A stretch of DNA of 64,000 nucleotides, from assembly GCA_963576725.1 (NCBI GenBank), contig OY755241.1, positions 4,200,562 through 4,264,561 on the forward strand, written 5' to 3'. This DNA comes from Azorinus chamasolen (taxonomy: Eukaryota; Mollusca; Bivalvia; Cardiida; Solecurtidae). The notes under the pieces are model-generated. The model did no database searches. It saw nothing but the letters and a program-made list of their open reading frames with translations, and was not told the DNA's origin. Both the position numbers and the translations under genes were made by a program. Positions 1-64,000 of this stretch are shown piece after piece (within the stretch, counting starts at the first letter, position 1; each line of letters begins with the position of its first letter).

Positions 1-508
1 ACTCAAATCCAGTTACTTATTCGATTATTTTCGTTTTTGTGAATAACGAACCGAGAATAAGTAGCTACCTTTACACTCAGTTACTTATTCAACTATTTTC
101 GTTCTTTTGAATAAGGAACCGGGAATAAGTAGCTAACTTTAAACCCAGTTACCTATTAAACTATTTTCGTTATTTTGAATAACGAACCGGGAATAAGTAG
201 CTAACTTTACATCCAGTTACTTATTCAATTATTTTCGTTATTTTGAATAATGAACCGGGAATAAGTAGCTAACCTCACATCCAGTTACTTATTCAAATAT
301 TTTCGTTGTTTTGAATAATGAACCGGGAATAAGTAGCTAACTTCACATCCAGTTACTTATTAAATTATTTTCGTTATTTTGAATAAGGAACCGGGAATAA
401 GTAGCTAACTTCACATCCAGTTACTTATTGAATTATTTTCGTTATTCTGAATAACGAACCGGGAATAAGTAGCTAACTTCACATCCAGTTACTTATTCAA
501 TCATTTAC
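1..508 (+). repeat. 68-bp satellite array, forward orientation
   Basis: About seven and a half head-to-tail copies of a 68-bp monomer, each containing GAATAAGTAGCTAAC, then CCAGTTACTTATTC, then a CGTTATTTTGAATAACGAA segment. Copies differ by a few bases. The window opens inside the array, so it may continue upstream. Each monomer is itself quasi-palindromic: GAATAAGTA pairs with TACTTATTC, and the inner TTCGTTATT pairs with AATAACGAA. The same monomer recurs in opposite orientation at 14.57-15.87 kb. Confidence 0.95.
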
Positions 509-669
509 TGATCATTGGAGCCATACTAAGTCCGTTTTCACAGAATAGTTTTAAATGTGTGTACTTAGTAGGTAAATGAATTGGGTATATTTAATGGGCT
601 AATTTTTGTCAAATACTGGACTTTCAAAGCACAATTTTATACTTTACATACGAGTTCAATGTTAGTGTG
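509..669. other. Unique spacer between satellite and LTR element
   Basis: No coding signal or repeat recognised. The last five bases, 665-669 (GTGTG), are the upstream copy of the target-site duplication of the LTR element that starts at 670. Confidence 0.6.
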
Positions 670-1987
670 TGTCACAAATTGGTAGCAGACTGTTGTTTTA
701 ATCAGTTTGGGTATGGTATTGTCCTTTGCTGGTCAGTGTCAATTATTGATTTCTGATAGAGTATAGTGGCTAATCGGGGTATCTTGTCAGTACTGCAGAC
801 AGGTGCGTTAAATCTATTTTAAGCTAGCAAAAGCAGCTAAGTTCCTTGACCAGTGGTTATTTTTGGAATGCATGCATTGCTGGGGTGTGTCATTTTGCTC
901 AGTGAGACTCAGATGGCCAAGCTGTTCAGATGATATTTTGGAACTTGGTAGATACATGTAGCTTTGGAGCTGGTTTCATTGTTGCGGCCTGAGATAGACA
1001 TACACTGTAAGTTAATCCCCGTCCCTGCCACGTCCTGAAATGCACTTTTATTTCGCGTGGAATGCTTTTGCAAACAGTTGCTTGTAGAGCAAAATACTTA
1101 GCCTGGCCCTCATTCTCTTTTTAGGTGGCTTGTATATAGAGTAGCAATGACCATGGCCATTTATTGCCAACGGCATTATCCTGCCCTTTTCCACTAAAGG
1201 AATGCTGTTTCCTGCATGCAATTTACGCTATGTGACTGGTCAGCAAGTTAGCCATTTGACAGCGTTGGATGAGCGCGCAGATGTATTAGTCAGCAGAAGG
1301 GTTTATAATAAGAACTGATATCGTATTGGTGCTTTGGTATTAGACAATTATGTAACCCATTAATATGGTTATAGCACTAACAATATCTGTATATTCTTCA
1401 CAGATATTTTAACCCTTTTAACATACTTGGTTTATTTGTATATTGCCGAAATAGTGTTATGCTACGGTGCGGATAGCCGTTTGGAATAGCTTGATATGAT
1501 TGCATTTGACAAGTTACAGTATAGTAATGTGTGATGCTATAAATAGTTCTATAGATTCAGAGCATTAACCTATATATGGGTGTTTTATTCATAGACAGTG
1601 CTGTGACTATAGATATGAATTGTCCTGTGTGGAATAGACATTTGCCTGTGTGGTTTATATAATAGAGACCTGTGTGGATAATGACATTGACACTTGCCTG
1701 TGTGGCTTAATTACTAGTTTACCGTCCTGTGTGAACGGTCATAGAACTTTATTCCTGTGTGGAAAATTTGAGTCATTAACCTTCACCTGTGTGGTTTGGT
1801 GGTTAAGAAGTCTGTGTATTATATATTTAGTAGTCTTTTCTCGTTACTTGTGCAATATATGTAAATATAAACTAGTGATAACAGAAGTTCTTTGTTAGTT
1901 GTTTAACTATTCTAGTTTGCTATCAAAGATATGTAAAGAATCCGGAAAACACGCTTTTTCTTATATCCCTTAGGGAAAATCGTGACA
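670..1987 (+). repeat. 5' LTR of the Gmr1-like element
   Basis: 1318 bp, TGTCAC to GTGACA. Its 3' third carries seven spaced copies of CCTGTGTGG (the fifth reads CCTGTGTGA) starting at 1624, 1645, 1669, 1697, 1726, 1754 and 1786. Several continue as TGTGGTTT, which fits the RUNX-type core TGYGGT. They are probably part of the element's enhancer or promoter, but no factor can be assigned from sequence alone. Confidence 0.93.
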
Positions 1988-1989
1988 TT

Positions 1990-2007
1990 TGGGGGCTCGT
2001 CCGGGAT
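1990..2007 (+). promoter_or_regulatory. Primer binding site, tRNA-Pro type
   Basis: TGGGGGCTCGTCCGGGAT starts two bases after the 5' LTR. It is the 18-nt complement of the 3' end of tRNA-Pro, the same primer site known from murine leukaemia virus. Minus-strand DNA synthesis would start here. Confidence 0.9.
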
Positions 2008-2123
2008 CTTTTCCGTTAATTGTAAACTTTGTAATTGATAATTTTTACTTTAACTTAGCTGCAAACTGGAATAGTGTACTTCTGACCGATAACACTTTAG
2101 TAATTTTATTTGATTACAAAAAA

Positions 2124-3356
2124 ATGGAGAGGTACGTGCAGTTGGGGAGAGAAATGGGACTGACTGAGACAGCTTTGTTAAATTTTGTTCGGGAGGAGTG
2201 TGCGAAAGAAGAAACGAAAGAGTCAAACAGGTTATTGAAGGAACAAGAGAGGGAGGAGAGATTAGCCGAGAGAGAGATGAGGAAAATAGAACTTCAGAAG
2301 GTAGCAAGAGACAGAGAGCTAGAAGCAAAAGAGAAATAGATAGAATTAGAGATGGAGAAGTTGAGACTGCATGGGGCTCATAGTGGCCCAGGTAAATTGA
2401 CAACTGTGAAAGCGAAATTGCCAAAATTACCTGCATTTAATGACAAGCAGGACAATATGGACGCATATTTAAAAAGGTTCGAGCGTTTTGCTGAAACTGC
2501 GTTATGGAATAAATCGGATTGGGCTACAAACTTAAGTGCCTTATTACAGGGCAAGGCTCTTGACGTGTATTCGAGGCTATCGGTTGGTGAGTCCACAAAT
2601 TATGATTCGTTGAAAACAGCCTTGTTAAAAAGGTTTCAATTGACAGAAGAGGGTTTTAGGGGTAGTAAGCCAGAAATAGGGGAGACACCTAGGCAGTTTG
2701 TCATACGTCTTGAAGATTATCTTCATAGATGGATGGACCTGGCTAAGGTGGTACGAGACTTTGAAGGTTTAAAGGATCTTATACTTAGAGAGCAGTTTAT
2801 GCAAGCTTCTTCCAAACCCTTACAGGTCTGTTTGAAAGAGAGAAAAGTAGAGTCTGTGATGGAGATGGCTGAGCTTGCAGAGCAGTACCAAGAGGCACAT
2901 GGTGTTAATTGTGTTGTAGCAAACCCCAGGAGTAATATACCAACTCCATATGTTCCCAAACTCAGCTACGAAAGCAAACAGTTCCCTCCTAAGAGTAATT
3001 TCAAAAGTGGTAAAGCTAGGCAATGTTATGTGTGTAGACGAGGGGGTCATATGGCAAAGGAATGTCCAAATAGATTTGGTAGCCCAAAGGGTATAGCAGC
3101 GTCGGTTGTAGAAAGAGGTAGAGGTAGTTTTCGTGGTAGGCCAGCATTTGTTAGTCGAGGGGGTTACAGAGGCAGAGGTCAAGGCAACAGAAATTTTGAA
3201 AGGGAACATGTTTATACAGAAAATGGCAACGGAAATAATGAGAATGTTGGTTGTTTTGTTCAGCAGGGCATGAACAGTGGTTCAGAGGTTAGTAGTTCGG
3301 AGGAAGGTGGTGATTTACCGGTTGTGTCAGCATTAGGTTCAAGGAAACTACATTAG
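2124..3356 (+). pseudogene. gag: gag of the Gmr1-like element (interrupted)
   Basis: Structural protein that would form the particle shell and bind RNA. The reading frame opens at ATG 2124. A charged Glu/Arg-rich coiled-coil-like N-terminus is followed by an in-frame TAG at 2337-2339. The same frame then continues through a capsid-like region (about 2420-2900), whose C-terminal part, with LREQFM and later MAELAEQY, resembles the SCAN/Gmr1 capsid C-terminal fold. Next comes a CCHC zinc knuckle (CYVCRRGGHMAKEC, near 3025-3066) and a Gly/Arg-rich tail. The frame ends at TAG 3354-3356, inside the second copy of an exact 20-bp tandem duplication (3331-3350, 3351-3370). Before that duplication gag would have read straight into the protease frame, so gag-pol was probably one polyprotein. 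Confidence 0.9.
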
Positions 3357-3376
3357 GTTCAAGGAAACTAGCGAAT

Positions 3377-4075
3377 ATGCCTGTTGCTCAGGGGTCTGTG
3401 AATGGACATGAAGTTAGTGTTTTGCGCGATACAGGTTGCTCTAGCGCGGTTGTCAGGCGTAATTTAGTTGCTGTTGAGAATTTAACAGGGAGAATTCAGA
3501 AATGTATACTCATAGATGGTACTGTTAGGAGGTTTCCCATAGTCACAGTGTTTGTCGAGACCCCGTTTTATACAGGAGAAATTGATGTGTTGTGTGCTGA
3601 GTTTCCTGTGTATGATTTGGTAATAGGTAATATCCCTGGAGTAAAAGACCCCAAAGATATAGGTAAAACCCTTGATAGTTGTGGTGTTGAAAATTTATCA
3701 GACTGTGAAGTTGTAAATGGTGTAAAGACTAGGGCACAGAGGGTAAAAGAGAATCAAATATCAAAAGTGAAAGTGGTGAGTCCTATTGCTAGTGTTAATA
3801 CTGAAGATATAAAGAAAGCCCAGTTGACTGATGAGACTTTAGAAAAGATGAGAGAGAGGTCGAAAGCAGGTGAAAAGACAGTGAGTAAGAAAGGTGCAGA
3901 TACTTGGTTTGGTATGAAGAATGGGTTGCTTTATAGGTACTTCACATCACATAAAGTTGAGAATGGAAAACTGTTTAAGCAGTTAGTTGTGCCCAAGGAT
4001 GTAAGAAATCAAGTTCTCAAATTGACTCATGACTCAACTCATGGCAGGGCATTTAGGTGTTCGGAAAACACTTGA
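3377..4075 (+). pseudogene. pol: pol part 1: aspartic protease and start of integrase
   Basis: A retropepsin-type protease is marked by the active-site triad in VLRDTGCSS (Asp near nt 3428) and a later DLVIGNIPG stretch. It would cut the Gag-Pol polyprotein. A linker follows, then the first half of the integrase zinc-binding domain (HDSTH, about nt 4029). The frame is lost near 4042-4046 by what looks like one extra base, after which the H2C2 domain goes on in another frame at 4029-4502. There is no separate start: this is the gag frame displaced by the 20-bp duplication, so it would normally be made as a fusion with Gag. Confidence 0.85.
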
Positions 4076-5130
4076 CAAGATTCTCTACAATTTCTGGTGG
4101 CCTGGAGTTAACTCCGATGTTACTAGATATTGTCGATCTTGTGATATCTGTCAGAAGACTTTTCCTAAGGGCAAGGTTAAGAAAATACCTATAGGAAAAT
4201 TACCCCTCATAGATACACCCTTTTCTAGAGTGGCTGTAGATATCATTGGGCCAATTAATCCTCCGTCTGAAAGGCGAAATAGATTCATACTTACAATGGT
4301 GGATTCTTCTTCTAGATATCCTGAAGCAGTGGCTTTAAGAAATATTGATACCGTGACAGTAGCTGAGGCGCTGTTTGAGATGTTTAGTAGGGTAGGTGTG
4401 CCAAATGAGATCTTATCAGACATGGGCAGACAGTTTACCTCCGATCTAATGGGCGAGATACATACTTTTATCGGTGAGACAACTTACTACGTCACCGTAT
4501 AACCCAGCCTGCAATGGTTTGGTAGAAAGGTTTAACGGTACCCTTAAAAGTATGCTAAAGAAGATGTGCTCTGAGAGGCCAAGAGATTGGGACAGATACA
4601 TAGCTCCCGTTCTCTTTGCCTACAGAGAGGCTACTCAGGAGAGTACGGGGTTTTCCCCATTTGAGTTGTTGTACGGGAGAACTGTGAGAGGTCCGTTACA
4701 GATTTTGAAAGAGTTGTGGACAAAGGAGATAGAGTCTGAGGAGACTAAAACTACCTATGAATATGTAGTAGATATAAGGAACAGGTTAGAGGAATCTTTG
4801 AAGGTGGCTCAAAGTGAGTTAGCTAAGAATCAGAATAGATACAAGACTTATGCAGACAAGAGTAGAAAACCCAAGAGTTTACAGGTAGGTGATAAGGTCC
4901 TTATTTTGTTACCTACAGATAGGAGCAAACTCCTTATGCACCTCCAAGGTCCGTATAAGATAGTTGAGAAATTGAATAGTTATGATTACAGAGTCAATGT
5001 GAAAGGTAAAAACAGAATTTACTATGCAAATCTGTTGAGGAAATATGTTGAGAGAGATGCAGGTGTGATTGCTCATGTACAGAATAAGAAATCTGGAAAA
5101 GCAGTGGATGAGCAACAATCTGATGACCAA
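4029..5130 (+). pseudogene. pol: pol part 2: integrase, located upstream of RT
   Basis: DDE integrase that inserts the cDNA into the genome. Visible parts in order: the second half of the H2C2 zinc domain (GHLGVRKTL, CRSCDIC); the core with first Asp in VAVDIIGP, second Asp in LSDMGRQF and Glu in NGLVERFN; then a C-terminal GPY/F-type module (VGDKVLIL, LQGPYKIV). A small deletion near 4471 moves the frame between the second Asp and the Glu. From 4474 the frame runs on without a stop into RT. Finding integrase ahead of RT is the key diagnostic of the Gmr1-like type. There is no chromodomain. Confidence 0.9.
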
Positions 5131-5329
5131 GTAGTAGAGAATACTGAAGGTGAGTATGATAGTACAGAATTACCTGATGAAATATGTGTAGCTGTTGTTG
5201 AAGGAGATGGTGAAGGTACTGCAGGTATCGAGTCAAAAGGCAGTGAGACATTAAAACTAGAGTTACTGCAGCTGCATGCAACTGAAAGTTTTGAAGACAT
5301 AAAAATAAATCCAGAGTTGAGTGAGAGTA

Positions 5330-6018
5330 GACAGAATGAGTTGAAATCTTTAGCTAGAGAGTTTAGTGATGTACTGACGGATGTGCCAGGTGACACAGAC
5401 ATTATTGAACATGACATAAAGCTTAGAAGTGACATACCTGTTAGGTCTAAACCCTATCCAGTTCCTATTGCGCTTAGGGAATCTTTCAAAAATGACATTA
5501 AAGATATGCTGGAAATTGGTATAATAGAACCATGTGATTCTCCTTATGCTTCGCCTGTGGTGTTAGTCAAGAAACCTGATGGGTCAAATAGAGTGTGTAT
5601 TGACTATAGAAAGGTAAACGCTTTGACTGTCTTTGACTCAGAACCACTTGGAAATCCAGACTATATATTCGACAAACTTTCTGGTGCAAAGTTCTTTTCA
5701 AAAATAGACCTCACAAAAGGTTACTGGCAGATAAGAGTAAAGGAAAGCTGTAAGCCATACACTGCATTTGTTTGCTCTGAAGGTCTCTTTCAGTTCAATC
5801 GTATGCCGTTTGGAATGGTGAATTCTGGTGCTACATTCTGTAAGATGATGCGGAAACTTTTGAATTGTCTGGATGGAGTTGATAACTTTGTAGACGATAT
5901 TTAAGATTTTTCAGAAACTTGGGAATTTCACATTGGGTGTCTTAGAAAATTGTTAGAGAGGCTAAGGGCAGCACGTTTGACAGCAAAACCTTTTTAATGT
6001 AAGTTTGGTTACACCAGC
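5330..6018 (+). pseudogene. pol: pol part 3: reverse transcriptase
   Basis: RNA/DNA-dependent DNA polymerase. It follows integrase in the same frame after an acidic linker. Seen in order: VVLVKKPDGSNRVCIDYRKV (finger region), FSKIDLTKGYWQI with the first catalytic Asp, FNRMPFGMVNSGATF, and the FVDDI catalytic box. An in-frame TAA at 5902-5904 falls immediately after that box. A second in-frame TAA lies at 5995-5997 in the palm/thumb region. The frame then resumes with DFLGHVV at 6019. All catalytic residues are kept, so the inactivation comes from the stops. Confidence 0.92.
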
Positions 6019-6697
6019 ATGGATTTTTTGGGTCATGTAGTAGGGGAAGGTAGTATACAACCAAATCCCAAAAAGATAGAAGCCCTGCAGAAATGCAAAC
6101 GCCCTGAGACCAAGACTCAGGTGAGATCTTTCCTTGGTTTAGTCGGTTATTACCGAAAATTTATTCCCAATTTCAGTTCAATTGCTGCATGCTTGACTGA
6201 TATGACTAAGAAAGGTCAGCCAAATAAGCTCATTTGGACTGATGAGACTGAGCAGGCGTTTAGGTCATTGATTGGGTACTTGACGAAACGTCCCATACTC
6301 TGTCTCCCAGATTGGAAGTCCCAATTTATACTTAGAACAAATGCGTCTGCTGAGGGTATAGGCTGTGTGGTTATGCAAGCACATGCTGACACTAAGTTTC
6401 CTGTCGCTTATGCAAGTAGGAAGCTTCTTCCTAGAGAGAAACGTTACTCAACAATTGAGAGAGAGAGAGGGGTTAGCCATCGTATGGGCAGTGCAAAAGT
6501 TCCAATGCTATTTGTATGGGTCTGATTTTGTACTTGAAACGGATCACAGTCCACTGACATACATGAATCAGGCTAAGGTAACAAACCCTAGAATCATGAG
6601 ATGGGTTCTCTCTTTACAGCCATATCGTTTCCGTTTTCAGTTTGTGAAATGATCAGATAACATTGGTGCAGACTTTTTGAGTAGGTCAGAGTTTTAA
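6019..6697 (+). pseudogene. pol: pol part 4: RT connection and RNase H
   Basis: End of RT (FLGLVGYYRKFIPNFS) followed by RNase H, which would remove genomic RNA from the hybrid. The usual catalytic first Asp of the TDAS motif is Asn here (TNAS, codon AAT at 6339-6341), so this copy is catalytically damaged as well. The frame shifts in a GA-dinucleotide run near 6454-6470. Past it, ETDHSPLTY and the end NIGADFLSR are readable, with a TGA at 6650-6652 inside. The natural end is TAA 6695-6697, 93 bp before the 3' LTR. Confidence 0.88.
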
Positions 6698-6790
6698 TTG
6701 TATATATGTTGTGGTCAGTTGTTTGATTTTGTACATTTGTGACTTTGTTGTAGTTAAAATACATGGTTTTTAACTTGAGCATGGGGTATT

Positions 6791-8135
6791 TGTCACAAAT
6801 CGGTAGCAGACTGTTGTTTTAATCAGTTTGGGTATGGTATTGTCCTTTGCTGGTCAGTGTCAATTATTGATTTCTGATAGAGTATAGTGGCTAATCGGGT
6901 ATCTTGTCAGTACTGCAGACAGGTGCGTTAAATCTATTTTAAGCTAGCAAAAGTAGCTAAGTTGCTTGACCAGTGGTTATTTTTGGAATGCATGCATTGC
7001 TGGGGTGTGTCATTTTGCTCAGTGAGACTCAGATGGCCAAGCTGTTCAGATGATATTTTGGAACTTGGTAGATACATGTAGCTTTGGAGCTGGTTTCATT
7101 GTTGCGGCCTGAGATAGACATACACTGTAAGTTAATCCCCGTCCCTGCCACATCCTGAAATGCACTTTTATTTCGCGTGGAATGTTTTTGCAAACAGTTG
7201 CTTGTAGAGCAAAATACTTAGCCTGGCCCTCATTCTCTTTTTACGTGGCTTGTATATAGAGTAGCAATGACCATGGCCATTTATTGCCAACGCCATTATC
7301 CTGCCCTTTTCCACTAAAGGAATGCTGTTTCCTGCATGCAATTTACGCTATGTGACTGGTCTGCAAGTTAGCCATTTGACAGCGTTGGATGTGCGCGCAG
7401 ATGTATTAGTTAGCAGAAGGGTTTATAATAAGAACTGATATCGTATTGGTGCTTTGGTATTAGACAATTATGTAACCATTAATATGGTTATAGCACTAAC
7501 AATATCTGTATATTCTTCACAGATATTTTAACCCTTTTAACATACTTGGTTTATTTGTATATTGCCGAAAAAGTGTTATGCTACGGTGCGGATAGCCGTT
7601 TTAAATAGCTTGATATGATTGCATTTGACAAGTTACAGTATAGTAGTGTGTGATGCTATAAATAGTTCTATAGATTCAGAGCATTAACCTATATATGGGT
7701 GTTTTATTCATAGACAGTGCTGTGACTATAGATATGAATTGTCCTGTGTGGAATAGACATTTGCCTGTGTGGTTTATATAATAGAGACCTGTGTGGATAA
7801 TGACATTGACACTTGCCTGTGTGGCTTAATTACTAGTTTACCGTCCTGTGTGAACGGTCATAGAACGTTTACCGTCCTGTGTGAACGGTCATAGAACTTT
7901 ATTCCTGTGTGGTAAATTTGAGTCATTAACCTTCACCTGTGTGGTTTGGTGGTTAAGAAGTCTGTATTATATATTTAGTAGTCTTTTCTCGTTACTTATG
8001 CAATATATGTAAATATAAACTAGTAATAACAGAAGTTCATTGTCAGTTGTTTAACTATTCCAGTTTGCTATCAAAGATATGTAAAGAATCCGGAAAACAC
8101 GCTTTTTCTTATATCCCTTAGGGAAAATCGTGACA
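6791..8135 (+). repeat. 3' LTR of the Gmr1-like element
   Basis: 1345 bp, same ends as the 5' LTR. It is longer mainly because a stretch of about 30 bp containing one CCTGTGTGA motif is tandemly duplicated near 7840-7900, giving eight motif copies. The 5-bp duplication GTGTG follows directly. Confidence 0.93.
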
Positions 8136-8468
8136 GTGTGATTGATTAATTTTCAGTTCAGTCGGCTCAAGCATTACAGAGGTGCTTCCCATTTATGTTA
8201 AACCTTGTGTCGCAACTTCATCCAACGTGTTTTTTTCTTGCTACAATTAGGTTACCTGCCACATGTAGATGTACATGACATTAGTTTTACAAGCATCGGT
8301 CAAAGGAACATAAATTTATTGTTTCTTGTATGGAGGCCCTTGCATCTTGTGACAAGGTGATAGATAGGATTACCTTTAGTGATGAGATAGCTTTGAATGT
8401 ATTGCTTTTGAAATTTTGGTTTTGATTTCTACCCTATGTTTAATAGAATATACACCTTTCCATTTCAG

Positions 8469-8721
8469 TGTTCTCAGCAAATGTCCGGGCCAACGTTTGC
8501 ACAAGAGGGTGTTAGTTGGCAACATACCACCCATAATATGTCTGAGGGTGTTTGATCTTGTAAAATGTGCCGATTTTCCGGCTGATGTTAGAAAATATTC
8601 TGACAATTTAAGAATCTTAGATAGACTGTACAAATTAGTCGGAACAACGCTATACCGACCAGGCCATTACACCTCCGTAATAAAATCCAAAGAACACGGC
8701 TGGCTATTTTATGACGGGTAG
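8469..8721 (+). pseudogene. USP-like (peptidase C19-like) C-terminal fragment
   Basis: An open frame that follows a pyrimidine-rich acceptor-like TTTCAG ending at 8468. The last third has the pattern YKLVGTTLYRPGHYTSVI then WLFYDG, which resembles the C-terminal His box (GHYT) and W-x-YDG end of ubiquitin-specific proteases; in active enzymes that His is catalytic. A TAG follows YDG directly, earlier than expected, and no Cys-box exon is visible nearby. It is therefore most likely a fragment, either a decayed gene piece or part of a mobile element. The assignment rests on short motifs only. Confidence 0.4.
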
Positions 8722-8812
8722 AAAGGGCAACTGCAACACTACGCCCGTCTTTGACGTCATCTTACAAACCCAGCCACCTCATCTATGTGTTAACATGAAA
8801 ATTGATACATTA

Positions 8813-9039
8813 CGGTGTCCTGTTCGGGCCACACTAAATCTCGACTGTTGGACATGAGATATTTAAGCAACACCCGATAATTAAAAATAATATAGGTTTA
8901 AAATTTCGCCTGTTTACTCGCAAGGAAAAAGGCGAAATTTTAAAGCTTCATTTTTTGCTAGTCTGTGATAATTATCGCGTGTTTCTTAAATCTCGCATGT
9001 TCAACAGGCGATATATAGTGTGGCCCAAACAGGGCAACG
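8813..9039. mobile_element. MITE with ~66-bp terminal inverted repeats
   Basis: A 227-bp element flanked by TA on both sides (8811-8812, 9040-9041). The outer about 66 bp at each end are inverted copies (CGGTGTCCTGTTCGGGCC against the complement of GGCCCAAACAGGGCAACG). A second, inner inverted pair, AAAATTTCGCC / GGCGAAATTTT, sits in the middle. It is non-coding. The TA duplication suggests a Tc1/mariner-type parent. Confidence 0.8.
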
Positions 9040-9129
9040 TACTACATAGATCCAATAAACTGTAATGTTCAGTTGTGGCAGAAGGATTGTTCCCTTCCAT
9101 GCAAACCGTGCAACCAATATTAATTAGCA

Positions 9130-9530
9130 AGTGTTCTGATGGTTATTTGCGCGAAGTTAGCTGCCAGTTGACAGTTGCCAATTGAATCGCGAACACCCGG
9201 CTGACGAGTCAAATATAAGATACTCGCGAATTGTAAACTGGCAACTGGCAGTCAACTTCACTATACGGCTGCCAATTCAATATGAGCCAGTTGCCAATTC
9301 AAATATAACATAAGAAACTGTGTTTACAGGTGAACCGTCAACTGGCAGCCAGCTGCCAATTCAAATTTAACTTCAGAAATTGTGCTTACAGGCGAACCGT
9401 CAACTGGCAGCCAGCTACCAATTAAAATAAAACTTTATGAATTGTGATTAATAGCAAACCGTCAGCTGGAAAGCCAGCTTCCAATTCGACTTCTATTATC
9501 CCTAGATATATATTCATGTGAATTGATGAG
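9130..9530 (+). repeat. Array of GGCAGCCAGCTGCC-containing repeats (arm 1)
   Basis: About five units of roughly 70 bp built around AACTGGCAGCCAGCTGCCAA, separated by AT-rich spacers such as TTACAGGCGAACCGTC. The array ends in a segment (TATATATTCATGTGAATT) whose reverse complement recurs inside the array at 11.46-12.13 kb. Units are diverged. The central motif is nearly self-complementary. Confidence 0.85.
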
Positions 9531-9835
9531 ATAGTGTGAGATGAGATGAAATGAGATAAGAATAGATCAGATAAAAGCTGATCGGAATCTGATCTGTATC
9601 TGGTTTGTATCAGATCAACTCAGATCAACATCAGCTCAGATCCAGATACGATTATATTAGATCAAAATCTGATCTAGTTCTGATCTAAATCTAATATTGT
9701 ACTTGTTTTGAGCAAAGCAAATCGGATCAGATCTAGATCCAGGTCAGATCAGATTCGATCATATCATCCCAGATTACATAAAGTCAGACTAGATATGACC
9801 AGATGAGATCATATGTTTATCCAGTCTAAGTCAAC
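9531..9835. repeat. GATC-rich cryptically simple sequence, block 1
   Basis: Dense degenerate repeats of AGATCAGATC / GATCTGATCT with many GATC tetranucleotides, because the motif reads nearly the same on both strands. No coding potential. It is directly next to the preceding array. Confidence 0.85.
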
Positions 9836-10515
9836 ATCTATATAGATATGTTGATCCGGCTAATTGGGCGGAGTTTGCAGTTACTGCACAGCATCTAAAT
9901 TAACTCATATTGTGCTGAAAATTATTCTGCCACAACTCTGATGTGTTTCATTTTTACTTGCTTTGTTACATTGTTTGCTTACTTCTGATTCGTTACAACT
10001 GTTTGAGAAACTATTGAACAAGTGTCAGATTGGATCCTCATCTCGTCGCCTCATCTGGATCCAAGGTGTTTACAAATGCAAGTCATATCGTGCTTAGCAT
10101 AATAAAGGTCACACACAACACTTAGATAAATCACAGCTTTATTCAGGAGAACGAGTGAAAGGATAATCTGTGATAGAGTTTAATAGGTAGAGAACCTCGA
10201 TCTATGCTGTTTCAAATCACACTAATTGCGTAAGATTTCACATTTTTAGAACATACATTTATTATTTTGTAGATTTTCATTATTTCAAGACTTTGCTGAT
10301 CTTTATCTGGTTAAACATTTTAACAGTCTGGATTAAAATCAGACGATAAGATACGTCTTGTTTAATCTAGGCTGGTAATGTTTATTTACTTACAATGTGT
10401 ACAACCTGCTACAACGTATGTATGACTCGATAACATGACAGAGTTGAGTCGCACATCTGTTAATCATGAATTTATCCATTGCGCACGCCAACGTTACTCA
10501 ATTACTCTCATTACA
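9836..10515. other. Non-coding spacer inside the mirrored composite
   Basis: No gene, splice structure or recognised repeat seen. AT-rich sequence lying between the two GATC-rich blocks. Confidence 0.5.
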
Positions 10516-10845
10516 TGAACAAACCCAATCTGATCTTATCTGATCTGGATCTAGATCTCGTTTGATCTGGATCTGATTTGGATCCGGATCTGAGTCACTT
10601 CTGACCTGGAATTGTATTATCTAATCTGATCTGGATTGAATAACTTCTGATTTGATTTGCATCATGATCTAATCTGATCCGACATAATCTGGATGTGGAT
10701 CTGGTTGTTCTTATCTGATCTGATCAAGACAAGCGAAAAATCTAATTAAGATCAGATCCAGATCGGATCAGACCCTGATCAGATCCTGATGATTTCCAGA
10801 TCTATTCTAATCAGATATGGATATTGATCTGAATAGGATCTTGAA
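10516..10845. repeat. GATC-rich cryptically simple sequence, block 2
   Basis: Same composition and motifs as 9531-9835 (CTGATCTGGATCTGATC and variants). It runs up to the point where a copy of a dispersed element begins. Confidence 0.85.
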
Positions 10846-10849
10846 ATAT

Positions 10850-11430
10850 ACTACAACATACTGCATGTTTGGTTGTGAACCCTTTTACAGTTGGCAATCA
10901 CACTGGCCTCTTTGCATGTACGCCGACAAGAAAGGTTTAGTACTCTATGAAGGCGACCTCTTAAATCCATGGAATGGAAGGAGAACGTCGTATATCTGTA
11001 CTATTTCATTTTTGTCGTACCCTTTATTACTATTCTACAGTTACTCTGTTTGCTGCTCAATCATTGAGTACACTAGCGATAGGTAGATACAGTATGTTCA
11101 ATTAAATGTTTTTTTCGTTATACATGCACTTTACCATTGCATTTGCCGTCGCGGTTGTTGTAGATTAGTCGGAGAGGGGATACATTTATTTACACTGTTT
11201 GTCTTTTAGTGTGAGGTTGGGCGCCCATAAACCAGTTTAACCCCCAGTGACTTTTGTCACTGACCGTTCCAAGGCGGTATTTCCATCTTCCTCCTATTGT
11301 ATGTTTGTTTTGTCTTTGTGCGTCTCTGGTTGTTTTTTCTAGTTATGTACATTTGCTGTTTCCTTGTGTTGCTGTTCGGGCGAGAGTTTGTTCTGTATGT
11401 GGTGTTTCCTGCATAACTCATTTTTGTACT
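10850..11430 (+). repeat. Dispersed repeat, copy 1 (5'-truncated)
   Basis: Near-identical to 50158-50751, with a diverged relative at 47400-48260. It begins in the middle of a small ORF seen in the other copies and here loses its frame. It contains GGGCGCCCATAAACC, then GTGACTTTTGTCAC and ACCGTTCCAAGGCGGT, and ends in CATTTTTGTACT as copy 2 does. The class is unknown to me. Confidence 0.8.
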
Positions 11431-11459
11431 TTGATCTAAGCTGATTTGATTTAATAGTT

Positions 11460-12135
11460 GATATGTTAAGAGTGGATTGGCAGCTGACTGCCAGTTCGTT
11501 AAACACAACACATGTTACATTTGAATTGGCAGCAGGCTGCCAGTTGCCAATTGATTCACCTGTAAATATAGTTTCTTATTTTACATTTGAATTGGCAGCT
11601 AGCTGTCAGTTGCCAGTTGACTATTCTTGGTCAACTTTGTTTTGATATGTTCAGAGCGAATTGGAAAGTTGACAATTCACATGAATACGTATCTATGTAT
11701 GATAAAATTTGCAGTTGGCCGCCAGTAGCTAGCAGACTTTTGGCTAGTAAATACAATTTCTGAAGTTACATTTCAATTGACAGCTGGCTGCCTGTTGCCA
11801 GTTCGTTAGTAATCACAATACCTGATGTATAATAAAAGTCGAATAGGCCATTGGCTGCCAGATGACTATTCGTGATCAACTCTGTTTTGATATGGTTATA
11901 GCGAATTGTCAGCTGGCTGCTAGTTGACAATTCACATGAATATGTATCTATGTATAACAAAAGTCGAATAAGCAGCTGGCTGCCAGTTGCCTACTCGTGA
12001 TTAACTCTGTTTTGATATGTTAAGAGCGAATTGTCAGCTAGCTGCCAGTTGCCAATTCACATGGATATGTTTCTATTTATGATAAAAGTCGAATTGGCAG
12101 CTGGCTTCCAGTTGTCAGTTTACCATTCGCTAGTA
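11460..12135 (-). repeat. Array of GGCAGCTGGCTGCC-containing repeats (arm 2, inverted)
   Basis: About eight units that match the 9130-9530 array in reverse complement, including the spacer ATGAATATGTATCTATGTAT and the AAAAGTCGAAT boundary segment. Together the two arrays and the GATC blocks form a mirrored arrangement around about 10.2-10.6 kb. Confidence 0.85.
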
Positions 12136-13509
12136 ATCACTTTCAGGACATTTTAGGAAAGTTGTTTTTTATATCGAAGTCTGGTGTCTCGAAACATCGG
12201 ATATTTCGAAGTACAATTTCTTTCCCTCCAACAATTTGCAAATTATCTATTTTATGTAAAGTTTCTTAAGTTTCCGTCTACAGCTTAATACAGGTCAAAA
12301 CAATGCTGAAAGCTCGTGTAGGTGCTCTCTGTTTTCGAACTACATTAGGCTGTCACCAACGAAACATTGTTAGGCTAGAAATTGGATGTCAAATTTTCTT
12401 TTCATATGAACTGCCCAGTTTCCTTGAAATTAGATATATTAAAATCCCACTGTATATGTAATTAGTTCTCAATAGCTGCAATGTGGAATAGCTTACCTAC
12501 TGTTTTCCCAATAGATTTTCCAACCATATTTCTTATTGCATATTTTAATTCCTTTAAACTGGGAATTGAAAAGATGAGTTATGATGTGGATAATTTTTAC
12601 AGCCTGACATTGCTGCACAATAAACATATTTTTAAAATTTACTTTGTGAATACTCATGACACTAGTTCACGTAGTTTTAAATCATCAATGTCATATTTGT
12701 TTCAATTTTCTCGGTTAAACAGGTAATTAATTAACTTCAAAGTCCAATCGAGCTGACAGTGGGCAAACAATATCTCACTTAATACATTGCACCCTAGTGA
12801 CGAGTAAACTCGTCGTTCACAATCAATGCGTATCAGTCTTGTTCTTGTCTGATACAAGCAACGTAGACCAAGATGAGAGGATTCCTACAGGTGCCCTCTG
12901 TTCAGGGTCTGCACTGTCTGCCATTATGTTATATACATTACAGACAACAACCCTTAACAGTAAATTTGGACTAGACCATCAACTCGTTCAAGGCGAATGA
13001 GTTACGTAGATTTTTACAATATATATGACAACCCAGCAGTGGATATCCAAACCAACTTGATTTAACAGGAACGGATATACATTGTGCAGTAGTGAAAACC
13101 ATATAGTCATATTTGTGATTATAGACTGCAAGATACAACACCAGTGTATACAAAACACAACATATGTGGTATACTTAATTGTTCATACGGTACCCCGTGT
13201 ATGGAACGCCTCCTGACAATTTAGGAACTGTCATGTTCCTTTCTCATTTCAAAAGCTGCTTTTAGGTATCTTGCGATAGCATAGATACCTGCGTGTCTTT
13301 GGTCACACATTATCGTAACAAACTGGTTTTCATTTGCCACGGAGTCTCACCACTCTTGCAGAAAATACTGGTCTCTTATTGCACTATTCAAAAGAGAGAA
13401 TATTAAAAAATGAACCTCGTCTTCAATACAGTATATATTCCGCTGTGTACAGTACTTGCAAAACCTTTTTATTCTGTCAATGTTCAAATAACGAACGAAA
13501 GTTTGACAA
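12136..13509. other. Non-coding region
   Basis: Only short ORFs without recognisable motifs. AT-rich sequence, with no clear repeat or splice structure seen. Confidence 0.5.
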
Positions 13510-14355
13510 TTACCTTTTCAATGTGTACGATAAGGGGAGGGACATATAGGGTTCTGGGTTTAATTCTCGTTTAAAAAGCTTATATGCTAATGCTTTTGGC
13601 GAGTCATTAATGTCACCGTGGATTTCTTGTTTTGCACAGTCGCGTAATCTTTCTTCGAAAATACGAAGAAAGATAGCACTATCACCAATGGTATCTGCAA
13701 CCCACACATGACCAAAGCCGTATTGGAATAGAAGTTTCTTAATTAGGAAGCCCATGTGGTCCTACCACTATCGTCAATATATTCTGAAAATTCTTCTCAA
13801 CATAGTGTAGCACTGCCTTGGATACCTATCTGGTGACATAGTCACCAATTTTGTCCAGTATTTAATAAGTTTTGCCATGTAGCTAACATTAAGGTGATAC
13901 CTCCCATACTCACTCAATGCCATGAAGTTTGTCACATTTTGGTTCAAGCAGGCTATTCTGTTACAAAAGTAAGTTTGTATTTTTTCGATTATTTTAGACT
14001 GCCGATATCCCAATAGTTCAGATGAGTACAATATGATAGGTTTAACCATACTATCAAACAGTGTAAACGCGTCATGATACTATCAAACAGTGTAAACGCG
14101 TCATGATGTGAGAAATAACCGAACCTCTTCTGGAACCTTAGGACTGCGTTTATTGCTTGTAAGGCTATAGTCTTTTGTGTTTTTGTCCACGTTAGTTTGG
14201 ATGTAAAATACGCCCCAAGTATTTATAAAATGGCACTACTTATATCTCATTATCTTTGTAAAACCACTTTTCGTAGTTTCTTACCCTACCATCGTTCCTA
14301 AAGACCACCACTTTTGATTTATTAAGATTCAATTTCATACCAGTATCACTGTATA
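13510..14355 (-). pseudogene. LINE (non-LTR retrotransposon) RT 3' fragment
   Basis: Minus-strand remnant of a LINE ORF2, covering the end of the RT domain and the region behind it. Reading down from 14355: TGMKLNLNKSKVVVF, YLGAYFTSKLTW, then the typical LFDSMVKPIILYSSELLGY and IEKIQTYFCNRIACL, then ALSEYGRYHLNV and YPRQCYTML. A further conserved-looking ORF runs to 13510. There is at least one internal stop and a 29-bp exact tandem duplication (14050-14078, 14079-14107). The catalytic RT core and 5' part are absent, as expected for a 5'-truncated copy. Family not assigned. Confidence 0.8.
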
Positions 14356-14564
14356 CATGTATACATTATAAGAAATTGGAATGTAAATGCTGACACTAGA
14401 TATGTGTTCCTTTTTCAACACATTGAAACCAACGTGTTATATATGATGCCATATACGGATTATCATTTTGTTTTTGTAACAGGTTAACTTTACTTAGTTC
14501 TTTTTGCATGGGTAAAACGTTCGTAAAATGGATGTGACGTTATGTTCTTATTCCCAGTTCTTAG

Positions 14565-15870
14565 TTAAAAAAGCCTAACATAATTAAATCATTAACTGGA
14601 TTTGAAGTTAGTTACTTATTCCCGGTTCCTTATTCAAAATTACTAATATAATGGAATCAGTAACTGGATGTGAAGTTAGCTACTTATTCCCTGTTACTTA
14701 TTCAAAATAACGAATATAATTGAATAAGTAACTGGATGTGAAGTTAGCTACTTATTCCCGGTTCCTTATTCCAAATAACGAAAATGATTGAATACGTAAC
14801 TAGATGTGAAGTTAGCTACTTATTCCCGGTTCCTTATTCAAAACAACGAAAATAATTGAATAAGTAACTGGACGTGAAATAAATTCTGAAGGGTGGTGAT
14901 CCCCCGAAAGCAAAAATTGCAACACAAAAAGAGAAAATTGCAGACTCGGTTTTATTGAGTCTGTTCATGAGCAGTAATTGAAAGTGCAACACTGCCCACG
15001 CCCCCTAGCACCGGCTTAAGTGGTATTCAATTTTCAGAACAAGAAGTACTGAAATTCATGATCCCGAAGGATCAGAAGGTATAAATTAGTTTCTTATTCC
15101 CGGTTCGTTATTCAAAATAACGAAATTAATTGAATAAGTAACTGGATGTGAAGTTAGCTACTTATTCCCGGTTCGTCATTCACAACAACGAAAATAATTG
15201 AATAAGTAACCGGGTGTGAAGTTAGCTACTTATTCCCAATTCATTATTCAAAACAACGAAATATTTGAATAAGTAACTGGATGTGAAGTTAGCTACTTAT
15301 TCCCGGTTCGTTATTCAGAATTGCGAAAATAATTGAATAAGTAACTGGGTGTGAAATTAGCTACTTATTCATGGTTCCTTATTCAAAGAACGAAAATAAT
15401 TGAATAAGTAACTGGATGTGAAGTTAGCTACTTATTCCCGGTTCGTTATTCAGAATAACGAAAATAATCGAATAAGTAACTGGATGTGAAGTTAGCTACT
15501 TATTCCCGGTTCCTTTTATATACTTATTCCCGGTTCCTTATATAAAACAACGAAATATTTGAATAAGTAACTGGATGTGAAGTTAGCTACTTATTCCCGG
15601 TTCGTTATTCAGAATAACGAAAAAAATCGAATAAGTAACTGGATGTGAAGTTGCTACTTATTCCCGGTTCATTATTCAAATAACGAAAATAATTGAATAA
15701 GTAACGGGATGTGAAGTTAGCTACTTATTCCCGGTTCGTTATTCAGAATAACGAAAATAATTGAATAAGTAACTGGATGTGAAGTTAGCTACTTATTCCC
15801 GGTTCGTTATTCACAAAAACGAAAATAATCGAATAAGTAACTGGATGTGAAGTTAGCTACTTGTTTGCTA
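14565..15870 (-). repeat. 68-bp satellite array, reverse orientation
   Basis: About sixteen copies of the same monomer as at 1-508, inverted (GAAGTTAGCTACTTATTCCC, CGTTATTCAAAATAACG, GAATAAGTAACTGG). Interrupted at about 14880-15085 by an unrelated short repeat. Some monomers are shortened or partly duplicated, as near 15510-15545. Confidence 0.95.
14881..15045. mobile_element. Short interspersed repeat, copy 1 (inside satellite)
   Basis: Shares with 52207-52354 the segments AGAAAATTGCAGACTCGG, GAGTCTGTTCATGAG and GCCCCCTAGCACCGGC in the same order and spacing. It has the size of a SINE or MITE, but I see no clear tRNA-type promoter boxes, so the class is open. Confidence 0.7.
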
Positions 15871-17270
15871 TTGAACATTCACAATCCATTGAATGTCGAA
15901 CTGGGAACAAGGAACAAGTAGCCAACTTCACGGACATTATTTTTTCAGTGAAACGTTAATGTAGGGCAGTCACTGCAGACATACTCTCACTCATCTGTTT
16001 ACGATTCATCATACATGTTCATGTTTATTGTCAGTTACCTGGATCAATGGACATCTTTTACCAGGACTTGTGGGTAAATCACCATATCTTTTCACAGGTA
16101 TCATTCAGTCTCTTTTGAAGTTATCCAGATACAGTTACGTTGCTCAAAAAGTATGTCGATGTCAAGTGATTTCTCCACAATTTCAATCGACTAAGCTAGT
16201 TAACTTTAGAGTTCAACTTTGCGTCGTGTATATTTAGCAGTCTTTGAGGACGTAGTGTTGTGATCAACCTTAATCACTAGCGATCAAATTTTGATCACAG
16301 CGATCCATTTTTATTGTGATCCTACCCATTTCTTTGGTGATCATACCCAGTTTTGGAGCGATTCAGTCTTACTAGAATATAAGGAGCAAATTTTCTGCGT
16401 TAGTTCATATTATTATTTCTGACCTGCCTGAATTCAAATCTTCTTGTTTCGGCGTTTACACTACGTCTGTCGAAGGTTCCTATTCTTTTCGTGAATAGCC
16501 CAGCATATACATTCTTTTATATCTATTTACAGCCAGAAATTGGTTTATTTGTACACAAGACTATGTTTGATGCTGAATCCATCCTTACATAGTAATCTCC
16601 CTTGAAAGATTTTCCGGTCGGTAATGAGACCCAGTCTGCAGTGACACTACTTTATTATAAATTGTAATAAAACTCATAACCAATATTTGATGTCAATCCC
16701 TTTCAAAACTACAAATATTGGCGTTTGTGAAACGGATCTATTTATGCATGTGATTAAATTGACTGAACTACACTGCAATCTCCTTGCAGAGTTGTTGTTC
16801 GTTACTCTCACATATATCTCTGCGATGGGCTAATGCCAATAATCTTGGCAAAACCAATTGTTTGTGTTTTATTGTTATCTGAGTCGATAGTATTTATCAA
16901 AATAGCCTGCATCAAGAATAAATATATTTTATTTTATCATAAAACAGGCAATAGTTTAATTTCAGAGAATATTTGATGACATATTTTTATGCCCCTTTAC
17001 GTTTCGAGTATTGCGCAAACAAAATGGAATGATGTCTGATCAATATTTCGAAAACAGTTGCTACAAATTATAAATTTCGAATACATAAGGCGGCAGATAC
17101 GTAAAATGAACAGCTATTATTATGTCAGACAAAGGTCAAGGTCATGACTACAGAGCAATAAATACAATGTGTACAAAGTCATAGAAGTAAATGATTCACA
17201 ATCTAACTCACAAATGAATGTTGTAAAAACCAGGCTTTGGATCATAATAATTTACCGCATACAAATGCCT
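15871..17270. other. Non-coding region
   Basis: No supported gene. A cluster of GTGATC/GCGATC motifs lies at about 16258-16370. The rest is AT-rich without recognised structure. Confidence 0.5.
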
Positions 17271-17281
17271 TTTCACGCCTG

Positions 17282-17336
17282 TGCAAACAGAGTAGACCCT
17301 GGTCAAATACATCCTGTCTGCTCTGTGTATAACTTG
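17282..17336. repeat. Palindromic MITE core A, copy 1 (degraded)
   Basis: Family description: a core of about 70 bp starting GCAAACAGAGTAGACCC, followed by AGATCAGACGGCTCC and then the inverted complement, forming a long hairpin. It is usually bordered by CCCTTTCCTCCATAAATA-like sequence upstream and TTGCTTATGAAAT-like sequence downstream. At this copy only the left arm and part of the right arm (CTGTCTGCTCTGTG) remain. Confidence 0.6.
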
Positions 17337-17690
17337 GTATAGGTCTGCTCTACTGTTGCTGTCAATCAATAAAGCCCTTGAAATGTTTCAATTATAGAGT
17401 TTGATTCAACCCAGGACACTAATAGAATTAGATGTGGTAAGGACGGTGTTTAACCATTAGCCTGCTGAGCAAATTATAGACAAACTTTTCAACTACTACA
17501 TTACTCGGCACCAGATCTGGATCCAAACTGTTTGCATAAGTATTCACTCATCCATCCATACAGGCCAAAGGTAAAATAGTCGAGAAATTGAGAAATTTTC
17601 AACGATTTCTGCCAGTGATACATAGGTGTCTATTGGTAAACAAGTGTGGGAGAAACATTGCACTTTTTCAATAAATATATCCGTTGAAAC

Positions 17691-17756
17691 CCTTGCAAAC
17701 AGAGTAGACCCAGATCAGACTACTTTTATTGGAGCCTTCTAATCAGGGTCTGCACA
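17691..17756. repeat. Palindromic MITE core A, copy 2
   Basis: Left arm intact (CAAACAGAGTAGACCCAGAT). The right arm is shortened after AATCAGGGTCTGC. Confidence 0.75.
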
Positions 17757-17854
17757 TAATAAAATAGATATGAAAGGGGGTGAATGGGGGAGACAACTGT
17801 TTTTGTGACAAAATAAACCTCTAGTTGTGTTCCCCCCCCCAATCAGATCTTGGA

Positions 17855-18310
17855 GGCATAGTTTTTTTGCACTGTGTCACCAACTTTTAACATTGGTCTT
17901 AAGTTTTGAGCAAGTACAGATAGAGACTTGATATTTGGCATGCATATGTATCTCACAAACTGAAACATTTTGAGTGGTAACATGTTACGGTCAAGGCCAT
18001 CCTTCAAAGTCAGAGGTCAAATCATCGACTGTAACTATTGAACCAGTAGATAGACTTGATATTTAGCATATACGTGTATCTCATGTAGCTGCATGCACGG
18101 GTGAAGGTAACATGTCAAGGTCATCATTCAGGGTCAAAGGTCAGATGTTTCTTAGCAACTTTAACATTTGCCATAAGTTTTGAATCAGTAGACTTGATAT
18201 TTAGCATTAGTGTATAACTCTTAAAGCCGCACATTTTCAGGGGTGCATGTGAAGGTCAATGTCATCCTTCAATATCAAAGGTCAGACATATAGGTCAAAT
18301 CAATTAGTTG
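17855..18310 (+). mobile_element. Pearl/HINE-like element, degraded copy
   Basis: About three diverged units carrying GAGACTTGATATTTGGCATGC, a CTCA-rich step and GTCAAGGTCATCCTTCA, as in the better copy at 19485-20040. The GGGGGCAT ends are mutated. Confidence 0.6.
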
Positions 18311-19066
18311 AAATCCTCCCAGTGGTTTAGGAAGAGAAGCCATTTGAAAAGAGTATTTGTGAAGCACTTATGCCCCTCGACTTTTGACTCTTAAGGATGA
18401 CCTTGGCCAATGGACCAGGTTGTTGAACGCGGCACATTGTCTTAAGATTTGTGTCAGGTTATTTTGAAATACATTCACAGATAAAAATCAAAGTACTGAC
18501 AGTACTGAAGGTTTCGGACAAAATATATATTATATTGATTGTTTGCCGTGAATTGTTTGCTGAAAATGTTTTATGACATATGTCACACACAGGGCGATTC
18601 CAATAGCTCAACTTGCCACTTTATGCCAATGGAGCTAAATTTGAAAGTTTAATGTAGTAAAGAGCCATCACTCCATTATTTGAAAGTAACAAATGGCCAT
18701 ACTTCTGCTACTATCTGGTGGATCATAACAGTAGTTAGCAAGCACCATTCACTTATCCATATATACACTTCCACCAATTTTTGACATATTCCTTGTGATT
18801 CTAAATACCCTACAAATAATTATACATACTGTGGGGTGACATTAACAATATGAAAAATTGCAAAGTTACAAATATGTTTCAACTTAGCATGGCAGGATAC
18901 AAAGAGTTAGAAAATAAAATTAACTAGAAAATCGTTTCCAAGACACGGATGCATACCCTCCCCTAACAATATTGTCTCCTATATCAAGCGCTTTATGTTA
19001 TATGGTGAAGATAATTCCATAACGGGTAAAAATGGTCTGTCAGAGCAAAAATATGCCTTTCTATGC

Positions 19067-19140
19067 CTTTGCAAACAGAAAAGACCGAGATCAGATGGTC
19101 CCTGTAGGAGCCGTCTCATTAGGGTCTGCTATATTTGCTT
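19067..19140. repeat. Palindromic MITE core A, copy 3
   Basis: Both arms readable with mismatches (GCAAACAGAAAAGACC, GGGTCTGCTATATTTGC). Confidence 0.75.
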
Positions 19141-19484
19141 ATGATATTATAATTAATTAAGATATGACTTGACAGTTTCTGCCACGGTCAAACATTCATG
19201 TGTCCATGTGCGTTTATAATAATCAATCTATTTAATATTCAAGTTGATGTAAGGACTTAATATTGTTGAATTTATATAACTGAGAACAATTTTCGTCTTA
19301 ACTAGATAGTTCAGTCTAATTGCTCGACCATCATCAGCTGTTTTAAGAAATGGTCAGCAAATGTCGTGTGACCATTTGAGTAATGAAAATTCAACGATAT
19401 GGATCATCCAAAACAAGACACCAACATTTAAGTTTACAGTTTATGCCATGGCCAAACATGTATGCATTCAAATGCCATTATAGG

Positions 19485-20040
19485 TTTTTTATGCCCCCAT
19501 TGACGATAGTCAGGGGGCATATTGTTTTTGCCCTGTCTGTTTGTTTGTCAGCAACTTTAACATTGGTCATAACTTTTGAGCCAGTACAGATAGAGACTTG
19601 ATATTTGGCATGCATATGTATCTCATAAAGTTGCACATTTTGAGGGGTGACATGTCAAGGTTATCCTTCAAGGTCAGAGGTCAAATATATGGGTCAAATC
19701 ACCGACTTTAAACATTGGCCATAACTTTTGGACCAGTAGAGATAGAGACTTGATATTTGGCATGCTTGTGTATCTCATGAGGCTGCACATTTTAAGGGGT
19801 GACATGTCAAGGTCATCCTTCAGGGTCAAAGGTCCAATTGTCTGTTTCTTTGTCTGTAACTTTAACGCAACCTTAACATTGGTCTTAACTTTTGAGCCAT
19901 TACAGACAGAGACTTGATATTTGGCATGCATATGTATCTCATAAAGCCGCACATTTTGAGGGGTGACATGTCAAGGTCATCCTTCAAGGTCAGAGGTCAA
20001 ATATATGAGGGGGCATAGTGTTTCACAAACACATCTTGTT
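19485..20040 (+). mobile_element. Pearl/HINE-like element with ~185-bp internal repeats
   Basis: The head has ATGCCCCC...GGGGGCAT, able to form a hairpin. It is followed by about three tandem units (AACTTTAACATTGGTC, GACTTGATATTTGGCATGC, GGGGTGACATGTCAAGG) and the tail GGGGGCATAGTGTTTCACA ending near ACACATCTTGTT. Conserved ends around tandem core repeats is the known layout of bivalve pearl elements, interpreted in the literature as non-autonomous Helitron relatives. It encodes no protein. Confidence 0.75.
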
Positions 20041-20379
20041 TTTTTTATCTAATTAATAAGCATAAGGGCATTATTTCTTCCATAAATATTAAAGGAGTAA
20101 AGGGTTACCTAAGCCATCAAATTTATGCAAATATCATGCAGTTCAACTTTTTCATTTTAACAAAAGTGGCAATAATCCACAAACTAAATCTGTATTTTAT
20201 ATATGAAAACTTTAGGAATTTTAAGATTCGAAATTTGCTCATTTCCATTTTGTTCCTTTTAAAACTTTACGAACAGTGGCATAATTTGACCAAATATACA
20301 GTGGTGTACATTTTCAGAGAAAATGTATTAACCCATTCCCTCATATTGACGCCTTTTGATGCCTCTGTATAAGCCACTT

Positions 20380-20437
20380 TTTGAAACCATAGGAGCAAAT
20401 GCTCTATTTATCACAATGGTTTCTAAACTACACATTT
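20380..20437. repeat. Palindromic MITE core B, copy 1
   Basis: A second palindromic core: GAGCAAATGCTC and its flanks (AAACCAT... ATTTATCACAATGGTTTC). The upstream border, AACCCATTCCCTCATATTGA, resembles that of core A elements, suggesting related ends with a different middle. Confidence 0.7.
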
Positions 20438-20602
20438 CTCAAATGTCCTTTTTCTGTAGTAAATGATCCCTTTCTGTAGATCTGTTCAAATCGCTTGGGT
20501 CTAAATATAGCCTATGAGGTAATAGGTTAACAGCTTAATTCATTCACTAAAAATCCAAAAGAGAATTAACCCTGTCCCTCATATATAAACATCTTTTCAT
20601 GC

Positions 20603-20681
20603 CTTTACAAACAGAGAAGACACAAATAAAATTTCTCCTGTAGCAGCTGTCTGATCAGTCTTGCTTTGTTTGCTTATGGAA
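20603..20681. repeat. Palindromic MITE core A, copy 4
   Basis: Diverged. Left arm ACAAACAGAGAAGACAC, right arm GCTGTCTGATCAGTC then TTTGTTTGCTTATG. Confidence 0.65.
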
Positions 20682-20865
20682 TAACGAAGATATAATTTTA
20701 CAATTTTTGCCAAAGCAGAAACCACCTGTATGCATTATCCATTATAAAATTAAGATGATAAATAATAATGATGAATATTAATGAGGGAAATGGTTCATAA
20801 CTGAATAAAAGAAATTGTCTACATATTAGTGGCAGCTGTTAAATTACATGTAATCTGCATTTAAA

Positions 20866-21081
20866 CTAATTTCCTTTCACTTTTGAAGATACAGAAATTG
20901 GCAGCATGTTTGCACACTTTGTTTGTACGTCTTCTCTAATGTCTAAAGCAATGGGCAGATTTGTTACTGAAATGGTCAGGTCCCTCGACCCACAGGCAGC
21001 CACCTCAATCTCCACACCGGAATCAAACACAAGGTATGACACCAGCTGACGGTCATTGGTTGGTAGTTGTGCCTCTATCTC
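20866..21081 (-). CDS. Unrecognised gene, last coding exon
   Basis: Minus strand, 216 bp ending in TAG. It opens directly after a good acceptor (TTTTATTGCAG). The peptide starts EIEAQLPTNDRQLV and includes EVAACGSRDLTISV and KCANMLPISVSS. It contains no transmembrane or catalytic motif I recognise. The frame joins in phase 0 to the exon at 22653-22868, whose donor reads GGAG|GTAAGG. Evidence is splice-site quality and frame continuity, not homology. Confidence 0.4.
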   Translation of the reverse strand, partial: EIEAQLPTNDRQLVSYLVFDSGVEIEVAACGSRDLTISVTNLPIALDIREDVQTKCANMLPISVSSKVKGN

Positions 21082-21265
21082 CTGCAATAAAAGAGTGAGG
21101 TAGAAGCAAGCATGTTAAGAAAATCAAGAACATCCAGATGGATTTGTTTTTTAAAGAAAGAATGCATATACATATATGTCACATTGAGCTCAGATATTCA
21201 AGTATGACTCATATCTTTCACTGAAAGGTCATACATGAACCTTACCTCATAGTCTTTTTAGTGTA

Positions 21266-22125
21266 GAACTAGAAATGTGTCCATAGGACATGAATGACTC
21301 CCCCCACCTTTTGTGCTTCTGAAGCATGTTTTTAAGTGCAAAAAATTACAAAGTTCTGTAACTTTGCAAAAGGTCACTGGAAAAGTGTTCTTTATATACA
21401 TCTTCACATCAAGGTTCTATATCTGTGAAAGTTTCAAGCAAATTCTCCGAGTGGTGTATGAGGAGTTTGACCCACAAGGTTTTATAGTGAAAAAAGTACA
21501 AAGTACTGTAGCTCCTGTAAAAAAAACTAAAAATGGAGCAAAAGTTCCCTTCTATACAACCATCTTCACATTGAGTCTGTTCACTTGTGAAAGTTGGAAA
21601 TAATTCCTCTACATGGAGAATGAGCAGTTAGATACACAAGAAATTTTCACTATGACTTATACAGGGTTACCACAAACCAGAGAAACAAAATTCCCTGACA
21701 TTTCTCAGATAATTTCAAATTGCCCTGACACATTACATTGCAACATTTTGTCTTTTTCTGATAATTTATATAAAATATTTTTGAGGAAGTCTAAAAGATT
21801 GCCTTAAAAGATAAATCTCTTCTTTTTTTCAAAATTCCCTGACATTTGCCTATATTTTCAAATTTCCCTGACAGTTCTCAAAATTCCCTGACCTTGAAAA
21901 AACATTTCCCTGACATGTGGCAACCCTGTTATATAATGAAGAAAATTTCAGTTCCTAACTTCAGTAATAATGGCTGAAACAAAAGTTTCCTTCTCTTTGT
22001 CCATTTGCACACCAAGGTTGTTTACCTGTGCAAGTTTGAAATCATTCTTCTAAATTGTGTTCATACATTTATGTGATGTATAAATGGACAGACAAGAGCA
22101 TGATTATATGCCTCCCACCATGCTT
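21266..22125 (+). mobile_element. Pearl-like element carrying an inserted MITE
   Basis: The head reads ACTAGAAATGTGTCCATAGG and the tail GACAGACAAGAGCATGATTA followed by TATGCCTCCC. Between them are about three diverged units of roughly 150 bp (CATCTTCACATCAAGG..., GTGAAAGTTTCAAGC). A MITE interrupts it at 21662-21928. The open frames in this stretch are repeat-derived and probably not genes. Confidence 0.6.
21662..21928. mobile_element. MITE with CAGGGTTGCCACA-type inverted ends
   Basis: 267 bp. It starts CAGGGTTACCACA and ends TGTGGCAACCCTG, and is flanked by TTATA on both sides (21657-21661 and 21929-21933). The interior repeats CCCTGACA on both strands. It is non-coding. Confidence 0.85.
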
Positions 22126-22139
22126 GGGTCATAAGAATG

Positions 22140-22440
22140 TATTGTTTATTGGTGTTTAACATGGATTTACAGTGTTACGACAATGTTCAGCTAATTCCAG
22201 GTCCAGGAAGGACCTTGGTGCTTTTTGTACTTGATCCCTATGTCTGATTCCAGTCAAAGATGCCATCAAGGAAGAACTACTGACCAAAAGCAAGCCAGAT
22301 AGATTTCTCTCATGACCCTGATGAGACAATGAACTTATACACAGCAAAAGGGCTTTGCTAATGTTCATGTATTTTGACGGCACATTTGGCCTCTTTGTCA
22401 TGGAGGTCCCTTTCCCTAAAGTGGTTTTCAAGTTTGTCTT
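22140..22440. other. Spacer with a minus-strand ORF of unknown meaning
   Basis: A 91-codon minus-strand ORF (22156-22431) has no recognisable domain and no splice connection to the neighbouring exons. I do not treat it as a gene. Confidence 0.3.
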
Positions 22441-22652
22441 GAAATATATATTATATTAGTAATAATTACGACATGTTTGCTGCATAAACATTCTTCGATC
22501 AGGTATTAAACAGGTATTTAATCATATTAAATGCTATGTACAGTAAATAAATACAGGGGCAATTATAACTGGGTCTACTTTGTATGCAAAGGTATATGAG
22601 TACAGAGTAACTAATTAAAAAATAACTCATGCATGTGAACGAATGTCCTTAC

Positions 22653-22868
22653 CTCCACAGTAGACAGCTTAGTGCTCTTCAAGGTTGTTTTGCTGCTAGG
22701 TTCAAACATGGCAGTTGGTCCCCTTGACAAATGATTCAAGACTTTACTTGAAGACACTTGACGTCATAGCATAATGTGTATGGTGGAACCATCTTGCCAA
22801 ATGGTCAATGTTCCGATGTCTGCAGGTGCAGCACCTGCACCAACAATCACCTTGTGTTTTGCCTCCAT
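22653..22868 (-). pseudogene. Unrecognised gene, penultimate exon with one in-frame stop
   Basis: Minus strand, 216 bp, between acceptor CTTTTTCAG and donor GGAG|GTAAGG. The peptide begins MEAKHKVIVGAGAAPADIG and continues to TTLKSTKLSTVE, in frame with the exon at 20866-21081. A TGA codon interrupts the frame about halfway, after TIHIML. This could be a decayed gene, a sequence error or a polymorphism. No family recognised. Confidence 0.4.
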
Positions 22869-22899
22869 CTGAAAAAGTATGAACACTTACAGGACAACT

Positions 22900-23065
22900 A
22901 AAAATACAGATTGCTACCATACTACTGATAGCTTATCAAAGAAAACCCTAAAGTTATAATACATAATGAATATTCAATAATTTTTTTTTATCAAATCCTG
23001 ATTATTTATTAGTTGAAATTTCCACCAGGGACAGAAGCTACAATCACATTTGAATAATTCCTTTG
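22900..23065. other. Non-coding spacer
   Basis: AT-rich; nothing supported. Confidence 0.4.
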
Positions 23066-23147
23066 ACAAACAGAGCAAACCCTTATCAGATGGCATCTTA
23101 AGGAGCCATCTGATCTGGGTCTACTCTGTTTGCAAAGGTTTTGGTTT
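23066..23147. repeat. Palindromic MITE core A, copy 5
   Basis: Well-preserved hairpin: CAAACAGAGCAAACCC... paired with GGGTCTACTCTGTTTGCAAAG. Confidence 0.85.
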
Positions 23148-23235
23148 AGATCAAAGTAAATAAACTCTTTATTAAATTTTTATTGAGTAAATTGTTAAAA
23201 TAACCCGTTACTCCATAAATACACATTCCTACACC

Positions 23236-23325
23236 TTTGCATTTTGGGAATAGATCCAGATCTGATAGTCTCCATACATGCATGTAGGAGCCACCTGAGG
23301 CTGATCAGAGTCTGCTCTGTGTGCT
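23236..23325. repeat. Palindromic MITE core A, copy 6
   Basis: Left arm diverged (GGGAATAGATCCAGATC). The centre is expanded by ATGCATGCAT-like sequence and the right arm ends GTCTGCTCTGTGTGC. Confidence 0.65.
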
Positions 23326-23329
23326 TATA

Positions 23330-24829
23330 TATGGTATACAAGGAAAAGTAGTAAAGTCAAGCAGGCAAAGCCACATGCAATACGCAACCACCACCAAAAC
23401 ACCGATAGACAGCATGACACACACACACACACAACCAAAGCCATGGTCAAACATACCTGTCAGAGTGCTATTATAACAAAAAAAACTAATTACTATTCAT
23501 GATGTAATTAATTACTACATGAATATTCATGGAGTAAAGAATTAAGTAGACTTTAACATCCATATTACATCATCTAAGCAGTCAACATAATGTATCCCTT
23601 ATAATTACTCATTACAAAGATTTATTGAATATTCACATATTTGCAACCAGTGCTGTTCCAGGTCAGACAGTTTCAGCCAGTGTCACAAATTAGCAAATTG
23701 AAATGGATCGAACAGGATTTTACGGGTTTATCATTACTTGTACGGCTTTGCAGTACAAGCATGCTTTTATGGCCATGTGGTAGAGTGCATGACTGCGAAC
23801 CTGGGTTCGATCTTGGGTCTGAGTGGGTATATTTCTTTATAAGAACACCCGGTTACATGCTAAATCAAAACCTATTTCAAAAAGCATTGAAAATCATGAA
23901 CTTGAAAGAACAGAAAATCAAAATATGACAACACTATGAGTGAGGTACAGCAATTCAAACACTTTTATTTGGTCTCAATGCTTCTATTTATATCAGAAAA
24001 TATTGTCTGATCTGCCAGATCTGGTATGATCCAATACGATAATTCATGATACCACTTTCAGAATATGTCGGATCAGGATCTGCACTGTTTGCATTCAGAA
24101 TTTGATAGCTTTCTCCTGTATTATATGAATATATCACATATGATACAACGTGTGAAGTTATTATGTATAAGCATTATTTTATCTTTATATCTGAGTCTTG
24201 ATCTGATAAATTAAGCCGTAGTGACACACAAACAGCTGCATTGTCCCCAATGTGGCTGTTGTTCAGGGTCAGAACTATTTGGCACACATCAGTATCATTT
24301 TTTTTTTAAAAATGCAGCACATCTCGTAAACAGCATGTCATTATCATATATCTATTGTTTAAAATTGATATGTTCATACCAATCAATTATTATGTTTTTT
24401 ATTGATTGAGGTTGTCCCTTAAATTTCCAGACTTAATCATTATGGATAATCATTGGATGCCATTTTGAATTATTCAAAGAATATCAGGATTTATGAAAGA
24501 AGACAAATGACTGTCTTTAAATGTAAACAACATGGATTCTTCTTCAAAGAAGGTGTCATTATAGAGTGAAATCTATATTACAAAGATTAATAATTTTCTA
24601 TCAAATCAATTATAATACTTTATGAAATTATTGGGTATAACACTTTTACTCCATAAATATTTAGTTAGAGATAATGATCTCATGAATATTAATTACCAGC
24701 AGATTAATTTTCAAAATGGCATATTAATCCATTATCTCATAGGCTATTTTTAGTCCCTTTACCTCTTTGAATAAATCTACTGAAAAGGAGCATTTATTAG
24801 CAAAAAGGAAAATTTAAGATTTATGTAGT
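23330..24829. other. Non-coding region
   Basis: Contains a short (CA)n run near 23410-23432 and AT-rich sequence. The 95-codon ORF at 23641-23928 shows no recognisable motif. Confidence 0.5.
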
Positions 24830-24902
24830 ATTGAAATCATTGTGGTAGATAAAGCATTTGCTCCATAGGAGCAAATGCTCTGTTAGTCACAATGGTTTCA
24901 AA
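24830..24902. repeat. Palindromic MITE core B, copy 2
   Basis: AGCATTTGCTCC / GGAGCAAATGCT hairpin with flanking CATTGTG...CACAATGGTTTC, followed by GAGGGAATGGGTTAA, the inverted family border. Confidence 0.8.
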
Positions 24903-25010
24903 AAGGGCCTTTTACAGAGGCGTCAATATGAGGGAATGGGTTAACACATTAATTTTTTGCCAAAGCAGAAACTATATAGAATCACATGATGCAGAAATCT
25001 ACATTATTCT

Positions 25011-25087
25011 ATAAGCAAGCAAAGCAGACTCTGATCTGATGGCTCCTATAGGAGCCATCTGCTTTGGGTCTACCCTGTTTGCAAACG
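25011..25087. repeat. Palindromic MITE core A, copy 7
   Basis: GCAAAGCAGACTCTGATCTG with GGCTCCTATAGGAGCC at the centre, then GGGTCTACCCTGTTTGC. Confidence 0.85.
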
Positions 25088-25150
25088 GAACAGACTTTAC
25101 TATTTACTCCATAAATATGTTATGGAGTAAATAGTAAAGTCTGTTCCCTG
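25088..25150. repeat. Perfect inverted repeat next to core A copy 7
   Basis: GGAACAGACTTTACTATTTA and CTCCATAA are mirrored by TTATGGAG and the complementary TAAATAGTAAAGTCTGTTCC, giving a stem of about 28 bp around ATATG. It contains the CTCCATAA border typical of the core A family. Confidence 0.8.
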
Positions 25151-25245
25151 AAAATATATTATTCTGTCATCAATACACAACAAGAAAGAAATTGTTATAA
25201 AAAGATTTCATTTAACCCTTTCCTTCATATTCAAAACATGTTTTC

Positions 25246-25320
25246 ATATATTTCAAACAGAACAGACCCAGATCATACGGCTTCCATAGAGGTCATCTGA
25301 TCTGGGTCTGCTGTTTGCTA
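25246..25320. repeat. Palindromic MITE core A, copy 8
   Basis: CAAACAGAACAGACCCAGAT paired with ATCTGGGTCTGCTGTTTG. Confidence 0.8.
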
Positions 25321-25329
25321 ATGCAATTT

Positions 25330-26530
25330 GAAAGATGTTTCTTTACTTTCTAAAATGGCTACAATTTTCTACCTTTCATATTTCGTTTTTGTCCATGAAT
25401 ATATTCAGTTAGTGATAAAAATTTGGTATTGACATTTGAAACACAGAACAGGGAAAGTGTTCATTGAACAGTTTCACATCTCATAGTCTCATGATTGAGT
25501 GGTTACAGCATGCTAATTTTTTTTGAAGGTTGCCGTCTGCCTGAATATTGTTAGAACAAAAAGTAGCTTGATATCACCATTTAGACTTTAAAGTACACAA
25601 TTGTGATCTATCATATAAGCAAGCATCGCTTATAAAACAGATATCAATTAATATCGCTAAATTTATCTATCTATTTTTGTATAATGCCCGACTCCGCTTT
25701 CGCATATTACTGCGTGAAAACGTGCAGGTCGAGAGAATAAAAGCTATAAAAGTTGTGAAAGTGAGACTCCAAAAGTGGGATAGAGAGAAAAAGTATAGTG
25801 AGATAGGTGTCAAAACAAGGTGAGGATTAAAATCAGATAAAACACTCGATTCCAGACCTTTAGGGGCGGTTTGAAATAAGAGAGGGGGATAATACTGATT
25901 TGAACCCCTCTAGATCTGGCTGCATAACAGCAGATGCTGGCAAGCTGTTCCACATGACCACTATTCAAGGGAAATACGAATATTTAAAGTAGTTTACAGA
26001 GGTGTGTATTTGACGGAAAGAAAAGGGGTGCATATGGCGAGAAAGGGGTGCATATGGCGAGACATTCTCACAGGTCTACTGAGATACAATGGTAAACTAA
26101 TGGATGGCGACTAAACCATACACGATATTATAAAACATGACGACCAGTCCTGTGTCACTAAGTGTCGGCTAGCCGAGGGACTGCTGTACGTAGTTCTGTT
26201 ATGCTTTGATTGTAAGAATAGTTGGAGGTGGTCTATCTTGCTGCCCTTCGATGAACTTTTACATTATATCTACTACAAAAGGATGGGCCTTTTTGACGTG
26301 GGCAAATCTGGTCCAAGAGATATTAAGAGTGCCGTTTTGACCCACATTCAATAGAAATCTTAATTAGAATTTAGATGGTAGCTAGTACGAATTGTTAAGG
26401 GACAAAATGCTATAGATAAAAGTATAGTGAAAGATTTAAATTTACTTATGAAGATCTATATGAAGATACATCATTTAAAATTTATATGTACTATTCGATA
26501 GGCTACTGTGTTAGGAGAAAAAAAATCTAC
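25330..26530. other. Non-coding region
   Basis: No supported gene. A short direct duplication of GAAAGGGGTGCATATGGCGA lies at about 26021-26061. Confidence 0.5.
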
Positions 26531-26534
26531 TTAC

Positions 26535-26584
26535 CAATACCATGATCCCATAAACATCGTTTGAAAACTTCTGTTTCTGGCCAT
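26535..26584 (-). CDS. Candidate first exon, minus strand
   Basis: ATG at 26584-26582 starts a 50-bp frame (MARNRSFQTMFMGSWY) ending at a good donor, ATTG|GTAAGT. If joined to the exon at 22653-22868 the junction would make a stop, so the two probably do not belong together unless an exon between them is missing. Weak evidence. Confidence 0.22.
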
Positions 26585-26832
26585 TTCTGATTTCGAACAG
26601 TTGTCGTTCTGTTCGGGTGCTAATGTCAGAGATATGTCTCTGCTAATGTGTAGAGATCAACGACATTCTGACTATCAATCATTAGCCTTTCTCTGTAACG
26701 TTACTGATTCGACAAATTCAACAATTGACTGTATATAGAGTTCAATATTTCCGTCCAACTTAACTTTTTTGCGCAATTTTTAAGATTCCGGAACCGGATT
26801 GTAAGCCAAGTACTGCACATGCGCATATATAG

Positions 26833-27300
26833 CTATAGGGCGACTTCGCTTTGGTCTATAGTTTGAACACTAGTTACCACAGTTTGATATCAACGGCGAG
26901 ACTAAAGTTATGTCATATGACGGACAGACCTTTCACCCGAACTATAGTCGAACCACGCCACATGGCTTGTTTGCTGTAGTTCCAAGATGGCGGCAAACGA
27001 TAAACTGAAAGGTGGTATTTTAAATTTTAATTAGAATTATTAAAGATATTATTCAACATCATGCGTAATTTGATCTCGACAAAATTTAAGATGGGTCACA
27101 TCACATGTACTATTCTGAAATGTACGGTTACGTATTACATGTTATTTTCGTCGTTAAAAAGATCAATAATAGTTTTGTTTTGGTTTATTTTCATTTTTTG
27201 ACAATAGTTTCGTTACAAATGTTCACTTTTGTAATTTCTATTTTTAGCATTTAGCGATATTTATGGTTCAAACTATAGACCCAAGTGAAGTCGCTGATAG
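26833..27300. mobile_element. Possible MITE with CGACTTC...GGTCTATAGTTTGAAC ends
   Basis: The left end (26833-26869) and right end (27265-27300) are inverted copies sharing CGACTTC, CTT and GGTCTATAGTTTGAAC with few mismatches. The 470-bp span holds a short ATGGCGGC start at 26987 with a possible donor (AAAG|GTGG) at 27011, so a promoter or first exon between accidental inverted repeats is an alternative. Confidence 0.5.
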
Positions 27301-27386
27301 TGTTGTCACGATTATCTCCCTGCTATTAATAATTAGGGGAATTCCCGCTAGGTAGCGCTCGTGCAATAGGGTTTTCCCGCCATAGT

Positions 27387-27571
27387 TTGAGTCGCAATCC
27401 ATTTTATAAGGATTTCGGCAAACGCCGAAACCCTAAAAAGTTAGTTACAGAAGGGACACGAAATTTGGGACGGACAATGCGATTACTATATGCCCGCCGT
27501 TGGGGGCATAAACATGTTGACGACGCCGAATACAGGGCGACCACAATAGTTCACCTTGGGACTTCGTGCAA
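27387..27571 (+). CDS. Candidate coding exon with donor, unrecognised
   Basis: An Arg-rich open frame (MSRNPFYKDFGKRRNPKK...) that ends at a consensus donor, GCAAG|GTGAGTT. No known domain and no matching downstream exon seen. It could also be the first exon of a non-coding transcript. Confidence 0.22.
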
Positions 27572-27589
27572 GGTGAGTTAAAAGGTCTA

Positions 27590-29985
27590 CATTTTTAACC
27601 TTTTTTCTGGTGATCTAGAGACAGTGTTTGGACGAAATATGTATGCGTTAAGAGGGTATAACCCAAATCTATTCTTGAAAGGGGCTAGAAGATGTAGAAA
27701 ATGTCTGTTTTACATAGAATAAAGAAGGGCAAATTTTCTCATACCAGTAACAAACTGTTAAAATGGAATATCTTTCAAACAGTAAGGAATAAAGCAATGA
27801 AAATGTTCATGTATGCTAGTTTTAGTTAGTTACGCTTACAGCAAGATGCATTATCAAGAAGTTTAAATATTGTTTAATTATTGGGAATCTTAGAAAATAA
27901 CAGTTATTGGTTAGCGGAAGTTGCCTTCCTTCCACTGTATGATCAAAAGCTTCCGGTGTTGTCTGCATTAAAGTTTTGTACCTGCGTTCGTTTTCGATCA
28001 AAATGATCTGTAGCTATTTATTATTTTTAGTACTTTGATTTCGTCAGTAGGACAAGTTCGAGTTATCGTTCTTTGCTTCGAAGGTTGTTTCCGGTTCAAA
28101 ATCCAGCCTGTCTTGCGTATTTGCCAAGAAACAAATTCTGTTATAAACTTGTATTGATGCTTGCATGCCTTTCCTGATCTTGGATACATATTGCGCGTAT
28201 TGATGTTTTTGGAATATGCCTCAGAATTGTTAATTGAACACACGATATCAAATTCGACCAGCACATCGCGCATAGCATGTCTCGTGCTAAACGGTTTAGC
28301 TTGGAGCATGTTTCGATCTGTATGGTTATATATAGTTCATAAGTTTTGTTTTATTTTGTTAGTTTGACGGATCTAACAGTCATATTGGGTGGGCTCAGAT
28401 GAGTACACAAAAATAAACTATTCAAGAATGGACAGGCTGAGGTTGCGTACAACCCCAGTAAAACAGATTCACCTTCATCCGATTGACAGTAACTGAAATT
28501 TAACTTTCCTCCATTTTATCGACTTCTTAAATTTTAATTCCTCATCATAACATTATTAACTACACATGGAAGAGTTTTGGAAGCTCTGTGAAGACAAAAT
28601 CACAGCTAATAGCATGCTGTATGCAAATGGCCAGTGCCAAATACTGGCTTGATCCATGGGAATTAGCGGCTACGGTCCATTTAGGTATAAAGATCAAAGG
28701 TATGTGTCAGCTTCGCACAAAACCTGCACTGCACACCGTGCAGCTCTAATGATCAAAATGATGATGGATGATCAAAATTAGACGTCTAGACATATCCCGA
28801 CAGTATCATGTCTCTCATTTGTGCAATAACAAGTTGTATGTGAACACAGAACTTGTTTTTGAGTGAATAGGTCATATAGCGTCGATGAATGAGATTACAA
28901 GATGAAGGATGATTTCAATGAGATGTTTCTGAAAAAAGCCGCATAAATTGCCAGGGGCATATTTCCGAATGTCCAAGTGCAATGAACATATGCAGGTTGC
29001 AGGAAACCGTGCACCGGACTGCATGATAGAGCTGTTAGAGTAACACTGCATGGCAATGATAGTTTATATGTTTGGTTTATATTTGATCAAGGGTATGTGT
29101 ACAATGTGCATGTGTGGCATATAAATTGTTTAAATCCATAGCATAGCTTTAAGCTGCATTTGGACTCAACTTCCCGTTTATTTTAATCATATTTTATTGC
29201 TTGCTTTTGTTACACAATAACAATGTTACATGTACATACATAAATATAAAGCAATAGCAAAAGGGCAAAAAATTATTGCGACGTTAGAAATGGTCCTTCC
29301 CATTGAAAGCAGATATTCGTTTGTAACATATAACTACTGCTTGAGCTAAACTACACACAAAAAACCACAACAAAAAACCGTTACAATAAATAATTAAAAA
29401 TAAATGAGTATTCCGTTTTTTCCACACCTCCACAACAACTCGCATAACCGAAATAATTATCAACGCAGGGTAACTTAAAGATTGTTTCTGAGTTAGATGA
29501 AACTGAAACTGTCGTGCTCGGTATTGGACGAACCTTTTTGTATTTTTTCACGTGAAGAAAAAGACGTTCGTTTTCATCATTTGAAAAAGTCGAAATACCA
29601 TACAATAACTTGAGTGCTTAACGGATGAACATTGCAGTTATTCTGTGGGATGAAAATAGTGCACATTTAAAAAAAGAAGTGTTCTGCATCTTCTGTGTCA
29701 ATATTACATATACAAATTGCATCGTCACGTAAATGATTTATGAAGAGGTCGTTGTGTATGTTGCTGCATTTATTTCTAAGACGTGCATGGTGGATTGAAT
29801 AGAAACGATCTCCACATAACTAATATTTCGATGGACTGTGACGAATGGTTACATCTAGATCGTTCCCGTTTCGGTCGGCATCAGGCATTCTGTTATGAAT
29901 CCGGCACCTCTCTCTTTTCCCACTTCTTTCACACACAACCCGCCCCTATCACTATCTCAGTATGGACGTATGTAAGCAGCTCAAT
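27590..29985. other. Non-coding region
   Basis: Only short ORFs without motifs, including 103 codons on the minus strand at 27998-28309. No repeat assigned. Confidence 0.45.
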
Positions 29986-29989
29986 TTGT

Positions 29990-30290
29990 CCAGCTGTCCC
30001 TAGACGTATTCATCTTGATCTTCAGCAATGGCACCCGTCCGAGCAGTGTGATAGCTGTGCTCCAGCTCAGCTCGACGCTTGCGGCGTCTGGCCTTGAATG
30101 CATTTGCTCTCTTCAGTCTTTCCGTGATTCAGCTACCCGTGCCAGTTTACCTAAGTAGAATTGTGGTTTCGGAGAAAGCTTTCCGCCAGTTATTGAACCC
30201 ACTTCAGCATAAATTGCAGTCAATATAGAGTCGTTGAGCTCAAGTGTCTTAAAAAGCCAGTTTTCTCATCTAGTTCCGAGAGCAGTTCAC
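29990..30290 (-). pseudogene. Coding-like remnant on the minus strand, unrecognised
   Basis: Reading down, a stretch with LELNDSILTAIYAEVG and LSPKPQFYLGKLARVAESR is followed, after a one-base frame change, by RLKRANAFKARRRKRRAELE and ends at a TAG. The composition is protein-like and the basic segment could bind nucleic acid. The frame break implies decay. No family recognised. Confidence 0.25.
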
Positions 30291-30588
30291 ATCCTTTGGC
30301 AAAGTAAAGAGCAAGCCGCGGTTGAATGCCACACATTTATGTATATCTGTATTTGATGCCATATTGATAATTGCCAGGCCCCAAGGTTATAAAACTTCAA
30401 ATAAACCCAACTCAGAAACGAACTCTGTAATCAGACTGTTCTCAGCGGAGATTCTTGCTCAGACCGAGGTAATAAAACTTTTTGAGTTCGTTCTCAGCGG
30501 AGAAGATTTTGGAGTCGGTTTCTTTATTGGCGTAAGCGGCCCAAATGCCGGAAGTAAACAAACCGTCTGCTTTACGTCTCTTGTAACA

Positions 30589-30779
30589 ATGACTGAAGAA
30601 TCGGCTAATAGCGTCAAGATGGAGAAATCAAAGTGGACCTCTCTAGAAGAGTCAACTTTGATAGATCTCGTTGTTGAAAAAGAGGTATTTTTCGGCAGCT
30701 TGAAGGGGGCGTCATTTGCCGAGTGTATCACGAAGATCCGGCAGAATACTTGGTTGGCCATAACTAACCAGCTCAACAG
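30589..30779 (+). CDS. Myb/SANT-like DNA-binding domain, exon 1
   Basis: ATG 30589 opens a frame that encodes KSKWTSLEESTLIDLVVEKE and then CITKIRQNTWLAITNQLN: a Myb/SANT-like helix pattern with the spaced Trp residues seen in NAIF1-type and Harbinger-associated proteins, which bind DNA in the nucleus. A donor (CAACAG|GTAAAT) ends the exon after two bases of a codon. Exon 2 at 31706 continues in that phase. Upstream, CCGGAAGT near 30548 may be an ETS-type promoter site. Confidence 0.6.
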
Positions 30780-31119
30780 GTAAATGCCACAGTTTATTAA
30801 TTCTTTTTAACACACTGAACGATGTTTGATATCGGGATATTATAGAAAAATATATTAAGTTGCCCCTTCGTTGAGAATTTAATAGAGAATGTTATTTTTT
30901 TGTGATAGTTGATATCGTCTAACAGAACGTAGCTCAGGGTCCCTAATTCGAGTACTCATGCAACAGACCATATCGGATAATCCTCTTAGATGACTCCTAC
31001 AAGTAACATTCCATCTTAGTTCACATCTGTGTACTTTAAATGGGGATATCGAGCTACAAAGCAAATAAATATAGCAAAAAGCAAAAAATAAAAATAGAAT
31101 ACCTAATGAGAATATTAAT

Positions 31120-31225
31120 AATACCCAATTACGAAAATTGCCAATACCCAATAAAAATTGCAAATACCCAATTCTGTAAAAAATCAAGGAGTAAATACCC
31201 AATTGCATCAAAACCTTATCTGTAA
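31120..31225. repeat. Short AATACCCAAT repeat cluster
   Basis: Four copies of ATACCCAAT spaced 25-40 bp apart, followed by CTGTAACCCTGCAGG. It looks like the end of a small interspersed element inside the intron between exons 1 and 2. Confidence 0.5.
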
Positions 31226-31507
31226 CCCTGCAGGTGTTTATATAATGTGTTTCCATTATCTGATAAACTTCTCAGGTTATGTGCATGAGCATGTATTTTC
31301 TCAATTACTAAATCACGTAATGTGTATATTCATGTGTATAAGTACACTAATTTCATAAATTAATAAAACAATGTGCAGTATTTGTGTTTTGGCCATGTGA
31401 AGTGCTTAAAATATTAAAAACAAGCACTAAAATATGTTCAATAGTTAACCCTTTCTTCCATAAATACACCTTTCTATGCCTCTGTAAAAGTCACTTTTTA
31501 AAACCAT

Positions 31508-31563
31508 TATGATAGAGCATTTGCTCCATTTGCAAATGCAGTATTTATCACCATGGTTTCAAA
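31508..31563. repeat. Palindromic MITE core B, copy 3
   Basis: AGCATTTGCTCC / CAAATGCAG core between ATGATAG and ATCACCATGGTTTC. Preceded at 31446 by GTTAACCCTTTCTTCCATAA, the border seen in the core A family. Confidence 0.7.
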
Positions 31564-31705
31564 ACTACACAATTTTTTTCTCTCGGTAGATTAATTCAAA
31601 TATGTTGAGTCTAAAAATATCCTAGGAGGAAATGGGTGAAGAGGGGAGCACAATTAGTGCGAGTTCTAATGTCATCTGTGAACTTTAATAAAAAAATGTC
31701 TTCAG

Positions 31706-31771
31706 CCGTTTCCTGAATGCAAAGAAAGATGTTGTGGCAGTTAAAAAGAAATATGCCAATATAAAACAGGA
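31706..31771 (+). CDS. Myb/SANT-like gene, exon 2
   Basis: Starts after acceptor TCTTCAG and continues the exon 1 phase with RFLNAKKDVVAVKKKYANIK, matching the third helix and basic tail of this Myb type. Ends at GA|GTAAGT. Confidence 0.55.
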
Positions 31772-32049
31772 GTAAGTATATGTACATGTATATTATAATC
31801 AGTTTTTAATTAATGAAACATACTAGATGAACTTGTATGACAGACAATATAAACCTGATTCCAGTGATATCATCCATACAGAGTCCTCCTGATCTGCTAA
31901 ATAACTAGCCATTTGTCAGTTTACTTATATGAATTTATTTTGTTTTTTAAACATATATGAAATATGTCCTTTGCTGAACAACATACTGATGTATAATTGA
32001 TGATATTTACCCATAAAATAATCATTTACAAGAATTGTATTTGTTGTAG

Positions 32050-32200
32050 CAAAGAAAAAGCTTGATGCAAAAAGAAAGCACCAAAAGCAGACTGGAGGAG
32101 GGCCTCAAGCCCCAGAATGTTCACCAGCAGAGGAGGCCCTCCTGCATGTCATGCAGGATAGGCCAGTGATGGTAGGATTTGGTGGAATGGATTCAGATGG
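32050..32200 (+). CDS. Myb/SANT-like gene, exon 3
   Basis: Behind acceptor TTGTTGTAG. Its best frame reads KLDAKRKHQKQTGGGPQAPE and AEEALLHVMQDRPVMVGFGG, the TGGGP linker commonly found behind NAIF1-type Myb domains, and ends at a donor (GATG|GTATGT). The phase does not match exon 2 by one base: the simple join gives an early stop. Either a small exon or another splice site is missed, or the gene is decayed. Confidence 0.5.
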
Positions 32201-32344
32201 TATGTCAATCGTATTGTATGTTGTGTTTATTCCCTAAAAGGTTATCCTCTTAATAAATCACATTGAAATGAAGTTTTGTAGCAACTTTAACATTTTAATC
32301 ATGGAGTGAAAGACAATTAATGAATGAATGAAGACTTTATTTTA

Positions 32345-32400
32345 TTAGGGTAGTCCGGTTAGCCAAAAGACTTATCCCCCGCCCCCCCCCCCCCGAGACC
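32345..32400. repeat. Dispersed repeat end with poly-C tract
   Basis: GACTTTATTTTATTAGGGTAG followed by a C-rich run (about 32379-32394), which may be difficult to sequence. Confidence 0.4.
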
Positions 32401-32480
32401 CTCAAAACAAGTACATTTCATACAATACACCATAAAATGTATCACAATTTAACACATTCCCTTATATAAACATGTTTTCA

Positions 32481-32562
32481 CGCTTTTGCAAACAGAGTAG
32501 ACCTAGATCAGACAGCTCTTAGAGGAGCCGTCTGATCAGGGTCTACTCTGTTTGCTAATAAA
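32481..32562. repeat. Palindromic MITE core A, copy 9
   Basis: Among the best copies: GCAAACAGAGTAGACC with GATCAGACAGCTC, then GAGCCGTCTGATCAGGG and TCTACTCTGTTTGC. The usual downstream border is interrupted after about 32640 and seems to resume at about 33590 (GAATTTATAACA ... CAGAACAGGGAAAGGGT), which suggests a roughly 0.95 kb insertion. Confidence 0.85.
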
Positions 32563-32639
32563 ATTTGATAGATCAGTTTCTTTACTTTTTAAAATGTCTA
32601 CAATGTTCCACCTTCCATATTTCTTTTTATAACATAACT

Positions 32640-33590
32640 GGTGGCTTCAGCGTGACGTAACACTATCATTTATTTTTTGATATCCACGGGCATATATTCA
32701 GTGAATAACATTCGAACGACCGAACTGTATTCATATGCGCTGTCCAAACAAAATGGCGGACGGTGACCTACCTGTCAACGATTGAGTCACGATAGATGGC
32801 AAAGGATTGTTGGCACTTGCGCCTTAATTTCGATAAAATACATATTGCAATCGCTGTCAATAATTATATACAAAATGTATGCCAAAAAAAGACCTACCAG
32901 CTACTCTTGACCCATACAATCCATTCTATATAGAAAATGCCTCCACAACATTGCATTTTCTTCACCGCATGTCCTTTTGTTTATGCAGATTTCTACTCAT
33001 AAAAATATCTCGTTCGTCAATCAACTAGTCATCTGAATCCAGCACAGCACAAACATATTTCAAATATGCTATACTCAGCTGATCGCGAAATTCTTCCTCC
33101 TTTTCCAACACATTTTATGCAGCAGTTCGTCTCTACTGAATCTTTTGTCTATTTCAAAGATTTTCACTGAACTTGAATCGAGATTTTTGTTTCTCGGTCG
33201 ACATGTCCATGTGTATACAACACTAATGAAGGGCTTAATATACCAAAATGAAGGCGGATTTTGAATCCCATTGACAGTGTCAGACGTGTTGGCAACTGTA
33301 CGTGGGTCTTCATTTAAATGGCGCGCTTTACATAGACACAAGTTGTGTACAATGACGACGTCATAATGTGACGTGTTTGTAACTATGTATGTCAAAACTG
33401 TAACTCAAAATTTATTTTGACGTGTTTCTGTATGTTTTTGTATCATAAACTATCACACTTAAATTGAATACCAGAGACGTTTGAATTAGATCCTGGTTGA
33501 TACGAAAAGTGGAAAATTTGGACCTACTTTGTCCCAGTTACCTAGCGAACCAAATAACACCTTTCATTCATCATTTCTATATGTTAGGAG
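32640..33590. other. Insertion-like non-coding segment
   Basis: Splits a core A family copy. The minus-strand ORF 33075-33395 (106 codons) has no recognised domain. ATGGCGGACGG near 32753 is followed by a stop after nine further codons. Nature of the insertion unknown. Confidence 0.4.
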
Positions 33591-34384
33591 AATTTATAAC
33601 AATCCACGTTACTGCTGAAATATTGACTGATATGCAGAACAGGGAAAGGGTTAAACAAATGAATAGCATATTAAATAACAGTGTACAGTAACCTATGCTC
33701 ATTTTTTATCTTTTCACAGATCATGCCCCAATCAAAAACTCCTGCTTGAAGTGTTTGATATGAGTCTACTCTATTTGTTTAAAACTAGTGATTTTTTTCA
33801 CATAAAATCCAATTAGTTTTCAAGAATATTCACAGAACATTTTTAAGCCATACTGATATTTCCATGAATTAAAATGAAAGACTCTTGTTTTTAGCTCGTC
33901 TCTTTTGAAGAAATCGCAAGCTATTGTCGAAACTTCGGCGTCCGCGTCGTCCTTGCCGACGTCGTTGTCATCCGAACTCTTAACATTGACCATAACTTCT
34001 TACATTTTTCAATTACAACCTTCAGTTTTGGCAATGACTACAGACAAGTATTGGTACCCGCTTGCTGTGATCTTGTTTTTTTATACCCCCTCAAACTCGT
34101 TTGATGGGGTTTCCTGGAATCTGAAATGGTCAGAAGGCTCTTGTCAGAGCGAGTTGGTTTGGTTTTACGGCACTGCTTCATGGAATAGGTCATATAGCGC
34201 CGATGAAAGATGAGATTACATGATCATAAGGGATGATTTTTGGAAGATGATTTCTGATAATCTCATTTACTGCAAAGCGCATTGGATCATAATCACCGAC
34301 CTGCCTTCCTTTTAGTTCTTGGCAGAGGACAAATCTGACCCGTCGACACTGATGGTCATTTAGAGCAGAAACAAACTAGAGGTT

Positions 34385-35625
34385 TTTGTCACAAAAACGG
34401 ATGTCTCCCCTCTAATAAAAACAATATGTAAAGGGAAATCACTAAAAATGTTATGGACTTGATTGATACTTCCCCTCATTATGCGCTTTCCACACCACAT
34501 TTTTCAAGAAGAAAATGATAACAGCTAATAACTCTAAAAACACCAGAGTTATGGCCCTTGTGCACGACACTTACTTTCATCATGCCCTTTCCATAAATGA
34601 AATGTCATTCCAATAGCATCAGTCAAACAGGAGTTATTGATCGGACAAAAAATGTAACAAAGGGCAATAACTCCAAAAGTATTGAAGCCAGAGTTATGGT
34701 CCTTGTTCATGACACTTTCTCTCATCATGCTCTTTCCATGTATGAAGTTTCAATATAATGGCAAGAGCCATGTAGGAGTTATCGTCCGGACAAGAAAGCG
34801 TTAAACAAATGTAAAAGGGGCAATAACTCTCAATTTATTGAAGCCAGAGTTAAGGACCTTATGCATGACACTTTCTCTTATCATGATCTTTCCATGTATG
34901 AAGTTTCACTCCAATGGCATGTGCCATATAGGAGTTATGATCCTGACAAAAATTGTGATTTTTAACAAAGGGCAATAACTCCAATATTAGTGAAACAAGA
35001 GTTATGGACCTTAAGCATGACACTTTCTCTTATCATGATCATTCCATGTATGAAGTTTCAATCCAATGGCATGAGCCATATAGGATTTATCGTCCGGACA
35101 AAAAATTATGAAAAAACATTAAAAGGGCAATAACTCCATTATTAGTGAAGCCAGAGTTATGGACCTTATGTATGACACTTCCTCTTGTCATGATCTTTCC
35201 ATATATGAAGTTTCAATCCAATGGCATGAGCCATATAGGAGTTATCGTCAGGACAAAAAATTGTGATTTTTTTTACAAGGGCAATAACTCCATTATTAGT
35301 GAAGCCAGAGTTATGGACCTTGTGTATGACACTTCCATATATGAAGTTTCAATCCAATGGCATGAGCCATATAGGAGTTATCGTCCGGACAAAAAAGTGT
35401 TATTTTTTACAAGGGGCAATAACTCCTATTTTAGTGAAGCCAGAGTTATGGACCTTGTGCATGACACTTCCTCTCATTATGCTCTTTCTATATATGAATT
35501 TTCAATCAACTGGCATCAGGCATATTGAAGTTATCGTCTGGACAAAAAGTGTGACGGACAGACAGACAACTCTCACGAAAACAATATGTCTCCCCCATAT
35601 AAATATGGGGGGAGACATAATAATG
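34385..35625 (+). mobile_element. Pearl/HINE-like element with ~145-bp internal repeats
   Basis: About eight tandem units (GGGCAATAACTCC, GCCAGAGTTATGGACC, GACACTTCCTCT, GAAGTTTCAATCCAATGGCA, TATAGGAGTTATCGTCC) between a head with ATGTCTCCCC and a tail with a near-perfect 35-base hairpin at 35585-35619 (TATGTCTCCCCCATAT / ATATGGGGGGAGACATA). The long ORFs here exist only because the units repeat in frame. No gene. Confidence 0.8.
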
Positions 35626-35725
35626 TAAATAAAGACAATCTCACAAGATTATGTAAATGTCAGTCCTGGTCAACATGATTGTAAGTAGATCTAATATAAA
35701 GACAAAATATACTCGACAATTAAAA

Positions 35726-37077
35726 ACAAGAGGGCCATGATGGCCCTAAATCGCTCACCTGGTTACTATAGACATATGCATACACTGTATTTCTATGTAA
35801 AAATAAGTAAGCTTCAGATTGGGGCTAATATGAAACCAAGGGCCATAATTTTAGGCCTTGAGTTTCAAATTTTAACAATCTAAATAAAGGAACACTAGAT
35901 GATGCTTCATATAAGTTTCAAAGTTCCGGGCCTTACAATTTCACAGAAGGAGATTTTAAAGATTTTCCTATGAAAAACTGATAAGCCAGGGGCGGGGCCA
36001 TTTTGGTCCAGGGGTCATAATTTGAACAATCTTGGTAGAAAACCATCAGATGATAATACATACTTAATTTCAAAGGTCTAGGCCTTACAGTTTAGGAGAA
36101 GATTTTCAAAGCCTCGGGGCAGGGCCATTTTTTGTCCGGGGGTCATAGTTTGAACAATCTTTGTAGAGGACCAATAGATAATGCTACATACCAAATATCA
36201 ATGGTCTAGGCCTTACGGTTTCAGAGAAGAAGATTTTTAAAGATTTTCCTATGAAAAACTGATAAGCCCCGGGGCGGGCCATTTTTAGTCCGGGGGTCAT
36301 AATTTGAACAATCTTTGTAGAGGACCATTAGATGATGCTACATACTAAATACCAAAGGTCTAGGCCTTACGGTTTGAGAGAAGAAGATTTTTAAAGATTT
36401 TCCTATGAAAAACTGATAAGCCCAGGGGCGGGGCCATTTTTGGCACGGCGGTCATAATTTGAACAATCTTTGTAGAGGACCATTAGATGATGCTACATAC
36501 CAAATATCTAGGCCTTACGGTTTTAGAGAAGAAGATTTTTAAAGATTTTCCTATGAAAATCTGATAAGCCCGGGGGCGGGGCCATTTTTGGTCCAGGGGT
36601 CATAATTTGAACAATCTTTGTAGAGGACCATTAGATGATGCTACATACTTAATACCAAAGGTCTAGGCCTTACGGTTTCAGAGAAGAAGATTTTTAAAGA
36701 TTTTCCTATGAAAAACTGATAAGCCCCGGGGCGGGGCCATTTTTGGCCCGGCGGTCATAATTTGAACAATCTTTGTGGAGGACCATTAGATGATGCTACA
36801 TACCAAATATAAAAGGTCTAGGCCTTACGGTTTCAGAGGAGAAGATTTTCCTATGAAAAACTGATAAGCCCCAGGGCGGGGCCATTTTTGGTCTGGGGGA
36901 CATAATTTTAACAATCTTTGTAGAGCACCATTACATGATTCCACATACCAAATATCAAAGCTCTAGGCTTTGTGGTTTCAGAGAAGAAGATGTTTAAGAA
37001 AATTGTTGACGACGCACATACGCACGACGACGGACACTGCCCCCTCACCTGGCACTTTGTGCCAGGTGAGCTAATAA
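35726..37077 (+). mobile_element. Pearl/HINE-like element with ~165-bp internal repeats
   Basis: The head is the palindromic AGGGCCATGATGGCCCT at 35731-35747, preceded by ACAAG. It is followed by TCGCTCACCTGG and about seven units (GGTCTAGGCCTTACGG, AAGATTTTTAAAGA, GGGGCGGGGCCATTTTTGG, GAACAATCTTTGTAGAGG). The tail has a perfect 12-bp stem, CTCACCTGGCAC / GTGCCAGGTGAG (37044-37070), then CTAATAA. No protein is encoded. Confidence 0.85.
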
Positions 37078-37273
37078 ACCTTTCAAAGTTTAGAATATAT
37101 ATTAATTGTTTTTATAAATTATATTTGGTATTTCTACCAGTTCTCTTAGGGAATCTGCTTGAAAGAACCTATTTCTGATTAAGTGTTAATCAGCATATTC
37201 AATGAGAAAAACATCTCCAGTGACAATTAAGCCCCTGAACCATTGCAAGGTAGGAAGGTCTCTTGGGGGCCTT

Positions 37274-38501
37274 CACAGGCGCATTAGGCTCATGAAATAT
37301 GTCTAAAATAAGTTAACAATGTCCCTAAATTGACGTTTTGTAACATTTGGGGCCAAAAATAAAGCTTTGGGCGTTTTGAGACAAAGCTGGAATTTCGTAT
37401 AAAATAAGTTAAAATGTCCCTAAATTGACATTTTGTAACATTTGAGGCCGAAAAAATAAAGGCTGTGGCGTTTTGAGACAAACTGAAATCTCGTATATTC
37501 TATATAAGAGAAAGGCAAATAACTCTCGGGCCATCCGATCCTCGGGTGCTCCGCTTCAACTGCAATTATTTTCGACCGGAGGGGAATTTTCCCACAAAAC
37601 AAAGATTATATAGAAAGAAAAATGTTTTATCTACACGCTGGTACCAACTACCCCATAGTTGGCTCCGTTTTAGCGAGTACGAGGGGCAAATACCTTCAGA
37701 AAACCGTGTTTTTTATTTACTCGGAAACGATATAAATCTAGTGCTCGATTTCACTAAAATCCATATTCGGAAGCGAGGACTAGAAACGGCTACTTTCATT
37801 TTTAACGTGTCAAGCGCTCAGAAGAATACATACTGGTTCCTCACTTCGCTGTGCATCATCACGAAGAAAACAGGGTTCTATAATTTGAATGTTTACATAA
37901 TTGACAAGTCTGTTAACTAAATCAATTCGAATAGACGCTTGCTGGACAGAATGGTCGAGTGTTAGCGTTGAAGTGTTGGAAAAGATATAATCGGATCTGT
38001 GGCAGTAGAATGCATTGTCACCGGTATGTTAAATTCTTTTTGAGCATGTTTCATCATTTCTCATCAGGGTCTACCAAAAAAGAGCATCAGATTCGCTCCC
38101 GAATAGGGATTTTAGTGAAATCGAGCACTTTGTCGCCAACTATATCGTTTCCGAGTAAATAAAACCACGGTTTTCTGAAGGTATTTCCCCCTCGTACTTG
38201 CTAAAACGGAGACAAAGTATGGGGTATTCGGTACTAGCGTGTAGATAAAACATTTTTCTTTCTATGAAATCTGTTTTGTGGAAAAATTCCCCTCCAGTCG
38301 AAAATAATTGCAGTTGAAGCGGAGCACCCGTGGATCGAATGTCCCGAGAGTTATTTGCCTTTCGTTTATATAGAATATACGAAATTTCAGTTTGTCTCAA
38401 AACGCCCCAGGCTTTATTTTTTCGGCCTCAAATGTTACAAAATGTCAATTTAGGGACATTTTAACTTATTTTAGACGTATTTCATGAGCCCAACGCCTGT
38501 G
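37274..38501. mobile_element. Fold-back DNA element with 0.4-0.5 kb inverted arms
   Basis: The left arm (37274-37776) and right arm (38093-38501) are inverted copies with about 90% identity by eye. They include GGCTCATGAAATA near the ends and TGCAATTATTTTCGACCGG and CACTAAAATCC further in. The left arm is longer because a segment of about 90 bp with GTCCCTAAATTGAC is tandemly duplicated (near 37300-37480). The middle (37777-38092) holds no recognisable transposase. A third, partial arm is at 49905-50110. Confidence 0.85.
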
Positions 38502-38519
38502 CCTATACGCCCGGGAATC

Positions 38520-40660
38520 CACATTATTTTGCCGATTTTGTTCAATTCGACATCTAGTAGCGAGGTCAATGCTATTTATAGAAAATGATTTCCTATCTGT
38601 CACCAGCTAAACCTTGTTGACTTTATTTGTCCTGATTAATATGAAGCTCATTTCAATGTTTTACTTGAATGTGAATTGTAGTCTTAAAAATGTCATACGT
38701 TTTGTTTGAAAACCCTTAAAACGGGTTCGCACATGCGTTGACCCTCAAATGGATGCGTAGAGACGACGGATAAACGTTTCTTTCTCGACAGGTGACGCCA
38801 TCTTGCTATTTTAATAATGGGGGATCCCTAACGAAACTTCTTGTGAAAGAGCTATTTCTTGGTCAAATGTTATGAAATTTCACCAGAATGAGGGTAAGAG
38901 GCGACTTAAATATTTTTTTTTTATTTCAAGCCAGGTCGAAATGGTATACAATAGCCGAAGTTTGGAGTGAAATTCTTACAAATCTGTCAATGCTTCAGTT
39001 TTCTTCAAGTGAAAATGGAAAATATAGACGTTTTACTTCAAATAAATGTTTAAATTATCGTCACAAGTCAGAGCGCACTTAGGCGTTTTCTTCCCTTAAG
39101 TACCCCACCCTGCAGGAATATTTTCCCGCCGAATACAAGTTACCTTCCTTTGCGACTCTTCAACGTTTGCGTGAAAACTTCTGCTACAGCCGCTGTTACG
39201 TGCTAGTAATGTAATTATCATCACAAGTTGGAGAAAAAGGCAAGTATTAATCTACATTATCAATGAGAAAACACATATAAGATTATAATAGTACTTTTGC
39301 ATTTGATAATTCACGATGACATGTATCAATAAAGCTGAGAGAAGCTAACATTTGCTAGTCCGAAACAGTGGAATATTTCGGACATGCCACGTTATTCGGA
39401 GATCAGTTTTCCTCGACCTCTATTTCTTTTCAAAAGGACCCTTATATTTTCTTGAAACGTTTTTATTCATAATCTATTGTGCAAGATCATTGGCTACTTT
39501 TTTTGAAGGGGTCAATACAGGACAAACACTGGTGACTGGAAGATTATTTTATTGCCAATTTTTAAAAATGCTTTTCAATTTTTGCAAACAGTTGTTGTTC
39601 TGGATCCTAAAGATGGGGGTTCGTTTAGAAAATTATATATCGATAATCTGTAGGTGTCATAAATGAAAAAAACCAGTATGGATAGTGTACCTCGAACCCC
39701 CAACCCCTATATTTCAAGTGTGTAAATGTAATTCAATGGCACAGAAATTAATTTGTCCCTGTTAATTTCTCTTTCAGTCCCACTATGTCATCAGATCATT
39801 TAATGGTTGCAAGTTTATGTAATGGTTGCACATATCATTTGTTTTATATGAACTGAATTTAGAGCAGTTTTAAAAATATTGGGTAAAATAATAAAATAAC
39901 AGAAGCGTGACACACAGACAACATGCCATACAAACAGACAACAAAGATATGAGCCCTAAGTACTAGTTTTACTTTCAGCAGGTGACACAAAAACCATCTG
40001 TTAAGTAAATGATAGAATGAATAAATTTATTTCAGGTTCCTGGATTACCAGATTGGTTCAACATCAAGTAAAGTGGGGATGCGGCCATTTATTCATATCA
40101 GCTCCTGAATGATCTGGAGGCAGGAGACTTTGAAATTCTAATTTAAAGATGTATCCTGCGCAAATGTCCGCAAATTTTGCGTTTCAAACTGACTTCAGAA
40201 TCGGAATCTATGTACCTTGACACTTATTTAAAACTAAACAGTGCGGTTAGTAAATGATTGTTTGTGTCGAAAAAATAGAAGAATGTATTGCTACGGAAAT
40301 CAACGGAACGGCGTTCGCCATTGACCGGAATATATGTCGTAAGATTCAAATTTACATACCGGAAATAATTATTGGATGTAATATGTAGTCAACAACCAGT
40401 GTCCGCCGTTGTACATCTGGATAGCAACCTAACCGATATTCAAAAGCGTTGTTCAGAAATAGAATCGACGTTATTCAGAACTGGTCCGAAGATGTCCGTA
40501 CTAATCCCCGTTCTAAAAAGGAGGCTCCTTTTTAATAATTAAGCAGCATTAGGATAGCGATAATATTCAGCTGAACAAATGTCCTGTTGGAAAATGGGTT
40601 GTAAGCATTATTTTCCTTGCATGTATACGTGTACAGCTTCTTGTGCAACTCTTTCCCTCA
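38520..40660. other. Non-coding region
   Basis: No supported gene. A possible acceptor plus short terminal frame lies near 40035 (TTTCAG then VPGLPDWFNIK and a stop), too little to call. Confidence 0.45.
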
Positions 40661-40675
40661 TATAAACGTGTTTTC

Positions 40676-40745
40676 ACGCATTTGTGAACAGAGTAGACCC
40701 AGATCAGATGTAGCCGTCTGATCAGGGTCTGCCCTGTTTGCTAGC
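40676..40745. repeat. Palindromic MITE core A, copy 10
   Basis: GAACAGAGTAGACCCAGAT paired with GATCAGGGTCTGCCCTGTTTG. The full downstream border through CAGAACAGGGAAAGGGT is present to about 40880. Confidence 0.8.
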
Positions 40746-40972
40746 AGAATTTAATAGATATGTTTCTTTGCTTTCTAAAGTGTCTACAATGTTCCACCTT
40801 CCATATTTCTTTATAACTTGTTTGTTAATGAATATTCAGTAGGTATTGAAATTTGGCATAAATACAGAACAGGGAAAGGGTGAATTGATTAATACGAAAA
40901 ATGTGCTTAATATATCTTTAAGGCAAATAAATGTTTAAATATTTAGTTTATATTTAACTCTTGTCGAGTTCA

Positions 40973-41387
40973 GATTGCGGAGGCTTTACAAAATTTTAGT
41001 ATTAAATGGTGTCGAAGAGAACATGTTGAGTCTAATGCTCTTTCTTGTTGGAAAAAACTAATTTTTGATATAATTGATAAACGCATTTCCTTTTACAGCT
41101 CTAATTAACACCTTCTTTTTTAGACATCTTAAAAAGGGTTTACAGGATTTCCATTCAAATTTTGTTCCTGCTGATAAGGCATCGAATAATGTGATTATTA
41201 TTTGACGATTACATTATATCGATGTCTTGAAGCAGGACATTATTAATACCAAGTCATACATTTCAGTTACCACTGACGAAAAGACCATCATTTCAGACCA
41301 TGTCAAAAAGTTTGAACAATTTTGAACCGATATTAAAATTACACAACATAAACTTCCTACAATGTATTGGTTACCAAAACTACATAA
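40973..41387 (+). pseudogene. Penelope-like retroelement fragment (RT N-terminal region)
   Basis: Readable in shifting frames: WCRREHVESNALSCWKK, FDIIDKRISFYSSN, VPADKASNNVIII, YIDVLKQDIINTKSY, LPTMYWLPKLHK. The VPADKA and LPTMYWLPKLHK motifs are typical of the region just before the RT core of Penelope-like elements. Several stops and a frameshift are present. The sequence stops exactly where the pearl/HINE head starts at 41388, so the later element cut it. The RT core and GIY-YIG endonuclease are not in this window. Confidence 0.78.
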
Positions 41388-42820
41388 ACAAGAGGGCCAG
41401 AATGGCCCTGACATCGCTCACCAGGCGATCAGAGGAGAAGATGTTCAAAGTTTTCACTATATGTTTCTAGAGAAAACTAGCCACCCCTGGGGCGGGCCAA
41501 TTTTGATCAAAGGGGCATAATTTATACAACTTTTGTAGAGGACCTGAACATGATGCTATGTGCCAAATATGAAAGCTGAGAACCTTCGAAAATATTTTCA
41601 AATTTGACACTATATGTTTCTATTGCGAACTGGCTACCCCTGGGGCGGGGCCAATTTTGACCCCGGGGGCATAATTTATATAACTCTTGAGGACCTGAAC
41701 ATGATGTTATGTGTCAATTATGAAAGCTGAGAACCTTCCAGTTTCCGAGGAGAATATTTTCAAAGTTGTCACTATATGTTTCTATTGAGACATGGCTACC
41801 CCTGGGGCGGACCAATTTTGACCCCTGGGGCATAATTTATATAAATTTTGTAGAGGACCTGAATATGATCCTATGTGCCAACTATGAAAGCTAAGATCCC
41901 TGTAGATTTAGAGGAGAAGATTTTCAAAGTTTTCTCTATATGTTTCACTGGCCACCCCCGGGGCGGGGTCAATTTTGACCCCAGGGGCATAATGTATATA
42001 ACTTTTGTAGAGGACTGATGCTATGTGCCAAATATGAAAGCTGAGAACCTTTCAGTTTCAGAGAAGAATATATTCAAAGTTTTACCATATATTTCTATTG
42101 AAAACTGGCTACCCCTGGGGCGGGGCCAATTTTGACCCCAGGGGCATAATTTATATAACTTTTGTAGAGGACCTGAACATGATGCTATGTGCCAAATATG
42201 AAAGCTGAGAACGCTTCAGTTTCAGAGGAGAAGATTTTCAAAGTTTCACTATATGTTTCTTTTGAAAACTGACCACCCCTGGGGCGGGGCCAATTTTGAC
42301 CCCAGGGGCATAATTTATATAACTTTTGTAGAGGACCTGAACATGATGTTATGTGCCAAATATGAAAGCTGAGAACCCTGTAGATTCAGAAGAAAAGATT
42401 TTCAAAGTTGTCACTATATGTTTCTATTGAAAACTGGCCACCCCTGGGGCATAATTTATACAACTTTTGTAGAGGACCTGAACATGATGCTATGTGCCAA
42501 ATATGAAAGCTGAGAACGCTGTAGATTCAGAGAAGAAGATTTTCAAAGTTGTCACTATATGTTTCTACTGAAATCTGGCTACCCCTGGGGCGGGGCCAAT
42601 TTTGACCCCAGGGCCATAATTTATATAACTTTTGTACAGGACCTGAATATGATGCTATGTGCCAAATATGAAAGCTAAGAACCCTGTAGATTGAAAAAGA
42701 GGAGAACCCTGTAGATTCAGAAGAAAATATTTTCAAAGTTGTCACTATATGTTTCTATTGAAAACTGGCTACCCCTGGGGCATAATTTATACAACTTTTG
42801 TAGAGGACCTGAACATGATG
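41388..42820 (+). mobile_element. Pearl/HINE-like element, 3' end replaced by Gypsy sequence
   Basis: The head ACAAGAGGGCCAGAATGGCCC is followed by TCGCTCACC and about ten units of 120-180 bp (GGGGCGGGGCCAATTTTGACC, ATAATTTATATAACTTTTGT, AGAGGACCTGAACATGATG, CTATGTGCCAAATATGAAAG). The last unit breaks off within GAACATGATG and goes directly into a Gypsy integrase. The expected terminal hairpin is missing. Confidence 0.85.
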
Positions 42821-43882
42821 CACCTAGATTTTCTAGGCCCCTTGCCCAAGACATCCCAGGGGAATGAGTATGTGTTGATGATGGTGGACCAATTCACAAA
42901 ATGGGTGGAATGTGTCCCCTTGCCTTCACAGACTGCACATGCAGCCGTCCATGAATTCTTTACCAGGTTTGGTTGTCCTTTTCAAATTCATACAGACCAA
43001 GGAAAGAACTTCGACAGCCAGTTGTTCAAAGCTGTGTGTGAATTGCTGAAGATTCACAAGTCGAGAACAACCCCATATAGACCATCTGCGAATGGACAAG
43101 TTGAGAGGTTCAATAGGACCCTGATGAATGCCGTTCGCTGTTTTGTGTCTTCCTAGAATGAATGGGACAAATTTTTGCCGCAGTTAGCTGGTGCATTGCG
43201 GTCATGTGTAAATCGGCAGACTGGCTTCACCGCAAACATGCTAATGATGGGCCGGGAGACCAACCAGCCAATGGATCTGCTGTTTCCCGACGTTGAGAAA
43301 GCAAATCAGAGCGAAAGCCCACACGAGTATGTGAGGTCTCTAAGGCAGAAGACCATCGAGGCACATGAGGCAGCCCGCAAAAACCTGAGGTCTGCGCAGA
43401 AAACCATGAAACGAGATTATGATGTCAAGGTGCTGGTTCGAACCTATAGTGTAGGAGATCCGGTGTACATATTGGATACAGCTACAGTTAAGGGGACCAG
43501 TAGCAAACTCAAGGCTCCGTGGAAAGGACCGGGCATCATATGTGAAAAGATCACCAATGCACTGTTCAGGATTGTCATTAAAGACAAAGGGTTTGTGGTC
43601 AACCATGACCGGATCAAGTTGTGCCAAGACGAAGTACTTCCATTGTGGCTAAAGCGACTTCAGCGGAACCCAGAGTTGTTGAAGGCGAAGGCCAACAAAG
43701 AGGAGGAAGTGTATTGCTTGTGCAGGCGACCTGACAGTGGGGGGTTCATGATACAGTGTGATTATTGTTTTGAATGGTTTCATGGTCCATGTGTCAATAT
43801 AACCCCAACCATAGCTAGAAAGACTGATCAGTATGAATGTCCAAATTGCCAGGGAGACCCTGCATGCGGACTTCATTGTTAA
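42818..43882 (+). pseudogene. pol: Integrase with C-terminal PHD finger (copy 2)
   Basis: Begins inside the catalytic core: HLDFLGPLP holds the first Asp, HTDQGKNFD the second, and NGQVERFNR the Glu. Then comes the C-terminal module (YSVGDPVYIL, APWKGPGII, FVVNHDRIKLC) and a PHD finger at 43709-43849. The H2C2 domain is lost. An in-frame TAG at 43154-43156 interrupts the core after the Glu. The natural stop is TAA 43880-43882, thirteen bases before the splice-acceptor AG of the third ORF. An ATG-led ORF actually begins at 42749 in the pearl/HINE repeat, which makes a chimeric frame. Confidence 0.88.
43709..43849 (+). other. PHD finger on the integrase tail (copy 2)
   Basis: C4HC3 arrangement: YCLC, then QCDYC, EWFHGPC and YECPNC. 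The Trp and the Asp just before it sit where PHD fingers that bind methylated H3K4 carry aromatic-cage and contact residues. That would be a chromatin-reading module in the place where chromoviruses have a chromodomain. The ligand is inferred. Confidence 0.88.
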
Positions 43883-43896
43883 TTCTTCTCTTCCAG
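43883..43896 (+). promoter_or_regulatory. Splice acceptor before the third ORF (copy 2)
   Basis: TTCTTCTCTTCCAG, a strong pyrimidine tract plus AG at 43895-43896, three bases before the ATG at 43899. The equivalent site exists in the complete copy at 61332-61346. Confidence 0.7.
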
Positions 43897-43898
43897 GT

Positions 43899-46887
43899 AT
43901 GGCAAGACGTGAGGACCCCCGCAAAGTAGTGGAGGATGTTCTCATGACAGGAAGACAGTTGGAGGAGGAGGAGTTTGTGGATAGGGTCAGGGGAGCGTAC
44001 CAGCGTGCCGTGGATCGCAGAGATTATCGTTGGATCTACGAATTCCAACGGAACTGTGTGATCCTAGCTCTGAGAGAGGAGACTGTCCACAGGTACCTGC
44101 CAAATCCTTATGGCAGGAATTACAGGACGTCCCAGCGTCAGTCCAAGAGATGAGTGTGAGGACTTCCGCCGGAAGGAGAACCCTGACCTGCCCATCATCA
44201 GGACAGATGCGGCCGAGGGAAGACAGAGTCGCTCAGCTACAGTGACCTCTTCCGAAGCTCTGGGGTATGAACATTCTCTGGTGAAGGATGATGAGACCCC
44301 ACCCCGGCTGGAGAGAAACAGCCGGCGAAATACCAAGGGAAGTGAGTGTCCTTCAGGGACCCCACCCGCAGCCGAGTCTGGAGGGCAAATTCAGGCTCTT
44401 AGACAGATGTATGGGCATTCGTTTCCTTTCACGATGCCCTTCTCAATGCAGCCCTGTTTTGTCGTCCCCAACCAATGTGGCATGAAGGGACCAGACAGTG
44501 GAACCCGATTATTCCACCAATGGCAGTCCATGGCCAAACTAAGGGAGAAGAATCTTACTATGGGGCTAGAAAGAAAGAAGACCCCAGCAGGAAGCCAGAG
44601 TATGGTGTCCATCGGACCCGCTCTGACTCACCAGAGGAGGATGACATTGGCGTCAAAGAGACCCGCATCTTCCATCGCACGGAGTCGGGTCCCACAACTA
44701 AGGGGACACACCGACCCAGTCGAAAAAGGGAGCTTGGTGTCCGTAGGACCCGTCCCTATTCACCAGAGGAAGACACTGTAGGAGTTAAAAGGACCCGTGT
44801 CTTCCAGAGCTCTGGACAAGTGACCCATTCAAGGGAAAGGAAGGAATTGAGGCCACCGGGCCCTGCCTTTCGGAGGAACCGGAGTCGTAGTCCTGTGAGA
44901 GAGGACCTTCGGGTCAAACTTGAAAGAAGGCGCCGGAGAGTATCGGTGGGTGAGGAACCCCCTCAGAAGAAGACCCGAATGGACACCAGATGCCCTGTGG
45001 AAGGATGCAACATGGACATATCCGGACTCAGGAGACATCTGGACACCCACCACATTCCCGGCCTATTTCAGCACCGTGAGACCCCGGCCGAATTGAACAA
45101 CCTTCAGTTCCAGTCTCAGCGTCGCCATGCCCTGGAGATGATATCAAGCTTTCTGTTTGGTAGAGACTCCAGGGTAGAGGACCTAGTAGAGTTTGTGAAT
45201 GAAAGGATGCAGAGTCAGGACCCCAGTGTGTCCGAAGAAGCCGGGAGAGCCATGGATGCCCTCGCTGAGGCGTCTGGATGGGAAAGACCCCAGCGATGGA
45301 GTGTTAACCCAGTGAATTCACCGGCAGCACTGATTCATTGGAGATCCCTTGCCTTCTTAATCAGCAAGCTGAGTCTGCAAGACCGGCGTGAGGTGTTTCT
45401 CCTTTTTGGGGAAAGGTGGGAAGTGCCAAAGGAGGCTCCAAAGAAGAGGAAGAATCGTCCCAATCCAGAAAGGAGGAGAAGGATGTTGCAGGAGAGGCAT
45501 CAAGGTACCGAAACTTTAGTGGTACAGCATAGGGAAGAGTCTGTTAGACCCCCTGTCCTTAGGGAGATGTCCACTAGGTCTGCAAGACCAGGACCGCCAG
45601 AAGCTTTAGCAGTGCAGCATAGGGAAGAGTCTGTTAGACCCCCTGTCTGTAGGGAGCTAGTCTCTAGGTCTGCGAGATCAGGACTATCAGAAACTGCCCC
45701 GAAACAAATCTGCTTGAAAGATAAGGGAGGAGCAGTCTCCATTTCATCCTTACAAAAGTTCAGGAAGGATGAAGGACTGAAATTGAGCTTGGAGACAAGT
45801 GTAGATTCTGAAGATGAGTCTAGGTTGCTCCAGCCAAAGAGACCAGTGCAAGCTCAGGAGACGAGTGTGAGCTGCTACTTGAGTCTCCAGTATCTATCTC
45901 GGAACCCAGAGGGCAAGAGCCAATGGAAACTGGAGACCAGGTGGTCACAGAAAGTCTACCATCGGGACCCCAGGTGGACCCCACTAGCAGCGTTCCCAAG
46001 CGAACGTATGCAGAAGTGTTGGCGTCCAAGAAGGACTCCCCAGTGGCCGGGGTGAGGTGAAGCCACAACTGGCCCCACGAGATGAGGACAAGGATGAGGC
46101 ATTTGACTCTCATTTCCACCTAGATCGCCTCAGCAAACGGCTGCGCAAGGACAGTCTCGAAGAAGCTACCATTTACCAGCAGGCCGGCCAGTCGCCCAAC
46201 ACCCCAGTGACCCTGTGTGGTGGTGTCATGGTTTTCTGTGACCCCAGGGGTTATGACAAGATTCCGGAAGGATGGGACCCAAAGTGGAAAATCGCTGTCG
46301 GCGTCCATCCTAAAAGAGTACAGGACCTCACTGAAAGAAGGTTCACACAGCTAAAAAAGCTACTGGCAAAGTGTCAGGCATTTGGAGAGCTTGGCTTGGA
46401 CTACCATGACAGCAACTCCGACCGGTCTAGTCAGCGAGAGACCTTGGAGAAGTTACTCCCTCTATGTCAGCCTAGGCATGTGTTGGTGATACATGTGCGT
46501 GGTGGTCCAGGAGATCGATGTTCGACACAGGCTTTGACTGAATGTCTGGAACTTATGAAGAAACATGTATCCAGTAGGCAAAAAATCCATTTGCACCGTT
46601 TCACTGGCGATAGGCAGCAGGTGTCCGAATGGACCCGTGTTTTCCCCAGGTGCTATTTTGGATTCACTGGAATGTCAGCACGCTTCAACCGGGCAGAGAG
46701 AGAGGCAGTTAAAGCCGTCCCCTGGGACCGACTGCTCATCGAGACCGACTCGCCTGTTAGACCCAGCCAGGAGGTCAACACTCCAGTCTATATTGGAGAA
46801 GTAGCAGATACGGTAGCACGGATTCGTGTGGCGCCCCTGCAGCTTGTGCTTCAACACACGAGCAGAAATGCCAAGTCGTTGTACTAA
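43899..46887 (+). pseudogene. Third ORF: Arg/Ser-rich region, zinc finger, TatD nuclease (copy 2)
   Basis: From ATG 43899: an acidic/basic helical N-terminus; a low-complexity part with Arg/Ser/Pro repeats (RTRSDSPEED, RTRPYSPEED, RSRSPVRED); a basic NLS-like PPQKKTRMD; a C2H2-like finger (CPVEGC ... HLDTHH, near 44990-45050); a helical region with IHWRSLAFL; two 33-residue repeats with QHREESVRPPV (45520-45690); then the TatD domain, 46099-46887. The TatD metal ligands are all present: DSHFHLD, GELGLDY, LVIHVRG, IHLHRFTG, IETDSP. The frame changes near 44150, 44480, 45870 and 46050, so the full protein is not made, but the TatD part itself is one open frame. TatD proteins are metal-dependent DNA/RNA hydrolases. 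The best named relative is probably TATDN2, by motif style only. Confidence 0.85.
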
Positions 46888-47091
46888 AGAGACAGTACGT
46901 GATGCCGCGACACTGGTTTCTCAACCTTCCATTCGGTATCCCCCTCATTCTTAGTGCAGGGTATGGAATGTCAAGTGTTCATTTTATGGATTCAGCCAGT
47001 TTATTTTGGTGGTGTTCAGTATGGACCCCCAAATCAATCAGATCCCTGATAGGAATAAAAATGACGTCCAGTATGGACCACGGACGTGAAT

Positions 47092-47104
47092 AAAATGGGG
47101 AGGA
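47092..47104 (+). promoter_or_regulatory. Polypurine tract and start of 3' LTR (copy 2)
   Basis: AAAATGGGGAGGAG precedes TGTGGGGAAACC at 47105. The complete copy has AATAAAGTGGGGAGGAG followed by TGTGG at 63681, so the tract and LTR start are conserved. Confidence 0.8.
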
Positions 47105-47370
47105 GTGTGGGGAAACCCTCTTATGCTATACATAGATTATTCGTGTGTCACCGCGTGACGTCATATACTGACTCCGCCTTCCCCCTGACTCTGTGAACCC
47201 CTTCAGCATCCCCGGCAGTTCGATTCCAGATACCAAATAGTACAGAAGTACATAACATATAGCATACATATATACAGACCACGAGTCCACGTGTTCCTCA
47301 GAAGACTTTGAGGTAAGTTCACTGTTGTCTGTGAATTGTATACTGATTGTATTTAGGAAATCACAACAGT
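47105..47370 (+). repeat. Presumed 3' LTR (copy 2)
   Basis: Starts TGTGG after the polypurine tract. It contains the CRE palindrome TGACGTCA (47156-47163) and a consensus splice donor, TTTGAG|GTAAGT (GT at 47313), about 55 bp before a likely end in CACAACA or GTACA. The sequence is otherwise unlike the LTR of the complete copy, and the end is not certain. Confidence 0.55.
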
Positions 47371-47399
47371 ACATTTCTAAAGTTAGGTATTTCACATCC

Positions 47400-48260
47400 G
47401 GAGTTTTACGGTGATGTCATTTACAAACTTCGAAAAATTATTGGACACACATATTTTGTTTGTCAAACGTATAAAACAATTCATTAAAAAGGGATATGAC
47501 CCCTCTATATTGAAGCACACTACATGCTTGGTGGTCGACCCCTTTACAGTTGGTCATTATGCTTTCCTCTTTGCTTGTGCGACGACGGAAAAGGCTTAAT
47601 ACTCTATGAAGATTCCCTCTGAAACCCGTTTACGGAGGGAGGAAATTAGATATTTGTATTTTGCCAGTTCTGTCGTACCCCAAATGACTACTCCACAGCT
47701 GCTCTGACCTGAATAGTCATCGAGTACATGTCTACGATGTCAAGTTTATTCTTTTTCAAACAAAACAGTTTTGCATGCTTAATATCCACTAGTAATTGTA
47801 TCTTCTTGCGATTTATCTTTAATTAAATGTCAGTGTAGAAGTGTTTCAAATAGTTTTCCCGTACTTTTAAATTATGACGTCATTTACATGATGACGTCGC
47901 TTGTTTACCTCTAACGTTTATTTTCAAATCATTTTCATTTTGGCAGACATCGTTATGCATGTTGTGGTGTTGTCTGGAGGGGGAATTTTATTTACATTTT
48001 GACTTTGGTGAAAGTGGGATAAGGACGAGGTTGGGTACCCGTAAACCAGGTTTAAGTCCCCCAGTAGCCCTTTTTTTATTGTTTTTGGCTGCTGGCCGTT
48101 CCAAGGCGGCACTCCTGCTTTCAGCCTACGGTCAATTTTGTTGTTTAATATGCTTAATGTTTAATGTGTTTCGTCTTGATATGCGTCCTGTTATGTTTTG
48201 TCTTGTGGCTTTACCGTTTCTTGTTAGATGGTGTTTGGTGCGGTGTCATTTCGTGTGTGG
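47400..48260 (+). repeat. Dispersed repeat with small conserved ORF, copy 3 (diverged)
   Basis: Relative of 10850-11430 and 50111-50751. A 62-codon ORF (47411-47599) contains KRIKQFIKKGYDP and CLVVDPFTVG. The 50 kb copy has YIKQFIKKGYDP and CLVVNPFTVG and ends at the same place, with TAA here and TAG there. Downstream, AACCAGGTTTAAG and GCCGTTCCAAGGCGGCA are shared. Coding function is possible but unproven. Confidence 0.6.
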
Positions 48261-48284
48261 CTCTCCCTGTTTGACAATTTTTCC

Positions 48285-49396
48285 ATATTTAAAAATCTTC
48301 TCTGAAACTGTAAAGCCTAGACCTTTGATATTTGGTATGTAGCATGATCTTATGGTCCTCTACAAAGATTGTTCAAATTATGGCCCCCGGGCCCAAAATG
48401 GCCCCGCCCAAGGGCTTATCAGTTTTTCATAGGTAAATCGTAAAAAACTTTCTTCTCTGAAACTGTAAGGCCTAGACCTTTGATATTTGGTATGTAGCAT
48501 GATCTTATGGTCCTCTACAAATGTTGTTCAAATTATGACCCCCGGGCAAAAAATGGCCCCGCCCAAGGGCTTATCAGTTTTTCATAGGAAAATCTTTAGA
48601 AATCTTCTTCTCTGAAACTGTAAGGCCTAGACCATTGATATTTGGTATGTAGCATGATCTAATGGTCCTCTACAAAAATTGTTCAAATTATGACCCCGAG
48701 CCAAAAAAGGCCCTGCCCAAGGGCTTATCTGTTTTTCATAGGAAAATCTTCAAAAATCTTATTCTCTGAAGCTATAAGGCCTACACCTTTGATATTTAAT
48801 ATGTAGCATGATCTTGTGGTCCTCTACAAATATTGTTCAAATTATGACCCCGCCCAAGGGCTTATCAGTTTTTCATAGGAAAATCTTTAAAAATCTTCTC
48901 TCAAACTGTAAGGCCTAGACCTTTGATATTTGGTATGTAGCATGATCTTATGGTCCTCTACAAATATTGTTTAAATTATAACCACCGGGCCAAAAATGGC
49001 CATGCCCAAGGGCTTATCAGTTTTTCATTGGTAAATCTTTAAAAATCTACTGAAACTATATGGCCTAGACCATTGATATTTGGTATAACGAACATGATCT
49101 AATGGTCCTCTATATATATGTAGCTATAGCCTGTGGTCCTCTGCCAAGAATATTTAACTTACGACCCTGACCACTGGTCGAAACTTGGCCCGGCCTCAGG
49201 GCTTATCAGTTTTTCATGGGAAAAATATGAAATATTATTTTCCTCTGAAACCACAAGGCTTAGACCTTTAATTAATGGCATACTGCTTTGCCTTGTGGTT
49301 CTCTACCAAGGTTGTCCACATTTCTTGTGGTCAAAAGTGCCCCGCCCCTGGGGTTATCTCAGGTGAGCGCTTCAGGGCCTCATGGCCCTCTTGTTT
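48285..49396 (-). mobile_element. Pearl/HINE-like element, reverse orientation
   Basis: Inverted relative of 35726-37077: about seven units with CTGTAAGGCCTAGACC, GGTATGTAGCATGATC and GGTCCTCTACAAA. The palindromic head is at the right end (AGGGCCTCATGGCCCTCTTGT, 49373-49393). The tail hairpin expected at the left end is absent, so the copy is truncated there. Confidence 0.8.
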
Positions 49397-49429
49397 ATGA
49401 CTAGTTCAAACTTGAATTTAGATGAAAAC

Positions 49430-49760
49430 AAGCGGGCCACCGCTGCTGAAAACGTGACCTTGTTGAAGCATCAACCGATGTTAGGGTATAAATTTTGCAG
49501 AACATGCAGATGACTTGGTGTGGGATGCTCGATTTGACAAAGCAATTGACATGGCGGCACGTCATGACGTCCAACTATCGAAACCAAGAATAGCATGGAG
49601 ACATCAATGTCAATGTTTCTGCTGAATCTGTGTCGAGCTATTGAAAAAGTGCTTTATAAATCCCATTCATGGACCAATTATCCCAAGAACTAGAAGAGGG
49701 TCTTCACTCTGCTCATGCATGATCACTTCCTGGCACAATAGCTGATACCAAGCAACTTAG
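49430..49760 (+). pseudogene. hAT-type transposase remnant (C-terminal part)
   Basis: Readable pieces in changing frames: FDKAIDMAARHDVQLSKPRI, then NVNVSAESVSSY, then IPFMDQLSQELEEGLHSAH. The order PR...RHQC, NV, aromatic residue, then PFMDQL.QEL fits the region before and inside the dimerisation part of hAT transposases related to THAP/ZMYM-type proteins. At least two stops and one frameshift. No terminal repeats identified. Confidence 0.55.
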
Positions 49761-49904
49761 ACAAATTGATGCAAGAAGTCGAGGATAAACTCTGCGACCA
49801 TGACCTTGGTGGTACCAGGGAACTGTTCCGCCTGGAAGACAAGTGGCCCATTGGAAAACAAGGCGGTCCCTACCTGGGAATAAACCGACCAACTGTCTTA
49901 GGGC

Positions 49905-50110
49905 TGTCAAGCATCTTTGTTTTGTGGGAAAATTCCCCTCCGGTCGAAAATAATTGCAGTTGAAGCGGAGCACCCGTGGATCGGATGGCCCGAGAGTTAT
50001 TTGCCTTTATCTTGTATAGAATATACGAAATGTCAGCTTTGTCTCAAAACGCCCCAAGCTTTATTTTTTCGGCCCCAAATATTACCAAATGTCAATTTAA
50101 GTACATTTTC
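49905..50110. repeat. Arm of the fold-back family (third copy)
   Basis: Matches the right arm of the 37274-38501 element (CCTCCGGTCGAAAATAATTG, GAAGCGGAGCACCCGTGG, CTCAAAACGCCCCA). It stops at ACATTTT, where the dispersed repeat starts. The terminal piece TTATTTCATGAGCC with AACGCC appears again at 50752-50771, so the dispersed repeat splits this arm. Confidence 0.8.
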
Positions 50111-50751
50111 ATCAAATATATAAAACAATTCATTAAAAAGGGATATGATCCTGTAGTACTACAACATACTGCATGTTTGGTTGTGAACCCTTTTACAGTT
50201 GGCAATCACGCTGGCCTCTTTGCATGTACGCCGACAAGAAAGGTTTAGTACTCTATGAAGGCGACCTCTTAAATCCAGAAATGGAAGGAGAACGTCGGAT
50301 ATCTGTACTATTTCATTTTTGTCGTACCCTTTATTACTTTTCTACAGTTACTCTGTTTGCAGCGCTCAATCATTGAGTACACTAGCGATAGGTGGATACA
50401 GTATGTTCACTTAAATGTTTTTTGTTATACATGCACTTTACCACTGTATTTGCTGTCGCGGTTGTTGTAGATTAGTCGGAGAGGGGATACGTTTATTTAC
50501 ACTGTCTTTTAGGATGGGGATGGAATAAGTGTGAGGTTGGGCGCCCATAAACCGGTTTAACCCCCCGGTGACTTTTGTCACTGACCGTTCCAAGGCGGTA
50601 CTTCCATCTTCCTCCTATTGTATGTTTGTTTTGTCTTTGTGCGTCTCTTGTTGTTTTTTCTACTTATGTACATTTGCTGTTTCCTTGTGTTGCTGTTCGG
50701 GCGAGTGTTTGTTCTGTATCTGGTGTTTCCTGCATGACTCATTTTTGTACT
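50111..50751 (+). repeat. Dispersed repeat with small conserved ORF, copy 2
   Basis: Inserted into the fold-back arm. It carries a small frame (YIKQFIKKGYDPVVLQHTA ... NPFTVGNHAGLFA) ending TAG. Nearly identical to 10850-11430 over the shared part, which suggests recent activity or duplication. Confidence 0.75.
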
Positions 50752-50775
50752 TATTTCATGAGCCGAACGCCTTAG

Positions 50776-52206
50776 TCTCATTAATGACCCGTAAGACAGC
50801 ATGCTGATTTTGTGGCAGGTGCCGTCTTACAGTCTCATGGCAATACGTCAAATACGGGGTGGAAATCGTTAATTTTCTAATTTACAATCGGGTGATATTG
50901 AACTTAATTTTCAATGTAAATCTGCATATTTGTTGTAATTACATCATTCAAAACAACAACTGACCTCAGATACGCTCATAAATCGCCGTTCCACTAACGA
51001 GTCATGCAGCAGACTACCGGTGATGTAGACATGTTTACTTCAGTTTGAATTTCTGCGCATGCGCTGTGAACTACCGTAGATATCCACTGTATTGAATGTG
51101 TACTTCGATGATTTCGCTTTGTGGATTTTAATTGTACAGCAATAAATATGTTGAAAAGCACGACGATGATAGTTTCATCATGAAACATGAATGACAGTAT
51201 GTGTAGATCCATAAAAGAAAAATGTATACATGCTTTGAAAGCAGTATAGACCCAAGTCAGCTGAATCATCGACGTAGCGTCTGATCTTTATTTTGAACTT
51301 CTTTACAGTAGCAATATTTTGTTTAATTCCTGTGAAAACCTAGGATTATCCCTTTGCATGTTTAGTACGAAATGACTGGCAGTTGCTAATAGATGAGAGC
51401 CAGATGAGACGCAGCGTAATTCGTCGTCTAACCAGGATCCTAGCTGTTTGAAATGCGTGAATAGTTCGTTTTGTTGTGTTTTTTATCAGAATTTGAGTAG
51501 ACGTCGATTTTCAACAGTTAATGATTAAAATATGTTATGTGAAGCTTACATAACACTGGTCTAGTTCTATACAATTTGGCTTTTGACTTTTCTTAACTTG
51601 TTTAGCCATTCCGCGAGAAGAACTAGTTAAATGATGAGTGTGTGTTAAGCCCATTTTTTTGTATAAATCAATCAACACCAAAAATTGTACACATATTCAT
51701 ACATGTATCATTAAAATAATGTCTATAGCCCATTTTCACAGTTTATAAATTATATATATATATATATTCAGATCAGATAGATACTATCGCTATCCGAATA
51801 CTGCTAAATTCTTAGAACACCGCCGACTTTTATAACGTTCTGAACAACGCTATGAATATTAATAGAGTTTTGTAAAAACGAACAGCTAATGTATGTCAGT
51901 CGAGAGAATAAAAGGTATATTGCGTGATACTTTACGTTGGTATATCGAGTTCCAATATATATTCCTACAATAGTAAGAAAATATACAGAACAGATGTGGA
52001 TAAGAAGGAATGGAAACACCGTCAAACTATACAAGAACTCTATAATAATTCATATTTTCTCAATTCATGTTTACAATAGTAGGGCAACGCGTCCGGGTTT
52101 CTCTGTATCCTCTCACCCCCCCCCCCTCTCTGGGGCGTCCAATTAGCCGAAAGCGAGCAGAAACGGGTGTAAAATAACACAAACAAACAAACCTGTTTAC
52201 AGATAT
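50776..52206. other. Non-coding region
   Basis: No supported gene. Contains a GACTGGCAGTTGC-bordered palindromic repeat at about 51373-51455 (related sequence, inverted, at 54525-54615), a (TA)n run near 51752-51770, and a poly-C run near 52117-52126. Confidence 0.5.
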
Positions 52207-52354
52207 AATTCTTAAAATGGGTGATCCCTCGAAAGCAAAAGAAGAAATGCAAAAAGAGAAAATTGCAGACTCGGTTTTATTGAGTCTGTTCATGAGTAGT
52301 AATTAAAAATGCAACACTACTCACGCCCCCTAGCACCGGCTTAAGCAGTATTCA
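52207..52354. mobile_element. Short interspersed repeat, copy 2
   Basis: Same orientation and order of segments as 14881-15045. It ends at TATTCAAT, exactly where the long inverted-arm element begins. Confidence 0.7.
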
Positions 52355-54177
52355 ATATATTGACCCTTTACTCCACGAATGCTCATTTTAGAATGTTAAT
52401 TAGATGCACATTATTTTAGCATGCGAACACGGTGATTTTTGGCCATGACGGAAAACATCTATTTTATTTCATTACCATAAGCAAATAGAACAGACCCTGA
52501 TTAGACGGTTCCTACAATTTGATCTGCGGCAAACGTCATATCTATGATTTGAGAATGTATGTGTAGTCGTGTACATTTTCATAGAAATATCCTTCTGGAC
52601 AGTGTCTAATTTATTCCTACTAAGTGCACTAAGTATTGTGACAAACACTGCAACACAAACATCTCTCACATTCGCATGTATAAATTACCTCGTATGACCG
52701 TTAGCGTAACAAGAAACAATCAAAGCGTTGCAGACGGTGCAGTTTTATTTGCATGGGATTAATGTGTTGAAAATCAAATTCCTGATATCGAATAAATGCG
52801 CTTTGGCATGAAATTGCGTATCTATAAGAGAAAAGATTAACACTCTTTCAGTGGACAATTTAATGGCAGTTTGCTCTTCAGTCGTTTCCCGCTATGCGTA
52901 TTATCAAACTGACCATTCGCAGCCGAAGCAGATCGGCACACTTCTTTATTCATTGAGAAAACTCCGCTGGGAGAATGCTTTTATTCATATCATTTATGGT
53001 CATTTGATTTCGTCATGTGAATGATATTTGTATATGCGTGCACCTTTCTTACATTTTGCTATGTTTTATGGATTTGGTTGCAGTCATACTAAACCAAAGC
53101 TAATGTTACGAAGCATTTTCATGTCAGAAATAGAATACCATGATTGTTACCGGATGCCATGTTATTAAACGCCATTTGTATTCATCGAATGCAGGTCAAT
53201 AAATTGCACTAAACTGTTATGCGGAATGGCAGTTCCCAGGTAGGCAGGTTTACTATGGGTTCGATGGTGGAACGCCGCCTATGTATCCATTGCTTACGCA
53301 AAGAATACAAAAAAATGTTGAACAGTTCTTTTTCTGTCTTATTCGTCGTGGTAAACCATTCTCTGAAGTACTGGAGCAATCAGCTGGAATTTGAATTCGT
53401 CAGACTAAATGTTTCATTGTCAACCCATACTAATACAAATTTTCGTCAACGCAAACGTTTGTTTGCTTTATTATGCATGTCATTTTGCTTACATGTAGAT
53501 GCATGTACTAATCAGACACCAAGTTATACGGTGTATCTTCATCCATGTTTTGCGTCCATATTGTCATTAGCAGCATATAGGTTAAAACTGCATATACAGT
53601 AGAACCCATCTAATGCGACCACTTAATGAATAAACATTGGTGTCTTTATAAGCAGGTGGTTGCTTAATGCAAGACAAAAGTAATGCAGAAAGTTCCTCTA
53701 CATTACTTTTGTCCTGAATTAAGCTACCACCCGCATATAGCACCCAGAATTATACATATTTTAGGTGGTCGCATTAGTGGGGTTTACTGTTGGTTAATAC
53801 ATGTATAAGTATGTTCATTCTGTTACGCTAACGGTCATACGAGGTAATTTATACATGCGAATGTGAGAGATGTTTGTGTTGCAGTGTTTGTCACAATACT
53901 TAGTGCACTTAGTAGGAATAAATTAGACACTGTCCAGAAGGATATTTCTATGAAAATGTACACGACTACACATACATTCTCAAATCATAGATATGACGTT
54001 TGCCGCAGATCAAATTGTAGGAACCGTCTAATCAGGGTCTGTTCTATTTGCTTATGGTAATGAAATAAAATAGATGTTTTCCGTCATGGCCAAAAATCAC
54101 CGTGTTCGCATGCTAAAATATTGTGCATCTAATTAACATTCTAAAATGAGCATTCGTGGAGTAAAGGGTCAATATAT
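52355..54177. mobile_element. DNA element with near-identical 357-bp inverted arms
   Basis: Left arm 52355-52711 and right arm 53821-54177 are reverse complements with, by eye, a single mismatch (near 52409). Outer sequence ATATATTGACCCTTTACTCC. Each arm contains one half of MITE core A (GCAAATAGAACAGACCCTGA), so the element probably belongs to that family. The identical 65-codon ORFs, one in each arm on opposite strands, are a consequence of the palindrome. The middle (52712-53820) has a 127-codon ORF (53219-53602) with no recognised domain. No transposase found. Confidence 0.85.
53597..53789. mobile_element. Small MITE nested in the element above
   Basis: Starts CAGTAGAACCCATCTAATGC and ends GTGGGGTTTACTG, inverted ends of about 27 bp (TAATGCGACCAC / GTGGTCGCATTA). 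An inner pair AAAAGTAATG / CATTACTTTT is also present. Resembles pogo/Tc1-type MITEs. Confidence 0.75.
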
Positions 54178-54740
54178 GTGTTACATACATGGTATTTCTA
54201 TCATTTTGTTTAAGCACTATATCGGAAACCTTCATATTTTGGACACATACATCTTGATTTCTAAAGTAACTGTCAATCGCTGGTCCTGTACTTTGGTGCA
54301 TTATATAACTTGTTTTTATATTGTTCTTTTATTTGCCGTCTCTGTGTCCGGGATCTATACTGGTTTCAAGTTTGGTTTTTTGTCCATATTTGCGGTATAG
54401 TTACGACAATTTCAAGTACCTTGCAATTTCTCTGTAATAAGAACTTAACAAGTGAGTTTCTAACCCTTCCTCCGCTGTAAAAGAAAATAGTTCTCCGCAA
54501 ATTTGGACCTGCACTTTTGAGAAATTATTGACTGGGTGTCAAACAGGTTGGATAAGACGTCGATCTACATAGCGTCTCACCAACATCCAAGCTATTTGCA
54601 ACTGCCAGTCAAGTGACTGTAATTATTCCAAATTTCAATAACTACTGAATATTCATAGACATAATAAATAGTAATAATGATGTGTGGAAAGTGGAAAATA
54701 GTAGTCATTTAAAAAGGAAAAGAAACAGATCTTTGAAATT
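54178..54740. other. Non-coding spacer with a palindromic repeat
   Basis: AT-rich. The only structure seen is the GCAACTGCCAGTC-ended repeat at about 54525-54615. Confidence 0.45.
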
Positions 54741-54746
54741 CCATTA

Positions 54747-54815
54747 GCAAACAGAGCAGACCCTGATCAGACGGCTCCAATACTGAGCCGTCTTGTCTGG
54801 GTATACTCTGTTTGC
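54747..54815. repeat. Palindromic MITE core A, copy 11
   Basis: GCAAACAGAGCAGACCCTGA with CAGACGGCTC paired with GAGCCGTCTTG and TATACTCTGTTTGC. Confidence 0.85.
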
Positions 54816-54902
54816 AAATGCGTGAAAACACGTTTATATGAAGAAAAGGGTTAAAGGGAGAAGACTTAGCCCTTTAGTCCATAAATACGCCTTTCTACGA
54901 CT

Positions 54903-54973
54903 TTGCAAACAGTGTAGACCCAGATCAGACGGCTCATGTAGGATCCGCCTGATTAGCGTCTGCTCTGTTTGCT
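54903..54973. repeat. Palindromic MITE core A, copy 12, host site of the complete TatD Gypsy element
   Basis: GCAAACAGTGTAGACCCAGA paired with GATTAGCGTCTGCTCTGTTTGC. The downstream border is cut at GAAAT by the LTR at 54982. Confidence 0.8.
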
Positions 54974-54981
54974 TATGAAAT

Positions 54982-55167
54982 TGTGGTGACGGCCGGGTTT
55001 TAGCCATAACCCGGTCATGCGGGACCGGAGGAAACCCCACTTCCGCGGGGTCTTTGGAAAGAGGCGCGAGAACGGAAAGACGCCATATTGAACAGAGAGT
55101 ACAAAAAGACTAGAAAACTCGAGGACCTATCTGGATCCAGATGCATTGCATTTGTAGTGTAGTTACA
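54982..55167 (+). repeat. 5' LTR of the complete TatD Gypsy element
   Basis: 186 bp, TGTGGTGACGG to GTAGTTACA, with an internal ACCGGAGGAAACCCCAC. Compared with the 3' LTR it lacks about 22 bp near 55140, the segment that holds a possible splice donor. Confidence 0.92.
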
Positions 55168-55168
55168 T

Positions 55169-55180
55169 TGGTGGCAGCGG
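55169..55180 (+). promoter_or_regulatory. Putative primer binding site
   Basis: TGGTGGCAGCGG, beginning with the expected TGG, one base after the 5' LTR. I cannot assign the tRNA with confidence. Confidence 0.55.
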
Positions 55181-55517
55181 TTGTTGATGAAAAACTCCGC
55201 TGGTTATCGATATATTTGTTTGTAAACTCCGCCTTCAGCTAAGCTGTGGGTGGGGTATAATTGCCGTTTCGTTTTGACTTCGTCGATCGGAACCGTAGTA
55301 CGCTACTATTTGATTTATTGTTTTAGTATTCTTTGTGGATGTGAAAGGATTAGCGACTGTACATTGAGAATATAACCGGAATCGGTCGGATTAGAACCAG
55401 TTTTCTAATCCGCATCAATTTCGCATCTCCCTGCAGGTCACGTGACTTCTGTTTGAAATAAACAGTGGGTCTATACGATTCTGGAGCATTTTTTATGCAG
55501 AATAGCCAGATTTTGTA
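55181..55517 (+). other. Untranslated leader of the TatD Gypsy element
   Basis: About 340 bp between primer site and gag. Packaging signals would be expected here but none can be named. CCCTGCAGGTCACGTG is present at 55431-55446, including a CACGTG E-box. Confidence 0.5.
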
Positions 55518-56942
55518 ATGGCCGAGGGAGGTGACAACAATGTAGAGGCGGCTGAGCTACCAATGCGAACCCGCTCTGTAGCAATTAATTTCGCTACCGA
55601 GTTGGAATTGCAGCGGATTCCTGGCATCAAATCAAAGCTTGCTAGGACAATAATTGCTGTCAGGGAGAACTCGGGGAATATAACCCTTGAAATTCTTGAG
55701 GCCCTGACTAGAAGAAAACTCTCTCAGGAGGTTGTCTCGATGATTGATTTTGAGTCGAACCGCACCCTGAGAGGGCCCTATGAGTCAGGCGATTCGTCTG
55801 GGGAGGATGAGCCCGTCACCGATGGACGAAATGTCCATGATGAAAAAGGTTTTTCGTGTTGGCCTGAGGTACTCAAGGTAGTACACGCGGCTTCACGTGT
55901 TCTTGAACAAAAGCGGGAGATCACCAGCCCAATTACCAATGTGGTGAAGGACCCTCGTCCACCGCTGGTGCTAAAGTCGCCAGCGGATTTTACAACGAAA
56001 AAAGTTGCAAATCCGATTTGGACATCAACGCCTAAGAGGAAATTGCGATTCAGGGAACCATCTACCGAACGGTCTGACCAGTCGTATGGTGGTAGATCCA
56101 TGTCAAGCTTTAGTCGGCAGCAGGACATTATTAAGTCCTTGCCAAAGCATTTAAGTTTTGACGGGAAGAGTAGCTGGGAAGCATTTCGCCTGAAGTTCAC
56201 CAGATTCGCCAATGTAGCGGAGTGGACAGAAGGCGAGTGCCTGAATGTGCTCACGTGGTGCTTGACTGGCAAAGCCGCCGAGTACCATGTGTTGCTGTGC
56301 GAGCGAGATGGATCGCTTAGCTATTCCACATTAATGGATAAGCTAGAAGCTAGATATGGGCAGCATGAACTGGCAGAAGCTGCACAAGTGCGGTTCCAGC
56401 AGTCAGTGCAGACCCAAGTTGAAACCCTAGAGGAATGGGCAGACAGATTGCTCACACTCGGGGGCAGAGCTTTTAAAAAGCTGCCTGAAGATTTTGTCAA
56501 CAGGCAGATTATTAGCAGATTCTGCCAGGGGTTAGTAGACCGGGAGGCAGGCCACCATGTCTGTATGCAAGAACCCGGTACTGTACAAGAAGCTATACAG
56601 CTCGTCAGGAAGTACCAGCAGGTGCACTCGGCGATGTATGGCAAGACGCCGAAAACTTCCGGACGTCAAAACGAGGAGGAAAAGGTCTATGCCGTACAGG
56701 CGGAAAAGACTTCTTCCTTCTCTGAGGGGGAGGATTTCAAGAAGGCGCTGCGCGATCTTGAAGAAAGATTAGTTAAGACCTTTCAAAGCCAGCAACGTCT
56801 AACAACTCACCAGGCTAAGGGAGCTTGTTATGAGTGTGGCCAGAAGGGACATTTCAAAAGGGACTGTCCCACTTTGAAGGGTCAGAAGCCAAAAGGCCGG
56901 GGGACGGGGAGTCAGGCCGATCGTCGTCCCGAAAGAAATTAG
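55518..56942 (+). CDS. gag: gag with N-terminal helix-hairpin-helix-like region
   Basis: 474 codons, intact. Residues about 20-75 (INFATELELQRIPGIKSKLA then RTIIAVRENSGNITLEILEA) match the ComEA-type helix-hairpin-helix pattern: N-x-A-x-x-x-EL, PGI, A-x-x-I, R-x-x-x-G. That is a DNA-binding fold I do not know from Gag proteins. A disordered linker follows, then the capsid-like region from about residue 205 (LPKHLSFDGKSSWEAF, WCLTGKAAEYH, LEEWADRLLTLG, VNRQIISRFCQGL), then one CCHC knuckle (CYECGQKGHFKRDC) and a basic tail. ATG 55518 is chosen as the first in-frame ATG behind the leader. The protease frame overlaps its end in the -1 frame. I see no canonical slippery heptamer there. Confidence 0.9.
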   Translation: MAEGGDNNVEAAELPMRTRSVAINFATELELQRIPGIKSKLARTIIAVRENSGNITLEILEALTRRKLSQEVVSMIDFESNRTLRGPYESGDSSGEDEPVTDGRNVHDEKGFSCWPEVLKVVHAASRVLEQKREITSPITNVVKDPRPPLVLKSPADFTTKKVANPIWTSTPKRKLRFREPSTERSDQSYGGRSMSSFSRQQDIIKSLPKHLSFDGKSSWEAFRLKFTRFANVAEWTEGECLNVLTWCLTGKAAEYHVLLCERDGSLSYSTLMDKLEARYGQHELAEAAQVRFQQSVQTQVETLEEWADRLLTLGGRAFKKLPEDFVNRQIISRFCQGLVDREAGHHVCMQEPGTVQEAIQLVRKYQQVHSAMYGKTPKTSGRQNEEEKVYAVQAEKTSSFSEGEDFKKALRDLEERLVKTFQSQQRLTTHQAKGACYECGQKGHFKRDCPTLKGQKPKGRGTGSQADRRPERN

Positions 56943-57646
56943 AGACCTTGCCCAAGAGGTCTCGAATGGCCGCTAAATTCCCTGAGACTGGACCTTCTTG
57001 TCCAAATGACAAAAAGGTGCAGGGGAATGAACAGTCACCGGTGGAGGACAGACCTGTGGTTGTATGCCAAGTCTCGTCAGACTCTCAGCTAACAATTGGA
57101 GTCCAAGTGGGTAATAGACCCGTAACAGCAGTAGTTGATACAGCTGCCCAAGTGACTATTATTTCTGATAAAGTCTACCAGTCATTAAACAATAAGCCCC
57201 CTGTTCTCAGGAAGGTAAAGTTGATGGCTGCAGGCAGGGAAATGTCCATGTGCGGGTTTGTGGCAGGGCCACTGAAGCTAAAAATAGGGCATCAGTGGTA
57301 CCGAGAGGAAGTATATGTAGCTCCAATTGAGCAGCAGATGCTCTTAGGGTTTGATATTCTCAGGGATAAGAAGGCTGTTCTGGATATGGGTAGGGGGGTC
57401 CTACTATTTGATGGCATGGAGCTCCTACTAAACATCGGGTCTGGAGGGTCTAACCCCTCAGTGGCTAGGGTTACTGTTTCTAAAAGACGGGTTATTCCCC
57501 CTCATTCGGTTGCTAAAGTTAGTTGTAGTCTTAGTCAGCCATTGCCTGATTATGTCATAGAGCCCAGGAGTCTTTCTCAGTTCTGGATGCCAAAGGTGCT
57601 AAGAAAAGAAGGGTCGGATCCATACGTCTTGTCTCATAAACCCTAG
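56834..57646 (+). CDS. pol: Aspartic protease
   Basis: Open frame overlapping the end of gag by 109 bp in the -1 frame, so it probably needs a frameshift to be made. The retropepsin motif is AVVDTAAQVTIIS (DTA instead of DTG, a variant found in some Gypsy elements), with MLLGFDIL as the later ILG-type motif. It processes the polyprotein. The frame ends at TAG 57644-57646, and the downstream linker continues in another frame from about 57621, so a small frameshift has separated protease from RT. ATG 56897 or any upstream codon is unlikely to be a real start. Confidence 0.85.
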   Translation: MWPEGTFQKGLSHFEGSEAKRPGDGESGRSSSRKKLETLPKRSRMAAKFPETGPSCPNDKKVQGNEQSPVEDRPVVVCQVSSDSQLTIGVQVGNRPVTAVVDTAAQVTIISDKVYQSLNNKPPVLRKVKLMAAGREMSMCGFVAGPLKLKIGHQWYREEVYVAPIEQQMLLGFDILRDKKAVLDMGRGVLLFDGMELLLNIGSGGSNPSVARVTVSKRRVIPPHSVAKVSCSLSQPLPDYVIEPRSLSQFWMPKVLRKEGSDPYVLSHKP

Positions 57647-58669
57647 TGATAGATACCGGTTAGTCACTAAGGGTAAGGAGATTGGACTCGCGTTTCCAAT
57701 AGAGACTGTTTTGGAGGACGCCGAAGAACCCGAGCCTATTTGGGCAAGGGAAGTGTCCAAAACCGAAACAGTTGAAGATCAACACCAATAAGGTATACCA
57801 GAGCATTTGCGGCAACTTTATGCGGAAGCCTCCAGTCAATTGCAGGAGGACGAAAGGATCCAATTAGCGCAATTGCTGATTGAATTCCAAGATGTTTTTG
57901 CCAAAGATGACTTCGACTTGGGCAGCTTCAATGCAATGGAGCATGTCATCGAAACAGGGGACGCGAAACCAGTAAAGCAGCGGATGCGTAGAACTCCGGC
58001 GTGCTTTGCTGGTGAGGAGGAAGCTCATTTGAAGAAAATGTTGGAGGCTGGAGTCATTCAAGAATCAGTCTCTGATTGGGCTTCAGCTCCTGTGTTGATT
58101 AAGAAGAGGGATGGTAGTGTTAGATGGTGCATTGATTATCGTGCTTTAAATGAAAAGACGGTCAAGGATGTGTACCCACTACCATTGATAGATGACTGTT
58201 TAGACACTGTAGCAGGCAGTGTCTGGTTTTCCAAGTTAGATGCCAATTCAGCTTATTGGCAGTTAAAGGTCAAGGAGGAAGACCGTAAAAAGACGGCCTT
58301 TATTACCAGATATGGTTTGTACGAGCATGTGCGGATGGGTTTCGGCTTATGCGGAGCCCCAGCCACATTTGCTAGAGCCATGAACTTGATCCTGAGGGGA
58401 CTGACTTGGAAAACAGTCCTGGCCTTCTTGGACGATATCATAGTGCTGGGTAGAAGTTTCGCAGAGCACCTGCTTAACTTGAGAGAAGCCCTACAACGAT
58501 TTCGTCATTATGGGTTAAAGCTAAAACCTAGGAAATGCTACTTGTTTCAAAAGGAGGTTGAGTTCCTAGGGAGGAAAGTAGGCCAGGATTTTGTCAACAT
58601 GACAGATGATGATATTCAGGTGGTGAGGGATTGGCCCGAACCGACTGATTCGAAGAAAGGTAGAGATTT
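57647..58669 (+). pseudogene. pol: Reverse transcriptase
   Basis: The linker is followed by an in-frame TAA (57789-57791), then an open frame with EFQDVFAKDDFDLG (typical Gypsy lead-in), APVLIKKRDGSVRWCIDYRA, FSKLDANSAYWQL with the first catalytic Asp, MGFGLCGAPATFARAM and the catalytic box AFLDDI. Also LKPRKCYLFQKEVEFLG in the thumb. The frame is lost near 58655-58670, at the boundary to RNase H, by a small indel. All catalytic Asp residues are retained. Confidence 0.92.
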
Positions 58670-59749
58670 ATGGGGCTGGCGAACTATCACAGAGGTTTTA
58701 TTAAAGACTTCTCTAGAATTGCCACACCCCTTTATGCGGTTACAGGCAAGAATAATTTTGTCTGGACTGAAGATCAGGTCAATGCTTTCCGCACCTTGAA
58801 GGAGGCATTGGTAAACCCGCCAGTACTTGCGTTGCCTAATGCAACAGATCCCTTTGTGTTGGATACAGATGCTTCCGACTTTGCTATCGGGGCAGTCTTG
58901 TACCAGGTACAGGATGGGGAGGAAAGAGTCATTGCATACGGAAGTTATGCTTTGACTAAGGAGCAACGCAGGTATTGTGTTACACGTAAATAGTTGTTAG
59001 CGGTAGTGCGGTTTACTAGACAGTACAGTCACTATTTGCTAGGTAGACCATTTGTTGTACGTACCGACCACTCGAGCTTGAGATGGTTGACAAAGTTCCG
59101 TGAGCCGCAGGGGCAACTGGCGAGATGGTTGGAAGAGCTGTCTCAATATAACATGATACTTAAGTATCGTGCGGGTCGTGACCATGGTAATGCAGACGCA
59201 CTGTCCCAGTTACTCTATAGTGACAAGTGTCTTGTTTACCAAGAGGGTGTGCGATTGAAGGAGTTGCCATGCGGCGGGTGTAAATATTGCGAACGAGCCC
59301 ACATGCAGTGGGCACCCTTCCTGGAAGAGGTAGATGACGCAGTGCCATTGACGACCAAGCCTAGGATTCCAGCTGGTCTGGAATGTAAGACGGCCCTGGA
59401 AGTTAAGGCGGATCTGCAAGAAATCTACGGGGAATTAGACGGAATGGAATCATACCAGTCTTGTGACGGTGGCAAGCCGGAAGGTGCAACTACCGGTTGT
59501 CAACTCGCAGAGGACACGATCTTCAGGACAACTGAGTCGGACCCACAGGTCCAGAAGGTGTGGGATCCGGTAGCTCAACAAGAGGTAAGTTTGCTAGAAG
59601 AAATTCTAGAAGACATACCATGGGAGCAGGACTCTGAACCAGGAGATGAGGTGGTAAGTGTGAATGTGGTAACGCGACGGGCGGCGAAGCAGGAGGCCAC
59701 CAAAGTAAGGCGTGACATTCTTGGGAAGCCGTTGTTGATCCAACCATGA
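58670..59749 (+). pseudogene. pol: RNase H and connector to integrase
   Basis: FMGLANYHRGFIKDFSRIA ends the RT connection. Then RNase H with VLDTDASDFAIG (first Asp kept), an in-frame TAG at 58991-58993, and RTDHSSLRWL and GNADALSQL (later acidic residues kept). The TAG replaces what is usually a Glu codon in this motif. Downstream is a Cys-containing stretch (CGGCKYCERAH) and an acidic connector ending at TGA 59747-59749. Confidence 0.9.
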
Positions 59750-61312
59750 CGGCAGAGTCTACGAAACCTGCAGAGAATAATTCAAATCCTGTGGCAAAAA
59801 GCTGGGGATTTGTTATTGAAGACCTGGTATCATCGCAGCATAGCGATGTTGACCTGTCACCAGTTTTGTCCTGGTTAGAATCTAAAGAGGAGCCCAGTGA
59901 GGGTAGTCTCTTTAGAACGAGCCCAGCAGCCAAATTCTACTGGTTGAACAGGAATCGTCTGTCGCTGATTGAAGGGGTTCTGTATATGGATGAGCCAAAA
60001 TCTGGGGATAAGCGCTTGGTTTTACCAAGGGTACTCAGGGCAAAGGCTTTATATTTGAACCATAACCTTCCTTCAGTCGGGCATCAGGGTGTACAGAGAA
60101 TGAAAGAAAAGTATGCCTGGTATGGGATGTCTTCGGATATTACTAACCATGTGTAGTAATCAGAACAAGAAATCGGCCAGGCATGGTAAACGTCCAATGA
60201 TCGAGTATCAGGCTGGGGCACCCATGGAAAGAGTACATATCGACTTTCTTGGACCTTTACCTAGGTCTACTAGAGGTAATGAATATGTACTTATGATGGT
60301 GGACCAGTTTACCAAGTGGGTGGAATGTATTCCTCTGCCAAACCAGACAGCAGAGGAAACTGCCCAAGCAGCGGTTGACCAGTTTTTCTCCAGGTTCGGA
60401 ATGCCATTTCAGGTATTTTCAGACCAGGGGCGCAATTTTGACTCTAAGCTCTTTATGAAACTTTGTAAGGTTCTGCATATCCACAAGGCCCGCACAACAC
60501 CATATAGACCTTCAGCCAATGGCCAGGTTGAAAGGTGCAATAGTACTCTGATGAACGCTGTTCGCTGTTTTATTGGCAAGTCACAGAATCATTGGGATTT
60601 GTATTTACAGCAGATCGCCGGTGCCCTCCGGTCCTCCGTAAATCGAATGACCGGACACACTGCCAATATGCTGTTAGGGAGGGAGGTGAATATGCCTGCT
60701 GACTTAATGTTTCCTATTTCAAGCCAGACGCCAGCATATCCAGAGAGTTATCCTGGTAGACTTTCAGCAAAGATGCAACAAGCCCATGAGGCTGCAAGCC
60801 GGGTCATGAAAACAACTTCTGAAAGAATGAAGCGAAATTATGACCTGCGCGTGCTTATTAGGAACTATCAGGTAGGTGATGTGGTGTACTTGCTGGACAC
60901 TGCGGTCCTCAAGGGTAAATGTAAAAAGCTGTGCTCCCCTTGGAAGGGTCCAGCTGTCATTATATCCAAATTGTCAGATTCCCTTTTTAGAGTCAAGCTG
61001 AGAAATGCTGTGTTTGTGGTTAACCATGACAGGGTAAAGCTCTGTCATGATGACACACTCCCACAGTGGATTAAGCATTGGCAAAGTAGTCCGAACAAAA
61101 CAGAAACTACCGTTCAAGGTGATGATAGAGTCTATTGCCTCTGTCAGCAACCTTGGCAGGGGCGTTTCATGATACAGTGTGATCATTGTACTGAATGGTA
61201 CCATGGTGCATGCGTAGATATAACCCCTACAGATGCGGTAGATATCCAGAAGTACAGGTGCCCAGACTGTAAAAACAGAGTCAGAACTCTGTTTGATCAG
61301 GACAAGAGTTAA
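59746..61312 (+). pseudogene. pol: Integrase with C-terminal PHD finger (complete copy)
   Basis: The first frame (59746-60156) carries LNHNLPSVGHQGVQRMKEKY, the His half of the H2C2 domain. A small lesion near 60150 removes the normal Cys pair and changes frame. The second frame (from 60113) has the catalytic core: VHIDFLGPLP (Asp), FSDQGRNFD (Asp), NGQVERCNS (Glu), then the module YQVGDVVYLL, SPWKGPAVI, FVVNHDRVKLC, and a PHD finger at 61130-61270. Stop TAA 61310-61312. The catalytic triad is intact, and only the zinc domain is broken. Confidence 0.9.
61130..61270 (+). other. PHD finger on the integrase tail (complete copy)
   Basis: C4HC3: YCLC, QCDHC, EWYHGAC, YRCPDC. Spacing and the ITPT segment after the sixth ligand are shared with the copy at 43709-43849, so the module belongs to the family and is not a chance fusion. 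Confidence 0.9.
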
Positions 61313-61330
61313 GAAACTTATATGTGGTTC

Positions 61331-61346
61331 TCTTTGTCTTTTCCAG
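61331..61346 (+). promoter_or_regulatory. Splice acceptor directly before the third ORF
   Basis: TCTTTGTCTTTTCCAG, with AG at 61345-61346 touching the ATG at 61347. Such a site allows a spliced RNA in which the third ORF is first, as for env genes of retroviruses. Confidence 0.72.
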
Positions 61347-63547
61347 ATGTCAGACTCAGATAAGCCTCCTGATCAAGGAGGAGGTAAACGGCCCCCATCA
61401 GACGAGGCCAAGGGTGGACGGAGGCCCCCGGCACGCGAGCGGGGGGAGAACCCGACCTACTCTCAGAGGCGGTCTCCGGGATCCTCAATGGACCGGAGTT
61501 CTGCTAGGTCTGAGGAAAAGGGAAGGGAGCGAAGGAGTTCTCCTGTTGATCAGAGGAGAAACCGAGGCAAGGCTTCGTCCGGAAATAGAGGGCGAGGATC
61601 TCGACATTCCCCAGAAAGAAGGGAGAGGTCTTTGTCGCCTCACTACAGGAGGAACAACCCTTCGGGTGATCAGCGAAGGGACGCAGGAGGGTGTGGAGAC
61701 ATTCTCAATGGAGCAAGAAGTTTGACCAAAAAGGGCAAACTTATGCATCCAAGGACACTGTCTGAGAAAGTTTGCGCTGCTGGAGAGAAGAACTCCAGCA
61801 TGGCTGTTTTGCTGGGGCAGGCCGATGTCGCCCGGGCCCAGAACAAGGTTGCCTGGCTAAGGACGTTGGCCAAGGAGTTGGATGTCCTCCAGTACCACAG
61901 TAGGAGGTGGATCTCTAGCTCGATATTTCCGCTAGGGGAGCCACCAAAGAAAAAAACCCAATCGGGGGAGGCTCGGGAACCAAGCAAAGACTATAGATTA
62001 GTCCCAAACCCAAATCTCCCTAGAGTGAAGGTCGATATGGGGAAGGGGGCATCCAGCCCTTCCCTTAGCCTAACGAAAGGTGAAGGGGAAATGGAGGTGG
62101 GGCAAGTGTCGTCGGACGAAGAGGCCCGACTCTTAGCGCCCTCCACGCCTCCAAGAACATCTACGGCCACCAAGCCTGTGAGTCCGGTCAAGCCTTGGTC
62201 AGCGACCGGTAGTTCACAGGACATTCCCAGTACTCAGACAAGGGAGGCTTCCACCAGGGATCACCATGCCAAGAGGCGGAAGGAGTCTTGTTTGGTGCAA
62301 GGCTGTGCGGCAGAGCTGACAAGGTCTCATGCTTTTGCTCGGCATATTCCGGCAGTGTTCCAGCCAGCAGTTAAGGGCGAGGACATTGTCAATAGACGAA
62401 TCGGTGCCCTGAAATTAGTCACCCGTTGGTTAATGGGCCAGAAGATATGGTTCGCTACTTGGACAGCTCTGGGGGAATGCGTGACTGGGAGGTCGATGAT
62501 GCCACCACAGAGGCCATGCAGGAGCTTTGTCAGTACCTGCGGGAGCCTATCGGCGATATGTCTCTCCGGCAGTCGGGCAACAGGGTCACTGCTCTTGTAC
62601 ACTGGAGAGTAGTGCTGCTCCTGGTGTCCATACTGGAGGGTCATCAAGCAGAGGATCTTCGTCAGCTGTACCAACTTGATGAGGAGGAACAGGCTCTGCT
62701 ACCTACGCTACCAAAGGCATTTGATAGCCACTGCCATTTGGACAGGACGGCCAGGAACCTTGGTATGCGGGAATCGTGGGACTTTCAATCCATTCTGCAG
62801 TACCAGACTGCCCGGGAGCCCTACGAGGTCCAAGTGGATAAGGTGGTTGGAGTGTTCAGCGACCCCGACACCTATCCAGACCAGGAAGCTGTTGAAAGGC
62901 TGACCCAGCAGGGAGTTGTTGTAGCGGTTGGAATCCACCCCAAGAAGTTGATTTCTGAGGAGTTTCAGACCCTAGGGAACCTGCTGGAGTTAGATAGAGT
63001 GAGCGCCTTGGGAGAAGTTGGCCTGGACCATACTGAAAGTCCAGACCAATGGGTGGAGCAGGTGTATAAGCTGCAGAGGGTGCTCTTTCTCTTAAAGAAG
63101 GAGCACGTGCTCGTGCTGCACGCCAGAGGAACCAGCTCTGTGCCGGATGAGGCTTTGCTGAGCCTGATGTTTCAACTGCAAGCTCATCCTAAAGTAGGAA
63201 GGGAACGGCTGATCCACCTCCATTGCTTTTCCGGAACGGCAAAGGTTTTGGAGAGTTGGTTGGAGGCGTTCCCCAACACATGTGAGCGTTACCCAGATGG
63301 CCAAGAAATTGCCTATGGCCCAGCAAGAAGCAATCCGGGGCATTGACCGGCATAGACTGCTTCTGGAGACAGACGCTCCATACTTCAGCCCCCCCCAGGA
63401 TTCCGGCGGTCCACACCAAGCCTGCTGGGAGCGGTGGCTGCAGAGTTGGAGGAGGTCGTTGGCCTACCATGGCAGGACCTCCTCTCTTTAACATATGCCA
63501 ATGCAGAGAGGCTGTATGTCCAGAGGCAGCCTCCTCTGCAGGGGTGA
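61347..63547 (+). pseudogene. Third ORF: Arg/Ser-rich region, zinc finger, TatD nuclease (complete copy)
   Basis: From ATG 61347: about 110 residues of Arg/Ser/Gly/Pro-rich disorder (RRSPGSS, SRHSPERRERSLSPHYRR), a helical part, the NLS-like EPPKKKTQ, a Ser/Pro linker, RRKESCLVQGCAAELTRSH (finger-like Cys pair with His residues), then after a frame change near 62430 a helical region with LVHWRVVLLL and the TatD domain, 62717-63547. TatD ligands: DSHCHLD, GEVGLD, VLHARG, HLHCFSG, LLETDAP, and the typical end LTYANAERLY. Frameshifts at about 63280 and in a nine-C run (63390-63398) break the TatD part. Same order as the copy at 43899-46887, with diverged sequence. Confidence 0.87.
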
Positions 63548-63663
63548 GATCCGCGGAGGCCAAGAGGATAGGGAAGACTGTGAAGCCCCAGTGACCAGCC
63601 CGTGAAGATTATAAGCCGGTGCACACTAGGAGGCCCAGTAGCAGTCCTAACCCTATCCTTTCA

Positions 63664-63680
63664 AATAAAGTGGGGAGGAG
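63664..63680 (+). promoter_or_regulatory. Polypurine tract
   Basis: AATAAAGTGGGGAGGAG immediately before the 3' LTR; plus-strand primer site. The AATAAA may be coincidental. Confidence 0.85.
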
Positions 63681-63889
63681 TGTGGTGACGGCCGGGTTTT
63701 AGCCATAACCCGGTCGTGCGGGACCGGAGGAAACCCCACTTCTGTGGGGTCTTTGGAAAGAGGCGCGAGAACGGAAAGACGCCATATTGAACAGAGAGTA
63801 CAAAAAGACTTAGAAAACTCGAGGACCTATCTGGATCCAAACCAGAGGTAGGTTTAATTGTAGTGCATTGCATTTGTAGTGTAGTTACA
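63681..63889 (+). repeat. 3' LTR of the complete TatD Gypsy element
   Basis: 209 bp. Contains CCAGAG|GTAGGT (GT at 63848-63849), a plausible splice donor 41 bp before the LTR end. The corresponding segment is missing from the 5' LTR. Confidence 0.92.
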
Positions 63890-64000
63890 ACAAAATAAAA
63901 GAATTATGATTATATCATGCTACAGTTCCTGTCATGGGCAATATTTCGTGTGCCGATGTGATAATTCTAATTAATATTCACGGAGTCATTATTTCTTATT
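63890..64000. other. Flanking non-coding sequence
   Basis: AT-rich, continuing the MITE border interrupted at 54981. Nothing else seen before the window ends. Confidence 0.5.

Follow-up and report, generated by a model that had tools for sequence, protein, structure and literature searches.

The locus at 54982..63889 of the window, by which we mean the whole 64-kb stretch of DNA analysed, raises the question of whether an LTR retrotransposon can own a TatD-family nuclease as its third ORF, and what such an enzyme would do for the element. An earlier note had placed a Gypsy element here, and both the LTRs and the Pfam domains bore this out, with the end of the 3' LTR corrected to about 63888. 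This element, copy 1 (54982-63888), is of the Ty3/Gypsy type, with gag, protease, reverse transcriptase (RT), RNase H-like piece, integrase and ORF3 in that order in a Pfam scan (RNase H by eye). The gag-PR-RT-RNase H-INT order of Ty3/Gypsy (Metaviridae) is present in it, across broken frames:

54982..55166, plus strand: 5' LTR (TGTGG...TTACA), from the LTR comparison
55518..56942, plus strand: gag, with a helix-hairpin-helix, a capsid-like part and a CCHC knuckle (Pfam HHH_3, zf-CCHC)
56834..57646, plus strand: aspartyl protease (Pfam)
57807..58799, plus strand: reverse transcriptase (Pfam RVT_1, 9e-30)
58994..59749, plus strand: RNase H-like piece (position and eye)
60113..61312, plus strand: integrase; the open piece that encodes it also holds a PHD finger, at about 61136-61270 (Pfam rve 1.8e-14, PHD 8.3e-10)
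61337..61346, plus strand: splice-acceptor-like pyrimidine tract and CAG, upstream of the ORF3 ATG at 61347 (pattern search)
61347..62612, plus strand: N part of ORF3, Arg/Ser-rich, with a helical domain at about 61731-61922 and a zinc finger from about 62277 (profiles, composition)
62396..63343, plus strand: second open piece of ORF3, with the remaining helical domain and, from 62714, the first TatD part (Pfam, profile)
63213..63544, plus strand: last TatD part, spread over two more open pieces, 63213-63488 and 63356-63544 (profile, motifs)
63671..63680, plus strand: polypurine tract (15-mer search)
63681..63888, plus strand: 3' LTR (LTR comparison)

The LTR pair is of the TG...CA type with a polypurine tract (TGTGG...TTACA and TGGGGAGGAG). 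The two LTRs are 97% alike (155/159 identical plus a 26/26 block), with about 23 extra bases in the 3' LTR, and by eye no target-site duplication was seen flanking the element. The TatD domain, which ends near 63517, matched Pfam TatD_DNase (6.5e-19) and a profile built without copy 1 (2.3e-52). Its ligand motifs start at 62720 (HxH), 63011 (E), 63113 (H), 63218 (H) and 63366 (D), but the domain is split over three open pieces, with the last motif apart from the first four. The claim of a third ORF whose C-terminal TatD domain has every ligand therefore stands for the motifs and their order and falls for a single open frame, both ORF3s of the window being broken. That ORF3 is Arg/Ser-rich and NLS-like was confirmed, since Arg makes up 15.5% and Ser 13.5% of residues 1-200, and PPKKK and KRRK runs occur in the N part. 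At the other end of the element, gag (55518-56942) has an N-terminal helix-hairpin-helix (HHH_3, 6.6e-07), to our knowledge an unusual start for a gag.

A second, diverged copy had been reported at 43.9-46.9 kb. We found the same order there, with 57% identity to copy 1 over 353 residues in the integrase and 31-32% in TatD, but this copy 2 (42749-47106) is 5'-truncated: it begins within the integrase, adjoining a tandem array, and gag and RT are missing. Integrase, PHD finger, ORF3 and a whole TatD domain follow each other as in copy 1:

42749..43882, plus strand: integrase in two open pieces, with a PHD finger at about 43715-43849 (Pfam PHD 8.5e-10)
43887..43896, plus strand: splice-acceptor-like site, upstream of the ATG at 43899 (pattern search)
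43899..46052, plus strand: N part of ORF3 in three open pieces, with a helical domain at about 43917-44114 and the zinc finger/helical domain at about 44985-45398 (profiles)
46057..46887, plus strand: TatD in one open piece, domain at 46096-46884 (Pfam TatD_DNase, 1.6e-37)
47096..47105, plus strand: polypurine tract, with the 3' LTR starting at 47106 (15-mer search)

ORF3 of copy 2 is broken into four open pieces, and both copies are broken elements. The ligand motifs of copy 2 start, ordered as in copy 1, at 46102, 46384, 46486, 46591 and 46741. Both lineages of the window thus carry an ORF3 (helical domain, basic linkers, C2H2-like finger/helical domain, TatD) between the integrase and the polypurine tract/3' LTR, and an identical 15-mer, comprising polypurine tract and LTR start, occurs within the 64-kb window at 47096 and 63671 only. 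With integrases 57% and TatDs 31% identical in the same order, ORF3 has therefore been kept through a long divergence. Codon positions 1/2/3 are alike between the copies at 0.41/0.52/0.31 in TatD (177 codons), 0.74/0.90/0.39 in the integrase core (113 codons) and 0.58/0.72/0.39 in the integrase C terminus with the PHD finger (222 codons), a comparison of positions, not a dN/dS test, that fits protein-level selection. The PHD finger, the zinc finger, the helical domains, the acceptor-like sites and the shared polypurine/LTR 15-mer all go beyond the earlier note.

Elsewhere in the window, tandem arrays with units of about 141-165 bp lie at 41461-42770 and 48230-49240; the former adjoins copy 2 at its broken 5' end and repeats a short stretch found at the beginning of the integrase piece there. 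A further Gypsy-like element lies at 2418-6685, with a gag-like piece (2418-3128) and an integrase (4194-5133) ahead of the RT (5263-6138), an order that we take to be that of the Gmr1 group.

ORF3 is likely translated from a spliced mRNA, like env, since in each copy its ATG lies directly behind an acceptor-like site. The pattern Y7-CAG-N0-2-ATG, picked after both sites were known, has two matches in total over both strands of the 64-kb window, namely the two ORF3 starts, while a looser form has 23 matches in the window. No good splice donor was found near the 5' end, the best one scoring 7/9. In the database proteins P0300 (...NLFQ|MNNN) and P0273 (...FFFFDVLQ|MSES), the frame continues beyond the PHD finger as if the acceptor site had been translated, as judged from protein residues only.

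We then asked how far this type of TatD extends. The copy 2 TatD found 978 proteins at E <= 1e-5; among the best 120 of these 978, 31 lay under 1e-32 and the next match came only at 7.5e-17, where bacterial-type TatDs begin and where P0034, one more likely ORF3 piece, sits beyond the gap. A profile from 25 sequences found 1527 proteins at 1e-10, of which the best 120 give P0121-P0202 as members or near kin. Overall, at least about 110 database proteins are of the ORF3 TatD type. The set used below numbers 113 (P0001-P0031 and P0121-P0202), with its boundary set by hand; it includes P0192, P0193, P0195, P0196 and P0198, which may or may not be element genes, and leaves outside P0034, P0205, P0206 and P0211, short look-alike pieces counted as "other". 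Named sources among the matches listed are Mytilus coruscus, Argopecten irradians, Saccostrea cucullata, Saccostrea echinata, Ruditapes philippinarum, Dreissena polymorpha, Pinctada imbricata, Mactra antiquata, Ptychodera flava and Lytechinus variegatus, and the named relatives thus cover bivalves, a hemichordate and an urchin. Two diverged lineages and about 110 related proteins uphold the proposal that a Gypsy family has, behind its integrase, a TatD of TATDN2 type whose copies pass as host genes. Some relatives are filed under symbiont bins (Candidatus Thiodiazotropha, Sedimenticola), and we take these for host DNA. "TatD hydrolases" and "transposases" of Thiodiazotropha and Sedimenticola bins (P0008, P0010, P0026, P0135, P0262, P0299 and P0301) resemble host retroelement DNA.

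In the long members a helical domain comes first, followed by a zinc finger accompanied by a second helical domain and, at the C terminus, by TatD. The finger/helical profile, made from long members, matched 55/347 proteins, 17 of them outside the source alignment, and both copies of the window, neither of which is in the profile (2.3e-36, and 3.5e-09 plus 4.9e-08 in two pieces). The N-terminal helical profile (19 rows) matched 20 proteins, one outside its source alignment, and again both copies (9.4e-08 and 6.1e-06). Pfam TatD was present in 39/39 scanned members (437-825 aa), and Pfam detected an envelope family in none of these 39. Hydropathy exceeds 1.6 in 5/36 long members and reaches 1.70 in the copy 1 TatD piece; the peaks are mostly mild, and a membrane segment in ORF3 seems unlikely.

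The domain, the HxH/E/H/H/D ligands and a fold match all place ORF3 in the TatD family. In the filled columns of the 113 proteins the ligands are kept in 80/80 (H), 82/82 (H), 105/107 (E), 109/112 (H), 110/112 (H) and 100/104 (D) cases, the departures coming partly from decayed pieces such as P0188. The ORF3 TatD is likely catalytic, as its ligands have survived a divergence down to about 30% identity. Among prokaryote contigs, a profile scan with alignment A3 gave one locus, in a Rhizobiales bin (38% over 59 residues). Viral contigs gave seven loci at 24-35% with the TatD alignment, which we take as phage or bacterial TatD; in the same contigs the copy 1 integrase found no match and the integrase alignment three loci at 23-25%.

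The integrase had 1113 relatives. Among the best 120 of these 1113, which bear the names of Mercenaria, Mytilus, Pecten, Plakobranchus, Anneissia, Strongylocentrotus and Procambarus, 98 have a Pfam PHD finger, and the PHD core was detected in 62/120 by motif search. Eight columns that we read as PHD zinc ligands are invariant in 23 rows selected for carrying PHD. The nearest solved PHD fingers are those of PHF8, PHF2, CXXC1 and BPTF, all known as readers of H3K4me3. One position is Y in PHF8, W in copy 1 and D in copy 2, and the reader site of copy 2 may differ. Integrases with a PHD finger also appear as Mytilus models annotated "COMPASS component SPP1" and as "NYNRIN-like" models of bivalves (P0286, P0297, P0318, P0256 and P0323).

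Outside the window, linkage comes from few cases, the best being P0300, a Mytilus galloprovincialis gene model that runs from integrase through PHD to the ORF3 finger domain and stops ahead of TatD; it is possibly a wrongly joined model. It alone among the best 120 integrase relatives matched the finger profile (1.5e-07; 24.3 bits versus <=5.5 in 500 shuffles). It counters the concern that ORF3 might be joined to Gypsy sequence only at this locus as far as integrase, PHD and finger are concerned, but not for the TatD part, which it lacks. Source records of the same size point weakly in the same direction: in a comparison of 58 TatD with 56 integrase rows, hand-picked, three matches were obtained, namely P0188 with P0275 (5493 bases; chance expectation 0.03 in its size class), P0007 with P0283 (472432 bases; 0.0003 in its size class) and one of 1665 bases, which we rejected as too short for both ORFs. 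On 472 kb, integrase and TatD repeats could co-occur by chance.

A careful tree was built from 81 TatD rows and rooted at the midpoint; rows for tree building had been thinned, to 53/77 of the well-covered ORF3 rows and 17/101 of the others. TATDN2 was the only one of TATDN1/2/3 represented, and P0204, P0207 and P0208 were assigned to its group by hand. A branch supported at 99/97 (98% of 200 bootstrap trees) set the ORF3 rows, both copies, P0193 and P0195 apart from the rest. Beside them, the TATDN2 group formed a separate clade (92/88; 88%), and 16 bacterial-type TatD rows a third group (100/97). With this midpoint root no ORF3 row lay inside the TATDN2 group, in which only P0203 and P0192 of seven rows are named TATDN2. 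The comparison with host TATDN genes suggested earlier thus sets ORF3 beside TATDN2, as a clade of its own, within the limits of a tree that holds neither TATDN1 nor TATDN3. Five proteins, one of them from Argopecten, cluster with copy 1 (95 in a quick tree, 100/96 in the careful tree); copy 2 lies near P0129, P0135, P0009 and P0007, without strong support. P0063 joined no group in the careful tree and the TATDN2 rows in the quick tree. With the A1 profile, TATDN1/TATDN3 scored 62-66 bits, E. coli YcfH 130 and Galendromus TATDN2 154 (other database). Three TATDN2-grouping proteins, P0192 (from the sea star Patiria), P0196 and, weakly, P0198, have the ORF3 finger/helical domain; they may be either the kind of host gene that was once captured or genes regained from the element. 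A figure legend for the giant squid Hox cluster lists TATDN2 beside transposon-like genes (PMC6962438), and this TATDN2 might, at a guess, be an ORF3.

What, then, is the enzyme for? We give a probability of about 60% to ORF3 being an accessory gene of a Ty3/Gypsy lineage with a PHD integrase, encoding a TATDN2-like nuclease on RNA-DNA hybrids. The TatD ORF3 is old, kept at about 30% identity and present in several phyla, and should therefore serve the element. TATDN2 is reported to act on the RNA of R-loops (PMC10707325, PMC12709183), and R-loops rise in the germ cells of medaka that have lost it (PMC12709183). By this analogy, ORF3 would enter the nucleus through its NLS-like runs, bind nucleic acid by its finger and helical domains and, like TATDN2, cut RNA in RNA-DNA hybrids as a metal-dependent 3' exo-/endonuclease. 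It would thereby remove R-loops at the target or the hybrids that reverse transcription leaves behind. The PHD finger, whose closest solved counterparts read H3K4me3, could steer the integrase to active promoters.

Other readings have to be set against this one. ORF3 could belong to a host TATDN2-like family multiplied by retrotransposons, lying beside the integrase by chance or as a passenger, as might be concluded from the finger/helical domain of the TATDN2-type proteins P0192 and P0196 (weakly P0198). However, place, order, acceptor-like site and polypurine tract are common to lineages whose TatDs are only 31% identical, and P0300 joins integrase, PHD and ORF3 finger; we regard a host family as improbable. 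That the TatD domain is retained for binding or structure, without catalysis, seems hardly credible: a few members do depart from the ligands in filled columns (E 2, H 3, H 2, D 4), but these include decayed pieces, e.g. P0188, and nearly all filled cells keep them.

Two further readings leave ORF3 with the element and change its task. As a counter-defence gene, it would degrade host RNAs, ligands of DNA sensors or silencing guides. Counter-defence genes often change fast, and ORF3 changes faster than the integrase (31% versus 57% identity), but fast change is equally compatible with weakly constrained linkers and an enzyme standing on its own, and we consider this role unlikely. The substrate may instead be DNA, as for other TatD enzymes, with ORF3 trimming 3' ends or abasic sites, for example while integration gaps or the ends of cDNA are being completed. 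Action on DNA as 3' exonucleases and AP endonucleases is described for TATDN1, TATDN3 and the E. coli TatD enzymes (PMC10085689), and the ORF3 ligands are intact; against this, the nearest group is TATDN2, reported to act on the RNA of R-loops. We give the DNA reading a modest chance.

Returning to the nuclease on RNA-DNA hybrids, a wider picture can be drawn, which we hold only tentatively and at somewhat short of even odds: an old animal Gypsy clade, pre-dating the split of bivalves from echinoderms/hemichordates or spread between phyla, would own a nuclear kit in which a PHD integrase targets active promoters and a TATDN2-type ORF3, expressed by splicing, rids them of RNA-DNA hybrids, and many invertebrate TATDN2-like, YcfH-like and TatD genes, perhaps including the giant squid Hox TATDN2, would be ORF3. 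With TatD, the few enzymes known as ORF3 products of LTR elements gain a nuclease of unrelated fold, and a link between retrotransposition and the removal of RNA-DNA hybrids becomes testable. It also follows that transposon genes are hidden among the invertebrate and symbiont-bin records labelled TatD, TATDN2-like or bacterial TatD, and such mislabelled TatDs distort gene-family counts and gene-transfer claims.

In errantiviruses such as Drosophila gypsy, a spliced third ORF behind the integrase encodes the envelope protein, and chromoviruses have a Gypsy-type integrase with a C-terminal chromodomain; we know of no chromovirus with a TatD ORF. The shellfish element resembles Drosophila gypsy in having a third ORF behind the integrase, but for ORF3 here splicing is only predicted, and the product is a nuclease, not an envelope: the third ORF encodes TatD and no envelope glycoprotein. 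Errantivirus env is given as of viral origin in the text available (PMC5408684). Ginger1 is similar in its Gypsy-type integrase with a C-terminal PHD finger, but it belongs to the DNA transposons and carries Ulp1 or OTU domains (PMC2836005); in the available text of the literature on PHD fingers with Gypsy-type integrases, PHD is given for Ginger1 only. The Troyka element was also considered and, by the part of its paper that describes it, differs from the TatD-bearing element.

TATDN2 is likewise an HxH-type TatD, and its N-terminal region is long in higher eukaryotes, where it often includes an NLS (PMC10707325, PMC12709183, PMC10085689). It is, however, a host gene, and ORF3 forms a separate clade. 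The N-terminal helical domain is extra in ORF3, and the finger/helical domain occurs in only some TATDN2-type proteins. An extra ORF for a nucleic-acid enzyme is also known from orchid Ty3/Gypsy elements, but as far as their description was available it is an AlkB-type m6A demethylase, in plants and in one lineage, with its activity demonstrated (PMC9289625). A precedent is found in bdelloid rotifer LTR elements, whose ORF3 encodes a DEDDy exonuclease or a GDSL esterase; Vesta and Juno share with our element a non-envelope nuclease ORF3 downstream of pol (PMC5408684, available portion). Their nuclease is DEDDy (RNase D-like), found in rotifers and common to Penelope-like elements, and "TatD" is absent from the main text as far as it was available (PMC5408684). 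In the shellfish element, by contrast, Pfam and the fold match show TatD and no DEDDy exonuclease domain in ORF3, accompanied by zinc finger and helical domains and a PHD integrase, from bivalves to echinoderms/hemichordates. On whether the family had already been described, we found no TatD ORF3 of LTR elements in print, in a literature without most subscription papers. The enzyme ORF lies behind pol and ahead of the 3' LTR in both copies. An enzyme as ORF3 is of a known kind; its TatD version appears to be new to the literature, and it is old and spread over phyla.
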